Assembly: GCA_028281535.1 (NCBI GenBank)
Contig: JANQJS010000034.1
Coordinates: 1-38,101 of the forward strand
Length of the DNA: 38,101 nucleotides
Direction: 5' to 3'
Source: Sedimentisphaerales bacterium
GTDB taxonomy: Bacteria > Planctomycetota > Phycisphaerae > Sedimentisphaerales > SM23-30
Below, piece after piece: positions 1 through 38,101 of the stretch (position 1 is its first letter; the number at the start of each line of letters is the position of its first letter). The notes below the pieces were generated by a model that searched no databases, was not told where the DNA came from, and saw nothing but the letters and a program-made list of their open reading frames with translations. The position numbers were made by a program, and so were the translations under genes.

Positions 1-83
1 CTAAAGCTAAATAGCAGTACCAGCAACGGTACTAACCATAAAAGCCAAAGTAAGCCATCATTGATAAATCGCATCTGTTCCAT
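1..83 (-). CDS. VWA/BatB-like membrane protein, 5' fragment cut by the window edge
   Basis: Only about 27 codons are visible, reading MEQMRFINDGLLWLLWLVPL and on into a hydrophobic stretch. This looks like the N-terminal 'aerotolerance' segment of BatA/BatB proteins: a short polar start, then a membrane helix. It begins 18 bases after the stop of the preceding VWA gene on the same strand and continues the MoxR-DUF58-VWA operon. A second ATG four codons in (position 74) is an alternative start. No VWA domain is in the window, so the BatB assignment is inferred from the N-terminus and from operon order. Confidence 0.6.
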   Translation of the reverse strand, partial: MEQMRFINDGLLWLLWLVPLLVLLFSF

Positions 84-101
84 TAACTTTTAAGTCTCAT
101 C

Positions 102-1190
102 TTATGGAATTTTCCTAAACAGGCTACAACCTAATAGAGCTTCCAAACCTAGAAGCACCAGAGCAGCCAGAGCAAAAGGCATAAACTTCTCCGTATATAA
201 ACTATATTCAATTGATTCGATTTCACTTTTTTCCAGTTCATCGATTTTTTCGATAATCTGCTTTAGGCTCTGTGCATCATTGGCTCGACTGTAAAACCCA
301 CCTGTTTGATCGGCAATGTCTTTGAGAAGCACCTCATCTAATTGATTTCTATTACCCATAATAAATAGACCAGGTTGTTGCTGCCTTGGTGGGTTACCAA
401 TACCGATCGTATAAATTTTAATTCCCCATTCTTTTGCGAGCTTTGCCGCCTCAAGGGGTGGTTTTTCCGAAACATTGTCAATACCATCAGTGAGCAAAAT
501 AATTACTTTGCTTTGAATTTCAAAATCCGTATTTAATTTATTTTCATTACCCGAACTTATTAATGCTTGATTTCTCTGACGAATATCATCCTGGGCCGTT
601 TTCAACCGTGCAGCTGCCAGGGCTATGCCATCTCCAATTGCAGTACCATCTTCCCAGCGTTGAGATGCCGTTCGCATCTCCTTCATAAATCCAGTCAAAA
701 TATCATGCGATAAGACTAATGGGCAAATGGTATCAGCATAACGGGCAAAATTAATCATGCCAATTAAATCATTATCTCGGCCTCTCAAGTCATCGCTGCC
801 CTGGATAAAATCAGCTAATACTTGCTTAACGACCTCAAATCGGCTTAATACTTGCGAGCCATATTGCATTTTTTCATTCATACTTGATGAACGATCTACG
901 ACCAACTCCATCACCACACCTTTTCGGGTGATTTTGCTTTGAGCATTACCTTCACGAGGCCTGGCCAAAGCGACCACGATCAGAACAATACAAAGTAATC
1001 GAACCAATGTTAATATAGGTCTAAATTTAATCCGCCAACTGCTGGCTGGAGCTGACAAATCACGCAAACTGGAAAAGCGAATATTAGCCCAATTTTTCTT
1101 ACGGTAACGAAGGTATATCACTAATGGGATCAGCAGCAATAACACAAACGCCCATGGATCTTTGAATTCGGTAATATTAACATCAAGCAT
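102..1190 (-). CDS. BatA-like VWA-domain membrane protein
   Basis: This 362-residue protein has the BatA layout. Membrane helices lie near residues 13-27 and 58-76, then comes a periplasmic von Willebrand factor A domain, and a last helix lies near 338-357. The metal-ion-dependent adhesion site is intact: the DxSxS residues D99, S101 and S103 are present, as are the threonine in WEDGTAIGDG and the aspartate in LLTDGIDN. Bat proteins are thought to assemble with MoxR-type ATPases, but their exact role is unsettled (stress tolerance, envelope integrity or metal-centre maturation). The start overlaps the end of the upstream BatD-like gene by 8 bases, so the two are probably translationally coupled. 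Family assignment is secure; function is not. Confidence 0.88.
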   Translation of the reverse strand: MLDVNITEFKDPWAFVLLLLIPLVIYLRYRKKNWANIRFSSLRDLSAPASSWRIKFRPILTLVRLLCIVLIVVALARPREGNAQSKITRKGVVMELVVDRSSSMNEKMQYGSQVLSRFEVVKQVLADFIQGSDDLRGRDNDLIGMINFARYADTICPLVLSHDILTGFMKEMRTASQRWEDGTAIGDGIALAAARLKTAQDDIRQRNQALISSGNENKLNTDFEIQSKVIILLTDGIDNVSEKPPLEAAKLAKEWGIKIYTIGIGNPPRQQQPGLFIMGNRNQLDEVLLKDIADQTGGFYSRANDAQSLKQIIEKIDELEKSEIESIEYSLYTEKFMPFALAALVLLGLEALLGCSLFRKIP

Positions 1191-2205
1191 TTTTTATCAC
1201 CTTAACATCCACAGGAAATTCAATCGTTTTATCAGTCACATCAACTTGACGGGAATAATCGACAGTCGATTTGACAAATTGACGAACCAGCACCGCTGAT
1301 TGATCCATTTCATCCTGGCCAGGCGAATATTTTGCAAACTTGACCATATCGCAATGTTCCAAAAATCTCTTTAGGTTTGCAGCATGATCTTGATTTAATG
1401 CATTTGACTTATTTACTGCTTGAAAAAATTCTTCTGTCGTCAGATCAGGCGCATTTAAATCAAAGCGTACTTCAATATACCATCGCAAAATAAAACTAAT
1501 CTTCTCATAAAACTCTTTATGTCTATTTTGCTCGGTTAATGCTTCTTTTTCTAGATCATCCAACTTCTCGTATGCTAGTTGGTGTGCAGATTTATAAAGC
1601 CGCTTAACATCTTTACCTTTATCTAAGAGACCAAATGCAACAACGATGATCCATAAAACAAAGAGTCCACCACAAAACCACCATACCCATTGATTGTTTT
1701 TTTCAAATGTCACATTGGCATTCGATTTTATACCGGTGAGTTCTTCGCCATGGATCTTTCCATCTATGTCCGATCCAATTGTAACCTGGATGGGCTCTGT
1801 AAGAATCTTTTGGCCTTGCTCATCTTTGCCCCATGAGAATTCTAAAGATGGAATATTAAACTGGCCCGTCACAATGGGCTCCAATAGATAATCGTGCTGA
1901 TATAAGACGCGATTATTATCCAGGAGTTTTTTAGGCTGAATTTTGTACTCCAAAACACCAAACTCATACTCGTCTAACTGCATCGATAATTGAGGCAATG
2001 TCACATCAACCGATTCTGCGATCTCCAGTTTTAACTGAACTCGAATCGTATCCACGACATCAATATTTGTTTTTTCGACGTTTACATTTATATTGACGCC
2101 ATCCTTTTCATAGGTTTTCTCTACCTCATAGACTGGCGATTGCGCCCATAAAACCTGGGTGAACATGAGAAAAAACAAAAAAATGGATAAGCGATCTCTC
2201 ATCAA
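1183..2205 (-). CDS. BatD-like exported membrane protein
   Basis: 340 residues. A signal peptide (RLSIFLFFLMFTQVLWAQ) is followed by a periplasmic beta-rich region of about 140 residues, one membrane helix (WVWWFCGGLFVLWIIVVAFG, near residue 175) and a cytoplasmic helical tail containing the FYEKISFILRWYIEVRF motif. This resembles the BatD/DUF4381-type proteins found between DUF58 and VWA genes in planctomycetes and other bacteria. The start codon overlaps the DUF58 stop by 4 bases (ATGA junction) and the end overlaps the VWA gene by 8 bases. The assignment rests on topology and on its place in the operon; primary-sequence recognition is weaker than for its neighbours. Confidence 0.75.
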   Translation of the reverse strand: MMRDRLSIFLFFLMFTQVLWAQSPVYEVEKTYEKDGVNINVNVEKTNIDVVDTIRVQLKLEIAESVDVTLPQLSMQLDEYEFGVLEYKIQPKKLLDNNRVLYQHDYLLEPIVTGQFNIPSLEFSWGKDEQGQKILTEPIQVTIGSDIDGKIHGEELTGIKSNANVTFEKNNQWVWWFCGGLFVLWIIVVAFGLLDKGKDVKRLYKSAHQLAYEKLDDLEKEALTEQNRHKEFYEKISFILRWYIEVRFDLNAPDLTTEEFFQAVNKSNALNQDHAANLKRFLEHCDMVKFAKYSPGQDEMDQSAVLVRQFVKSTVDYSRQVDVTDKTIEFPVDVKVIKNA

Positions 2206-3077
2206 CGGCGTTTCTCCCTCATACGAAAAAAACGAATCAATTGAGGCACATAGGGCCGATCGGTCGCAATATCAATACAATCCACCTTAGATGACTGCAA
2301 CACTTTCTTTAAAGAGTCAGCTTGCTGGTTTACTTTATTTTCATAATCCTGCCTGAAGCGACGACTCGACGTATCGACCAGAATGGTCTGGCCAGTTTCA
2401 GCATCTTCAAATTCAATGATTCCAGCTGTTGGCAATACCTGTTCAGCTTTATCTTTCACCTGGATGGCGATTAAATCATGCCGCTTATTTACTAGACGTA
2501 GTGATTGTTGGAATTCGTCTGATAAAAAGTCAGACACCAGAAATACCGTCGCTTTTTTCTTAATCACTTTTGCCAGATAATCCAATGCCATGCTTATATC
2601 GGTTCCCTGATGCGGGGGCTCATGATAGAGCATTTCTCGAATAACACGAAGCACATGCTGTGTCCCTTTGGCAGGTGGAATAAACTTTTCAATACGATCT
2701 GTAAATGTGATCAATCCGACTTTGTCATTGTTCTTGATGGCGCAGAATGCAAGCACAGCACACATCTCAACAGCCAAATCATTTTTTAATTTATTAACAG
2801 TCCCAAATGCTCCCGAAGCACTTAAATCAACCATTAACATCACAGTCATTTCACGCTCTTCAGTATAGCGTTTAATGAATGGCTTATTCATTCGAGCCGT
2901 TACATTCCAATCAATGCTGCGAATATCATCGCCAGGCGCATATTCGCGCACTTCATCAAATTGCATCCCCTGGCCTTTAAAGGTACTGGCATAATCACCG
3001 GAAAACATTTCATTGACGGTTCGATTGGTGAAAATCTGAATCTGTCGAATATGTTTGATAACGTCCTGGGGTATCAT
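2202..3077 (-). CDS. DUF58 domain protein (VWA-like partner of MoxR)
   Basis: 291 residues with the DUF58 signature YAPGDDIRSIDWNVTARMNK at about residues 46-65. A VWA-like fold follows, with an intact DxSxS metal site (D84, S86, S88). There is no obvious signal peptide or membrane helix, so it is expected to be cytoplasmic. DUF58 proteins nearly always accompany MoxR AAA+ ATPases and are believed to be their substrate-binding or effector partners. It overlaps moxR by 4 bases upstream and the BatD-like gene by 4 bases downstream, which fits one polycistronic message. Confidence 0.9.
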   Translation of the reverse strand: MIPQDVIKHIRQIQIFTNRTVNEMFSGDYASTFKGQGMQFDEVREYAPGDDIRSIDWNVTARMNKPFIKRYTEEREMTVMLMVDLSASGAFGTVNKLKNDLAVEMCAVLAFCAIKNNDKVGLITFTDRIEKFIPPAKGTQHVLRVIREMLYHEPPHQGTDISMALDYLAKVIKKKATVFLVSDFLSDEFQQSLRLVNKRHDLIAIQVKDKAEQVLPTAGIIEFEDAETGQTILVDTSSRRFRQDYENKVNQQADSLKKVLQSSKVDCIDIATDRPYVPQLIRFFRMREKRR

Positions 3078-4063
3078 GGCACTTCGATATTATCAAAAAT
3101 GGTTTGGATCACATCTTCTGAGGTCTTTTCTTCAGCTTCAGCTTCATAGCTCACAATCACTCGATGCCTCAAAACGTCCATGCCAATGGATTTGACATCT
3201 TGTGGCGTAACAAAGCCTCTGCCCTGGATAAACGCATGGGATTTCGCTGCAAGTGTTAGAAAAATGGTCGCTCTGGGTGATGCACCAAAAGCGAGCAAGC
3301 CATCTAACTTTAACCCATAATTTTTAGGCTGGCGAGTGGCATCAATAATATTGACAATATAATCTTTAATACCATCGTCAATATAAATCAGATCGATAAT
3401 CTTGCGAGCTTCCAGGATATCTTCCGGATTAACAATGGTATCAATGTCCGTTGATGCATCGGTTTTACTCATCAAATCGAGAATTTGTCGTTCCTCTTCT
3501 TTGGTTGGATAAGTAATTTTAATTTTGAGCATGAAACGATCTACCTGCGCTTCAGGCAATGGATAAGTTCCTTCCTGCTCAATCGGGTTTTGCGTTGCCA
3601 GCACCATAAAGGGTTCTGGCAGATGGAAGGTCTCTTCGCCAATGGTCACCTGATGTTCCTGCATGGCTTCTAGTAAGGCACTTTGCACTTTAGCAGGAGC
3701 ACGGTTAATTTCATCCGCTAATACAATATTGGCAAAAATTGGGCCTTTTCGAACGTAAAAATCACCATCTTGCGGCCGATATATTTGCGTACCCAATAAA
3801 TCCGCAGGCAACAGATCAGGGGTAAATTGTAAACGTTTGAATGAAGCGTTCATCGCTTTGGCCATAGTCGTAACCGTCCGTGTTTTGGCTAAGCCTGGCA
3901 CCCCTTCGATTAAGACATGACCATTACTAAGTAGTCCGATGAGTAGACGCTCCAACATATCTTTTTGTCCGACAATGGCTTTATCCCATTGGGACATGAG
4001 TGAACGAATAAAGGCGCTTTTCTTTTCTACTTCCTGCGTAATTTGCGATATATCAAGGCTCAT
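3074..4063 (-). CDS. MoxR-family AAA+ ATPase
   Basis: 329 residues and the first gene of the MoxR-DUF58-Bat operon. Walker A is GVPGLAKT (residues 54-61) and Walker B is VLADEIN (114-120, with D117 and E118). Sensor 1 is in ATQNP (156-160), and an arginine-finger-like residue is R176 in EAQVDRF. The long conserved AAA_3 segment NRAPAKVQSALLEAMQEHQV is present. MoxR proteins are ATP-driven chaperones working with VWA-domain partners, which are encoded immediately downstream here. A leader of about 160 bases separates it from mutY; I saw no clear promoter in it. Confidence 0.95.
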   Translation of the reverse strand: MSLDISQITQEVEKKSAFIRSLMSQWDKAIVGQKDMLERLLIGLLSNGHVLIEGVPGLAKTRTVTTMAKAMNASFKRLQFTPDLLPADLLGTQIYRPQDGDFYVRKGPIFANIVLADEINRAPAKVQSALLEAMQEHQVTIGEETFHLPEPFMVLATQNPIEQEGTYPLPEAQVDRFMLKIKITYPTKEEERQILDLMSKTDASTDIDTIVNPEDILEARKIIDLIYIDDGIKDYIVNIIDATRQPKNYGLKLDGLLAFGASPRATIFLTLAAKSHAFIQGRGFVTPQDVKSIGMDVLRHRVIVSYEAEAEEKTSEDVIQTIFDNIEVP

Positions 4064-4224
4064 TTATACCTCCATAAATGGTCATCATTTTCAATAATCA
4101 TTAAGCTTTTTGGATATTAATTATGATGGAACTAAGGGTAACATCATACACAAAAAGAACTTACAATTCCATGCAACAGAACAGAAATGCATATCTTTTT
4201 ATACCCCATAGACTTATAGCATTT

Positions 4225-5331
4225 TTAGCTCTGATTTCCCTGATGTTTTTTATTCAATTCTGCGATGATTTTATGATTCGCAGCAGGAAAAGTATAATCA
4301 TCGAGCTGATCCAGACTCACCCATTTCCAGGCCGCACACTCAACCGCTTTTGGCCTTCCTGATACATAATCACATTCGTATACATGAAGTGTAATTTTAA
4401 AATGAGAATAAGCATGCTTGACAATGATCAATAAATTATTCACTTTCACATTAACGGCCAATTCTTCTTTAATTTCACGTTTAACACACGCTTGAGGTTT
4501 TTCGTTCTTGGCAATTTTACCACCAGGAAATTCCCACAGCCCCCCCAGCAATCCTTCATCTTTACGCTGATCAATCAGAATTTTATTTTTCTTCCATACG
4601 ACACCAATACCAATATCATAATGAGGCACTGGTTTTTTCTTAACTTTCAAGGGAAGCTCATGTTGCAATTTTGCTTTTTTTGCCTTACAGCAATCTGAAA
4701 TTGGGCAAGTTTCACAACTCGGTTTTGAAGGCGTACAAATCGTCGCTCCCAGATCCATAAGCGCCTGATTAAAAAAACTGGCCTGACCAGTAGGTATCAT
4801 TTTTCTTGCTAAGGTCCATAACTTTTTTTGGGTGTCTGACTCTTTAGGATTGGTTTTAATCGTAAATAGTCGACACAGCACACGCATCACATTGCCATCA
4901 AGCACGGGCTCATCCAGGTCAAATGCAATACTAGCGATAGCCCCTGCAGTATAGGGACCAATCCCTGGAATTTTGATAAGATCTTCAATACTGCTTGGTA
5001 ATTGACATTGATAATCCGACACAATCGTTTTAGCCGCTTTGTGCAAATTTTTTGCTCGTGTGTAGTATCCTAAACCTTCCCAACATTTTAAGACGGAATC
5101 AAGTTTGGCATTGGCTAATTTTTTGACTGTTGGGAATGTTTTAAGAAAATGTAAATAGTAAGGCTTTACTGTTATGACTTGAGTTTGTTGCAACATAATT
5201 TCAGAGATCCATATGGCATAGGGATCTCGGCTACGCCGCCATGGTAAGTCACGCTGATATTTTTTATACCAGGCAAGCAATTGCTTTTGTATCAATTCTA
5301 TTCGTTCATTTTGTTTCATAGTGGGCCACAT
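4225..5331 (-). CDS. mutY: A/G-specific adenine DNA glycosylase MutY
   Basis: This enzyme removes adenine mispaired with 8-oxoguanine. Catalytic Glu44 lies in SEIMLQQTQV, the helix-hairpin-helix in IPGIGPYTAG (121-130), and catalytic Asp145 in VLDGNV. A [4Fe-4S] ligand set is formed by C199, C206, C209 and C215 (C-x6-C-x2-C-x5-C). The C-terminal domain is Nudix-like and carries an almost complete Nudix box (G271-x5-E277-x7-REIKEEL), where many MutY proteins have a degenerate one. The length of 368 residues is normal. Translation could also start at Met5 (position 5319). It is a single gene, separate from the MoxR operon. Confidence 0.95.
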   Translation of the reverse strand: MWPTMKQNERIELIQKQLLAWYKKYQRDLPWRRSRDPYAIWISEIMLQQTQVITVKPYYLHFLKTFPTVKKLANAKLDSVLKCWEGLGYYTRAKNLHKAAKTIVSDYQCQLPSSIEDLIKIPGIGPYTAGAIASIAFDLDEPVLDGNVMRVLCRLFTIKTNPKESDTQKKLWTLARKMIPTGQASFFNQALMDLGATICTPSKPSCETCPISDCCKAKKAKLQHELPLKVKKKPVPHYDIGIGVVWKKNKILIDQRKDEGLLGGLWEFPGGKIAKNEKPQACVKREIKEELAVNVKVNNLLIIVKHAYSHFKITLHVYECDYVSGRPKAVECAAWKWVSLDQLDDYTFPAANHKIIAELNKKHQGNQS

Positions 5332-5380
5332 CTTACTTTGACTTTAGCGAGTTGTCAAAAACAGCTTAGAATTTTTAAAT

Positions 5381-5408
5381 TGGACAACCAAGTCATTTAA
5401 CTTAAACT
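5381..5408 (+). promoter_or_regulatory. Predicted sigma70-type promoter of tRNA-Pro
   Basis: TTGGAC and TAAACT are separated by 16 bases and lie 15 bases upstream of the tRNA 5' end. The elements are near consensus and well placed, but this is prediction only. Confidence 0.4.
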
Positions 5409-5423
5409 AGACGTATTGAGTTA

Positions 5424-5498
5424 CGGGGAGTAGCTCAGTTTGGCCAGAGCGCTGCGTTCGGGACGCAGAGGTCGCAAGTTCAAATCTTGTCTCCCCGA
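5424..5498 (+). tRNA. tRNA-Pro, anticodon CGG
   Basis: The 75 bases fold as a complete cloverleaf. The acceptor stem CGGGGAG/CTCCCCG has the C1-G72 pair typical of proline tRNAs, with discriminator A73. The D-stem is GCTC/GAGC. The anticodon stem is CTGCG/CGCAG around the loop TTCGGGA, with anticodon CGG at 5459-5461 and G37. The T-stem is GCAAG/CTTGT with one G-T pair. CCA is not encoded. Confidence 0.96.
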
Positions 5499-5609
5499 TG
5501 ATTTAGATCACAATCACATCATTATGCATAAATCACGGATAAAAGACACTTCGTAAAACGAAACAAAAATAGACCATTTGCACACCATCCTATATTCACG
5601 CATGCCTGT

Positions 5610-5626
5610 TTAGCCAATTTGGCTAA
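5610..5626. promoter_or_regulatory. Perfect 17-bp palindrome, candidate operator
   Basis: TTAGCCAA-T-TTGGCTAA is a perfect inverted repeat of 8-bp arms around one base, about 220 bp upstream of the glycan operon. Its size fits a dimeric repressor site. No regulator gene is adjacent. Confidence 0.35.
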
Positions 5627-5693
5627 TATTGCTTGCGAGAATTACAACACGACCATTATGTCCGATAAAATATGGTTTTTCGTCATTGTAGAC

Positions 5694-5708
5694 CTGAGAA
5701 ATTCTCAG
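5694..5708. promoter_or_regulatory. 15-bp palindrome upstream of glycan operon
   Basis: CTGAGAA-A-TTCTCAG is a perfect 7-bp inverted repeat with a one-base centre. No T-run follows, so it is more like an operator than a terminator. Confidence 0.25.
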
Positions 5709-5848
5709 CAAACCTCCTAACCAATATACATTGAACAATTGTCGTAATCCCTTACTAGATATACCTTAAGACAACTAAAACATTTGGATTTTAATTGAAT
5801 TCCCCCCTGGCTACGGGTAAAATGTGTTTTTATCTATTGGGTCAACTT

Positions 5849-6802
5849 ATGTGCACAAAATCTGTTTCAGTTATCATTCCTGTATATAACAGTCAAGGTA
5901 GCCTTGATCTATTAGCAAGTCGGCTTGCCAAAACCCTCAAGAACCTTAACTTAACGTACGAGATTATTTTTGTTAATGATGGAAGTCATGACAATAGCTG
6001 GGATATTATCTGCAAACTCATTGAGGAACAACCATATCTCAAAGGACTCAATTTGATGCGAAATTTTGGCCAACACAATGCCTTATTGGCTGGTATTCGC
6101 ACAGCACAACATGAGATAATTATTACAATAGATGATGACCTTCAGCATCCTCCGGAAGAAATTGAAAAATTGTTAACTAAATATCAAGAAGGTTATGATG
6201 TGGTCTATGGTTCAAGTAAAGAAGAAAAGCAAACCTTTTTACGAAACATGGCCTCACAAATGACTAAGCTGGCATTTCAATCTATTATGAAAGTTAACGT
6301 TGCCAGAAAGATCAGTGCCTTTCGTATATTTCGAACATCATTGAGAGTTGCGTTTGAGAACTTCCATGCTCCCAATCCATCGATTGATGTACTATTATCT
6401 TGGGCCACAACAAACTTTTCCTATGTAGATGTCAAACATGAGCCACGACAAATTGGTGAATCGAATTATACCTTTGGAAAATTATTGATACATGCATTTA
6501 ACATGATGACAGGCTTTAGCACCATGCCATTACGCATGGTTAGTTTCCTAGGGTTCTTTTTCACATTATTTGGTCTTGCGATTTTTCTTATTGTTTTTAT
6601 TCGATACTTATTCTATGAAGCACCTGTTCAAGGTTTTACTTTTTTAGCATCAATTATTGCTATTTTCTCGGGTGTACAGCTTTTTGCCTTTGGCATATTC
6701 GGAGAATACATGGCTCGTATGTATTCAAAAATTATGGACCGCCCCGCCTATATTATTGAGCAAGTAAAAGAATTTAAACCAACAGGCCATGAAAATGTTT
6801 AA
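5849..6802 (+). CDS. GT2 glycosyltransferase, DPM1/GtrB/ArnC-like
   Basis: 317 residues from the ATG at 5849, which places the usual start of the fold (SVSVIIPVYNS) at once after the initiator. An ATG at 5822 and a TTG at 5795 are in frame but add residues with no family match. The GT-A fold carries IIFVNDGS, the metal-binding IDDDLQHPPEEI and the late motif RQIGESNYTFGKL. Two C-terminal membrane helices follow (FLGFFFTLFGLAIFLIVF and FLASIIAIFSGVQLFAFGIF). This is the architecture of enzymes that transfer a sugar from a nucleotide donor to polyprenyl phosphate at the inner face of the membrane. It is the first gene of the glycan operon and overlaps the acetyltransferase by 14 bases. The sugar specificity cannot be read from the sequence. 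Confidence 0.9.
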   Translation: MCTKSVSVIIPVYNSQGSLDLLASRLAKTLKNLNLTYEIIFVNDGSHDNSWDIICKLIEEQPYLKGLNLMRNFGQHNALLAGIRTAQHEIIITIDDDLQHPPEEIEKLLTKYQEGYDVVYGSSKEEKQTFLRNMASQMTKLAFQSIMKVNVARKISAFRIFRTSLRVAFENFHAPNPSIDVLLSWATTNFSYVDVKHEPRQIGESNYTFGKLLIHAFNMMTGFSTMPLRMVSFLGFFFTLFGLAIFLIVFIRYLFYEAPVQGFTFLASIIAIFSGVQLFAFGIFGEYMARMYSKIMDRPAYIIEQVKEFKPTGHENV

Positions 6803-7595
6803 TGTGCATTTTGAACCATTACCTATAAAAAATAGCCAAACATATTGGGAGACGTCCATCATCCCATGGGATAGCGAGACATTTGGATTTGGCGTTGGGA
6901 CATTACAACTTACCAGTGATTTAATGCTGGAGGATTACCCATCTCGACTAACCGAAGCTTTAAAAATATATTCTGAGAATAAAAAAATAGAAATTATTAC
7001 AACGTCCATCCAATCTAATGAACGAAATTTATCCTATTTTTTGCAAAAAGCAGGTTTCACCGTTATCGATCAAACATTCAGCATACAATACCATCCTTTA
7101 AATAATGCTGATTGGGAACCAACGAATGAACTGTCGTTAACGATGGCTACCCCCCAAGACATTAATACCTTACTTGATATTGCTGGCCAGGTATTTCAGC
7201 ATGGACGGTACCACTTTGATCCGAACATCGATAATCATCTGGCCAACCAGCGATACAAAGACTGGCTATCTAGAAGTATGCACCCAGATAATTCACAGCA
7301 GGTTTTAACAGCAAAATCTAATAACGAAATCTGCGGTTTTTCTATCATCGAATCCAATGGCGATGATGGCTACATGCATTTACATGGCATAGAAAAAAGC
7401 TGGCAAGGAAAAAAACTTGGAAAAGAGTTGATTTTGCAATCGCTTAACTATCTTTCAAAAAATGGCTCTAAAAAAGTAGGGACAAAAATATCAGCCTCTA
7501 ACATTAAAGCTGTCAATTTGCACTCAAAGCTACATGGAATATTTGTTGACTCGCATCAACTGCTCCATTGGCATTTATCGAATCATCATGAATGA
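6789..7595 (+). CDS. GNAT acetyltransferase resembling WecD (dTDP-fucosamine acetyltransferase)
   Basis: 268 residues. The N-terminal half follows the WecD pattern: a WDSETFGFGVG block, then LQKAGFTVIDQTFSIQY, then QVFQHGRYHFDPNI. The C-terminal half is a GNAT fold with an acetyl-CoA loop near WQGKKLGKEL. WecD acetylates the 4-amino group of dTDP-4-amino-4,6-dideoxy-D-galactose, the product of WecE, and a WecE homologue lies two genes downstream. The substrate is therefore probably dTDP-Fuc4N or a close relative. The start overlaps the GT2 end by 14 bases; a second ATG two codons in (6795) is possible. The family is fairly secure, while the exact substrate is inferred. Confidence 0.8.
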   Translation: MKMFNVHFEPLPIKNSQTYWETSIIPWDSETFGFGVGTLQLTSDLMLEDYPSRLTEALKIYSENKKIEIITTSIQSNERNLSYFLQKAGFTVIDQTFSIQYHPLNNADWEPTNELSLTMATPQDINTLLDIAGQVFQHGRYHFDPNIDNHLANQRYKDWLSRSMHPDNSQQVLTAKSNNEICGFSIIESNGDDGYMHLHGIEKSWQGKKLGKELILQSLNYLSKNGSKKVGTKISASNIKAVNLHSKLHGIFVDSHQLLHWHLSNHHE

Positions 7596-7622
7596 CTCAT
7601 TGAGTCAATAAAGGTTTCAGTA

Positions 7623-8468
7623 TTGAACAATATTGCACTAGAACAATTTACGCGACACATCATCCGTGATGAATTAGGTATTTGGCAGTCTGAACATGCT
7701 GAAAAATGCCACTATCCAGAAGATGGTGCTGAACGCCTATCAGTAATTGAAGATAAGTCATTTTGGTTTAACCATAGACGCCATTGTATCATTGAAATGA
7801 TAAAGCAACACCCCCCAGGAGAATTCATTGTCGACATTGGAGGTGGTAATGGCTTTATATCTTTAGGATTAATGAACGCAGGATTTAATGCTGTATTACT
7901 TGAACCAAGCGTACAAGCTGTCAAAAATGCACATCAAAGAGGTCTAAATAATATTATCTGTGCAACACTAGAGCAGGCAAATTTCACACCGCACTCGTTG
8001 CCTGCTGTTTGTTTTTTTGATGTACTGGAACATATCGAAGATGACAATGGTTTTTTGAATACTCTAAAATCTATTCTTATTCCAGGCGGTAAATTGTATT
8101 TGACGGTGCCAGCATTTCAGGAGTTATGGTCAGTTGAGGATGAATACGCGAAGCATTTTAGACGTTATTATCTTGACATGCTTTCTCAACAACTAAAGAC
8201 ATGTGGTTTTCATGTTGATTATGCTACTTATATGTTTTCTTATCTAATGGCCCCACTGTTCTTAGTAAAAGCATTACCCTCAAAATTTGGGATAGCAAAA
8301 AGGTATACACAAGACGAAACACGTAATGAGCATGTCGTTCAATCCAAATTAACCAACAAGATTCTTGAATACATACATTCATGGGAATCTACACAAATCC
8401 AGCAAGGCCACCTCATCCCATTTGGCACCAGTATAATGATAGCAGCTCACTCAGAGAGATTACCTTAA
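7623..8468 (+). CDS. Class I SAM-dependent methyltransferase
   Basis: 281 residues. The SAM-binding motif I is FIVDIGGGNGFIS near residues 68-80. The acidic residue after the second strand is in AVLLEPS, and the post-motif DVLEHIEDD is typical of Methyltransf_11/23 enzymes. A TTG start is preferred because AAAGG lies 8 bases upstream and no suitable ATG exists. In this operon it could methylate the sugar nucleotide, the lipid-linked sugar or the final glycan; the sequence does not decide. It ends 14 bases before the start of the aminotransferase. Confidence 0.85.
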   Translation: MNNIALEQFTRHIIRDELGIWQSEHAEKCHYPEDGAERLSVIEDKSFWFNHRRHCIIEMIKQHPPGEFIVDIGGGNGFISLGLMNAGFNAVLLEPSVQAVKNAHQRGLNNIICATLEQANFTPHSLPAVCFFDVLEHIEDDNGFLNTLKSILIPGGKLYLTVPAFQELWSVEDEYAKHFRRYYLDMLSQQLKTCGFHVDYATYMFSYLMAPLFLVKALPSKFGIAKRYTQDETRNEHVVQSKLTNKILEYIHSWESTQIQQGHLIPFGTSIMIAAHSERLP

Positions 8469-8482
8469 GGAATATAATATTT

Positions 8483-9613
8483 ATGTCTATAAATATACCA
8501 TTTAATAAACCCTGCTTTGAAGGAAACGAACTCGCTTATATAACTGATGCCATACAGCGAGGACACATCTCAGGTGATGGGCTCTATACCAAAAAATGTT
8601 CAGAATTATTTGAAAAAGAATTCAATTGCAAACGAGCTCTACTGACAACATCTTGCACGCACGCATTAGAAATTTCAGCGTTATTGCTTGATTTAGAACC
8701 GGGCGACGAAGTGATTATTCCATCATTTACATTTGTATCTACGGCAAACGCTTTTGCGCTCCATGGAGCCAAAATTATTTTCGCAGACGTCCAACCAGAC
8801 ACACTCAATATTGATCACAACAAATTGGACGCCCTGATTACACCTTCAACAAAAGCAATCGTTCCCGTACATTATGCTGGCGTTGGTTGCAACATGGATG
8901 CGATCATGGAACTAGCCGATCGACACAATATCCAAGTGATCGAAGACAATGCTCATGGCATCTTTGGCAAGTATAATAATAAAACGCTAGGATCATTTGG
9001 CAGTATGTCGACACTTAGCTTTCACGAAACTAAAAATTTCACTTGCGGTGAAGGGGGTGCACTTATCATCAATGATGAGTCACTCGTTGAGCGTGCGGAA
9101 ATTATTCGGGAAAAAGGCACGAATCGAAGTCAATTTTTTCGCGGTCAGGTAGACAAATATACATGGCATGACTTAGGTTCCAGCTATCTTCCATCAGACA
9201 TCTTAGCAGGTTTTTTATATGCTCAATTGGAAGAACGCCATCAAATCATGCAGCAAAGACGTAAGATTTGGGATTATTATTTCGACAATCTCAAGGAATG
9301 GGCACAATCAAAAGATATTTCACTGCCTCATGTACCTTCTGAATGCCAACAAGCCTACCACATGTTTTATTTGTTAATGCCATCGGCACAAGACCAAAAG
9401 GCATTTATTGATTACATGAAAGCAAAAGGAATTCTTTGCGTGTTTCATTACTTGCCTTTACACCTCTCGACCATGGGGTTGAAATATGGTGGCAAGACAG
9501 GTGATTGCCCTATAACAGAAGATATTAGCAATCGTCTCGTACGATTACCATTTTATAATAACCTCTCAACTGATGAACAAGCGATTATCACTGATGCGAT
9601 CAGAAATTTTTAA
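8483..9613 (+). CDS. wecE: dTDP-4-amino-4,6-dideoxygalactose transaminase (WecE/RffA)
   Basis: 376 residues from the ATG at 8483, the same length as I recall for E. coli RffA. The first residues (MSINIPFNKPCFEGNELAYI) align with it, and AAGG lies 11 bases upstream. Upstream in-frame codons would overlap the methyltransferase and match nothing. It is a PLP-dependent DegT/DnrJ/EryC1/StrS enzyme: FSTS-type cofactor loop in LLTTSCTHALE, IEDNAHG, and the Schiff-base lysine in SFHETKN. The run REKGTNRSQFFRGQVDKYTW is nearly identical to RffA. The enzyme converts dTDP-4-keto-6-deoxy-D-glucose to dTDP-4-amino-4,6-dideoxy-D-galactose using glutamate. No dTDP-glucose synthase or dehydratase is in the window, so the precursor must come from elsewhere. 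Confidence 0.93.
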   Translation: MSINIPFNKPCFEGNELAYITDAIQRGHISGDGLYTKKCSELFEKEFNCKRALLTTSCTHALEISALLLDLEPGDEVIIPSFTFVSTANAFALHGAKIIFADVQPDTLNIDHNKLDALITPSTKAIVPVHYAGVGCNMDAIMELADRHNIQVIEDNAHGIFGKYNNKTLGSFGSMSTLSFHETKNFTCGEGGALIINDESLVERAEIIREKGTNRSQFFRGQVDKYTWHDLGSSYLPSDILAGFLYAQLEERHQIMQQRRKIWDYYFDNLKEWAQSKDISLPHVPSECQQAYHMFYLLMPSAQDQKAFIDYMKAKGILCVFHYLPLHLSTMGLKYGGKTGDCPITEDISNRLVRLPFYNNLSTDEQAIITDAIRNF

Positions 9614-9621
9614 GGTAATCA

Positions 9622-11163
9622 ATGCCTGACTTTAAACAAATCATATTTAAACAATATCAAGAATGGAAAATAATATTTTGGATTTGCTTTATCTTAAATA
9701 TTATCTCCTATCTTGGTTTTATTGTTTATCACACCTACACATCGGATGATTACCTTTTTTATTTAAGTGAAGTAAATCACATCGACCATGGTCGATGGTT
9801 CGCGGGGTTTATTTACAACACACTTTTACAGCATAATTACATGCCAACATTGTCTCCGATTATTGCAATTATTATTAATATATTTACAGGTATTCTCATT
9901 TCTAAACTATGGCGTCTTTCTAAAGAAACCAGCTTAATTGTCATTTTGCTCTGGTGCATACACCCATACAATCTAGAAGCATTTAATTTTAGGATATCTA
10001 CTATTATTATCCCCTTAAGCTATCTCATCGCATCAATAAGTATCCTAATAGCTTCAAAAGGGTATAGATCCTTTATCCTTTCCATCATATTATTTTATTG
10101 TGCAATTTCTATTTATCAAGTCGCCATCGGTTTTACAGTAGCTCTAATTTCTATTCAATTCTTACTTGATGTCTATCGCGACAACATATCAACCCAATCA
10201 CTACGAAAAGCCTCAAGAATCTTAATAAAATATATTTCAATGATGTTTCTCGCAACGATTATGTATATGATCATTACAAAACTCATGACAAATTTATTCG
10301 AACTGAATATGCATGGGCGATACCAAAAAGGTACCACCTTCAATTTAAAAGAAATCGCTAAGAACTTTGCCTATCTGTCATTTTCTCTAAGTCTTCGAAC
10401 TCTCCCAATCGGAGAATTCATACTCCCTTTTATAGGAAAATTACTGATATTTTCAACTTATATCATAGCAGCTATTACCATTTTCAAAAAACAAGCTACA
10501 TTTTTACGACGGTGCTTTCTTGTAATATGGCTAATTAGTATACCGCTAGTAGCTTTTTTATACTTACTACCACTTGAAGGTATTGGCCATTCACTCCCAT
10601 GGCGTATGTGTATGGGGGTCGTTATCTTTTTCATAGGGACTGTTGCATTGACGCAGGAATCAACGTCTATGTTAATTCGACGCTCAGTCAATTTCTCATC
10701 AGTCTTCTTAATTATTTATTTTATTTTTTGTAACAATTCCAACATTTACAAACAGCATTTAGCTAACAAAGATGACTATGTTATGGCAACACGTATCATT
10801 TCAAGAATCCAATCACTGCCAAACTACAAACCTAATATGGATTTAGCAATTATTGGGCAATATAATAAGCGAGTACCATTTTCACGCAATAGTAGAGACC
10901 TTTTGGACATGCTGCCTGAATATTATCTACATCATGCATCTCGCCACTTTTCCATAACTCAGAGTGCATTTAATAACAATAATGGGAAATATGCAATCTT
11001 AACAAAATATATGAAGCTGGAATGCCAAAAAGCTAAAAGAGATGAATATCAAAATGCGTTAGATGCCTCAAAATCCAGATCTGCGTGGCCTTCCAAAGAC
11101 TCAATATTTATAAATAACAATACAGTCGTATTGATACTTTCAAAACACAAAGACGGCCAATAG
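9622..11163 (+). CDS. Polytopic membrane glycosyltransferase, GtrII/Glucos_trans_II-like
   Basis: 513 residues, with about 9-11 hydrophobic helices between residues 20 and 375 and a soluble C-terminal tail of about 140 residues. The first periplasmic loop carries YTSDDYLFYLSEVNHIDHGR, matching the acidic DD plus GRW loop of GtrII-type (GT-C fold) enzymes. Such enzymes take a sugar from polyprenyl phosphate on the outer face of the membrane and attach it to a surface glycan. It follows wecE by 8 bases and ends the operon. A GT2 that loads the lipid carrier at the start and a GT-C enzyme at the end make a coherent pair, although no GtrA-like flippase gene is visible. The family call is moderate because these proteins are poorly conserved. 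Confidence 0.65.
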   Translation: MPDFKQIIFKQYQEWKIIFWICFILNIISYLGFIVYHTYTSDDYLFYLSEVNHIDHGRWFAGFIYNTLLQHNYMPTLSPIIAIIINIFTGILISKLWRLSKETSLIVILLWCIHPYNLEAFNFRISTIIIPLSYLIASISILIASKGYRSFILSIILFYCAISIYQVAIGFTVALISIQFLLDVYRDNISTQSLRKASRILIKYISMMFLATIMYMIITKLMTNLFELNMHGRYQKGTTFNLKEIAKNFAYLSFSLSLRTLPIGEFILPFIGKLLIFSTYIIAAITIFKKQATFLRRCFLVIWLISIPLVAFLYLLPLEGIGHSLPWRMCMGVVIFFIGTVALTQESTSMLIRRSVNFSSVFLIIYFIFCNNSNIYKQHLANKDDYVMATRIISRIQSLPNYKPNMDLAIIGQYNKRVPFSRNSRDLLDMLPEYYLHHASRHFSITQSAFNNNNGKYAILTKYMKLECQKAKRDEYQNALDASKSRSAWPSKDSIFINNNTVVLILSKHKDGQ

Positions 11164-11191
11164 AAATACTATTTCGAATCGTTTTCAATGC

Positions 11192-13276
11192 CTAAGAATG
11201 AAGGGCCTTGTCCTGTTCAGCCAACTCTGCTTGATGCTGAAAAACCCAGTAATTAATTTTTTCCATGAGAGTGCTTGTATTGATTGGCTTAGTCAGAAAA
11301 TCATTCATACCAGCATCAAAACAATATTGCCTATCTTTAGTCATAGCATTTGCTGTCAATGCCATGATGGGGATTTCTGTAAAGCCTTGGCTTCGAATAA
11401 GAGCTGTTGCTTCTACACCATCCAATACCGGCATTTTCATATCCATTAAGATCATATGATACTCTTTTTCCAAAACCATTTCAAAAGCCACTCGACCATT
11501 TTCTGCTAAATCTACTTGATATCCCATTTTCTTTAAAATCGTAGTAATCAATTTTTGATTCACTCTTTCATCTTCAGCCACTAAGATTCTAATCTCTTCA
11601 TTTTTGCGATCGCAATGATCTGTTGTTAATGCAGAAAGTCGATATTTATCCTTAACAGGATCTAATGTTTCATGACCACATAAAAACAATATGGTATTAA
11701 TGATTTTATCACGGCGTATGGGCTTGGTTAAATAGCGATTAAATCCAACTCTCCGGCTAAAATTATCATCGATTTTTTCCGATTGAGCAGACAATGCCAC
11801 AATGGGTAATTTTTCATAAGAGTTATGGCTTCGAATCTGTTTAACTAGTTCATAACCATCTAGTTCAGGCATTATAATATCAATGATGGCAAGATCATAT
11901 TTTTGACCATTTTCGACACCTTGTTCTAAATAGTCCATTGTCTTTAATGGGTTCATTAGTGAGGTTACTTGCATGCCAAAATCACTTAACATACGTGCGG
12001 TTGTTTTTAAATATATTTCATTATCATCTACTAATAATAATCGTTTACCAATCAAATCATTTAAAACCACTGGTTGACATTGAATATGATTTCCTTCACA
12101 ATTATTCAACCGTATGGTAAAACTAAACATACTCCCTTGCTCAGGCTGGCTTTCTAACCATACTTCCCCTTGCATCAAATGTATCAACTCTTGTGTAATG
12201 GCTAATCCCAAGCCTGTCCCACCATATTCTCTAGTTGTTGAAGAATCAGCCTGTTCAAATTTTTCGAAAATAGTAGCTTGTTTTTCTTCTGGTATACCAA
12301 TACCTGTATCACGCACAGTGAACAACAAGACAATATGATCATGATCATGCCGAAGCCTTTGAATGGTTAATTCAATTTCTCCCTTGTGAGTAAATTTTGC
12401 AGCATTACTTAGGATATTTAATAGTACCTGCGTTAATCGAGTCGGATCGCCGTTCACCCAATCAGGGATATTACTTTGAAAGGTGCAAAGTAATTCAACG
12501 TTTTTCTCAGCTAGTTTATCCTTAATTAAATCACAAGCATCAAAAACCACCATCTCAAGATCAAAATCTATTTCTTCAAATTGAATTTTTCCAGATTCAA
12601 TTTTTGAATAATCAAGGATATCATTAATAATATTCAGTTGAATATTTCCACTTCGCTGAATTGTTTCTGCATATTCCCTTTGTACGGGATCCAAATCAGT
12701 GGACAAAAGTAAATCTGTAAATCCAATGATTCCATTCATAGGTGTCCGGATCTCATGACTCATATTCGCAAGAAAACGACTTTTTGACTGTTCAATTTCT
12801 TTTTGATTAGCATCGTTTTGACGATGCTTTTCTAGCAGTTCTTGATGCTCTTTTACTAAACGATCATTAATCTGCAAAGACTTTTTACGTTCATAGGCTC
12901 TGGCAATGTATATTTGCCAATATTGTTCTAATTGCTGATGATTGGTGACATGACTGTCTACTTCGCTTAAAATTAAAGGATCAATGGAATCCTCATTTGA
13001 TAATAGGAGAAAAAATAGCTTGGGACACTTACGCCGAATCTGCTGAATTGTTTTATAGCAATAATCTGCGGTGGCATCCTTATTAAGTAAAATCAAATCA
13101 ATTTCTAGCGTATCAAGAATCTCTATCGTTTCTTGAAAACAAGAAGAAACTTTGATCTTAAACTCAAATATTGTAGATTGATTTGCAAGTAATGCTAAAC
13201 AATCAGTTGGAATAGACTGATCATCATCGAATATCAAAATATTCAATGAGTCATTATTACCATGTTGCATTATCAT
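11192..13276 (-). CDS. Cytoplasmic hybrid sensor histidine kinase with three receiver domains
   Basis: 694 residues with no membrane helix. In order: a degenerate receiver (10-125), in which the usual phospho-acceptor position is N65 (LILLNKDA); a coiled coil (about 130-165); HisKA with His174 in [15 protein letters not shown]; and HATPase_c with the N-box [12 protein letters not shown]1 DTGIGIP and G2 GGTGLGLAI. Two receivers follow with acceptors D466 (AIIDIIMP) and D612 ([11 protein letters not shown]) and the conserved KP lysines. The layout is that of BarA/TorS-like phosphorelay kinases but with a pseudo-receiver as input. No Hpt or DNA-binding response regulator gene is nearby, so its partner is elsewhere. 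It is convergent with the glycan operon, 28 bases apart. Confidence 0.93.
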
Positions 13277-13453
13277 GAATCACACTCACTCTGTACTTAT
13301 CGGTCGTACATGTAAGTCCCACACACCCTGTACATTTATATACTTGATTATTAGCTGAAAAGTCCCACCCTTTCAGACTCATTACATTTGTAATTATCGA
13401 CTTAAATATTATATCATTTTATTAAAATTAGGATTTCCCCTGATATTTAGACA

Positions 13454-13484
13454 TAAAAAAAGCGGATAGCTATGCTAATCCGCT
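13454..13484 (-). terminator. Intrinsic terminator after the mutarotase gene
   Basis: AGCGGAT pairs with ATCCGCT, with inner AGC/GCT pairs. On the minus strand the stem is followed by a run of seven T. It closes the carbohydrate cluster. Confidence 0.75.
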
Positions 13485-13514
13485 TATATAAGACCTAATA
13501 AAATTATTGGACGA

Positions 13515-13922
13515 TTATGGATTATAATAAACACGCTCCATAACAGCCCATGATTTATACCCTTTTAATGGCTGTTGCATAGGATCGCACATTTCAAGCC
13601 ATTTGATATTTTCTTCTTCTTTATCTAGCATGGCCATGTCTGCTTCAAAATCTTTGCCATGATACTCATAAAAACCAAATTCATACCAATTTCCATCATC
13701 TAGTTTATGAAGGAAAATATTGAAATTTTTCATATGATATTTTGAAAGAAGATGACGTACACCAGGATGATCGTCCGCGTGGACTTCTTTATATTTTTCA
13801 AGATATTCAGGCTTTAACTGAATAACCATACCTACTTTTTTGACATCTTTTTGAGCACATCCTAAACCAAAGATCATGACACACGCAGACAACAAGATGA
13901 CATTTAATAGACTTTTTTTCAT
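13515..13922 (-). CDS. Lipoprotein of the L-rhamnose mutarotase (RhaM, DUF718) family
   Basis: 135 residues from the ATG at 13922, chosen because AAAGGA lies just upstream and a lipoprotein signal follows (MKKSLLNVILL, with the lipobox ending FGLGC, Cys22). The remaining ~110 residues match the small alpha/beta-barrel RhaM family: VGMVIQLKPEYLEKYKEVH contains the Tyr44-x3-His48 pair, then NFNIFLHK, and the conserved end WLEMCDPMQQP. RhaM interconverts anomers of L-rhamnose in the cytoplasm; a lipid-anchored, exported form is unusual and hints at a sugar-binding or periplasmic role. It lies downstream of fructokinase and just before the cluster's terminator. Confidence 0.8.
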   Translation of the reverse strand: MKKSLLNVILLSACVMIFGLGCAQKDVKKVGMVIQLKPEYLEKYKEVHADDHPGVRHLLSKYHMKNFNIFLHKLDDGNWYEFGFYEYHGKDFEADMAMLDKEEENIKWLEMCDPMQQPLKGYKSWAVMERVYYNP

Positions 13923-13981
13923 ACCAATTCCTTTCATTCGGCACAAATATTTCGAATAATATAATACACTTTTTTACTTTT

Positions 13982-14884
13982 CTAAGCAATTTGCTTAAGT
14001 AGTTGGTCAGTTAAGTGCGGCATGGCACCTTCGTTCGAACAGACAAAACTCGCCAGCCGATTGGCCTTATCATTTATCTCATCGAGTGAATTACCATTCA
14101 TCAATCCTGTAACGACGCCGGCATTAAAGGAATCACCAGCCCCCACAGTATCAGCAACCTCTGTAGGGAATCCTGCGTGGAGCGACTCCCCCTCACGTGA
14201 GATCAAATGACTTCCAGCGCCACCTTTGGTTAATGCAATAAGTTCAAGCGGATATTTATCCATAAGTGCCTTCAAAAATTCATTTTCGGTATCAGGTAAA
14301 TTCAATAACTTAGCAATCACCGGCATTTCATCGTCACTGACTTTTAATACCGTCGCCAATGACATCATAGCATCAACCAAATCTGCACTGTAATACTCTA
14401 CTCGTAAATTGACATCATACAATCGTATGCACTCGTTGCGAGTAGCCTTTAAAAATCCTTGTATGTTTTCCTTTGAAACAGGACTTCTCTGAGCCAAAGT
14501 GCCATAACAAACGGCATCAACCGATTCGGCTAAAGCCTTGGCTTCTGGTGTTAAAGGAATAAAATCCCAGGCAACCCCTTCGTGTATCACAGGAGCAGTC
14601 ATTTTACCTTCGGCATCTAAACTAATATCAACACGTCCAGTCGGATGTTCAGAATCGATGTGTACGTACGTTTGATCAAGCCCGCGGCTATCCAACTCAC
14701 TTAAGATTTCTCGGCCAAGGTCATCGTCACCAATCGAACTAACGACATAACTCTTGCAACCAAGTGATTGAGCATGAAATGCAAAATTGGCTGGCGCACC
14801 GCCTATTTTTTTTCCTGTTGGAAAAACATCCCAAAGCAGTTCGCCCAAACCGGCAACCACTTTCTTTTCATTATCCTGAGCCAT
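13982..14884 (-). CDS. PfkB-family fructokinase
   Basis: 300 residues. The N-terminal GELLWDVFP and GGAPANFAFHAQSLG blocks and the C-terminal DTVGAGDSFNAG block, with catalytic base D251, are those of bacterial fructokinases (ATP + D-fructose to fructose 6-phosphate). A related PfkB sugar specificity cannot be excluded. AAAAGGATAGAG precedes the ATG. A promoter and a perfect inverted repeat lie directly upstream (14902-14954), so it can be transcribed independently of the sulfatase gene. The neighbouring GH32 enzyme would release fructose, giving this kinase a clear substrate. Confidence 0.9.
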   Translation of the reverse strand: MAQDNEKKVVAGLGELLWDVFPTGKKIGGAPANFAFHAQSLGCKSYVVSSIGDDDLGREILSELDSRGLDQTYVHIDSEHPTGRVDISLDAEGKMTAPVIHEGVAWDFIPLTPEAKALAESVDAVCYGTLAQRSPVSKENIQGFLKATRNECIRLYDVNLRVEYYSADLVDAMMSLATVLKVSDDEMPVIAKLLNLPDTENEFLKALMDKYPLELIALTKGGAGSHLISREGESLHAGFPTEVADTVGAGDSFNAGVVTGLMNGNSLDEINDKANRLASFVCSNEGAMPHLTDQLLKQIA

Positions 14885-14901
14885 AGATTCTCTATCCTTT
14901 T

Positions 14902-14954
14902 GTATTAGTCATGAGTAAACTAATACTATAATAGAGATCCTCGATAATTTCCAA
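14902..14954 (-). promoter_or_regulatory. Fructokinase promoter with overlapping operator-like repeat
   Basis: On the minus strand TTGGAA (14949-14954) and TATAGT (14925-14930) are 18 bases apart. The perfect inverted repeat GTATTAGT-N9-ACTAATAC (14902-14926) starts within the -10 box and covers the likely transcription start, the classical place for a repressor site. A related GTATTA sequence sits at the same place in the GH32 promoter. Confidence 0.5.
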
Positions 14955-15059
14955 AAGAAAATACAGAATATAATCACATATTTAAAAAGAAGTTACATAA
15001 AACGCAACCCAACATAATGCCACAGAATTCATGGTTAGCGAGACATCTTAGACTCATGA

Positions 15060-16745
15060 TCATAAACTAAATGTCACATTCGACTTATTATCATCAACTT
15101 GCTTACGTAAGCGTTTTAGCTCTGCTTTTAATTCCTTGACAACACCTTGGTAGGCAGGATCGTTATATAGATTGTTCATTTCCTGTGGATCTTTTTTAAG
15201 ATCATACAACTCCCATTCAGGAGTCGTTGCTTCATGGTAGGCTCCGTAAACTCCCAAGGCCTTTCCATAATAATAGATAAGCTTGTAACGATCCGTCCGC
15301 ACACCCATATGCGCAGCAACATTAAAATGTGGACGGTGCAGCCAATAGCGATAGTACATCGACTGACGCCAATCTTTAGGTTTTTTCCCGGCCAATAAAG
15401 GCTTGATACTCCGTCCCTGCATCTCCTCAGGAATTTTAATACCTGCAAAATCAAGAAATGTTCCAGCAAAATCACAATTAAGGACAATATCCTTATTAAC
15501 ACTACCAGGTTTTACCATTTTAGGATAACGCACCAAAAATGGCATCCGTAATGACTCTTCATACATAAATCGCTTGTCAAATAAGCCATGTTCACCCAGG
15601 AAAAAGCCTTGATCAGAGGTATATACAACAATGGTATTTTCGGCTAATCCAGCTTTATCAAGATAATCAAGCACACGCCCTACGTTTTGATCAATAGAAT
15701 AGACACATCGTAAGTAGGCTTTGATGTAATGTTGGTAGGTTTGCTTGCGTCTTTCTTTATCCGGCAGTGCTTTTAATTTTTCACGCAAGCCATCAAACTG
15801 ATTACCTTCTGTGGGATGCAAATAGAGACATTCATCCACATCAATAATTTGTGTATTACGTTTTAAAGCTTCGCCTCGATTAGAATAATCATCATGCAAA
15901 TTATCTGGTTCAGGTATATCAATATCCTTGAAAAGGTCTTTATGCTTAGGGTCATACTCCCACATATCATGAGGGGCTTTGTGCTGCAAAAGCATACAAA
16001 ACGGTTGATCTTTAGGACGGTTTTTTAGGAATTTTAATCCTAAATCAGTAATAACATCTGTGACATACCCTTTGATTCGTTTACCTTCCGGCTCATACTC
16101 TTCCTGCATTTTTTGATTATAGTGATCTGGACGTTCAATTTCATCCTCAGATTCATCCATCCAATGTTTTTTAACTTTCCAGTCAGGAATTAAATCCATA
16201 TCGATTTCACCCTCTTCATAGGGCTTGCGATTATTCCACCAGGGCATACCTGACTCAACAAAATCTGGATCAAAAAAGAGCCCTTGGCCTGGCATAACAT
16301 TGTAATAATCAAATCCGGTAGGCTGAGTGACCAAATGCCACTTACCGATCATTGCGGTATAATAACCACTTTCTTGAAGAAGTTTTGGAAAGGTTTTCTG
16401 AGATCCATCGAAAGGTTCAGCCAGTGAAAGGACACTATTTTTATGGCTATACTTTCCCGTCAATACACTCGCACGACTTGGAGAACATAGCGAATTGGTA
16501 CAAAAACAATTTTCAAATTTCATTCCCTCTTTCGCAAGCCGATCAATATGAGGTGTTTTGATGAGTTTATCACTATACGCACTCACCGCTGCTGAAGCAT
16601 GATCATCCGACATGATAAAAATAATATTCGGGCGTTGCTTTCCACTTTTAGCCAAAACCTCATTTAAGAAATAATTCGGTAAAGATGCTACCGCAAGCCC
16701 AGCACCAGTTGTTTTTAAGAAATCACGTCGCTTGATCATTTTCAT
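15060..16745 (-). CDS. Tat-exported S1-family sulfatase (formylglycine-dependent)
   Basis: 561 residues. The twin-arginine signal is KRRDFLKTTGAGLAVASLP (residues 5-23). The alkaline-phosphatase-like core begins at RPNIIFIMSDDHA, whose D47 and D48 are metal ligands. The catalytic motif CSPSRASVLTGKYS places Cys87, to be oxidised to formylglycine, at the start of C-x-P-S-R. Further sulfatase blocks are GKWHL, YTSDQGFFLGEHGLFDKRFM and YDLKKDPQEMNNL. It hydrolyses sulfate esters, most likely on a carbohydrate. Neighbours are an MFS sugar porter and GH32 upstream and fructokinase downstream. No sulfatase-maturating enzyme is in the window. The start is supported by GAAAGG eight bases upstream. 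Confidence 0.94.
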   Translation of the reverse strand: MKMIKRRDFLKTTGAGLAVASLPNYFLNEVLAKSGKQRPNIIFIMSDDHASAAVSAYSDKLIKTPHIDRLAKEGMKFENCFCTNSLCSPSRASVLTGKYSHKNSVLSLAEPFDGSQKTFPKLLQESGYYTAMIGKWHLVTQPTGFDYYNVMPGQGLFFDPDFVESGMPWWNNRKPYEEGEIDMDLIPDWKVKKHWMDESEDEIERPDHYNQKMQEEYEPEGKRIKGYVTDVITDLGLKFLKNRPKDQPFCMLLQHKAPHDMWEYDPKHKDLFKDIDIPEPDNLHDDYSNRGEALKRNTQIIDVDECLYLHPTEGNQFDGLREKLKALPDKERRKQTYQHYIKAYLRCVYSIDQNVGRVLDYLDKAGLAENTIVVYTSDQGFFLGEHGLFDKRFMYEESLRMPFLVRYPKMVKPGSVNKDIVLNCDFAGTFLDFAGIKIPEEMQGRSIKPLLAGKKPKDWRQSMYYRYWLHRPHFNVAAHMGVRTDRYKLIYYYGKALGVYGAYHEATTPEWELYDLKKDPQEMNNLYNDPAYQGVVKELKAELKRLRKQVDDNKSNVTFSL

Positions 16746-16816
16746 AGCCTTTCATCTAACTAGAAACATAGTGAAAAATTAGCTCAAAAATGCACTGTGG
16801 GGTAGTTGGAATATAT

Positions 16817-16845
16817 ATATTAGTAAATAACTTATATATTTACAA
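16817..16845 (-). promoter_or_regulatory. Predicted sulfatase promoter containing an inverted repeat
   Basis: TTGTAA and TAATAT are 17 bases apart on the minus strand. The spacer region carries the perfect inverted repeat GTAAATA-N7-TATTTAC (16823-16843), which overlaps the -35 box. It is a candidate operator, although the local AT-richness weakens the case. Confidence 0.4.
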
Positions 16846-16867
16846 GCTTTGTTTTTAGGATGAAATG

Positions 16868-16881
16868 CTGTTTAAAAACAG
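16868..16881 (-). terminator. Weak hairpin after the MFS gene
   Basis: CTGTTT-N2-AAACAG forms a short stem 22 bases beyond the MFS stop codon. There is no T-run, so it may attenuate rather than terminate. Confidence 0.25.
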
Positions 16882-16903
16882 TTTTAGATGACCTCAAAAG
16901 AAT

Positions 16904-18235
16904 TTATTCAATCCCCATTTTCTTTTGAATTTGTTCCAACGGTACTCCTTTTGTTTCAGGCATAATCATCAATACCCAAATCAATTGAAAAACCATACAT
17001 ACGCCATAGATCACAAAAACATAGCCACCAATTTTTGATGCAAATAGTGGAAAAGTCCAGGAAATCACCGCAGCCATAAACCAATGAGTGAAACTACCTA
17101 AAGCTTGTCCACGTGCTCGAACACGATTTGGGAATATTTCACTGATAAAAACCCAAATAACAGCACCCTGACCAAAACCATGCGATCCCATAAACACTAG
17201 CAAGCTAATTAAAACCAAAGTACCATCCTGATTAATAAAGGCATAAGCCGCGCCAGCTAAGCTAAGAATATATCCAATGGAACCAATCAGCATCAGCTGC
17301 TTGCGACCAAAATGATCGATAATGACCATTGCAAGAACCGTAAAAATAAGCATCACAAATCCTACAATGATCGATTGCAATAAGGCAGATTGTGAACCAT
17401 GGCCTGCCATCTGAAAAATATCTTTGGTGTAATAGACTAACGCATTGATGCCCGACAATTGATTAAACATCGCCATCATGACTGCAAGCATTATCGGCTT
17501 AGAATACATTTTGCAAAAAAAAGGTTCTTTCATACTATGGTGTTCAAGATCTAAAGAGGCTTGGATTTCTTTGAGATCATCTTCAATATTGCCAGAGTCT
17601 GAACCACATTTTATCAACACCTCGCGTGCTTCATCTAGTCTCCCTTTTGACATGAGCCAACGTGGACTACGTGGATTCATGGTTAATAAAATGAAAAAGG
17701 CCGCAGCAGGGATGGCTTCGACCCCAAACATCCAACGCCACTCTATGATTCCTAAATTAAATGATCCAATTAGATAATTTGACATATAGGCAAGCAAAAT
17801 TCCAAATACAATATTAAACTGGACAAAAGCGACAAGGCGTCCTCGAAAACGAGCAGGTGATATTTCTGCCGTATACATCGGTGCCACCACTGATGCCCCG
17901 CCAACACCTAATCCACCTATAAATCGGAAAAATAAAAAAGAATACCAGTCCCATGCCAAAGCACTTCCTAGTGCGGAAATAAAATAGAGTGCTGCAAGTA
18001 CAAATAATGTTTGGCGACGGCCATAAATATCACTCGGACGCCCGACGATAATAGAACCAATGATGGTACCTATCAAAGCAATGGCAACGGTAAACCCTAA
18101 TGAAAAATCACTTAATTGGTAGATATCACGTAACCAGCCTGTCGTACCAGAAATAACGGCAGTATCAAAACCAAATAGTAGACCACCCAAAGCCGCTACA
18201 ACGGTACTACGTAATAAATACCCACTCATTCGCAT
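16904..18235 (-). CDS. MFS sugar porter (SP family)
   Basis: 443 residues with 12 predicted membrane helices. Sugar-porter signatures are clear: LGGLLFGFDTAVISG in helix 1, RPSDIYGRRQT between helices 2 and 3, AEISPARFRGRLVAFVQFNI, QLSGINALVYYTKDIF in helix 7, DHFGRKQL, SEIFPNRVRARGQALG, and PETKG at the end. It probably imports a monosaccharide with protons. Lying 62 bases downstream of the GH32 gene and on the same strand, it most likely takes up fructose or a short fructan. AAGGGG precedes the start. The sugar is inferred from context only. Confidence 0.92.
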   Translation of the reverse strand: MRMSGYLLRSTVVAALGGLLFGFDTAVISGTTGWLRDIYQLSDFSLGFTVAIALIGTIIGSIIVGRPSDIYGRRQTLFVLAALYFISALGSALAWDWYSFLFFRFIGGLGVGGASVVAPMYTAEISPARFRGRLVAFVQFNIVFGILLAYMSNYLIGSFNLGIIEWRWMFGVEAIPAAAFFILLTMNPRSPRWLMSKGRLDEAREVLIKCGSDSGNIEDDLKEIQASLDLEHHSMKEPFFCKMYSKPIMLAVMMAMFNQLSGINALVYYTKDIFQMAGHGSQSALLQSIIVGFVMLIFTVLAMVIIDHFGRKQLMLIGSIGYILSLAGAAYAFINQDGTLVLISLLVFMGSHGFGQGAVIWVFISEIFPNRVRARGQALGSFTHWFMAAVISWTFPLFASKIGGYVFVIYGVCMVFQLIWVLMIMPETKGVPLEQIQKKMGIE

Positions 18236-18297
18236 ACCTTAACCCCTTAAAATTTTCTGTTATAATTATTATGAAATACGAACTATAAAAGAAATGG

Positions 18298-20139
18298 TTA
18301 TTCCCACATGGATTTTAATTCATAGACCTCCAGCTGATTTACTTTAGTTTTTCTTGCTTTAGAAAATACTTTGATCTCTGAAGGTTGACCAACCAAATAC
18401 GCCCCCATTGGAAAATAATAGTTCCCATGATTTGCAAAAACCTCGACGAAGGTTCGATCGACTAATATTTCAATGAATATTTTTCCATTCTCTGGCTCAA
18501 GCTCTGCCTTATGAGGTATTGAAAATCTGGGCAATTCATTCTGTAAAGATCGCCTAAAAGCATCTGAGTAATCATCAAAATCAAAACGGTGATCGGGCCC
18601 AAGACACACTAATTCATTATTTTGAAGATGATAAGAAATCTTAAAACCATTAATCACTAATCCAAAAGACATTAACGCATGCCTTTCTTTAATATCATCT
18701 TCATCCTCTTCTTCGTCAACAGCTTCATTTTCATTAATGATTTCATCCATAGAAAATTCAGCCTTTATATGCAATAAATCCCCTTGAACACCTTTCAAGA
18801 TTTTAGTTCCAGTCACTCCATTATCAAACGTAAAACGATGTTTTTTCTTATGCAGCTTCTCAATTTCGCGTACAGGCTCTGCAAACATTCGCACTCCTTT
18901 ATCGGTTGAACGAAGTGACAATTCTACAGGAAACGTAATGAGCTGATTAAAAGGCATTCCTGGCAAAGGCACTGTCCCCCATCCCATCATAATACGACGT
19001 CCATCTTCTTCGGGAATATCACTAAATGTTTGCGAGGCATAAAATGCATTGCCATAGTTAAACTTGATTTCTTCGGTTTCCGGTTTGAAGGCTTCACCAT
19101 CAAATGAACCTATATAATACTCTCCAGACGCGCCATAAGTGATCCATTTCATATTTTGTTTATTTCCATCGACAGGCAACTCAAACAACTCCGGACATTC
19201 ATGAAAACTTTTTAAACGACTGGTTTTTGTCCACTCTTTTAAATCATCAGAAGTAAAAAAATCCATCTCATTTTCTTCAACATAAAGAACCATGACCCAT
19301 TTTTTCGTGGGCTCATGCCAAATCACTTTAGGGTCTCGACTTGCCCCTCTAATATGACCAATAATGGGATTGTCTTCATACTTGGTAAATGTTCTACCCC
19401 GATCATTACTATAAGCAACCGCCTGAGTAAATTTCTCTCCTTTGGACCAGGGATTCGCTCCTCCGGCATAGGTATAGAAACAAAGTATCGGCTTTTCTTT
19501 TCCCGCTTGAAACCCACTGACATTCTTGTGATCAACAACAGCTCCCCCCGAAAAAATGGTTCCATATTGATCTGGATGAATCGCATCTCCCAATTCCTCC
19601 CAAAAAACCAGATCCTTACTGACCGCATGCCCCCATGTCATATTACCCCATGGCCAACCATATGGATTATGCTGATAAAACATGTGATATTCACCATCAT
19701 AATAAACCAATCCATTGGTATCATTCACCCAACCACGCTTTGTTGTATAATGGAATTGCGGACGCAACTTTTCTTTATATAGTTTATCTTGACCTGGAAA
19801 GGTATTCCCCTGAAATATGGCTGCGAAACCTTTATCGACCCCCTCATTTAAATCTTCAACTGTTAATTTAACTATTTTCCCATGAAATTCTTTTAGCTCG
19901 AGATAAACCCAATAATCAGGCTCTGTTTGATTTGAAAGACGCATTTGCATTTGACGCATCCGCTTGCCATCAACCGTCAAATCTAACACATTCATAGGAG
20001 CATCATAGCTAACGGGTAAATTCAAATACTTTTTTGAACAATTAAATTCACGGGAGGAAGATGTAAGCTGTGAAGCATTTAAGGTGCAACAAAATAGAAC
20101 AATAAAAACAAGTGCGATTTGATTTCTCAGTAAGGACAT
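18298..20139 (-). CDS. Secreted GH32 fructan hydrolase (levanase/inulinase/invertase type)
   Basis: 613 residues. A signal peptide (NQIALVFIVLFCCTLNAS) precedes an N-terminal beta domain (about 30-115) resembling DUF4980, then the five-bladed propeller and a C-terminal beta-sandwich. Catalytic residues are D140 in WVNDTNG (nucleophile), D269 in RDPK (transition-state stabiliser) and E314 in HECPEL (acid/base). The nucleophile motif reads NDTNG where most family members have NDPNG. An acidic insert (NEAVDEEEDEDDIKER) interrupts the C-terminal module. The enzyme releases fructose from beta-fructosides; levan, inulin and sucrose cannot be told apart by eye. GGAGAT lies nine bases before the ATG. 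It opens the GH32-MFS unit. Confidence 0.94.
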   Translation of the reverse strand: MSLLRNQIALVFIVLFCCTLNASQLTSSSREFNCSKKYLNLPVSYDAPMNVLDLTVDGKRMRQMQMRLSNQTEPDYWVYLELKEFHGKIVKLTVEDLNEGVDKGFAAIFQGNTFPGQDKLYKEKLRPQFHYTTKRGWVNDTNGLVYYDGEYHMFYQHNPYGWPWGNMTWGHAVSKDLVFWEELGDAIHPDQYGTIFSGGAVVDHKNVSGFQAGKEKPILCFYTYAGGANPWSKGEKFTQAVAYSNDRGRTFTKYEDNPIIGHIRGASRDPKVIWHEPTKKWVMVLYVEENEMDFFTSDDLKEWTKTSRLKSFHECPELFELPVDGNKQNMKWITYGASGEYYIGSFDGEAFKPETEEIKFNYGNAFYASQTFSDIPEEDGRRIMMGWGTVPLPGMPFNQLITFPVELSLRSTDKGVRMFAEPVREIEKLHKKKHRFTFDNGVTGTKILKGVQGDLLHIKAEFSMDEIINENEAVDEEEDEDDIKERHALMSFGLVINGFKISYHLQNNELVCLGPDHRFDFDDYSDAFRRSLQNELPRFSIPHKAELEPENGKIFIEILVDRTFVEVFANHGNYYFPMGAYLVGQPSEIKVFSKARKTKVNQLEVYELKSMWE

Positions 20140-20171
20140 AATTTGACATCTCCAATAAGTAAAATAGCGGA

Positions 20172-20197
20172 TTTACTATTAGTTAATACAAATTATA
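20172..20197 (-). promoter_or_regulatory. GH32 -10 box and operator-like sequence
   Basis: On the minus strand TATAAT (20192-20197) is followed after two bases by GTATTAACTAATAGTAAA (20172-20189), which contains the palindrome TATTA-GT-TAATA. The -35 region is poor, suggesting activation. GTATTA next to the -10 box is shared with the fructokinase promoter. Confidence 0.4.
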
Positions 20198-20305
20198 CAC
20201 CTTTCAGATAAGATAATAGCCAACAAACGCTTATTTTGACATAAATTCTATGATATCGTTAAAATTTTACTTAAATAAATGTCAATACGACTATTACATA
20301 AAAAA

Positions 20306-20338
20306 AGCCCCAGGCTAACAGACATTAGCTCCAGGGCT
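20306..20338 (-). terminator. Intrinsic terminator after the dehydrogenase gene
   Basis: The imperfect stem AGCCC/GGGCT, with inner CTAA/TTAG pairs, is followed on the minus strand by a run of seven T (20300-20306). It separates the dehydrogenase from the GH32 unit. Confidence 0.7.
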
Positions 20339-20364
20339 CTATTATATCTAAGATATATACCAGC

Positions 20365-21402
20365 TTAGTTTAAATCGATGATCACTTTCAGGCTTCTTTC
20401 ACCTTCTTCATCAATGTAGTCATAAGCATCCTTATATTGTTCGAATGGGAAACGCTTGGTAATGAGCGGTTCGCAGAGAACATCGCCTGACGAAATCAAT
20501 TCGACGGATTTTTCATAGTCTTCGTGTTTGTACATCAGGGTACCGATCAGGGTTAGTTCACGGTCCTGCAGGCCTGCCAAGTCAACAACTGGTGGTTTTG
20601 TGAAACAAGCAACGACGACAATTTCGCTACCTTTGTTAATCGTTTCGACGATGCCATCCAGGGCTACTTGGACACCGGCACATTCGAATGCCAGATCATA
20701 ACCATCATCGCCAAAAACACGTTTGACGCCATCGGCGAGAGATTCGTTTTTAGAATTACTGACGCCATCTATTTTGCATTCAGTGGCCTTTTCCAGTCGG
20801 AAATCACTGATATCGGTGATCATGACTTTTTTAGCACCATAAGCTTTAGCAACCTGAGCCACCAAATTACCAATAGGCCCAGCACCTGTCACCAAAACAT
20901 TTTTACCTTTAACTTCAGTGGCACGGTTCATGGCATGCACAGTCACTGCAACCGGCTCAACCATGGCACCCTGATCATAGGTAAAATTATCTGGCAGAGG
21001 AATGACGCGATCTTCGGTGGTAATGAAATAATCTTGAGCCACACCAGGAGCCTGGAAACCTTCTACGCGAAGTTTATTGCAAATGTGGTAATCGCCACGA
21101 TCACATGGTGGACAACTGGGACAGACAATCTGAGGACGTGCGGTTGCCTTCATGCCGGGTTTGACTTTAGTGACGCCTTCACCGACTTCGACAATTTCAG
21201 CGGAATATTCATGGCCCTGAATCAGCGGGTACATTTCCGGCGGTACAGTGGCATGTGTGCCATGAAAAACATGAATATCTGATCCACAGACACCGATTTT
21301 TTTAATATGAAATTTAACTTGCCCAGGGCCAACGGTGGGCTCATCAACGCTATCATTGAACTCAATTTCACCGGGTTTGGTCATCACTGCCTGTCGCATC
21401 AT
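20365..21402 (-). CDS. Zinc-dependent alcohol/polyol dehydrogenase (sorbitol dehydrogenase-like MDR)
   Basis: 345 residues of the medium-chain dehydrogenase family. Catalytic zinc ligands are C39 (GVCGSD), H64 and E65 (GHEYSAE). The structural zinc lobe is C94-x2-C97-x2-C100-x7-C108. The NAD(P)-binding fold is marked by VLVTGAGPIGNLVAQVAKAYGA. The family includes sorbitol, xylitol, L-idonate and threonine dehydrogenases, and substrate cannot be decided by eye. Next to fructan and fructose genes, a polyol-to-ketose reaction (for example sorbitol to fructose) is plausible. It has its own terminator and is divergent from the symporter gene. The ATGATG start leaves a one-codon ambiguity. Confidence 0.9.
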   Translation of the reverse strand: MMRQAVMTKPGEIEFNDSVDEPTVGPGQVKFHIKKIGVCGSDIHVFHGTHATVPPEMYPLIQGHEYSAEIVEVGEGVTKVKPGMKATARPQIVCPSCPPCDRGDYHICNKLRVEGFQAPGVAQDYFITTEDRVIPLPDNFTYDQGAMVEPVAVTVHAMNRATEVKGKNVLVTGAGPIGNLVAQVAKAYGAKKVMITDISDFRLEKATECKIDGVSNSKNESLADGVKRVFGDDGYDLAFECAGVQVALDGIVETINKGSEIVVVACFTKPPVVDLAGLQDRELTLIGTLMYKHEDYEKSVELISSGDVLCEPLITKRFPFEQYKDAYDYIDEEGERSLKVIIDLN

Positions 21403-21909
21403 CGTTTTACCTCATCTTTTCTAACTAGTGGTTATTCACTTTACTAAACTGTAAACAGCTCTCTCTGAATGGCTTACAACGGGGTTGCCGAAATCACCTA
21501 AATCCGTGAAAGTCTATTGTTTACAGTATTTTACCATTTTTTCCTAAGAGGTATCATCATATCACTTTTTGATGATTGGATCAAATACTATTGCCCTGCT
21601 CCAATTGAAATACTCAATTTGCAGCCCACGAACGCAGATTTTTTGCTGGACAGAAATTCAATCCTATGCTAAAAAAATACCCCTAAGCATTTGCTATATT
21701 TGGAGATATAAAGTTTTGAGACCTAACTCCCCTATAGCACATGGCAAATCGTCGAACAATACAGTAAGTAGTTAAGAGTGTGTAGTGTCAGAAAAATATA
21801 TCTCTGGCTTTTCCAGTGTAGGATATGAGATCTTTTTTGAGCCAGTGGGCAGATATATTCATAACAAAATCATGGAGCAAGTTCGTAATAAATTGGAAAG
21901 GACAGAAGT
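21403..21909. other. Divergent intergenic region, dehydrogenase / symporter
   Basis: About 500 bases between two divergent genes with no convincing coding sequence. It holds a distant inverted repeat (21448-21527). A ribosome binding site (GGAAAGGACAG) precedes the symporter ATG. A small reading frame at 21569-21775 has no recognisable product. Confidence 0.4.
21448..21527. promoter_or_regulatory. Two 10-bp inverted half-sites, candidate looping operator pair
   Basis: ACTGTAAACA (21448-21457) and its exact reverse complement TGTTTACAGT (21518-21527) are 60 bases apart, upstream of the dehydrogenase and within the divergent region. Exact 10-bp complementarity at this distance could mark two sites for one regulator. 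Confidence 0.35.
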
Positions 21910-23631
21910 ATGTTTGAAGGACTAAGTACATTTTCTTCTATGTTAGCCCAATCAAATAATTTCAGTACATTAGATACTGGAATTGTTATCGGGTACATTA
22001 TTTTTATATGTGCCCTGGGTGTTTGGGTTGGTTTCAAGAAAAACACATCGAGCTCAGATCTCTTCTTAGCAGGACGATCTCTTAGCTGGCCAGTTATTGG
22101 TATCTCATTGTTCTGTGCCAATATCTCTTCAATCCACCTCGTTGGCCTTGCTGCCGAAGGTTACAATACAGGGATGCCTGTCGGTAACTTTGAATGGGGT
22201 GCCGCATTCTGCTTGATCATACTTGGTCTCGTTTTCGCTCCTTTCTATTTCAGAAGTAAACTTCAAACTCTCCCTGAATATGTTGAAAAACGTTACAGTG
22301 CTGCGACGCGTACGATCCTGGGTGTTATTTTCATTTTATCCGCATTGCTTGTCCATATTGGCATCAGCCTATATGCGGGGGCAAAACTGATGAATGAATT
22401 CTTTAACATCAGCATTAACATGTCCATTATTATGATTTCAGTTGTCACTGCCGTATACACCGTTGTGGGTGGTCTTAAAGCGGTTATGATCACCAACGTT
22501 GTCCAGGTGATTATTCTTCTTGCAGGTTCGATCTCTTTAACTTATTTGGGCTGGCAACGACTTGAAGACATTGGTATCACCAGCTGGGAGCAACTTAAAA
22601 CATATGTTTATCCAGATATTGAGCCAGGTGTGCTAACCCCCGTCGTAAATGAAACAACCGGCAAACGTAATGGGTTTTCATGGCTCTGTGTGCTTGTCGG
22701 CTATCCTGTTCTAGGTATCTGGTATTGGTGTACCGACCAAACCATTGTGCAAAATATCCTGGCAGCCAAGACCGAAAAAGATGGTCGTGATGGTGCGATC
22801 TTTGGTGGTTTTATGAAAATTCTACCTGTGTTCTTAATGGTTCTACCAGGTGTTATGGCTTACGCCCTATTCAAAGACAAAATTGGCACAGACAACAATG
22901 CTACCCTAACGGTACTTATGCAGGAGTTATTACCGTCAGGCTTTTTAGGTTTATTTGCTGCTGGACTCATTGCGGCTTTGATGAGCACCGTTGCCGCAGC
23001 ATTAAACAGTACTGCAACACTTGCCTCATCTGATATTTTGAAACGATTAAAACCAGATACTCCAGATAAAACACTGGTTACAGTCGGCCGTATTACTTCT
23101 GTCATTGTTATTTTACTGGCGATGGCATGGTCAACCCAGGGAGCTCGTTTTGATAGTATTTTTGAAGCCATTAATAAAATTCCAATGATGTTTGCCCCTG
23201 CTATTACGACTATTTTCTTAATGGGTGTCTTTTGGAAACGTGGAACCAAGCAAGCTGCAATCCTAACCCTCTTACTCAATATGGGTGTTGGTATTGTTTA
23301 TCTACTCTACGACATTCCAATCATCCAAACAACACAAGATGAAACAGGAAAATGGGTAGGACTATTTGCTTACGGATGGGACCTTCCATTTATGTTAGTT
23401 GGTGGTATATTCTTTGCAGGCTGTTTAATATTCTATATAGCCGTCAGCTTGATGACACCAGCACCCGATCCAGCAAGCCTGAAAAATTTAGTTTGGGAAC
23501 ACCCACTAGAATTTATCAAACAAGGAAAAATCGAAGGTATTACAGACCCAAGAATTATGGCATTGCTACTATTAATAGTTATGGCTATTCTTTATTCTGT
23601 TATGGGCTTCTATACCCCTCCAACACCCTAA
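21910..23631 (+). CDS. SSS-family (SLC5/SGLT-like) sodium:solute symporter
   Basis: 573 residues with about 14 hydrophobic helices. Family landmarks are YIIFICALGVWVGFKK, the DLFLAGRSLSWPVIGISLF segment following helix 1, the SSIHLVGLAAEGYNTGM region, LPEYVEKRYSAATRTILG, and GLFAAGLIAALMSTVAAALNS, the sodium-site helix of SGLT-type proteins. It couples sodium entry to uptake of a sugar or related solute. Its position beside a polyol dehydrogenase and the fructan genes suggests a sugar or polyol. GGAAAGGACAGAAGT precedes the ATG. A strong bidirectional terminator follows. Confidence 0.93.
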   Translation: MFEGLSTFSSMLAQSNNFSTLDTGIVIGYIIFICALGVWVGFKKNTSSSDLFLAGRSLSWPVIGISLFCANISSIHLVGLAAEGYNTGMPVGNFEWGAAFCLIILGLVFAPFYFRSKLQTLPEYVEKRYSAATRTILGVIFILSALLVHIGISLYAGAKLMNEFFNISINMSIIMISVVTAVYTVVGGLKAVMITNVVQVIILLAGSISLTYLGWQRLEDIGITSWEQLKTYVYPDIEPGVLTPVVNETTGKRNGFSWLCVLVGYPVLGIWYWCTDQTIVQNILAAKTEKDGRDGAIFGGFMKILPVFLMVLPGVMAYALFKDKIGTDNNATLTVLMQELLPSGFLGLFAAGLIAALMSTVAAALNSTATLASSDILKRLKPDTPDKTLVTVGRITSVIVILLAMAWSTQGARFDSIFEAINKIPMMFAPAITTIFLMGVFWKRGTKQAAILTLLLNMGVGIVYLLYDIPIIQTTQDETGKWVGLFAYGWDLPFMLVGGIFFAGCLIFYIAVSLMTPAPDPASLKNLVWEHPLEFIKQGKIEGITDPRIMALLLLIVMAILYSVMGFYTPPTP

Positions 23632-23661
23632 GCCTTAACAAGAAACCTTGAATAAAAATAA

Positions 23662-23691
23662 AACCCGCAAGACAAAATAGTCTTGCGGGTT
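23662..23691. terminator. Strong bidirectional intrinsic terminator
   Basis: AACCCGCAAGAC pairs perfectly with GTCTTGCGGGTT around a 6-base loop. T-runs follow on the plus strand, and A-rich sequence gives T-rich sequence on the minus strand. It serves both the symporter and the convergent LamG gene. Confidence 0.9.
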
Positions 23692-23738
23692 TTTTATTTC
23701 TATTAATAATCCTAATTCTTCGTGAGAAAACTTACTGA

Positions 23739-26393
23739 CTACGGCAGTTTGCCACCAGGTACAAATTCAATTAGTAATGGTTCTGTAGCATTGATGTCTA
23801 ACCAAATGATACAATCCGTGGTCCTGAGTCCTTTGCGATAACCGACTCGATACTCTTTACCTTTGCTAATTGGTTTATTATTTATCTTTAATTCAACATC
23901 CCGATGCCCCCAATTTTCTATTACAAGTGCCGGCTCACGAACAGGGGTATCCGAATTAGCGACAAGCTTTATGTTCAATGGCACTCGTGTTTTTTTATTT
24001 AATCGGGAAATTTTATAAGCACTTTCTGTCGGGTCATAACCCTGATTTTCATAAAACCCAGTCGCCATCTTACCACCCAATAACAATAAGACAGGTGGGT
24101 CAATCCACGATTCAGCAATATCTATCAATTGCGTGATAGGTTTATCCGTTAGCCCAACCAACATAACCTTCGTCAAGTGTTGCTTATCAATATTATAATA
24201 TGGCCAGTAAAATCCACCAAAACTTATAGGCCAAGGCCTGGATTGACCAGGAACAATATCGCTTCTAGTTCGATCTTGAGCCACAGGCCATAAATCCAAT
24301 TCCTCAACATCTGGATCAAACATATTAAACTCATAAAAAGGCATAAGCGTACTATTATTTTCATTCATAATAATAGAGTATGGCTTATACTTTGATTTTA
24401 AATTTATCATTTGAATGCTAGGATTAAATATAGAGGCATCCAGTGTATTTGAGACAAAACGTTTCTGCTGGCTATCATATTTCAAAATCCTATCCGTTTC
24501 TTCAGACATATTCATAACAGTAACAAATTCGCTCTCAATAACATCATCGATGTTAGTCCCTGGAAAAAATATCATCATCGGATCATGATAATAGAGCAGT
24601 TCATTCGAATTCTCATCTATTGGATTTAAGTATTCACTCAGCTTTGAATACCAAAAGACAATTTTTCGAACACACAGCCCATTTGGATAAATCGTATAAA
24701 ACTCATCTACCCAACTGCCCCAATCTGTTTTGTCTTCAGGCCAAGTAAAATGATAATTCTCGTCAATAGGCAAATACCGCCAATGTACAACACAACGTGC
24801 ATCAGAATTTTCTAAAACTTGTACATTCGAATAACGGCTTTGGGTATCATTTAACACAGAATCATTACGTACCACCACAGAGCCATGCGTAAACAACAAC
24901 TCATTTTCGGTCACCCAATAGGGCATACGGGAAAGACCTCGCCAGAAGATCATTTTATAATCAAACCGATCAAATTGAATCACCAGGTCATTTCCAGATA
25001 TGGATCGCCACGTTGCATCCCATTTCAAACCATATTTCAACGATGTTGGATATGCCCCAAATGGCCCTTTACCTTCGGGTCCCACAGGAAAAGTTAATGG
25101 GATTCCTGAATGAAATTGAAGAATTTCAGATTCCCATTTTATCAATTCATTTAAGTTAAGTTGATCAATTGATTTAATTCCTGAAAGATACTCTTTCACA
25201 CGCTTAGCCAATTTACCATATCGATCAACATATGCTAACCATTCTTGATCTGATTCATCTTTTTCTTCACTTAAATAATTAATTTCATTTCGAACAAAAG
25301 ACATAAGGCCCAAGAGAACATCATTATAGATATAGGTTGAATGAAATAACTCATGAATTTTTTTTAATTTTTCAAAAGAGTTAATTTCCTCAAATAATGT
25401 TTCCTCATAATTTTCATAGTCCAAAATATTTTTGATAAATGGTTGATACCGACTCCCCAGTTCATCAAATCTGCCAGGCTCCCAATCATCTTGCCAAATT
25501 TTACTATTGATTTCACGGGCGATTTGTCGTTGTATGGCCGGGGTATTAAAATCATTTTGAATCAGAGAAAAGATTAAGCTTGAATCATCCTGATTAAATT
25601 CTAAATGATTTAATGAAACATAATCAAAGACCTGATCAAAATTTAATGCTTTTCCTTTTTTACCATCGACATAGGGCGCTCCTTTTAAGCTGCCATGATT
25701 TTCATTACCAGAAAAATCAAAAACATCAGAATCAAATTTCCAATACCCCACAAGCCCCTTCGTCGGCCTGCTCGATAATTGAGAGAGCTCTAAAATTTCC
25801 TGATCTGTCAGCCTCCGATTATAAATCCCAAGTTCATCTAATATCATATCGCTGGTCATAGCATTTTCTGGAAAATCCAGGGTACCATCACCTATTTTTG
25901 GGATATGACCTTTAATATCTGGTTTTGCCATGTTATTAAATGACCCAGAACCAATCTTTTCTCCATCAAGAAAAAAATCATAAGGCTCTATACCTGTCAA
26001 AGCAACATGATGCCATTGACCATCATTAATATCCTGGTCAGTGATAATGTTCCCTACCCAACCAACATCATAGGTTAATTTGCCTTCGAAAATAAAAAAG
26101 CATTTCCCCTGGATATCCCATCTTTCAGGTGCTTTGTTAAATATAACACCATAGTCCGAAGTTGTCTTGATCCAGGTTTCTATGGTAAATTCTGAAGCAC
26201 CAAAATCTGGCAACTGCATTTTTGGGATATTTACACCATTTTGCCGCATCCGTGTTTCACGTGAAACAATCAACGTTTCAAGAAAACTATCCTTCTTATC
26301 ATAATACGCTGGACTTTGAGCTTGCAAAGCTTGCCCAACAGACAAACTGACAAACAAGAATGACAATACAATTAATTTTTCTGAAATTTTCAT
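23739..26393 (-). CDS. Large secreted LamG-domain protein with unknown C-terminal domain (paralogue 1)
   Basis: 884 residues from the ATG at 26393, which places a signal peptide (MKISEKLIVLSFLFVSLSVG) at the N-terminus. The frame is open upstream to 26534, but that part has no signal or homology. A LamG/concanavalin-like domain follows (FTIETWIKTTSDYGVIF ... DGQWHHVALTG ... YNRRLTDQEI). Next is an isolated first half of another LamG (GLVGYWKFDSDVFDFSGNEN). Then comes a helical, charged stretch of about 170 residues absent from its paralogue. The C-terminal ~400 residues (IFWRGLSRMPYWVTENELLF, LENSDARCVVHWRY, DWGSWVDEFYTIYP) are shared with the protein at 27932-30115. The function is unknown; glycan binding or degradation is a guess from context. 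Confidence 0.8.
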   Translation of the reverse strand: MKISEKLIVLSFLFVSLSVGQALQAQSPAYYDKKDSFLETLIVSRETRMRQNGVNIPKMQLPDFGASEFTIETWIKTTSDYGVIFNKAPERWDIQGKCFFIFEGKLTYDVGWVGNIITDQDINDGQWHHVALTGIEPYDFFLDGEKIGSGSFNNMAKPDIKGHIPKIGDGTLDFPENAMTSDMILDELGIYNRRLTDQEILELSQLSSRPTKGLVGYWKFDSDVFDFSGNENHGSLKGAPYVDGKKGKALNFDQVFDYVSLNHLEFNQDDSSLIFSLIQNDFNTPAIQRQIAREINSKIWQDDWEPGRFDELGSRYQPFIKNILDYENYEETLFEEINSFEKLKKIHELFHSTYIYNDVLLGLMSFVRNEINYLSEEKDESDQEWLAYVDRYGKLAKRVKEYLSGIKSIDQLNLNELIKWESEILQFHSGIPLTFPVGPEGKGPFGAYPTSLKYGLKWDATWRSISGNDLVIQFDRFDYKMIFWRGLSRMPYWVTENELLFTHGSVVVRNDSVLNDTQSRYSNVQVLENSDARCVVHWRYLPIDENYHFTWPEDKTDWGSWVDEFYTIYPNGLCVRKIVFWYSKLSEYLNPIDENSNELLYYHDPMMIFFPGTNIDDVIESEFVTVMNMSEETDRILKYDSQQKRFVSNTLDASIFNPSIQMINLKSKYKPYSIIMNENNSTLMPFYEFNMFDPDVEELDLWPVAQDRTRSDIVPGQSRPWPISFGGFYWPYYNIDKQHLTKVMLVGLTDKPITQLIDIAESWIDPPVLLLLGGKMATGFYENQGYDPTESAYKISRLNKKTRVPLNIKLVANSDTPVREPALVIENWGHRDVELKINNKPISKGKEYRVGYRKGLRTTDCIIWLDINATEPLLIEFVPGGKLP

Positions 26394-26970
26394 TTGGCTT
26401 ATTTTCAGAATTCGACCCTTATAATCAAACATTAAGACATTAAACATCAACACACTTCTCCAAATCCTAAGGTCAGCTTTCATGCCCTTATTGCGAAATG
26501 TACATGAAAACCGTGACATATGTTTTTTCGACATCGTGACCTTGAAACTACACTACTAATTTTTAAACCACAGCTAATTCAATAGATATGAGCATTATAA
26601 GGACTCACATCGAGGATCCAATTTGGATAATTTGTTCGGGTAAATATATTATCGGACAATAACTTTACTTTAATTTTGGCTAGTACTACAAAGAGCAAAA
26701 CACGAAGTGCGCACTCTGAGTCAGTATTAATTTATGCGTGAATAGATATTGCATAGGTCATGCAATAGGTGACTATCTTCATAAGACTCCACTGTGAAAA
26801 AAATCTTACAAAAATTCTGTATATTAATACACATCTTTTTCACTATTTTAGCATTTTTTTATCCCTAATGCAAGGATTTGATTCTACCCAGAAACCCACT
26901 TTTTAACGAATCATGCAATACTATCAGGAAAATACCTATAGCCTGGAGATCCATACAAATACCATAAATT
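26394..26970. other. Long intergenic region with two palindromes
   Basis: About 580 bases upstream of the LamG gene with no convincing coding sequence; the first 140 bases are open in the LamG frame but unlikely to be translated. It contains the perfect palindromes AGTGC-GCACT (26706-26715) and TATTGCAT-N5-ATGCAATA (26747-26767), which may be operators. No terminator with a T-run was found for the mutarotase gene. Confidence 0.35.
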
Positions 26971-27825
26971 CTATTGTGATAAATCATATATTTTCTCCAT
27001 AATTTGAATAACTGGGTTCCCCTGTTTATCTGTATAGGGTACATCAATGGGACCAACTATTTTTCCCCATTTTTGAAATATGGGCCTAATATCTATCACA
27101 TCCCAACTGGAATCCCAATCAAATTCATCAGAAACTTGGTAAAATTCAAAGGTTCGATTTTCAACACAATAAATTTCTAAATCCACAATACCGATTTCTT
27201 TCAAGCCATGAGTAATTTCAGGCCACGCCACTCCCATGGCATGCAAATCTTTGTACCGTTGGATTTCTTTTGGATCTTGAACTAACTCCCTTGATTCAAT
27301 AATTCGACGCGTAGGCTGACTCAAGACACGTTTTTCATACCCATCCAGCTTATTATTTGCTATCTGATCCTGATCGATCTCGTAAACTCGTTCTAAGAGA
27401 AACCATGGCATATCTTTTGTCGATGGAGTCAATGGCGCATAATTAATGTTTGTTTCAGCTTCCCAAGCTTGATAAGAAACATTAGTTTCCAACGCATTTT
27501 GTGTCGATGTAAAATCAAACTCGAGTGATGTTTCTAAGACCGCCAGTAACCGTTGGCGGTATATATATACCTCTAAATCATAAACACCAAGACTTTGCAA
27601 ATATTCAACCACTTCTTGCCAAGCTTGAGATTGAAAAGAGGCTTTCATTTTCTCTTTGGCCTGAGGCGATTTTTCTAAATCGGCCGTCATGCAGTAACGT
27701 TTAAAATATAGCGGTTTATCCTTTCGCAATGAGTCTGAACAACCAGACATTATCATGAGGAATAAACCAAAACCAATTGCAACGCTTACCCCACCATTTT
27801 TTAAATCTTTATTATTCATTATCAC
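26971..27825 (-). CDS. Lipoprotein with two fused L-rhamnose-mutarotase-like domains
   Basis: 284 residues. A lipoprotein signal ends in IMSGC (Cys29). Domain 1 (about 40-150) and domain 2 (about 170-282) both follow the RhaM/DUF718 pattern: RY/ESRE start, long helix, LGVYDLEVYI or IGIVDLEIYC strand, an FDxxS segment and a closing LERVYEI or MEKIYDL. In domain 2 the Y-x3-H pair of the family is kept (Y191, H195); in domain 1 the equivalent positions are M60 and F64, so this half is probably inactive. It sits between the two LamG paralogues, 106 bases after one and behind a terminator. A lipid-anchored sugar-binding or anomer-converting role is inferred. Confidence 0.75.
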   Translation of the reverse strand: MIMNNKDLKNGGVSVAIGFGLFLMIMSGCSDSLRKDKPLYFKRYCMTADLEKSPQAKEKMKASFQSQAWQEVVEYLQSLGVYDLEVYIYRQRLLAVLETSLEFDFTSTQNALETNVSYQAWEAETNINYAPLTPSTKDMPWFLLERVYEIDQDQIANNKLDGYEKRVLSQPTRRIIESRELVQDPKEIQRYKDLHAMGVAWPEITHGLKEIGIVDLEIYCVENRTFEFYQVSDEFDWDSSWDVIDIRPIFQKWGKIVGPIDVPYTDKQGNPVIQIMEKIYDLSQ

Positions 27826-27860
27826 ACTTTCTTACTTAATAATAGATTTATAGATAGAAA

Positions 27861-27891
27861 AGTAGCCTGGCTATTAAATGACCAGGCTACT
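27861..27891 (-). terminator. Intrinsic terminator between LamG paralogue 2 and the mutarotase lipoprotein
   Basis: AGTAGCCTGG pairs perfectly with CCAGGCTACT around 11 bases. On the minus strand a short T-run follows. It lies 41 bases beyond the LamG stop. Confidence 0.75.
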
Positions 27892-27931
27892 AATTTTTTA
27901 AAATAAAATGCTCAACTTAACTTAAGCAAAA

Positions 27932-30115
27932 TCAGTCATCATCATCTTCCGCTTCGGCAGTAATCGTGACAGTGACTTTCTTCTCGCTTTCGATTTTAAG
28001 CCATAAAATCAAATCATCTTCACCAAATGCTAAACGATGTCCACTTCTGTAATGTTCACCATACTCGGCTTCTTTGCCATCTATTTTGATTTCAAATTCA
28101 CGGTCACCATACCCTTTGATCACCATACCAGGATTCACAACAGGAGACTTAGCGCTACCATTAATTTCAAATGTCATGCTTTCACCAGGCTTCTTCGCCG
28201 TTAAATGAAACGCCATGTCACGTGGGTCATAACCATGGCTAAGAACATCGCCTTTTTTAACAGATAATGTAGCAGGATAAGACCAACTCTTAGATAATGG
28301 GATCAGTTCCGTAACAGACTTATCCGTCATACCATGCAGATGAATTTTGGTAGCAGAATTATCCGTCATTTGATATTCACCCCAGAACCAGTGAGCTAGC
28401 GAAGCATGTGCTGCACGGTCATCATGCATACACCAACGACCATCCGTTGGACGAGGTGCTACAGGCCAGTGATTCCACCATGGAAAGACAGAAAACTCTC
28501 TGCGAATTTCACCAGCATAGATATCCATGGATTGTGGCTTACCATGAGGGATTTTATCTTCAGTGATATCCTGAGGACGCACAATGGAAAATGGGCGATA
28601 TTTCGATTTCGTGTTCACCAATTGGAGTGAAATATTTTTTGGATCTTTGGGCCAAAGTGGTGGAGGAGCATGTTCCCAGGAATAGGTATGCTCATCACCA
28701 TCAATATTCGCAACAGACAATGCACCATACTCTAAAATATCTTCAGGACGCTGACCTGGACTTAGAACCATCATACTTTCTTGCCACTCATGTTCAGCTC
28801 TTGGAGCATTACTGTAAATGGTATCAGAACGCACACCCACCATATCAGGATAAATGGTAAAGGTCTCTTCTACCCAATCACCCCATCCGGTCGTTGGATC
28901 TTGAAAAGCAAATGTGCCCCAATTATCGATCAGGCCATAACGCCACATCACAACGACACGGGCATCATTATTTTCAACGATCTGAACACGTGAATACAAT
29001 GTTCTTTTATCTGACATAGGTTCGCAGCTACCCCGTTCGTTCCAACCTTCATTGAAACCGTTATTATACCAAATACCATTTTCGGTTACCCAGTGTGGAA
29101 TATAGCTAGTGCCACGCCATAGAATAAATCGACAAGGCGTTTGATCAAATAGCACAACCAAATCAGCATTATCACCAACATGCCAAGGGGCATCCCAGGA
29201 AGGGTAATATTTTAATGTCGTTGGAATCACACCAAATTTACCGCTACTTGGAGGACCGATAGGCAATTTACGCACAGGTAATTGCGGCTTAGCTGATGGT
29301 TTAGCTGCTTTGTAAGCTTTAGAAATATCGCTACTGCTTAAAGCATCATGATATAGCTTTACTTCATCGATAATACCATCCAAGTGCGTATTCACCTCCA
29401 TGGTACCTTCAGGACGAATCGTACCATAAGGACGATGCTTCATACGACTTTTACCTATAAGCAATGTATCGCTGAAATATTCTTCTTCATCCATTGGTTT
29501 AAATGGCTGTGTCAATTTAGTCGTACCAGCCAATTCACCATTAATATAGACTTTCAAAACACCATCTTCATGGACACCTGCTAAATGCTTCCATTCTCTT
29601 AATGGCAGATGTTCTTTGGAAACGACTTGTTCGTATTTACCTTCAGTAGCCACTTTAAGCAGTAAACGACCATTGGCATCTAAACCAAAAAAGAAACCAT
29701 TAAAGTAGCCATCTTCAACGGCACGCTGATGATCCACAATAGGACACCAATGTTTGGGATAGGCTCCTAAAGCCACCCATGCTTCAACGGAAAAATCACC
29801 TGTCGTACGAGGAACTTCATCAACTTCCACTTGAACAAAGGCGGTATAACCATCTAAAAGTACAGCTTTATTTTTTACACCATCAACAATTTTATAATAT
29901 TTACCTTGTAATTCGACACTGCTCCCTGAAACTTCTTCTTTGATAAAAGAAAATTTCTCTTTGGGAATAAATGTTTCACCACGAAACATCTCAACCTTGC
30001 GATTCTCTACTTCAACCTCATCAAATGACCAATGTGCTACCGGATCCGCTGCTGAGCTGATTTGAGAAAAGCTTAGCGCAATGGCAACACAAAATATTAA
30101 CCATTTTTTCAACAT
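27932..30115 (-). CDS. Large secreted LamG-domain protein with unknown C-terminal domain (paralogue 2)
   Basis: 727 residues from the ATG at 30115, supported by AAAAGGAGAA upstream and by the signal peptide MLKKWLIFCVAIALSFSQIS. A LamG domain follows (VAHWSFDEVEVENRK, FSVEAWVALGAYPKHW, LREWKHLAGVHEDGVLKVY, LDGIIDEVKLYHDAL). A proline-rich linker leads to the ~430-residue domain shared with paralogue 1: GVIPTTLKYYPSWDAPW, FILWRGTSYIPHWVTENG, VENNDARVVVMWRY, GWGDWVEETFTIYP. The tail is acidic (EDDDD). The shared domain recalls secreted proteins of marine polysaccharide-degrading bacteria, and I considered a polysaccharide-lyase relationship, but no catalytic residues can be assigned. Export and domain order are secure; function is not. 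Confidence 0.82.
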   Translation of the reverse strand: MLKKWLIFCVAIALSFSQISSAADPVAHWSFDEVEVENRKVEMFRGETFIPKEKFSFIKEEVSGSSVELQGKYYKIVDGVKNKAVLLDGYTAFVQVEVDEVPRTTGDFSVEAWVALGAYPKHWCPIVDHQRAVEDGYFNGFFFGLDANGRLLLKVATEGKYEQVVSKEHLPLREWKHLAGVHEDGVLKVYINGELAGTTKLTQPFKPMDEEEYFSDTLLIGKSRMKHRPYGTIRPEGTMEVNTHLDGIIDEVKLYHDALSSSDISKAYKAAKPSAKPQLPVRKLPIGPPSSGKFGVIPTTLKYYPSWDAPWHVGDNADLVVLFDQTPCRFILWRGTSYIPHWVTENGIWYNNGFNEGWNERGSCEPMSDKRTLYSRVQIVENNDARVVVMWRYGLIDNWGTFAFQDPTTGWGDWVEETFTIYPDMVGVRSDTIYSNAPRAEHEWQESMMVLSPGQRPEDILEYGALSVANIDGDEHTYSWEHAPPPLWPKDPKNISLQLVNTKSKYRPFSIVRPQDITEDKIPHGKPQSMDIYAGEIRREFSVFPWWNHWPVAPRPTDGRWCMHDDRAAHASLAHWFWGEYQMTDNSATKIHLHGMTDKSVTELIPLSKSWSYPATLSVKKGDVLSHGYDPRDMAFHLTAKKPGESMTFEINGSAKSPVVNPGMVIKGYGDREFEIKIDGKEAEYGEHYRSGHRLAFGEDDLILWLKIESEKKVTVTITAEAEDDDD

Positions 30116-30326
30116 ACAATTTCTCCTTTTCGTCAAGAATGATATGGGCATTCAAGACATGCTTAATTCTATAATTCTATACAACACATTTTTTTGTACA
30201 TACGAACCGTTAGCCTAACTCATTTTAATTACCCTGTCTAATATTTATTAAACGCTAACGCAAAATGTAGTCTTTCCTCGACATAACACACTAAAAAAGA
30301 ATGATTTAGAAACTACAAACATAAAA

Positions 30327-30363
30327 AAACCTCCCAAAAGCGATGAAAGCTTTTGGGAGGTTT
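30327..30363 (-). terminator. Strong terminator after PEP-CTERM gene 1
   Basis: AAACCTCCCAAAAGC pairs perfectly with GCTTTTGGGAGGTTT around a 7-base loop, ending in a T-rich run on the minus strand. Confidence 0.9.
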
Positions 30364-30385
30364 ATCGATTTACGTATAATTTATC

Positions 30386-31213
30386 TTAGTTAAGTTTTTT
30401 CTTACGTATCATCAGGAAAAGACTCCCCAAACCAAGCATGCTTAAGGTTGCAGGTTCAGGCACGACAATCTCAAGAAGTCCTTCTTGATCGAGAAACGTC
30501 TCGATAATTATTTCATCCACAAGAATATTTGAAAACAGAGGAACCTCCTCAAATTCACCCGGTTCAACTTCGACTAATTCATAATCAAAAATCGACTCAA
30601 AGGTAATGGCTTCAAAGTCTGGGCTGGGATCTATGATCATTTCCATGGTTGTCAAATTCCAACCATCGCCTAGATCGATGTGATCCTCAAAAAGGTCAAA
30701 TTCAAACTCAAATAGATCTTCAATGGGATGAGGATGATCATCTTTAATGATATCGACTTCTGCAAAAATTGATTCCAATTCTTCATCGGCAGATTTCCAG
30801 GTCATTTGAACCTGTATAATTTTAGATGAATCAAAATCGCTAAAATTATTTAAATCATAGGAAAATGCCCCGTTGAACTCCATGATGCCATCGCGACCAC
30901 TTGCGTCTACGGTATCAAAATGATAAGCATCCTCAGCAAACAGCTGCGAAGCGAAGTCGGTAGGATCTTCCGGATCCAACTCCCCTTCAGCATATTTGAA
31001 CTCTGGAATCTCCAAACCTGTCCCCCAAACAAAGCTAGAATAATCGGGAACATCTAAACGAGGAAAAATATCATCATCAGGTGCATCGTCGTCATAGGAC
31101 CAGACAGAGAATGTGCTTCCAGGAAGCGAACGCCAGGAAGGAATGTTAATATCATCTGCCAGGGTAGGAAGAGACAGACACAATACAATCATTGCCACTA
31201 TGCAGTGTTTCAT
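30386..31213 (-). CDS. PEP-CTERM sorting-domain protein 1
   Basis: 275 residues from the ATG at 31213, chosen for GGAGG six bases upstream and for the signal peptide MKHCIVAMIVLCLSLPTLA. The acidic mature part opens with WRSLPGSTFSVWSYD and DIFPRLDVPDYSSFVWG. The C-terminus is a PEP-CTERM tripartite tail: VPEPATLSMLG, a hydrophobic helix, and a basic end (RKKKLN). Such tails direct cleavage and surface delivery by an exosortase, which is not encoded in this window. It is paralogous to the gene at 31672-32544. A 225-base leader precedes it, starting with the repeated RNA-like element at 31374-31437. Confidence 0.9.
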   Translation of the reverse strand: MKHCIVAMIVLCLSLPTLADDINIPSWRSLPGSTFSVWSYDDDAPDDDIFPRLDVPDYSSFVWGTGLEIPEFKYAEGELDPEDPTDFASQLFAEDAYHFDTVDASGRDGIMEFNGAFSYDLNNFSDFDSSKIIQVQMTWKSADEELESIFAEVDIIKDDHPHPIEDLFEFEFDLFEDHIDLGDGWNLTTMEMIIDPSPDFEAITFESIFDYELVEVEPGEFEEVPLFSNILVDEIIIETFLDQEGLLEIVVPEPATLSMLGLGSLFLMIRKKKLN

Positions 31214-31373
31214 CAGAACCTCCAAATTTTCATTGTTGCGAATCAAGGTGTCTTTTCATTTGTAGGAATGAAAAAACGCAAGTCTAGTAAGTTTAGTTAT
31301 GTAAGTTTTGTGCGAGTATAATTAACTTGTGGCAATAAGTTATACTCAACATTTGGAAGATGTATTGTGATTT

Positions 31374-31437
31374 GCTTAAACTGTCTTTCAGGGCGGTTTA
31401 AGCTGTCACTTAGAACAGCCTCCACCTCTCTCTACCC
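31374..31437 (-). ncRNA. Candidate structured leader element, copy A
   Basis: On the minus strand the element reads GGGTAGAGAGAGG, then a hairpin (AGGCTGT/ACAGCTT with one G-T pair), then ACCGCCCTGAAAG. A second foldable stem (GCTTAAAC/GTTTAAGC, 8 bp perfect) encloses the CGCCCTGAAAGACA loop and competes with the first. GGG/CCC and GGT/ACC can close the whole. It begins about two bases from the start site predicted by the promoter at 31446-31473 and heads the leader of PEP-CTERM gene 1. Confidence 0.45.
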
Positions 31438-31445
31438 TATATATT

Positions 31446-31473
31446 ATTATAGGTATTATCCGATTAAATGCAA
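31446..31473 (-). promoter_or_regulatory. Predicted promoter of PEP-CTERM gene 1
   Basis: TTGCAT (31468-31473) and TATAAT (31446-31451) are 16 bases apart on the minus strand. Transcription would start near 31439, at the leading edge of leader element A. Confidence 0.55.
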
Positions 31474-31598
31474 GCTTTAATCAACCTGTAACAACTTTTT
31501 CATTCTGGGCATATCTACTTTAAAATAAGCATCTTATAGAATTTCAGGTCAAAAACCGACCGACGTAAAGCATTATTTTACAATTTCAGACATAAAAA

Positions 31599-31632
31599 AA
31601 ACCTCTCTGCGATGTGCTTAGCAGAGAGGTTT
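31599..31632 (-). terminator. Strong terminator after PEP-CTERM gene 2
   Basis: AAACCTCTCTGC pairs perfectly with GCAGAGAGGTTT around 10 bases, followed by a T-run on the minus strand. Confidence 0.9.
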
Positions 31633-31671
31633 AGGAGCGAAATATATTAACCTATTATATATTTTTATTTT

Positions 31672-32544
31672 TTAGTTTTCCTGACGTCTTTTACGTCTTG
31701 CCAGAAGAAGACTTCCCAGCCCAAGAACAGATATGGTTGCTGGCTCTGGGATACTGATCGTGTCGATAACCACTTCGTCGACAGCGATTGAAGCAATATT
31801 GTTTGTGCCGCCATTTTGCCCCGTTGAAGCAGGATTCTTTGAGATCAAGGTAATGTATTCATAATCAGGATTTGGTTCGACTTCAAATTCAAAGACTGAG
31901 TGATACCAGCCATCACCCAGATCGGTATAGTTTTCAAATGGATCTTCATTAAAGACAACGAAATCGTCACCGGTAGGATCGAAGGTTTCAATTTCAAACT
32001 TAAATTTACTGGCGGTGATATCTTCAGTATCATCTTCTTTCCAGACAATTTGTAATTTGATCTTCTTTAGTGGCTCTTCATCAATAAAGTTATTGATATC
32101 CCATGACAATTCAGCAACATCACGCAATACGCCTTCACGCCCCATCCACATGTTATTTGTGCCATAACCAGAATCGGTTGTATGCATCGCACCATGGCCA
32201 TACCATTCGCTCAATGCATATTGCTGCCAGCTGAATTGATTCGTAAAATCCAGACCAGGATAATCGCCAGCCCAATCATTTAAGTATTCCTGTTGCAAAG
32301 TTGCAGGATTACCGAAATTTGGGTGCGGAACATACGAAGAAAATTCAGGTGCATCTAATCTTGGGAACGGTCCGTCAACCGCAGGAACGGGAGCTTGGGC
32401 ATCGTAGGTCCAATGTGAATAAGTACTTCCAGGAAGTCCACGATATGAAGCAGGACTGGTATCGCCATCACCAGAAGGTGCAGCAATTGCAACGGAAGAT
32501 AATATTACAGATAAGACCGTTGTTAAGATTAGGGACAATTTCAT
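31672..32544 (-). CDS. PEP-CTERM sorting-domain protein 2
   Basis: 290 residues. AAAAGGAGCGAAGAA precedes the ATG and a signal peptide follows (LILTTVLSVILSSVAIAAPS). The mature part begins YRGLPGSTYSHWTYD and FPRLDAPEFSSYV, as in PEP-CTERM protein 1. A central domain rich in acidic and aromatic residues follows (ELSWDINNF, DLGDGWYHSVFEFEVEPNPDYE). The tail IPEPATISVLGLGSLLLARR plus KRRQEN is a textbook PEP-CTERM signal. It is likely an exosortase-processed surface or matrix protein; no enzymatic motif is visible. Its leader of about 275 bases begins with the repeated element at 32764-32820. Confidence 0.92.
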   Translation of the reverse strand: MKLSLILTTVLSVILSSVAIAAPSGDGDTSPASYRGLPGSTYSHWTYDAQAPVPAVDGPFPRLDAPEFSSYVPHPNFGNPATLQQEYLNDWAGDYPGLDFTNQFSWQQYALSEWYGHGAMHTTDSGYGTNNMWMGREGVLRDVAELSWDINNFIDEEPLKKIKLQIVWKEDDTEDITASKFKFEIETFDPTGDDFVVFNEDPFENYTDLGDGWYHSVFEFEVEPNPDYEYITLISKNPASTGQNGGTNNIASIAVDEVVIDTISIPEPATISVLGLGSLLLARRKRRQEN

Positions 32545-32763
32545 TTCTTCGCTCCTTTTAGTTTTAGATTTTCATCTAAACTCGATTAATTGATTTCATA
32601 AAAATAAAAATATATAAGTTAATAGGTTAATCTCTATATTTACTTTACATTTGTCATGTATTACATCTGCCGAACTCTACTGACTTTATCATGGTCATAT
32701 TTTTTCTCTGGACTCTAAGAACGTTATTTCTTTACTAACTTGGAAGAGCGGAACTTTTCTAGC

Positions 32764-32820
32764 TTTCATTCGGTTCGCAGCTTTAAAAAAGCTATTTGCG
32801 CGCTTCCCAATCTCTCTACC
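32764..32820 (-). ncRNA. Candidate structured leader element, copy C
   Basis: On the minus strand GGTAGAGAGATTGGG is followed by a hairpin (AGCTTT-N3-AAAGCT, extended by CGC/GCG across an AAAT bulge) and then by AACCGAATGAAAG. The order GGTAGAGAGA - hairpin - ACCG - TGAAA matches copies A and B. A weak TTCGTC-N16-AGAATA promoter would start transcription at about this point. It precedes PEP-CTERM gene 2 by about 220 bases. Confidence 0.4.
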
Positions 32821-33325
32821 GAAAAACGCTATTCTGCAGTCATGCCTCGAAGACGAATAATATCATCTTCTTTTGGCACTTCAGGCAATACTCATCAAGA
32901 AAGCAACTCATAGAAGAAATGAAAAAGGCGATCGTTTTCTCCTGCCGCCTGCATCTACTTATCTCATACCATTTTTTGAGTCTTGCTTAAACTCAAATCA
33001 CACTTGCCCACTTAACTTACTATCAAAAGTTATCTAGAGGAAAATTACATAGATTATAAATAAACCTAATTAAATCTTACTCTCGATTTTACTTTCAGCT
33101 GAGCCAAGCACGAACAACAGTAGAAAGTAGATAGCAATTTTCACTTATTGCTACACAAAACATCATGGCAGATCCAAACAGTTTTAAATCTACCAATAAA
33201 ACATTTTCCTTATTAAAAACTTATTTTCAGCTAAAACGCCTAACACCACACGTGATAAACATTCATTTAAATAGCTAAAAACAAAGATTTTACATATGTA
33301 TGGGATAATGACATGAGAAATGCAC
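32821..33325. other. Gene-free stretch between leader copies B and C
   Basis: About 500 bases without a convincing gene. Short reading frames here have no ribosome binding site, signal peptide or recognisable sequence. A hairpin TAGCAAT/ATTGCTA and a weaker TTGAGT/ACTCAA stem are present, but neither has a T-run on the minus strand. It may be a remnant of a lost PEP-CTERM paralogue or the body of a non-coding transcript. Confidence 0.35.
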
Positions 33326-33388
33326 AACCTTTTCAGGGTCGGTAACAAGCAAAACTCGCTTATCCGTACCCTCTCTCTACCCAAGGTT
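33326..33388 (-). ncRNA. Candidate structured element, copy B, with no downstream gene
   Basis: On the minus strand AACCTT pairs with AAGGTT at the two ends. Inside lie GGGTAGAGAGAGGG, a hairpin (AAGC-N7-GCTT), TACCGACCC and TGAAA. GGG/CCC and GGTA/TACC can also pair, giving a two-stem fold with an AGAGAGA bulge. A near-consensus promoter lies at 33398-33425. No gene starts for nearly 800 bases downstream, so this copy may be a free-standing RNA. Confidence 0.45.
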
Positions 33389-33397
33389 ACAGCGTAA

Positions 33398-33425
33398 ATT
33401 ATAGGTAAACCCAGTTATTTGTCAA
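33398..33425 (-). promoter_or_regulatory. Near-consensus sigma70 promoter upstream of element B
   Basis: TTGACA (33420-33425) and TATAAT (33398-33403) are 16 bases apart on the minus strand. The predicted start lies within a few bases of the AACCTT arm of element B. Confidence 0.6.
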
Positions 33426-33509
33426 TGGTCAATTAACAACTTTTCCGCCCTTTTTTTTCCAAAATCTGAAGATCTAGCATAATGAATATTTATTGCTGAG
33501 TAAGCGCAT

Positions 33510-33553
33510 AAAAAAAGCTGGGAAACAGATATAATTTATTACCCAGCTTTTTT
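33510..33553 (-). terminator. Terminator of tRNA-Asp
   Basis: AGCTGGG pairs with CCCAGCT around 19 bases, and a T-run follows on the minus strand, starting a few bases after the tRNA 3' end. A T-run is also present on the plus strand. Confidence 0.75.
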
Positions 33554-33560
33554 AATTGAA

Positions 33561-33634
33561 CGAGGCTGACGAGACTCGAACTCGCAACCTTCGGATCGAC
33601 AGTCCGATGCTCTAACCAATTGAGCTACAGCCCC
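33561..33634 (-). tRNA. tRNA-Asp, anticodon GTC
   Basis: The minus-strand sequence folds as a full cloverleaf of 74 bases. The acceptor GGGGCTG/CAGCCTC has one G-T pair and discriminator G73, typical of aspartate tRNAs. The D-stem is GCTC/GAGC and the anticodon stem TCGGA/TCCGA around loop CTGTCGA (anticodon GTC). The T-stem is GCGAG/CTCGT. CCA is not encoded. Confidence 0.96.
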
Positions 33635-33676
33635 ACACATCAACGACTTAGATCGTTTCTTCATGTGAGATGGGAA

Positions 33677-33705
33677 ATAATAATCATAAGTCTATCATTA
33701 GACAA
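33677..33705 (-). promoter_or_regulatory. Predicted tRNA-Asp promoter
   Basis: TTGTCT and TATTAT are 17 bases apart on the minus strand, about 43 bases before the mature tRNA end. This would give a short 5' leader. Confidence 0.5.
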
Positions 33706-33866
33706 GTCGAAAAATGAAATTTTTTAATATTTTCTTATTTTTTAGAGGTTTATAAGTGATTTTTTAGAAAATTTCCTCCTATTTGCAACTGCCTAATTGC
33801 ACATTGAGCCTATTACAAGCTAAAATATTAGCTGCATTTTACAGGTTCAGGATTGTGGAAATACTT

Positions 33867-35030
33867 ATGAAGGCATCTCGACACATTTTACACATTGATA
33901 TGGATGCATTTTTTGCATCTGTAGAGCAAATGGATCATCCACACTTAAAAGGTAAGCCAATCGTGGTTGGCGGCCGCTCAAAACGCAGTGTGGTTAGTGC
34001 AGCCTCTTATGAAGCGAGAAAGTATGGCATCCATAGTGCCATGCCTATGTCGACAGCCTTACGACAATGCAATACACTTATTGTGATGCCCCACCGTATG
34101 CAACGCTATAGTGAACTCTCTCGAGAAATTCATAGGATCTTTAAGGATTACACCCCACTCATTGAACCCTTAAGCGTGGATGAAGCCTTTCTCGATGTAA
34201 CAGGCTCAACGGGTTTATTTGGTGATGCAGAAACCATTGGCCATACCATCAAAGATCGGATTAAAAATGAAACAGGCTTAACGGCTTCTGTTGGAATTGC
34301 TCCAAATAAATTTTTAGCTAAGCTTGCTAGCGACCTGGATAAACCAGATGGTTTTGTTAAAATCACACATGAAAACATGCAATCTATTCTTGACCCCCTA
34401 GCGGTCAATAAAATATGGGGCATTGGAAAACAATCATTTGCTCATTTAAAACAGTTTCACATAAGAACGATCAAAGATTTACGTGTTACGCCCATTGAGC
34501 AATTAGTAAAAATCGTTGGGAATTCCGCTGAATCTCTTCACCGATTAGCACAAGGAATCGACAATCGTCCTGTACAAACGCTGTCGCAGCGTAAAAGCAT
34601 CTCCAGTGAACATACATTTAGTGATGATGAAAGCGATCAGGAACACCTCAAACAACTGCTTTTGGACCAAGTCCAGGAAGTCGCATGCAGGCTCAGGGCA
34701 TATCATTTCAAAGCCAAAACGATCCAGTTGAAATTTCGAAGCGGTAATTTTGAAACATTTACACGTAGCGCAACGCTTGAAACACCTACAGCTTCAACCG
34801 ATATTCTCTGGGACCATGCTAAAACACTTTTTGAGATCTGGCGTAAATCTCGCCCTTTTGCTTTACGTCTACTTGGCTTTGGGGTTTCACAATTTATTGA
34901 TATGACCCATGGCCAACAATTAACACTTTTTGAAGATGAACAGGAAAAAAAGCTGGAAACACTTGATTCAGTTGTAGATGATATTAATCGCCGATTTGGT
35001 AAAAATAAAGTTAAACGATCAATGATTTAA
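33867..35030 (+). CDS. dinB: DNA polymerase IV (Y-family translesion polymerase)
   Basis: 387 residues from the ATG at 33867, which places the conserved start HILHIDMDAFFASVEQ immediately after the initiator. An upstream in-frame TTG at 33783 adds non-homologous residues. Y-family motifs: the catalytic acidic residues of DMDAFF and SVDEAFLD, VVSAASYEARKYGIHSAMPM, ASVGIAPNKFLAKLASDLDKPDG, the thumb HhH near IWGIGKQ, and the little-finger opening SSEHTFSDD. It copies past DNA lesions without proofreading. The Tat-signal MBL gene starts 15 bases downstream and is probably co-transcribed. No LexA-type box was recognised. Confidence 0.95.
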   Translation: MKASRHILHIDMDAFFASVEQMDHPHLKGKPIVVGGRSKRSVVSAASYEARKYGIHSAMPMSTALRQCNTLIVMPHRMQRYSELSREIHRIFKDYTPLIEPLSVDEAFLDVTGSTGLFGDAETIGHTIKDRIKNETGLTASVGIAPNKFLAKLASDLDKPDGFVKITHENMQSILDPLAVNKIWGIGKQSFAHLKQFHIRTIKDLRVTPIEQLVKIVGNSAESLHRLAQGIDNRPVQTLSQRKSISSEHTFSDDESDQEHLKQLLLDQVQEVACRLRAYHFKAKTIQLKFRSGNFETFTRSATLETPTASTDILWDHAKTLFEIWRKSRPFALRLLGFGVSQFIDMTHGQQLTLFEDEQEKKLETLDSVVDDINRRFGKNKVKRSMI

Positions 35031-35044
35031 AAAGGAGTTTTCAT

Positions 35045-36037
35045 ATGTCTTGCTGTCGCCGTGATTTTCTAAAAACGTCACTGGGTTGTGGAGCCTATAC
35101 CTCATTATTTCTTGCCGGGTTAAGCTCATTTGATCGTAATGCATTTGCCAAACCGCAAACCAAACAAGTGGTTCACACAGAACCTTTTGCCCGGATTGAA
35201 AAAATAAGTGATGGCATTTGGGCGATTATTTCAACACCTCAAAACGGCCCGCAAACCATGTCCAATGGCGGTATCATTGCGGGAAAAGATGGCGTGCTAC
35301 TGATTGAAGGATTTGTCTCAGCTGAAGGAGCAGCTTGGCAACATCGCATGGCCAAGGAATTGACCGGAAAAAACCCAACCCATGCAGTCATTACTCATTA
35401 CCACTTTGATCACAGTAATGGACTGAGCGGCTATATGAATCAAGGTAAGGGCCCCAAAATAATCGCAACGCAAACAACACGCAACGAACTCATCTCATTC
35501 CATAAAAACAACATTGGCGAACTTGAAGAAGGTGAATCCGCAATCCACTTGGAGAATAAAATTCTATTACCTGATATGATCATACCCGATGGAGCGAAAT
35601 CATTTACCTTAGATCTGGGTGGTAAAGTCGTAGAATTTACTTGCCGTCATGGGCACACAAAAAGTGACCTAACGATTGAACTGATTGATCCTGCGATTAC
35701 TTTTTGTGGCGATTTATTTTTCAACCGAATGTTCCCCTACTATGGTGATGCGACCCCATCCATCCTGGGAACGACTTGCCAATCACTCCTAAATGACACC
35801 AATAAAACCATCGTACCAGGTCATGGCCCTATCGCAAATAAAGATGACATCAAGAAATACCTTGGATTACTTGGACATGTTGAAGAAGCTGCCCGAAAAG
35901 CCATTAAGAAAGAACTATCTCCAGAGCAAGCCTGGCAAGAATTTTCTATACCAAAATCACTTGGTGAATGGTCACTATTTCGTCCAGATGTATCAAAATT
36001 TGCCTTCATGGCCTGGGAGAAAGAATTAAAAAATTAG
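35045..36037 (+). CDS. Tat-exported metallo-beta-lactamase-fold hydrolase
   Basis: 330 residues. A twin-arginine signal opens the protein (CCRRDFLKTSLGCGAYTSLF). The MBL fold has the zinc motif H118-x-H120-x-D122-H123 in THYHFDHSNG. H204 lies in RHGHTKSD, D223 in FCGDLFF and H260 in VPGHGP, so both metal sites look complete. This superfamily includes lactamases, lactonases, sulfatases and nucleases, and the sequence does not settle the substrate. AAAAAGGAG precedes the start. It follows dinB on the same strand, an odd pairing of cytoplasmic repair and exported hydrolase genes. Confidence 0.85.
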   Translation: MSCCRRDFLKTSLGCGAYTSLFLAGLSSFDRNAFAKPQTKQVVHTEPFARIEKISDGIWAIISTPQNGPQTMSNGGIIAGKDGVLLIEGFVSAEGAAWQHRMAKELTGKNPTHAVITHYHFDHSNGLSGYMNQGKGPKIIATQTTRNELISFHKNNIGELEEGESAIHLENKILLPDMIIPDGAKSFTLDLGGKVVEFTCRHGHTKSDLTIELIDPAITFCGDLFFNRMFPYYGDATPSILGTTCQSLLNDTNKTIVPGHGPIANKDDIKKYLGLLGHVEEAARKAIKKELSPEQAWQEFSIPKSLGEWSLFRPDVSKFAFMAWEKELKN

Positions 36038-36110
36038 CAATCAATTCTCATTAACTGAATTATTTCATTGTTCAATTTCTCTAGCAAGTTAAAATACCCA
36101 CCCAAATGCT

Positions 36111-37409
36111 CTAAGGTGTTGGTCCTGTTTCAAGCCAATTCTGTGACAAAACAGCAAAATCGATCAGGTCGAAAAAATCATCACCGCCATCAGGAGCAAA
36201 ATCATTGAACATTGGATTGGGATTTAACCATTCATCAACCATCACCATTAAATCAATGACATTAACACCATCTGGACAAACAAGATCACCAGGCAATCTA
36301 TGACTCGCTAGCTTCGGATAATTATTTTCACAAATATACCAAATGTCTTCTGATCCATTGGTACTCTCATAAACAAAATCCCAACCTGCGTTAGTAAAAG
36401 TGCTTTGGGTAACCATTTCAATGGTTGTTTTACCTTGGCCATATACACTCGTTGAAATTCCGGAAGTTAGTATGTCCCAAAAGTTACCTGAACCTTGAAT
36501 GGGCCCAAAAAATTCACTTCCTATTAAACCACCCACATAATTACCACCACTTATAGCACCCGTGCTGAAACTATGATTTATTTGTACACTTCTTCCTGCC
36601 CCTACTAAACCACCCACGTCACTATTACCAAATACAGAACCTCTTGCAAAAGAATTCTCAAGCAATCCCCAAGCAAAAAAACCAAACAAGCCCCCTACAA
36701 ACCGATCCCCTGAAACGCTACCAAGTGCAAAGCAATTATTTATTTCACCAAACAATTCAATATCGCAATATCCAACCAAACCACCAATATATTCACCAGT
36801 ACCAATAATATCTGCGGATGAATAGCAATTAATCAGATACCCCCCACTCCATCCAACCATACCGGCTAAGCCCCCAACACCATCATGCCCTGAAACCGTA
36901 CCACCGTCGATACCACAGTTTAAAATTTTTCCATCATTGAAAGCTCCAACCAATGCTCCTGTAGCGAAACCTTGAACGGCATTTATGTTTGGTGCCTTCA
37001 TAATGGTGTTCTTGATCACAGCACTTTCCGATTCAACATAACTAAACAAACCAATATTGTTTATACCCGTTGAACTATAATTAAAACTTGAAATAGTATG
37101 ACCATTACCGTCAAACATACCTTTAAAGGGTGAATTCCAATCAATTCCAATCAGATTAAATTCTGTTCCGGTGAATTGTGATAGATCTATGTCGGCCATG
37201 AGTTTGAAGTGTTTATCCCAAGTGTTGGGATCGGCCCCGATGGCGTTCATTTGATTGGGATCGTAAATTAAGTAGGGATCACTTGGTTCGCCGCTGCCGC
37301 CGCCGAATTGGGCCTGTGCGTAGTTTGTTGTAATAATTAAATATAAGATAAATATTAAGTTGAAGTATTTATTTTTATGGACACAATTCCCGAATCTCGA
37401 CTGCCTCAT
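36111..37409 (-). CDS. Secreted GLUG-repeat protein with dockerin-like C-terminus
   Basis: 432 residues from the ATG at 37409, which has AAGGG eight bases upstream; a GTG two codons earlier (37415) is less likely. A signal peptide (YFNLIFILYLIITTNYAQAQ) is followed by GGSGEPSDPYLIYDPNQM, typical of planctomycete GLUG proteins. Six or so repeats of the type VGGLVGxxxxGxIxNCxxxGxVxG form a probable beta-helix. The C-terminal ~60 residues (CPDGVNVIDLMVMVDEWL ... DFFDLIDFAVLSQNWL) look like a two-helix, dockerin-type calcium module with loosely kept ligands. It is likely a surface or adhesion protein; partner cohesins are not visible. Confidence 0.85.
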   Translation of the reverse strand: MRQSRFGNCVHKNKYFNLIFILYLIITTNYAQAQFGGGSGEPSDPYLIYDPNQMNAIGADPNTWDKHFKLMADIDLSQFTGTEFNLIGIDWNSPFKGMFDGNGHTISSFNYSSTGINNIGLFSYVESESAVIKNTIMKAPNINAVQGFATGALVGAFNDGKILNCGIDGGTVSGHDGVGGLAGMVGWSGGYLINCYSSADIIGTGEYIGGLVGYCDIELFGEINNCFALGSVSGDRFVGGLFGFFAWGLLENSFARGSVFGNSDVGGLVGAGRSVQINHSFSTGAISGGNYVGGLIGSEFFGPIQGSGNFWDILTSGISTSVYGQGKTTIEMVTQSTFTNAGWDFVYESTNGSEDIWYICENNYPKLASHRLPGDLVCPDGVNVIDLMVMVDEWLNPNPMFNDFAPDGGDDFFDLIDFAVLSQNWLETGPTP

Positions 37410-37762
37410 TTTCACGACCCTTTTCGTAAGCGTTACTAATTACGAACCAAACTACCCTGTGAAAAAATCCTTCCGTTTGCGTATGTCTTTCACTATATAC
37501 GAATCGTCTAAAAAGTCAATTATTTTTTATCATCCCTATTGTAGATTTAAATTGAGTATCTGGGTTAGATTAAAATTATAACAACTGTAAAAAAAACAAT
37601 CATCATCATGTCAGGTTTCTTGGTGCACATAAAGATCTAAAGAAAATACGATTCTAATCTGGTATTTGAAGCCTGGCTCGACATCATGATATTGCGATCA
37701 AATGGTGCATCCATCCTGTGACAACTTTGATAGTATCAAAAATAATTTAATACAGTTGAATA
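37410..37762. other. Intergenic region upstream of the GLUG gene
   Basis: About 350 bases with no coding signal. It contains the GLUG promoter (37492-37519). On the minus strand it also holds GGGTAGTTTGG followed by a CGTAA/TTACG hairpin and GTGAAA, a loose resemblance to the leader elements near the PEP-CTERM genes that I do not count as a copy. Confidence 0.35.
37492..37519 (-). promoter_or_regulatory. Predicted promoter of the GLUG gene
   Basis: TTGACT (37514-37519) and TATAGT (37492-37497) are 16 bases apart on the minus strand, giving a leader of about 75 bases. Confidence 0.5.
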
Positions 37763-38101
37763 TCAACTTCGTTGATCACAAAAAAATGGCTGCTTCGTTT
37801 GATTCCATGGCATTTTAGCCAGTAGCATCGCCATGCCGCAGGTATCTGTAAGACCCGCAAAGACCAAACCTGCCCCGACAAAAATAGAGAGTGCAATAAA
37901 CGTCGTATTTACAATGAGACTCAGAATGCAACCGAGTAATATTAAACTGCCCGCTGCAATACGAACTTGACGCTCCAGAGACATTGTGGGCTTTCCCTCT
38001 ACGACTGACAGACCATTTTTTTGCCAGCCTTCCGTCCCTCCTTCAACAACAAAGACATTCTCGTAGCCTTCTTGTTGAAATTTTTTCCAAGCCATCCCCG
38101 C
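37763..38101 (-). CDS. Rhodanese-DUF2892 membrane protein (YgaP-like), 5' end cut by the window edge
   Basis: At least 112 codons; the frame stays open through the window edge (the residues before MAWKKF read AG), so the internal ATG at 38095 is not the start. The visible part holds the end of a rhodanese domain (GYENVFVVEGGTEGWQKNG), then the DUF2892 module with two membrane helices (IAAGSLILLGCILSLIV and FIALSIFVGAGLVFAG) and the CGMAMLLAKMPWN end. This is the architecture of E. coli YgaP, a membrane sulfurtransferase. The catalytic cysteine lies outside the window. Confidence 0.88.
   Translation of the reverse strand, partial: AGMAWKKFQQEGYENVFVVEGGTEGWQKNGLSVVEGKPTMSLERQVRIAAGSLILLGCILSLIVNTTFIALSIFVGAGLVFAGLTDTCGMAMLLAKMPWNQTKQPFFCDQRS

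Follow-up and report, generated by a model that had tools for sequence, protein, structure and literature searches.

A planctomycete gene cluster joining a beta-fructosidase to an S1_11-like sulfatase hints at a polysaccharide containing fructose and a sulfated sugar

Fructans are usually seen as neutral storage or matrix polymers, apart from the sulfated glycans. The order Sedimentisphaerales has known sulfatase-rich members, and here we analysed one stretch of DNA from this order (38,101 nucleotides, called here the window) in which genes typical of both fields lie side by side. Among described systems, the levan PUL of Bacteroides thetaiotaomicron (BT1754-BT1765) resembles the window in combining GH32, an MFS importer and a predicted fructokinase, but it depends on a SusC/SusD pair and, in the part of its description available to us, no sulfatase is named (PMC7782687); no SusC/SusD was detected by Pfam among the 10 window genes scanned. 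The porphyran PUL of Bacteroides plebeius shares with the window an S1_11-type sulfatase, BpS1_11, which acts there as an exo pair with BpGH29, but the excerpts of that report (PMC12316285) mention neither GH32 nor fructokinase and, unlike this PUL, the window operon lacks GH29, GH16 and GH86, none of which was found by Pfam among the 10 window genes scanned. A sulfatase and a GH32 domain also occur together in SCARR_04167 from a Kiritimatiellales strain, for which the authors, in the passages considered, suggested that the sulfatase, too, may be specific for fructan (PMC6388578); by contrast with the window, this is a single fused gene, its sulfatase belongs to another subfamily (S1_7) and its host to another phylum. 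Finally, for marine PULs in which a sulfatase accompanies GH144, the added sulfatase was likewise read, as far as the extracts of that study show, as pointing to a familiar glycan in a sulfated form not yet known, although beta-1,2-glucan and Bacteroidetes are concerned in that case (PMC6499787).

The window carries on its minus strand, from 20139 down to 13515, genes for a GH32 enzyme, an MFS sugar porter, an S1 sulfatase, a PfkB fructokinase and a RhaM-type lipoprotein (Table 1), separated in this order by 62, 158, 175 and 35 bases. Pfam profiles and intact motifs confirmed the serial arrangement on one strand of the first four, as proposed in the first-pass annotation, and its statement that no other glycosidase is present held for the 10 window genes scanned with Pfam, with the caveat of an unnamed domain in two flanking LamG proteins. 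The RhaM-type gene lies within the span covered by that annotation and is absent from it; its true start is possibly an ATG located 24 bases downstream of the called one. A hairpin followed by a U run (z -4.31 for fold energy against shuffled sequence, 1 of 200 shuffles being equally good) separates the upstream Zn-ADH gene from GH32, so that the likely operon begins with GH32 and ends with the RhaM-type gene, and the five genes are presumably co-expressed. The genome-wide domain search revealed a single GH32 gene and 15 sulfatases above cut-off in 4.44 Mb, hence a Poisson probability of about 0.05 of finding a sulfatase within 6 kb of GH32; this and the other chance estimates given below ignore sulfatase clustering and genome kinship. 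A gene for the formylglycine-generating enzyme is also present.

Table 1. Features of the window, with the evidence for each
Feature	Coordinates	Strand	Evidence
RhaM-type (L-rhamnose mutarotase family) lipoprotein	13515..13946	-	PF05336 60 bits; lipobox by eye
PfkB-family fructokinase	13982..14884	-	PF00294 153 bits
Tat-type S1 sulfatase, S1_11-like	15060..16745	-	PF00884 184 bits; SGSH_C 204 bits
MFS sugar porter	16904..18235	-	PF00083 358 bits; TIGR00879 354 bits (cut-off 237.8, passed)
GH32 beta-fructosidase, exported, with N-terminal DUF4980-like region	18298..20139	-	PF00251 226 bits; PF08244 41.5 bits
Hairpin and U run, terminator between ADH and GH32	20300..20340	-	sequence read; fold -21.2 kcal/mol
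Zn-dependent polyol/sugar dehydrogenase (Zn-ADH), separate transcript	20365..21402	-	PF00107/PF08240
SSF sodium/solute symporter	21910..23631	+	PF00474
Secreted LamG protein LAMG1 with unnamed C-terminal domain	23739..26534	-	PF13385; domain aligned
Double RhaM-type lipoprotein	26971..27825	-	PF05336, two stretches
Secreted LamG protein LAMG2 with unnamed C-terminal domain	27932..30151	-	PF13385; model and fold comparison

The GH32 protein displays a signal peptide recognised by eye, an N-terminal region that scores 29.4 bits against DUF4980, and both the GH32N beta-propeller and the GH32C domain, and its best PDB matches are exo-inulinase and invertase structures. Its catalytic motifs WVNDTNG, RDP and ECP, which we take to hold the nucleophile, the transition-state residue and the acid/base respectively, are all intact; the T that replaces P in W-x-N-D-x-N-G is shared, as S or T, by most GH32 of Sedimentisphaerales. 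The best structural match of the kinase is the fructokinase 2qhp (216 bits, the next PfkB structure reaching 74 bits), and its score with the NCBIfam fructokinase equivalog PRK09434 is 95 bits, below the cut-off of 450. Identification as a KDG kinase was marked down because 2qhp far outscores the KDG kinases.

The sulfatase carries the formylglycine motif C/S-x-P-x-R as CSPSR (residues 87-91) and a Tat signal, RRDFLK, recognised by eye, its PF10518 score of 21.4 bits being narrowly below the cut-off of 22.7. It aligns at 399-463 bits with the solved structures 5g2v, 7lha, 7snj and 7p24, and the nearest solved group as a whole comprises eight chains at 382-463 bits, the next group scoring 176 bits. 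Judged by sequence, the closest relatives of the window sulfatase are thus S1_11 enzymes, since we take 5g2v, 7lha and 7p24 to be BT4656, BpS1_11 and BT3177, and, among solved structures, GlcNAc-6- and L-galactose-6-sulfatases match it best. D390, R392 and H479, which from the alignment we equate with the S1_11 recognition triad, are conserved, and D-K-R-H is found in 93 of 97 aligned rows. In the parts of the S1_11 study at hand, the His of this triad contacts O3 and the Asp/Arg contact O4 (PMC10154612). The enzyme is therefore predicted to be an exo-6-O-sulfatase of a pyranose.

GH32 and sulfatase genes are repeatedly neighbours within the order. A sulfatase lies within 6 kb of 18 of the 65 GH32 genes examined in Sedimentisphaerales, and the 47 others include many on contigs that end early. 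In one GH32 clade (in a tree from which 3 of the 65+1 rows were omitted), this holds for 9 of 11 members, and in 8 of the 11 the sulfatase is at most 65 bases away on the same strand. The Poisson expectation is about 0.19 sulfatases per GH32, from the sulfatase density of 10 of the order's genomes that were chosen after the linkage had been noticed. Neighbourhoods of relatives were read at 67 loci, which are the best places from searches rather than every place. The order shows a recurring, tightly packed cassette, GH29 - S1_11 - (heparinase-like) - second sulfatase - GH32, which is complete in L064 and L080, lacks the lyase in L063 and is partial in L067, L068 and L070-L072. In L064, the GH29 scores highest against exo-alpha-L-galactosidases (341 and 338 bits, the next at 269), and the signature of the L-galactose-6-sulfatase 7lha recurs in the cassette S1_11; by sequence, the former thus appears closest to exo-alpha-L-galactosidases and the latter resembles the porphyran L-galactose-6-sulfatase. 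This is the same exo pair, an alpha-L-galactosidase-type GH29 beside S1_11, as in the described portion of the porphyran PUL (PMC12316285). In the sulfatase tree, the cassette S1_11 and the window sulfatase fall in different subclades, and S1_11-type sulfatases became GH32 neighbours in three separate parts of the tree. The closest relative of the window GH32 (64% identity), in L136, shares its locus with S1_11, RhaM-type, LamG and GH29 (alpha-L-fucosidase family) genes, and another RhaM-type relative adjoins GH32 in L111.

Of 161 genomes, a single one showed the exact five-gene operon. No GH32 was detected near the orthologues of the window sulfatase (63-68% identity) in G077, G070, G040 and G041, which makes its exact GH32-sulfatase pairing a singleton, and in the two other genomes of the window's own family that have a strong GH32 match, no sulfatase, porter or kinase match was found nearby. 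Outside the order, a sulfatase lies within 6 kb in 1 of 13 GH32 loci (those of 15 with GH32 in the gene calls, L268 and L281 being excluded), and neither GH32 nor fructokinase was found beside any of the S1_11 genes at 80 loci that span many phyla.

The first-pass annotation had proposed a substrate holding both fructosyl units and sulfate, as in a sulfated fructan, and named as a refutation a sulfatase from a subfamily specific for something unrelated. The combination of the two is supported by the recurrence of the GH32-sulfatase linkage in the order, but placing the sulfate on the fructan is not supported, the sulfatase being S1_11-like. With best solved relatives that act on GlcNAc-6- or L-galactose-6-sulfate, it comes near to the refutation named, a difficulty softened because the loci of relatives combine GH32 with L-galactose-type enzymes. 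The S1_11-like character with its conserved triad, together with the L-galactose-type enzymes of the relatives' cassette, indicates that the sulfate is most likely on a pyranose rather than on fructose. A natural fructan sulfated on its fructosyl residues is accordingly marked down as improbable, given the S1_11-like assignment and the GH29, GH39 and heparinase-like lyase genes linked to the pair in relatives, even though the operon combines GH32, sulfatase and fructokinase with no other named glycosidase and the GH32 endo-levanase BT1760, in the sections available, cleaves chemically sulfated levan (PMC8945012). Among the papers listed for sulfated fructans and variant terms, mainly by title and abstract opening, no natural example appeared.

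The main rival is a composite operon with two substrates, in which GH32, porter and kinase would serve a neutral fructan or sucrose and the sulfatase, having arrived together with the kinase, an unrelated sulfated glycan. It owes this place to the sulfatase orthologues, which pair with fructokinase and not with GH32 (the kinase follows directly in G077, G040 and G041), and to the single occurrence of the arrangement; moreover, stand-alone MFS-kinase(-GH32) units occur and the window kinase groups, with weak support, with SSF/ADH/sulfatase-linked kinases and not with MFS-linked ones. We nevertheless consider it less likely than our preferred reading, as the window genes are tightly ordered on the same strand and, in other members of the order, GH32 is independently linked to sulfatases of three types. 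Still less probable than a sulfated fructan is a PfkB enzyme that, with the ADH, would act on another ketose or an L-galactose product, GH32 being accessory: the ADH-kinase-SSF unit of L248 does adjoin GH95 and GH78, with no GH32 across the 19 kb read, but the preference for 2qhp over other PfkB structures and a close kinase relative located 5.5 kb from GH32 (L089) argue for a fructokinase. A fructosylated, sulfated chondroitin-like substrate of the E. coli K4 type was retained as background only, because no chondroitin-type lyase is found among the window genes scanned.

Our preferred reading, held with moderate confidence, is that the five genes make up one operon for breaking down a sulfated heteropolysaccharide that bears beta-fructofuranosyl units, or oligosaccharides derived from it. 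The extracytoplasmic sulfatase would act on a terminal pyranose and strip its 6-O-sulfate, this sugar being most likely L-galactose, else GlcNAc or glucose; GH32 would free fructose outside the cytoplasm, the porter would bring it in and the kinase would convert it into fructose-6-phosphate, while the RhaM-type lipoprotein may accelerate mutarotation of a freed sugar. The LamG, RhaM, SSF and ADH genes at 20365-30151 probably handle other sugars of the same polymer. The best PDB matches of the Zn-ADH are xylitol, threonine and sorbitol dehydrogenases, its relatives elsewhere pair with fructokinase and SSF genes, and relatives of the SSF symporter belong to an ADH-fructokinase module in L137, L244, L245 and L248. 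A relative of LAMG2 directly precedes GH32 in L136 (844 bits). When modelled alone (pLDDT 90.8), the unnamed domain of the LamG proteins resembles polysaccharide-active enzymes, a likeness of fold for which no family membership is claimed; an earlier model (pLDDT 69.7) gave mostly matches to lectin domains and was discarded.

Taken together, these results hint at a so far undescribed polysaccharide in which fructose occurs with a sulfated sugar and which is most likely no plain sulfated fructan. More tentatively, there may be a class of such heteropolysaccharides, perhaps matrix polymers of cyanobacteria or algae, with 6-sulfated L-galactose and beta-fructofuranosyl side units; Sedimentisphaerales would degrade them via the conserved GH29-S1_11-lyase-like-sulfatase-GH32 cassette, of which the window operon would be a fructose-catabolic variant. 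Strong-acid hydrolysis destroys fructose, so that such a polymer could have escaped notice. A recurrent link between GH32 and a 6-O-sulfatase in planctomycetes would indicate a polymer uniting the fructan and sulfated-glycan worlds and would offer a concrete cassette for testing, whose enzymes could reveal fructose that acid hydrolysis otherwise masks in sulfated extracellular polymers.

The GH32 enzyme, sugar porter, sulfatase and fructokinase do lie in series, as described by the first-pass annotation, within a window that spans contig C8 in full, part of a draft genome of 4.44 Mb. Because the gaps from GH32 to the RhaM-type lipoprotein are 62, 158, 175 and 35 bases, these five genes likely form one operon, although promoters could lie inside the 158- and 175-base gaps, where no terminator-like site was found by a scan that also overlooked the hairpin at 20340.

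Features of the five-gene cluster and its flanks in the window
Feature	Coordinates	Strand	Remark
Zn-ADH	21402-20365	minus	first in transcription direction
Hairpin terminator	20340-20300	minus	between Zn-ADH and GH32
GH32	20139-18298	minus	
Sugar porter	18235-16904	minus	
Sulfatase	16745-15060	minus	
PfkB kinase	14884-13982	minus	
RhaM-type lipoprotein	13946-13515	minus	last of the five
SSF symporter	21910-23631	plus	flanks the five genes
Two LamG proteins and double RhaM lipoprotein	23739-30151		flank the five genes

The GH32 enzyme is nearest to exo-inulinases and invertases; it carries an acidic insert (EAVDEEEDEDD, residues ~465-490) missing from the four relatives compared. The kinase is nearest to the fructokinase 2qhp (216 bits; next 74), although its score falls short of the NCBIfam fructokinase cut-off. 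An MFS importer, a kinase and a GH32 likewise make up the inner portion of the B. theta levan PUL, as outlined in PMC7782687.

The window's genome holds a single GH32 gene and 15 sulfatases above the Pfam cut-off, and the probability of a sulfatase lying within 6 kb of GH32 by chance is about 5%. This lone instance is only mildly surprising, and relatives are therefore needed to decide. The window's genome belongs to the order Sedimentisphaerales, and 71 of that order's 161 genomes matched GH32 with an E-value of 1e-50 or better; 67 neighbourhoods were fetched, 65 GH32 rows scored and 63 placed in a tree. The GH32-sulfatase linkage recurs in kind among these relatives: a sulfatase lay within 6 kb in 18 of the 65 rows (absent in 47, many on short contigs) and in 9 of the 11 members of one GH32 clade, eight members having it at most 65 bases away on the same strand. 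The sulfatase density of 10 genomes (762 in 55.6 Mb) gives ~0.19 expected per GH32, a figure that kinship makes a rough guide. The recurrent cassette of this clade comprises GH29, a sulfatase of subfamily S1_11, a heparinase II/III-like gene, a second sulfatase weakly similar to solved sulfatases (148 bits) and GH32; it is whole in loci L064 and L080, lacks the lyase-like gene in L063, and is partial in L067, L068, L070, L071 and L072. The single-contig genomes G146 and G147 show a different layout, with GH32 adjoined by MFS and kinase genes, plus a third sulfatase type. At locus L074 (genome G029; 5013-7340 and 7698-9839), GH32 is adjoined by a DUF2961 gene, with an arylsulfotransferase-domain protein next; we take DUF2961 to be the GH172 family, which has alpha-fructofuranosidases among its members. 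At L095 (G143, single-contig), GH32 is apparently split over two frames (66% and 59% identity to the window GH32), by either a frameshift or pseudogene formation.

Orthologues of the window sulfatase itself (63-68% identity) were found in genomes G077, G070, G040 and G041, with no GH32 nearby in any of the four. A fructokinase orthologue follows within 69, 11 and 11 bases in G077, G040 and G041, respectively, and in these three a second sulfatase lies upstream, that of G041 being nearest to S1_15-type enzymes. The window-type sulfatase is hence associated with the kinase more often than with GH32. In a tree of 97 S1_11-like proteins, GH32-linked members fall in three separate parts, and no GH32 or kinase match turned up in any of the 80 S1_11 loci examined in other phyla.

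The best solved relatives of the window sulfatase are 5g2v, 7lha, 7snj and 7p24 (399-463 bits; next group 176), 5g2v being an N-acetylglucosamine-6-sulfatase and 7lha an exo-L-galactose-6-sulfatase. As reviewed in PMC10154612, S1_11 recognition involves His to O3 and Asp/Arg to O4, the same triad serving for L-galactose in aquatic members. The matching residues D390, R392 and H479 are kept, and the 35-residue stretch around the triad His is identical with 7lha at 18 positions and with 5g2v at 13. The 7lha-type signature is more complete in the cassette sulfatases. One GH32-linked S1_11, that of L074, instead resembles GlcNAc-6-sulfatases. In L064, the GH29 next to S1_11 has exo-alpha-L-galactosidases as its nearest relatives (341 and 338 bits, against at most 269 for fucosidases); the 341-bit chain 7snk, labelled alpha-L-fucosidase in the structure table, is BpGH29 according to PMC12316285. 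The porphyran PUL exo pair described there is S1_11 plus GH29, and the L064 cassette holds both types.

Modules of ADH, SSF and kinase genes occur at loci L137, L244, L245 and L248, accompanied by LamG genes in L137, L245 and L248 and additionally by GH95, GH78 and a sulfatase in L248. RhaM-type relatives adjoin GH32 in L111, share a locus with GH32 in G051 (L136), and in L267 occur together with FGGY kinases and a class II aldolase. From these modules and neighbourhoods we infer a polymer in which the fructose part is surrounded by abundant L-sugars. The LamG proteins at 27932-30151 and 23739-26534 share a C-terminal domain of ~440 residues, found at ~25 more places in the genome; the window member matched no Pfam family, nor any PDB sequence with E below 0.6. 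Its model (pLDDT 90.8) aligns to a PL26 exo-rhamnogalacturonan lyase (Z 14.8, rmsd 3.5, 239 residues) and a GH174 endo-1,3-fucanase (Z 13.8, rmsd 4.1, 257 residues). It may perhaps be an undescribed polysaccharide-active family, fold likeness not establishing function. A PEP-CTERM sorting domain protein (TIGR02595) lies at 30386-31246, and 31672-32544 is similar by eye.

As to precedent, an S1_7 sulfatase with a GH32 domain is reported from a Kiritimatiellales strain (PMC6388578), and a similar inference was drawn from GH144 and sulfatase (PMC6499787). PMC12555021 includes fructose among the sugars that cyanobacterial exopolysaccharides may contain, although no fructose was found in that study's own hydrolysates. 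Within the library of papers searched, our search for a natural sulfated fructan turned up chemically sulfated levan or inulin.

The main alternative is that one composite operon serves two substrates, since the window kinase groups, with weak support, with ADH/SSF-linked relatives and apart from a mostly MFS-linked group. The pairing had earlier been taken to indicate one substrate holding both beta-fructosyl units and sulfate esters; the shared substrate fits our reading. The S1_11 relatives and the triad suggest that the sulfate most likely sits on a pyranose. Taken together, the simplest reading fitting all results, drawn from sequence, is that the cluster would act on one sulfated heteroglycan containing fructofuranosyl units, with its sulfate on a pyranose.

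Follow-up and report, generated by a model that had tools for sequence, protein, structure and literature searches.

A GA run in the leaders of PEP-CTERM genes of a Sedimentisphaerales bacterium supports an RNA-level regulon

The upstream signal described for PEP-CTERM genes is a DNA enhancer/sigma-54 box with PrsK/PrsR, found in Proteobacteria only (Haft et al. 2006, PMC1569441), and experiments on sigma-54 control have been published for the RpoN-dependent gene pepA (PMC9850573). The same authors stated that genes lacking this box must be served by additional motifs and regulatory proteins (PMC1569441), and the regulation of PEP-CTERM/exosortase cargo beyond Proteobacteria has been a standing question since 2006. 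At the RNA level, the HMP-PP (thiS) riboswitch demonstrates that an aptamer embedded in a terminator can control this terminator (PMC6478431).

For the signal described here, the TRAP/HutP and Csr systems may, by analogy, be regarded as the nearest mechanistic models. TRAP and HutP of Bacillus exert RNA-binding attenuation and antitermination at NAG/GAG repeats, and TRAP, which requires approximately 11 triplets at a spacing of 2–3 nt, also acts on Shine-Dalgarno regions. In the Csr system, the protein CsrA recognizes the motif A(N)GGA in hairpins, with CsrB and CsrC serving as decoy RNAs. Small RNAs with the motif CCUCCUCC are known from the CcsR/cuckoo family of Alphaproteobacteria.

We analyzed a stretch of 38,101 nt (the window), which represents contig C8 of a 4.44 Mb genome with 67 contigs (G000). 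A preliminary description had proposed three minus-strand elements of common order next to PEP-CTERM genes, here named 31.4, 32.8, and 33.4 kb copies by their positions (Table 1). All three copies are real, and two of them are clearly related. The ten-mer GGTAGAGAGA occurs on the minus strand at 31427–31436, 32811–32820, and 33372–33381, and the distances from GGTAG to ACCG were given correctly as 39, 38, and 46 together with the hairpins, but in the order of the 31.4, 33.4, and 32.8 kb copies instead of coordinate order. The cluster of bare GGTAGAGAGA copies constitutes weak evidence, since 61 of 100 dinucleotide shuffles of the window contained one or another ten-mer in triplicate within 2.1 kb (9 of 100 with GC ≥ 4). 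Across the genome, 11 copies of GGTAGAGAGA were found, and the ACCG..TGAAA tail is present at the three copies of the window only.

The 31.4 and 33.4 kb copies have GGGTAGAGAGAGG and CCCTGAAA in common in the same 53-nt register. Furthermore, both are preceded by AAAAGTTGTTA exactly 62 nt 5' of GGGTAG, with TACCTATAAT in between, and the score of their local alignment was equalled in only 5 of 300 shuffles. Judged by their sequences, these two copies are certainly related to each other and have related predicted promoters. As the proteins encoded by genes 1 and 2 are merely 33% identical, the common leader sequence suggests selection. Both copies also fold more stably than shuffled sequences (z-values of −2.7 and −2.9). 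For the 32.8 kb copy, common features are limited to GGTAGAGAGA, ACCG, and TGAAA; its fold is no better than that of shuffles (z = −0.58), and it reached 11 bits (E = 1.1) when scored with a model built from the 31.4 and 33.4 kb copies. Taken alone, the 32.8 kb copy is therefore marginal and weak in every test. For the transcript predicted at the 33.4 kb copy, folding of the initial 232 nt (33160–33391, minus strand) yielded a z-value of −4.2, which was reached by none of 200 shuffles. The 33.4 kb copy is possibly a long leader of gene 2 or, alternatively, a stand-alone structured RNA.

Table 1. Features of the three leader copies and the adjacent PEP-CTERM genes in the window.
Feature	Position	Strand	Remarks
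Leader element, 31.4 kb copy (AGGGTAGAGAGAGG...CCGCCCTGAAA)	31386..31438	-	Hairpin, AGAGAGAG run in internal loop
AGAGAGAG run, core conserved genome-wide	31426..31433	-	
TACCTATAAT, predicted -10 region in common with 33.4 kb copy	31446..31455	-	-35 TTGCAT (3/6) 16 nt upstream
AAAAGTTGTTA upstream box, 31.4 kb copy	31489..31499	-	62 nt 5' of GGGTAG
PEP-CTERM protein gene 1 (ATG at ~31213 as likely start)	30386..31246	-	Downstream of 31.4 kb copy
Leader element, 32.8 kb copy (TCGGTAGAGAGATTGG...ACCGAATGAAA)	32764..32822	-	Weak alone
AGAGAGA run	32811..32817	-	~273 nt 5' of gene 2 start
PEP-CTERM protein gene 2, 33% identity to gene 1	31672..32544	-	
Leader element, 33.4 kb copy (TGGGTAGAGAGAGGGTACGG...CCGACCCTGAAA)	33331..33383	-	
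AGAGAGAG run, 33.4 kb copy	33371..33378	-	
Perfect sigma-70 consensus TTGACA-16-TATAAT (12/12), predicted promoter of 33.4 kb copy	33398..33425	-	
AAAAGTTGTTA upstream box, 33.4 kb copy	33434..33444	-	

A lack of further copies had been named in advance as grounds for refutation, and this outcome was obtained for the exact framework. The exact two-block pattern had no match in 257 Gb, and the two-copy model (R1) matched the 31.4 and 33.4 kb copies alone in the own genome and no convincing relative in 397 genomes of the class. Taken together, exact two-block patterns and R1 retrieved no relatives from 98 and 397 genomes, 257 Gb, and plasmids, and comparison of a 900-nt region with relatives revealed no DNA conservation. 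Two weak and unrelated R1 matches were discarded, one being antisense within an ORF (L046) and the other a purine-rich intergenic stretch (L047), neither of them 5' of a PEP-CTERM gene. Likewise, 19 matches to viral contigs were judged as chance from the pattern length alone. Covariance models of Rfam 15 gave no match to the window and no relevant match at 20 PEP-CTERM leader loci at gathering score. Nothing points to a metabolite aptamer, and the initial view that the element is not a known riboswitch is upheld. A leader peptide was rejected because the frame of ACCG relative to CCTGAAA differs between the 31.4 and 33.4 kb copies.

The part that recurs throughout the genome is the AGAGAGA run and not the GGTAGAG/ACCG/TGAAA frame, which had been considered the conserved core. 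The genome contains about 50 PEP-CTERM genes, and a search for TAGAGAGAG returned 21 places, 13 of which lie in sense orientation just 5' of a PEP-CTERM gene. To quantify this, we used a sample of nine contigs (1.61 Mb, 1248 ORFs; ORFs and start codons were assigned by a simple script) and scored (GA)n runs of at least 7 nt within 300 nt upstream. Sense runs precede 22 of 34 PEP-CTERM genes and 7 of 754 other genes (Fisher p = 2e-28), and antisense runs were counted at 2 of 34 and 12 of 754, respectively. With no motif assumed, GAGAGAG was the top enriched 7-mer (21/34 PEP-CTERM vs. 4/754 other genes). In the wider set of 52 PEP-CTERM genes with an assigned start and a limit of 500 nt, 29 leaders carry a sense run and five an antisense run. 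The proposal of a foldable leader-RNA element tied to PEP-CTERM genes was right; unlike the exact framework, the GA-run core is found throughout the PEP-CTERM leaders of the own genome. The window's three copies are three instances of this regulon-wide signal, with the AGAGAGA run as its core. A third close PEP-CTERM paralogue (C37) lacks a run of 7.

The runs are 7–12 nt long and consist of contiguous (GA)3–6. This is too short for phase variation by long repeats, a reading that we rejected also because the runs are embedded in stems. Of the 29 run-bearing leaders, 14 have a U-tract no more than 62 nt 3' of the run, nine have the run at most 20 nt from the start codon, and in the other six it is positioned differently. 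Several runs sit in hairpin loops, and two leaders hold four and five runs. Predicted sigma-70 promoters (at least 10/12) are in excess 5' of the runs (11 observed vs. 1.2 expected), and the runs are therefore very probably transcribed. The signal resembles the PEP-CTERM sigma-54 box in that numerous PEP-CTERM genes scattered over a single genome have it in common in their long upstream regions; however, it combines sigma-70-like predicted promoters with an RNA run that is specific to one strand, and the strict sigma-54 −24/−12 motif was detected in only 1 of 52 leaders (in the sample, 0/34 PEP-CTERM vs. 6/754 other genes). We also considered that (GA)n might be an operator bound by a transcription factor at the DNA level. 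Enrichment alone would look the same for DNA and RNA, and the 31.4 and 33.4 kb copies do have the upstream box AAAAGTTGTTA in common. Nevertheless, the strong strand bias (22 sense vs. 2 antisense), the location of the runs 3' of predicted promoters, and the covarying terminator stems surrounding the run (see below) make a DNA operator highly improbable.

In 13 leaders, the region folds as an intrinsic terminator with AGAGAGA in the 5' arm (z-values from −3.9 to −9.9), for example ACCCAGCUAGAGAGAGAUUGUGGCUC..UCUAGCUGGGUUUUUUU; a fourteenth candidate (C23:182682) showed no such fold. These 13 leaders have the predicted layout of an attenuator, i.e., promoter, terminator hairpin with U-tract, and gene on the same strand, which does not apply to the window copies. 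Among 213 terminator-like hairpins in the 1.61 Mb, 11 contain the run, and each of these 11 precedes a same-strand PEP-CTERM gene, compared to 8 of the 202 other hairpins. In an alignment of seven terminators the run is invariant, and the outer stem varies while pairing is retained (89% of cells paired). Two pairs are changed on both sides, the covariation of 0.218 (0.104 in shuffles) was reached by 2 of 500 shuffled alignments, and pairing drops to one half when the partner is shifted by a single column. Not all copies are independent, since some terminator leaders (C2, C3, C45, and C53) probably arose from each other by recent duplication. As a further feature, leaders such as those at C2:41445, C3:4785, C45:224460, and C60:81309 have a small hairpin AGGAACGGGA...UCCCC in common 5' of their terminators; it lies near the predicted transcript start and is also present in PEP-CTERM leaders of C36 without a GA run.

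The GA terminators might also close independent small RNAs that precede PEP-CTERM genes by coincidence, without attenuating these genes. A small RNA linked to mnmE has exactly such a 3' end (see below), but the placement of all 11 sampled GA terminators before same-strand PEP-CTERM genes, most at 12–175 nt from the ORF and mostly after a predicted promoter, as well as Shine-Dalgarno-proximal and hairpin-loop runs at genes without terminators, render this very improbable. Another explanation requires the ribosome as the sole trans player: the run would be a cis-acting enhancer of translation or stability for highly expressed surface proteins, i.e., a standby or Shine-Dalgarno-like polypurine comparable to 5' mRNA stabilizers. 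The nine leaders with a run close to the start codon and polypurine runs close to predicted 5' ends are in line with such a role. However, it leaves unexplained why runs are placed in terminators (both the 14 leaders with a U-tract and the 11 of 11 above) and why the terminator of the small RNA carries one, and the conserved letters are GAGAGAG instead of GGAGG. We thus regard the enhancer as improbable.

Comparison with known RNA-based systems revealed partial likeness. As in the HMP-PP (thiS) riboswitch, a conserved element lies within the intrinsic terminator stem of a leader; in contrast, there is no Rfam match here, and the element is a plain GA run common to unlinked structural genes that occurs also near start codons. 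The conserved part of the terminator members comprises the run and one variable stem and not the multiple helices of an aptamer. With TRAP/HutP, the signal would have in common that one factor acts on leader terminators and, as for TRAP, on Shine-Dalgarno regions; unlike TRAP sites, the runs contain 3–5 overlapping and contiguous GAG instead of spaced (G/U)AG triplets. In contrast to the CsrA regulon with its GGA core in hairpin loops, the terminator members have AGAGAGAGA as their invariant core, and most of them read UAGAGAG without GGA.

Conservation was assessed by searching 161 genomes of the order and 13 of the family with a covariance model of the seven terminators (R2). GA-run leader terminators were identified in five other genera of the family (G001, G005, G007, G009, and G011), so that the leader-terminator architecture is conserved in six genera including the own. 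Six of these terminators precede genes ending in PEP-CTERM (G001 C229, G005 C12 and C40, G007 C217a and C219, and G011 C167); most of the remaining ones precede signal-peptide genes that run off the contig or end otherwise. When PEP-CTERM leaders of relatives were chosen by protein similarity, only 1 of 20 contained the run, and use of the signal is therefore partial outside the own genome. In three leaders of G011 (L287, L248, and L270), good Shine-Dalgarno/start signals, (G)GAGGAAAAUG, are located directly 5' of the GA terminators, with short or in-frame leader ORFs entering the terminator; these signals are complementary to the small RNA seed described below. R2 matches in the families f2 and f7 were dismissed as a different dispersed inverted repeat and not a GA terminator. 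This near-perfect repeat, TTTACCCCGTTAGA...TCTAACGGGGTTTA (L241, L243, L244, L245, L247, L249, and L250), occurs within the order of the own genome, has certain copies within ORFs, and is MITE-like in appearance.

R2 also matched a second, highly conserved locus with the structure ACATTTTCCTCCTCCTTTGGGCGAGAGAGAGAG - loop - CTTTCTCTCGCTTTTTTT. It represents a candidate small RNA, composed of an invariant unpaired ACAUUUUCCUCCUCC and a GAGAGAG terminator hairpin. In the own genome, it is located at C45:43693-43766 (L298; also L181) downstream of a promoter-like sequence and between two genes that we take to be mnmE and queF from their protein sequences. Further copies exist in G001 (two), G002, G004, G005 (three, two in tandem), G006, G009, and G011, all of which belong, like G001–G012 in general, to the same family (further loci: L280, L288, L290, L265, L266, L268, L299, L312, and L313). 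The candidate small RNA is thus present in eight genera of the own family only; it lies directly 3' of mnmE in several genomes, and the majority of genomes have one copy, linked to mnmE. A search of 397 genomes yielded no convincing match beyond the family, with G120 containing a distant look-alike, and Rfam had no match to the small RNA loci. The model used here (R3) is mainly a sequence model, as its base pairs are about 3 columns off, and its strong matches (E < 1e-11) rest on the invariant blocks.

With its unpaired CCUCCUCC stretch mimicking an anti-Shine-Dalgarno sequence, the small RNA resembles the CcsR/cuckoo family. It differs by lineage, by its mnmE-linked and mostly single-copy locus, and by the GAGAGAG terminator. 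Pairing of the CCUCCUCC seed with start regions was stronger for PEP-CTERM genes than for the remaining genes with a signal peptide (median −12.6 vs. −8.8 kcal/mol, p = 1e-6). Part of this excess is due to Shine-Dalgarno strength; after accounting for anti-Shine-Dalgarno strength, a residual p-value of 7e-5 was retained. Of 150 shuffled seeds, 4 performed equally well. With the region 5' of the leader terminators, the seed pairs strongly in three leaders of G011, whereas p ≤ 0.05 was reached for 1 of 28 in the own genome; such pairing is thus not general.

These data bear on the possibility that no trans factor other than the small RNA is involved and that it acts by base pairing alone, via its CCUCCUCC seed on Shine-Dalgarno sequences and start codons and/or via a CU-rich 3' arm that exchanges with the GA arm of the leader terminators. 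The enriched complementarity at PEP-CTERM start regions, perfect GGAGGAAAAUG matches just 5' of the terminators in G011 leaders, and the GAGAGAG/CUUUCUCUC hairpin common to small RNA and leaders would fit this. On the other hand, the seed is not complementary to the GA run, the 3' arm is held in a very stable hairpin, pairing 5' of terminators is no general feature, and some shuffled seeds produce the same enrichment; we consider control by the small RNA alone unlikely. A CU-rich hairpin at C9:194264 (L122) was initially a candidate for an antisense partner and was dropped in favor of the conserved small RNA. It has a 9-bp stem and belongs to the 3' UTR of a gene for a response regulator of the LuxR type, and its loop sequence CUCUCUCUAGC is complementary to GCUAGAGAGAG of the leaders.

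An RNA-level regulon of PEP-CTERM genes marked by the GA run is strongly supported. The strand bias, the position 3' of predicted promoters, the covarying terminators, the proximity to start codons, and the presence in the small RNA jointly suggest that the run is a recognition site at the RNA level. As the simplest single mechanism for such a site, we propose a putative trans-acting RNA-binding factor that controls read-through or translation of PEP-CTERM mRNAs, and on balance we lean towards this reading. From sigma-70 promoters, a (GA)n run of 7–12 nt capable of being single-stranded would be transcribed into the gene leader and bound by the factor, most likely a protein. Where the run forms the 5' arm of a terminator, the bound factor would block terminator formation and transcription would continue; where it overlaps or adjoins the Shine-Dalgarno sequence, binding would alter translation; and where a hairpin loop presents it, which is the case in the window, it may serve as a docking site. 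The small RNA with the same GAGAGAG hairpin could be a decoy for the factor and/or pair with PEP-CTERM start regions. The factor, the direction of control, the signal, and the role of the small RNA are what we infer from this arrangement. Some findings count against a regulon controlled by a factor: 23 of the 52 PEP-CTERM genes have no run, none of the window copies is a terminator, and the 33.4 kb copy is followed by about 500 nt without an ORF and then by the 32.8 kb copy.

A more specific version, which we put forward tentatively and hold to be doubtful, is that one GAGAGAG-binding factor co-regulates this class of surface proteins as both antiterminator and translational regulator, with the small RNA as its decoy, in a Csr-like system of independent origin that is specific to the family. 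As in Csr, mRNAs and a small RNA have a common motif in hairpins, with protein binding presumed in our case; unlike in Csr, this motif reads GAGAGAG, is in most cases preceded by U or A, and lacks a GGA core, and the small RNA offers a single site.

In a literature search that took in few subscription papers, no report of the GA-run signal or of the small RNA was found, which points to a previously undescribed RNA-level PEP-CTERM regulon. With a motif, approximately 30 target genes in one genome, a leader architecture, and a conserved small RNA at hand, the question of PEP-CTERM regulation beyond Proteobacteria becomes directly testable, and the regulon provides an example of genes united by an RNA run embedded in terminators. 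Regarding RNA-binding proteins, the own genome encodes a glycine-rich RRM protein (PF00076, E = 1.8e-24) on the reverse strand of C23 near position 1555 (G000:C23 ~1555), which is a possible candidate for the RNA-binding factor.
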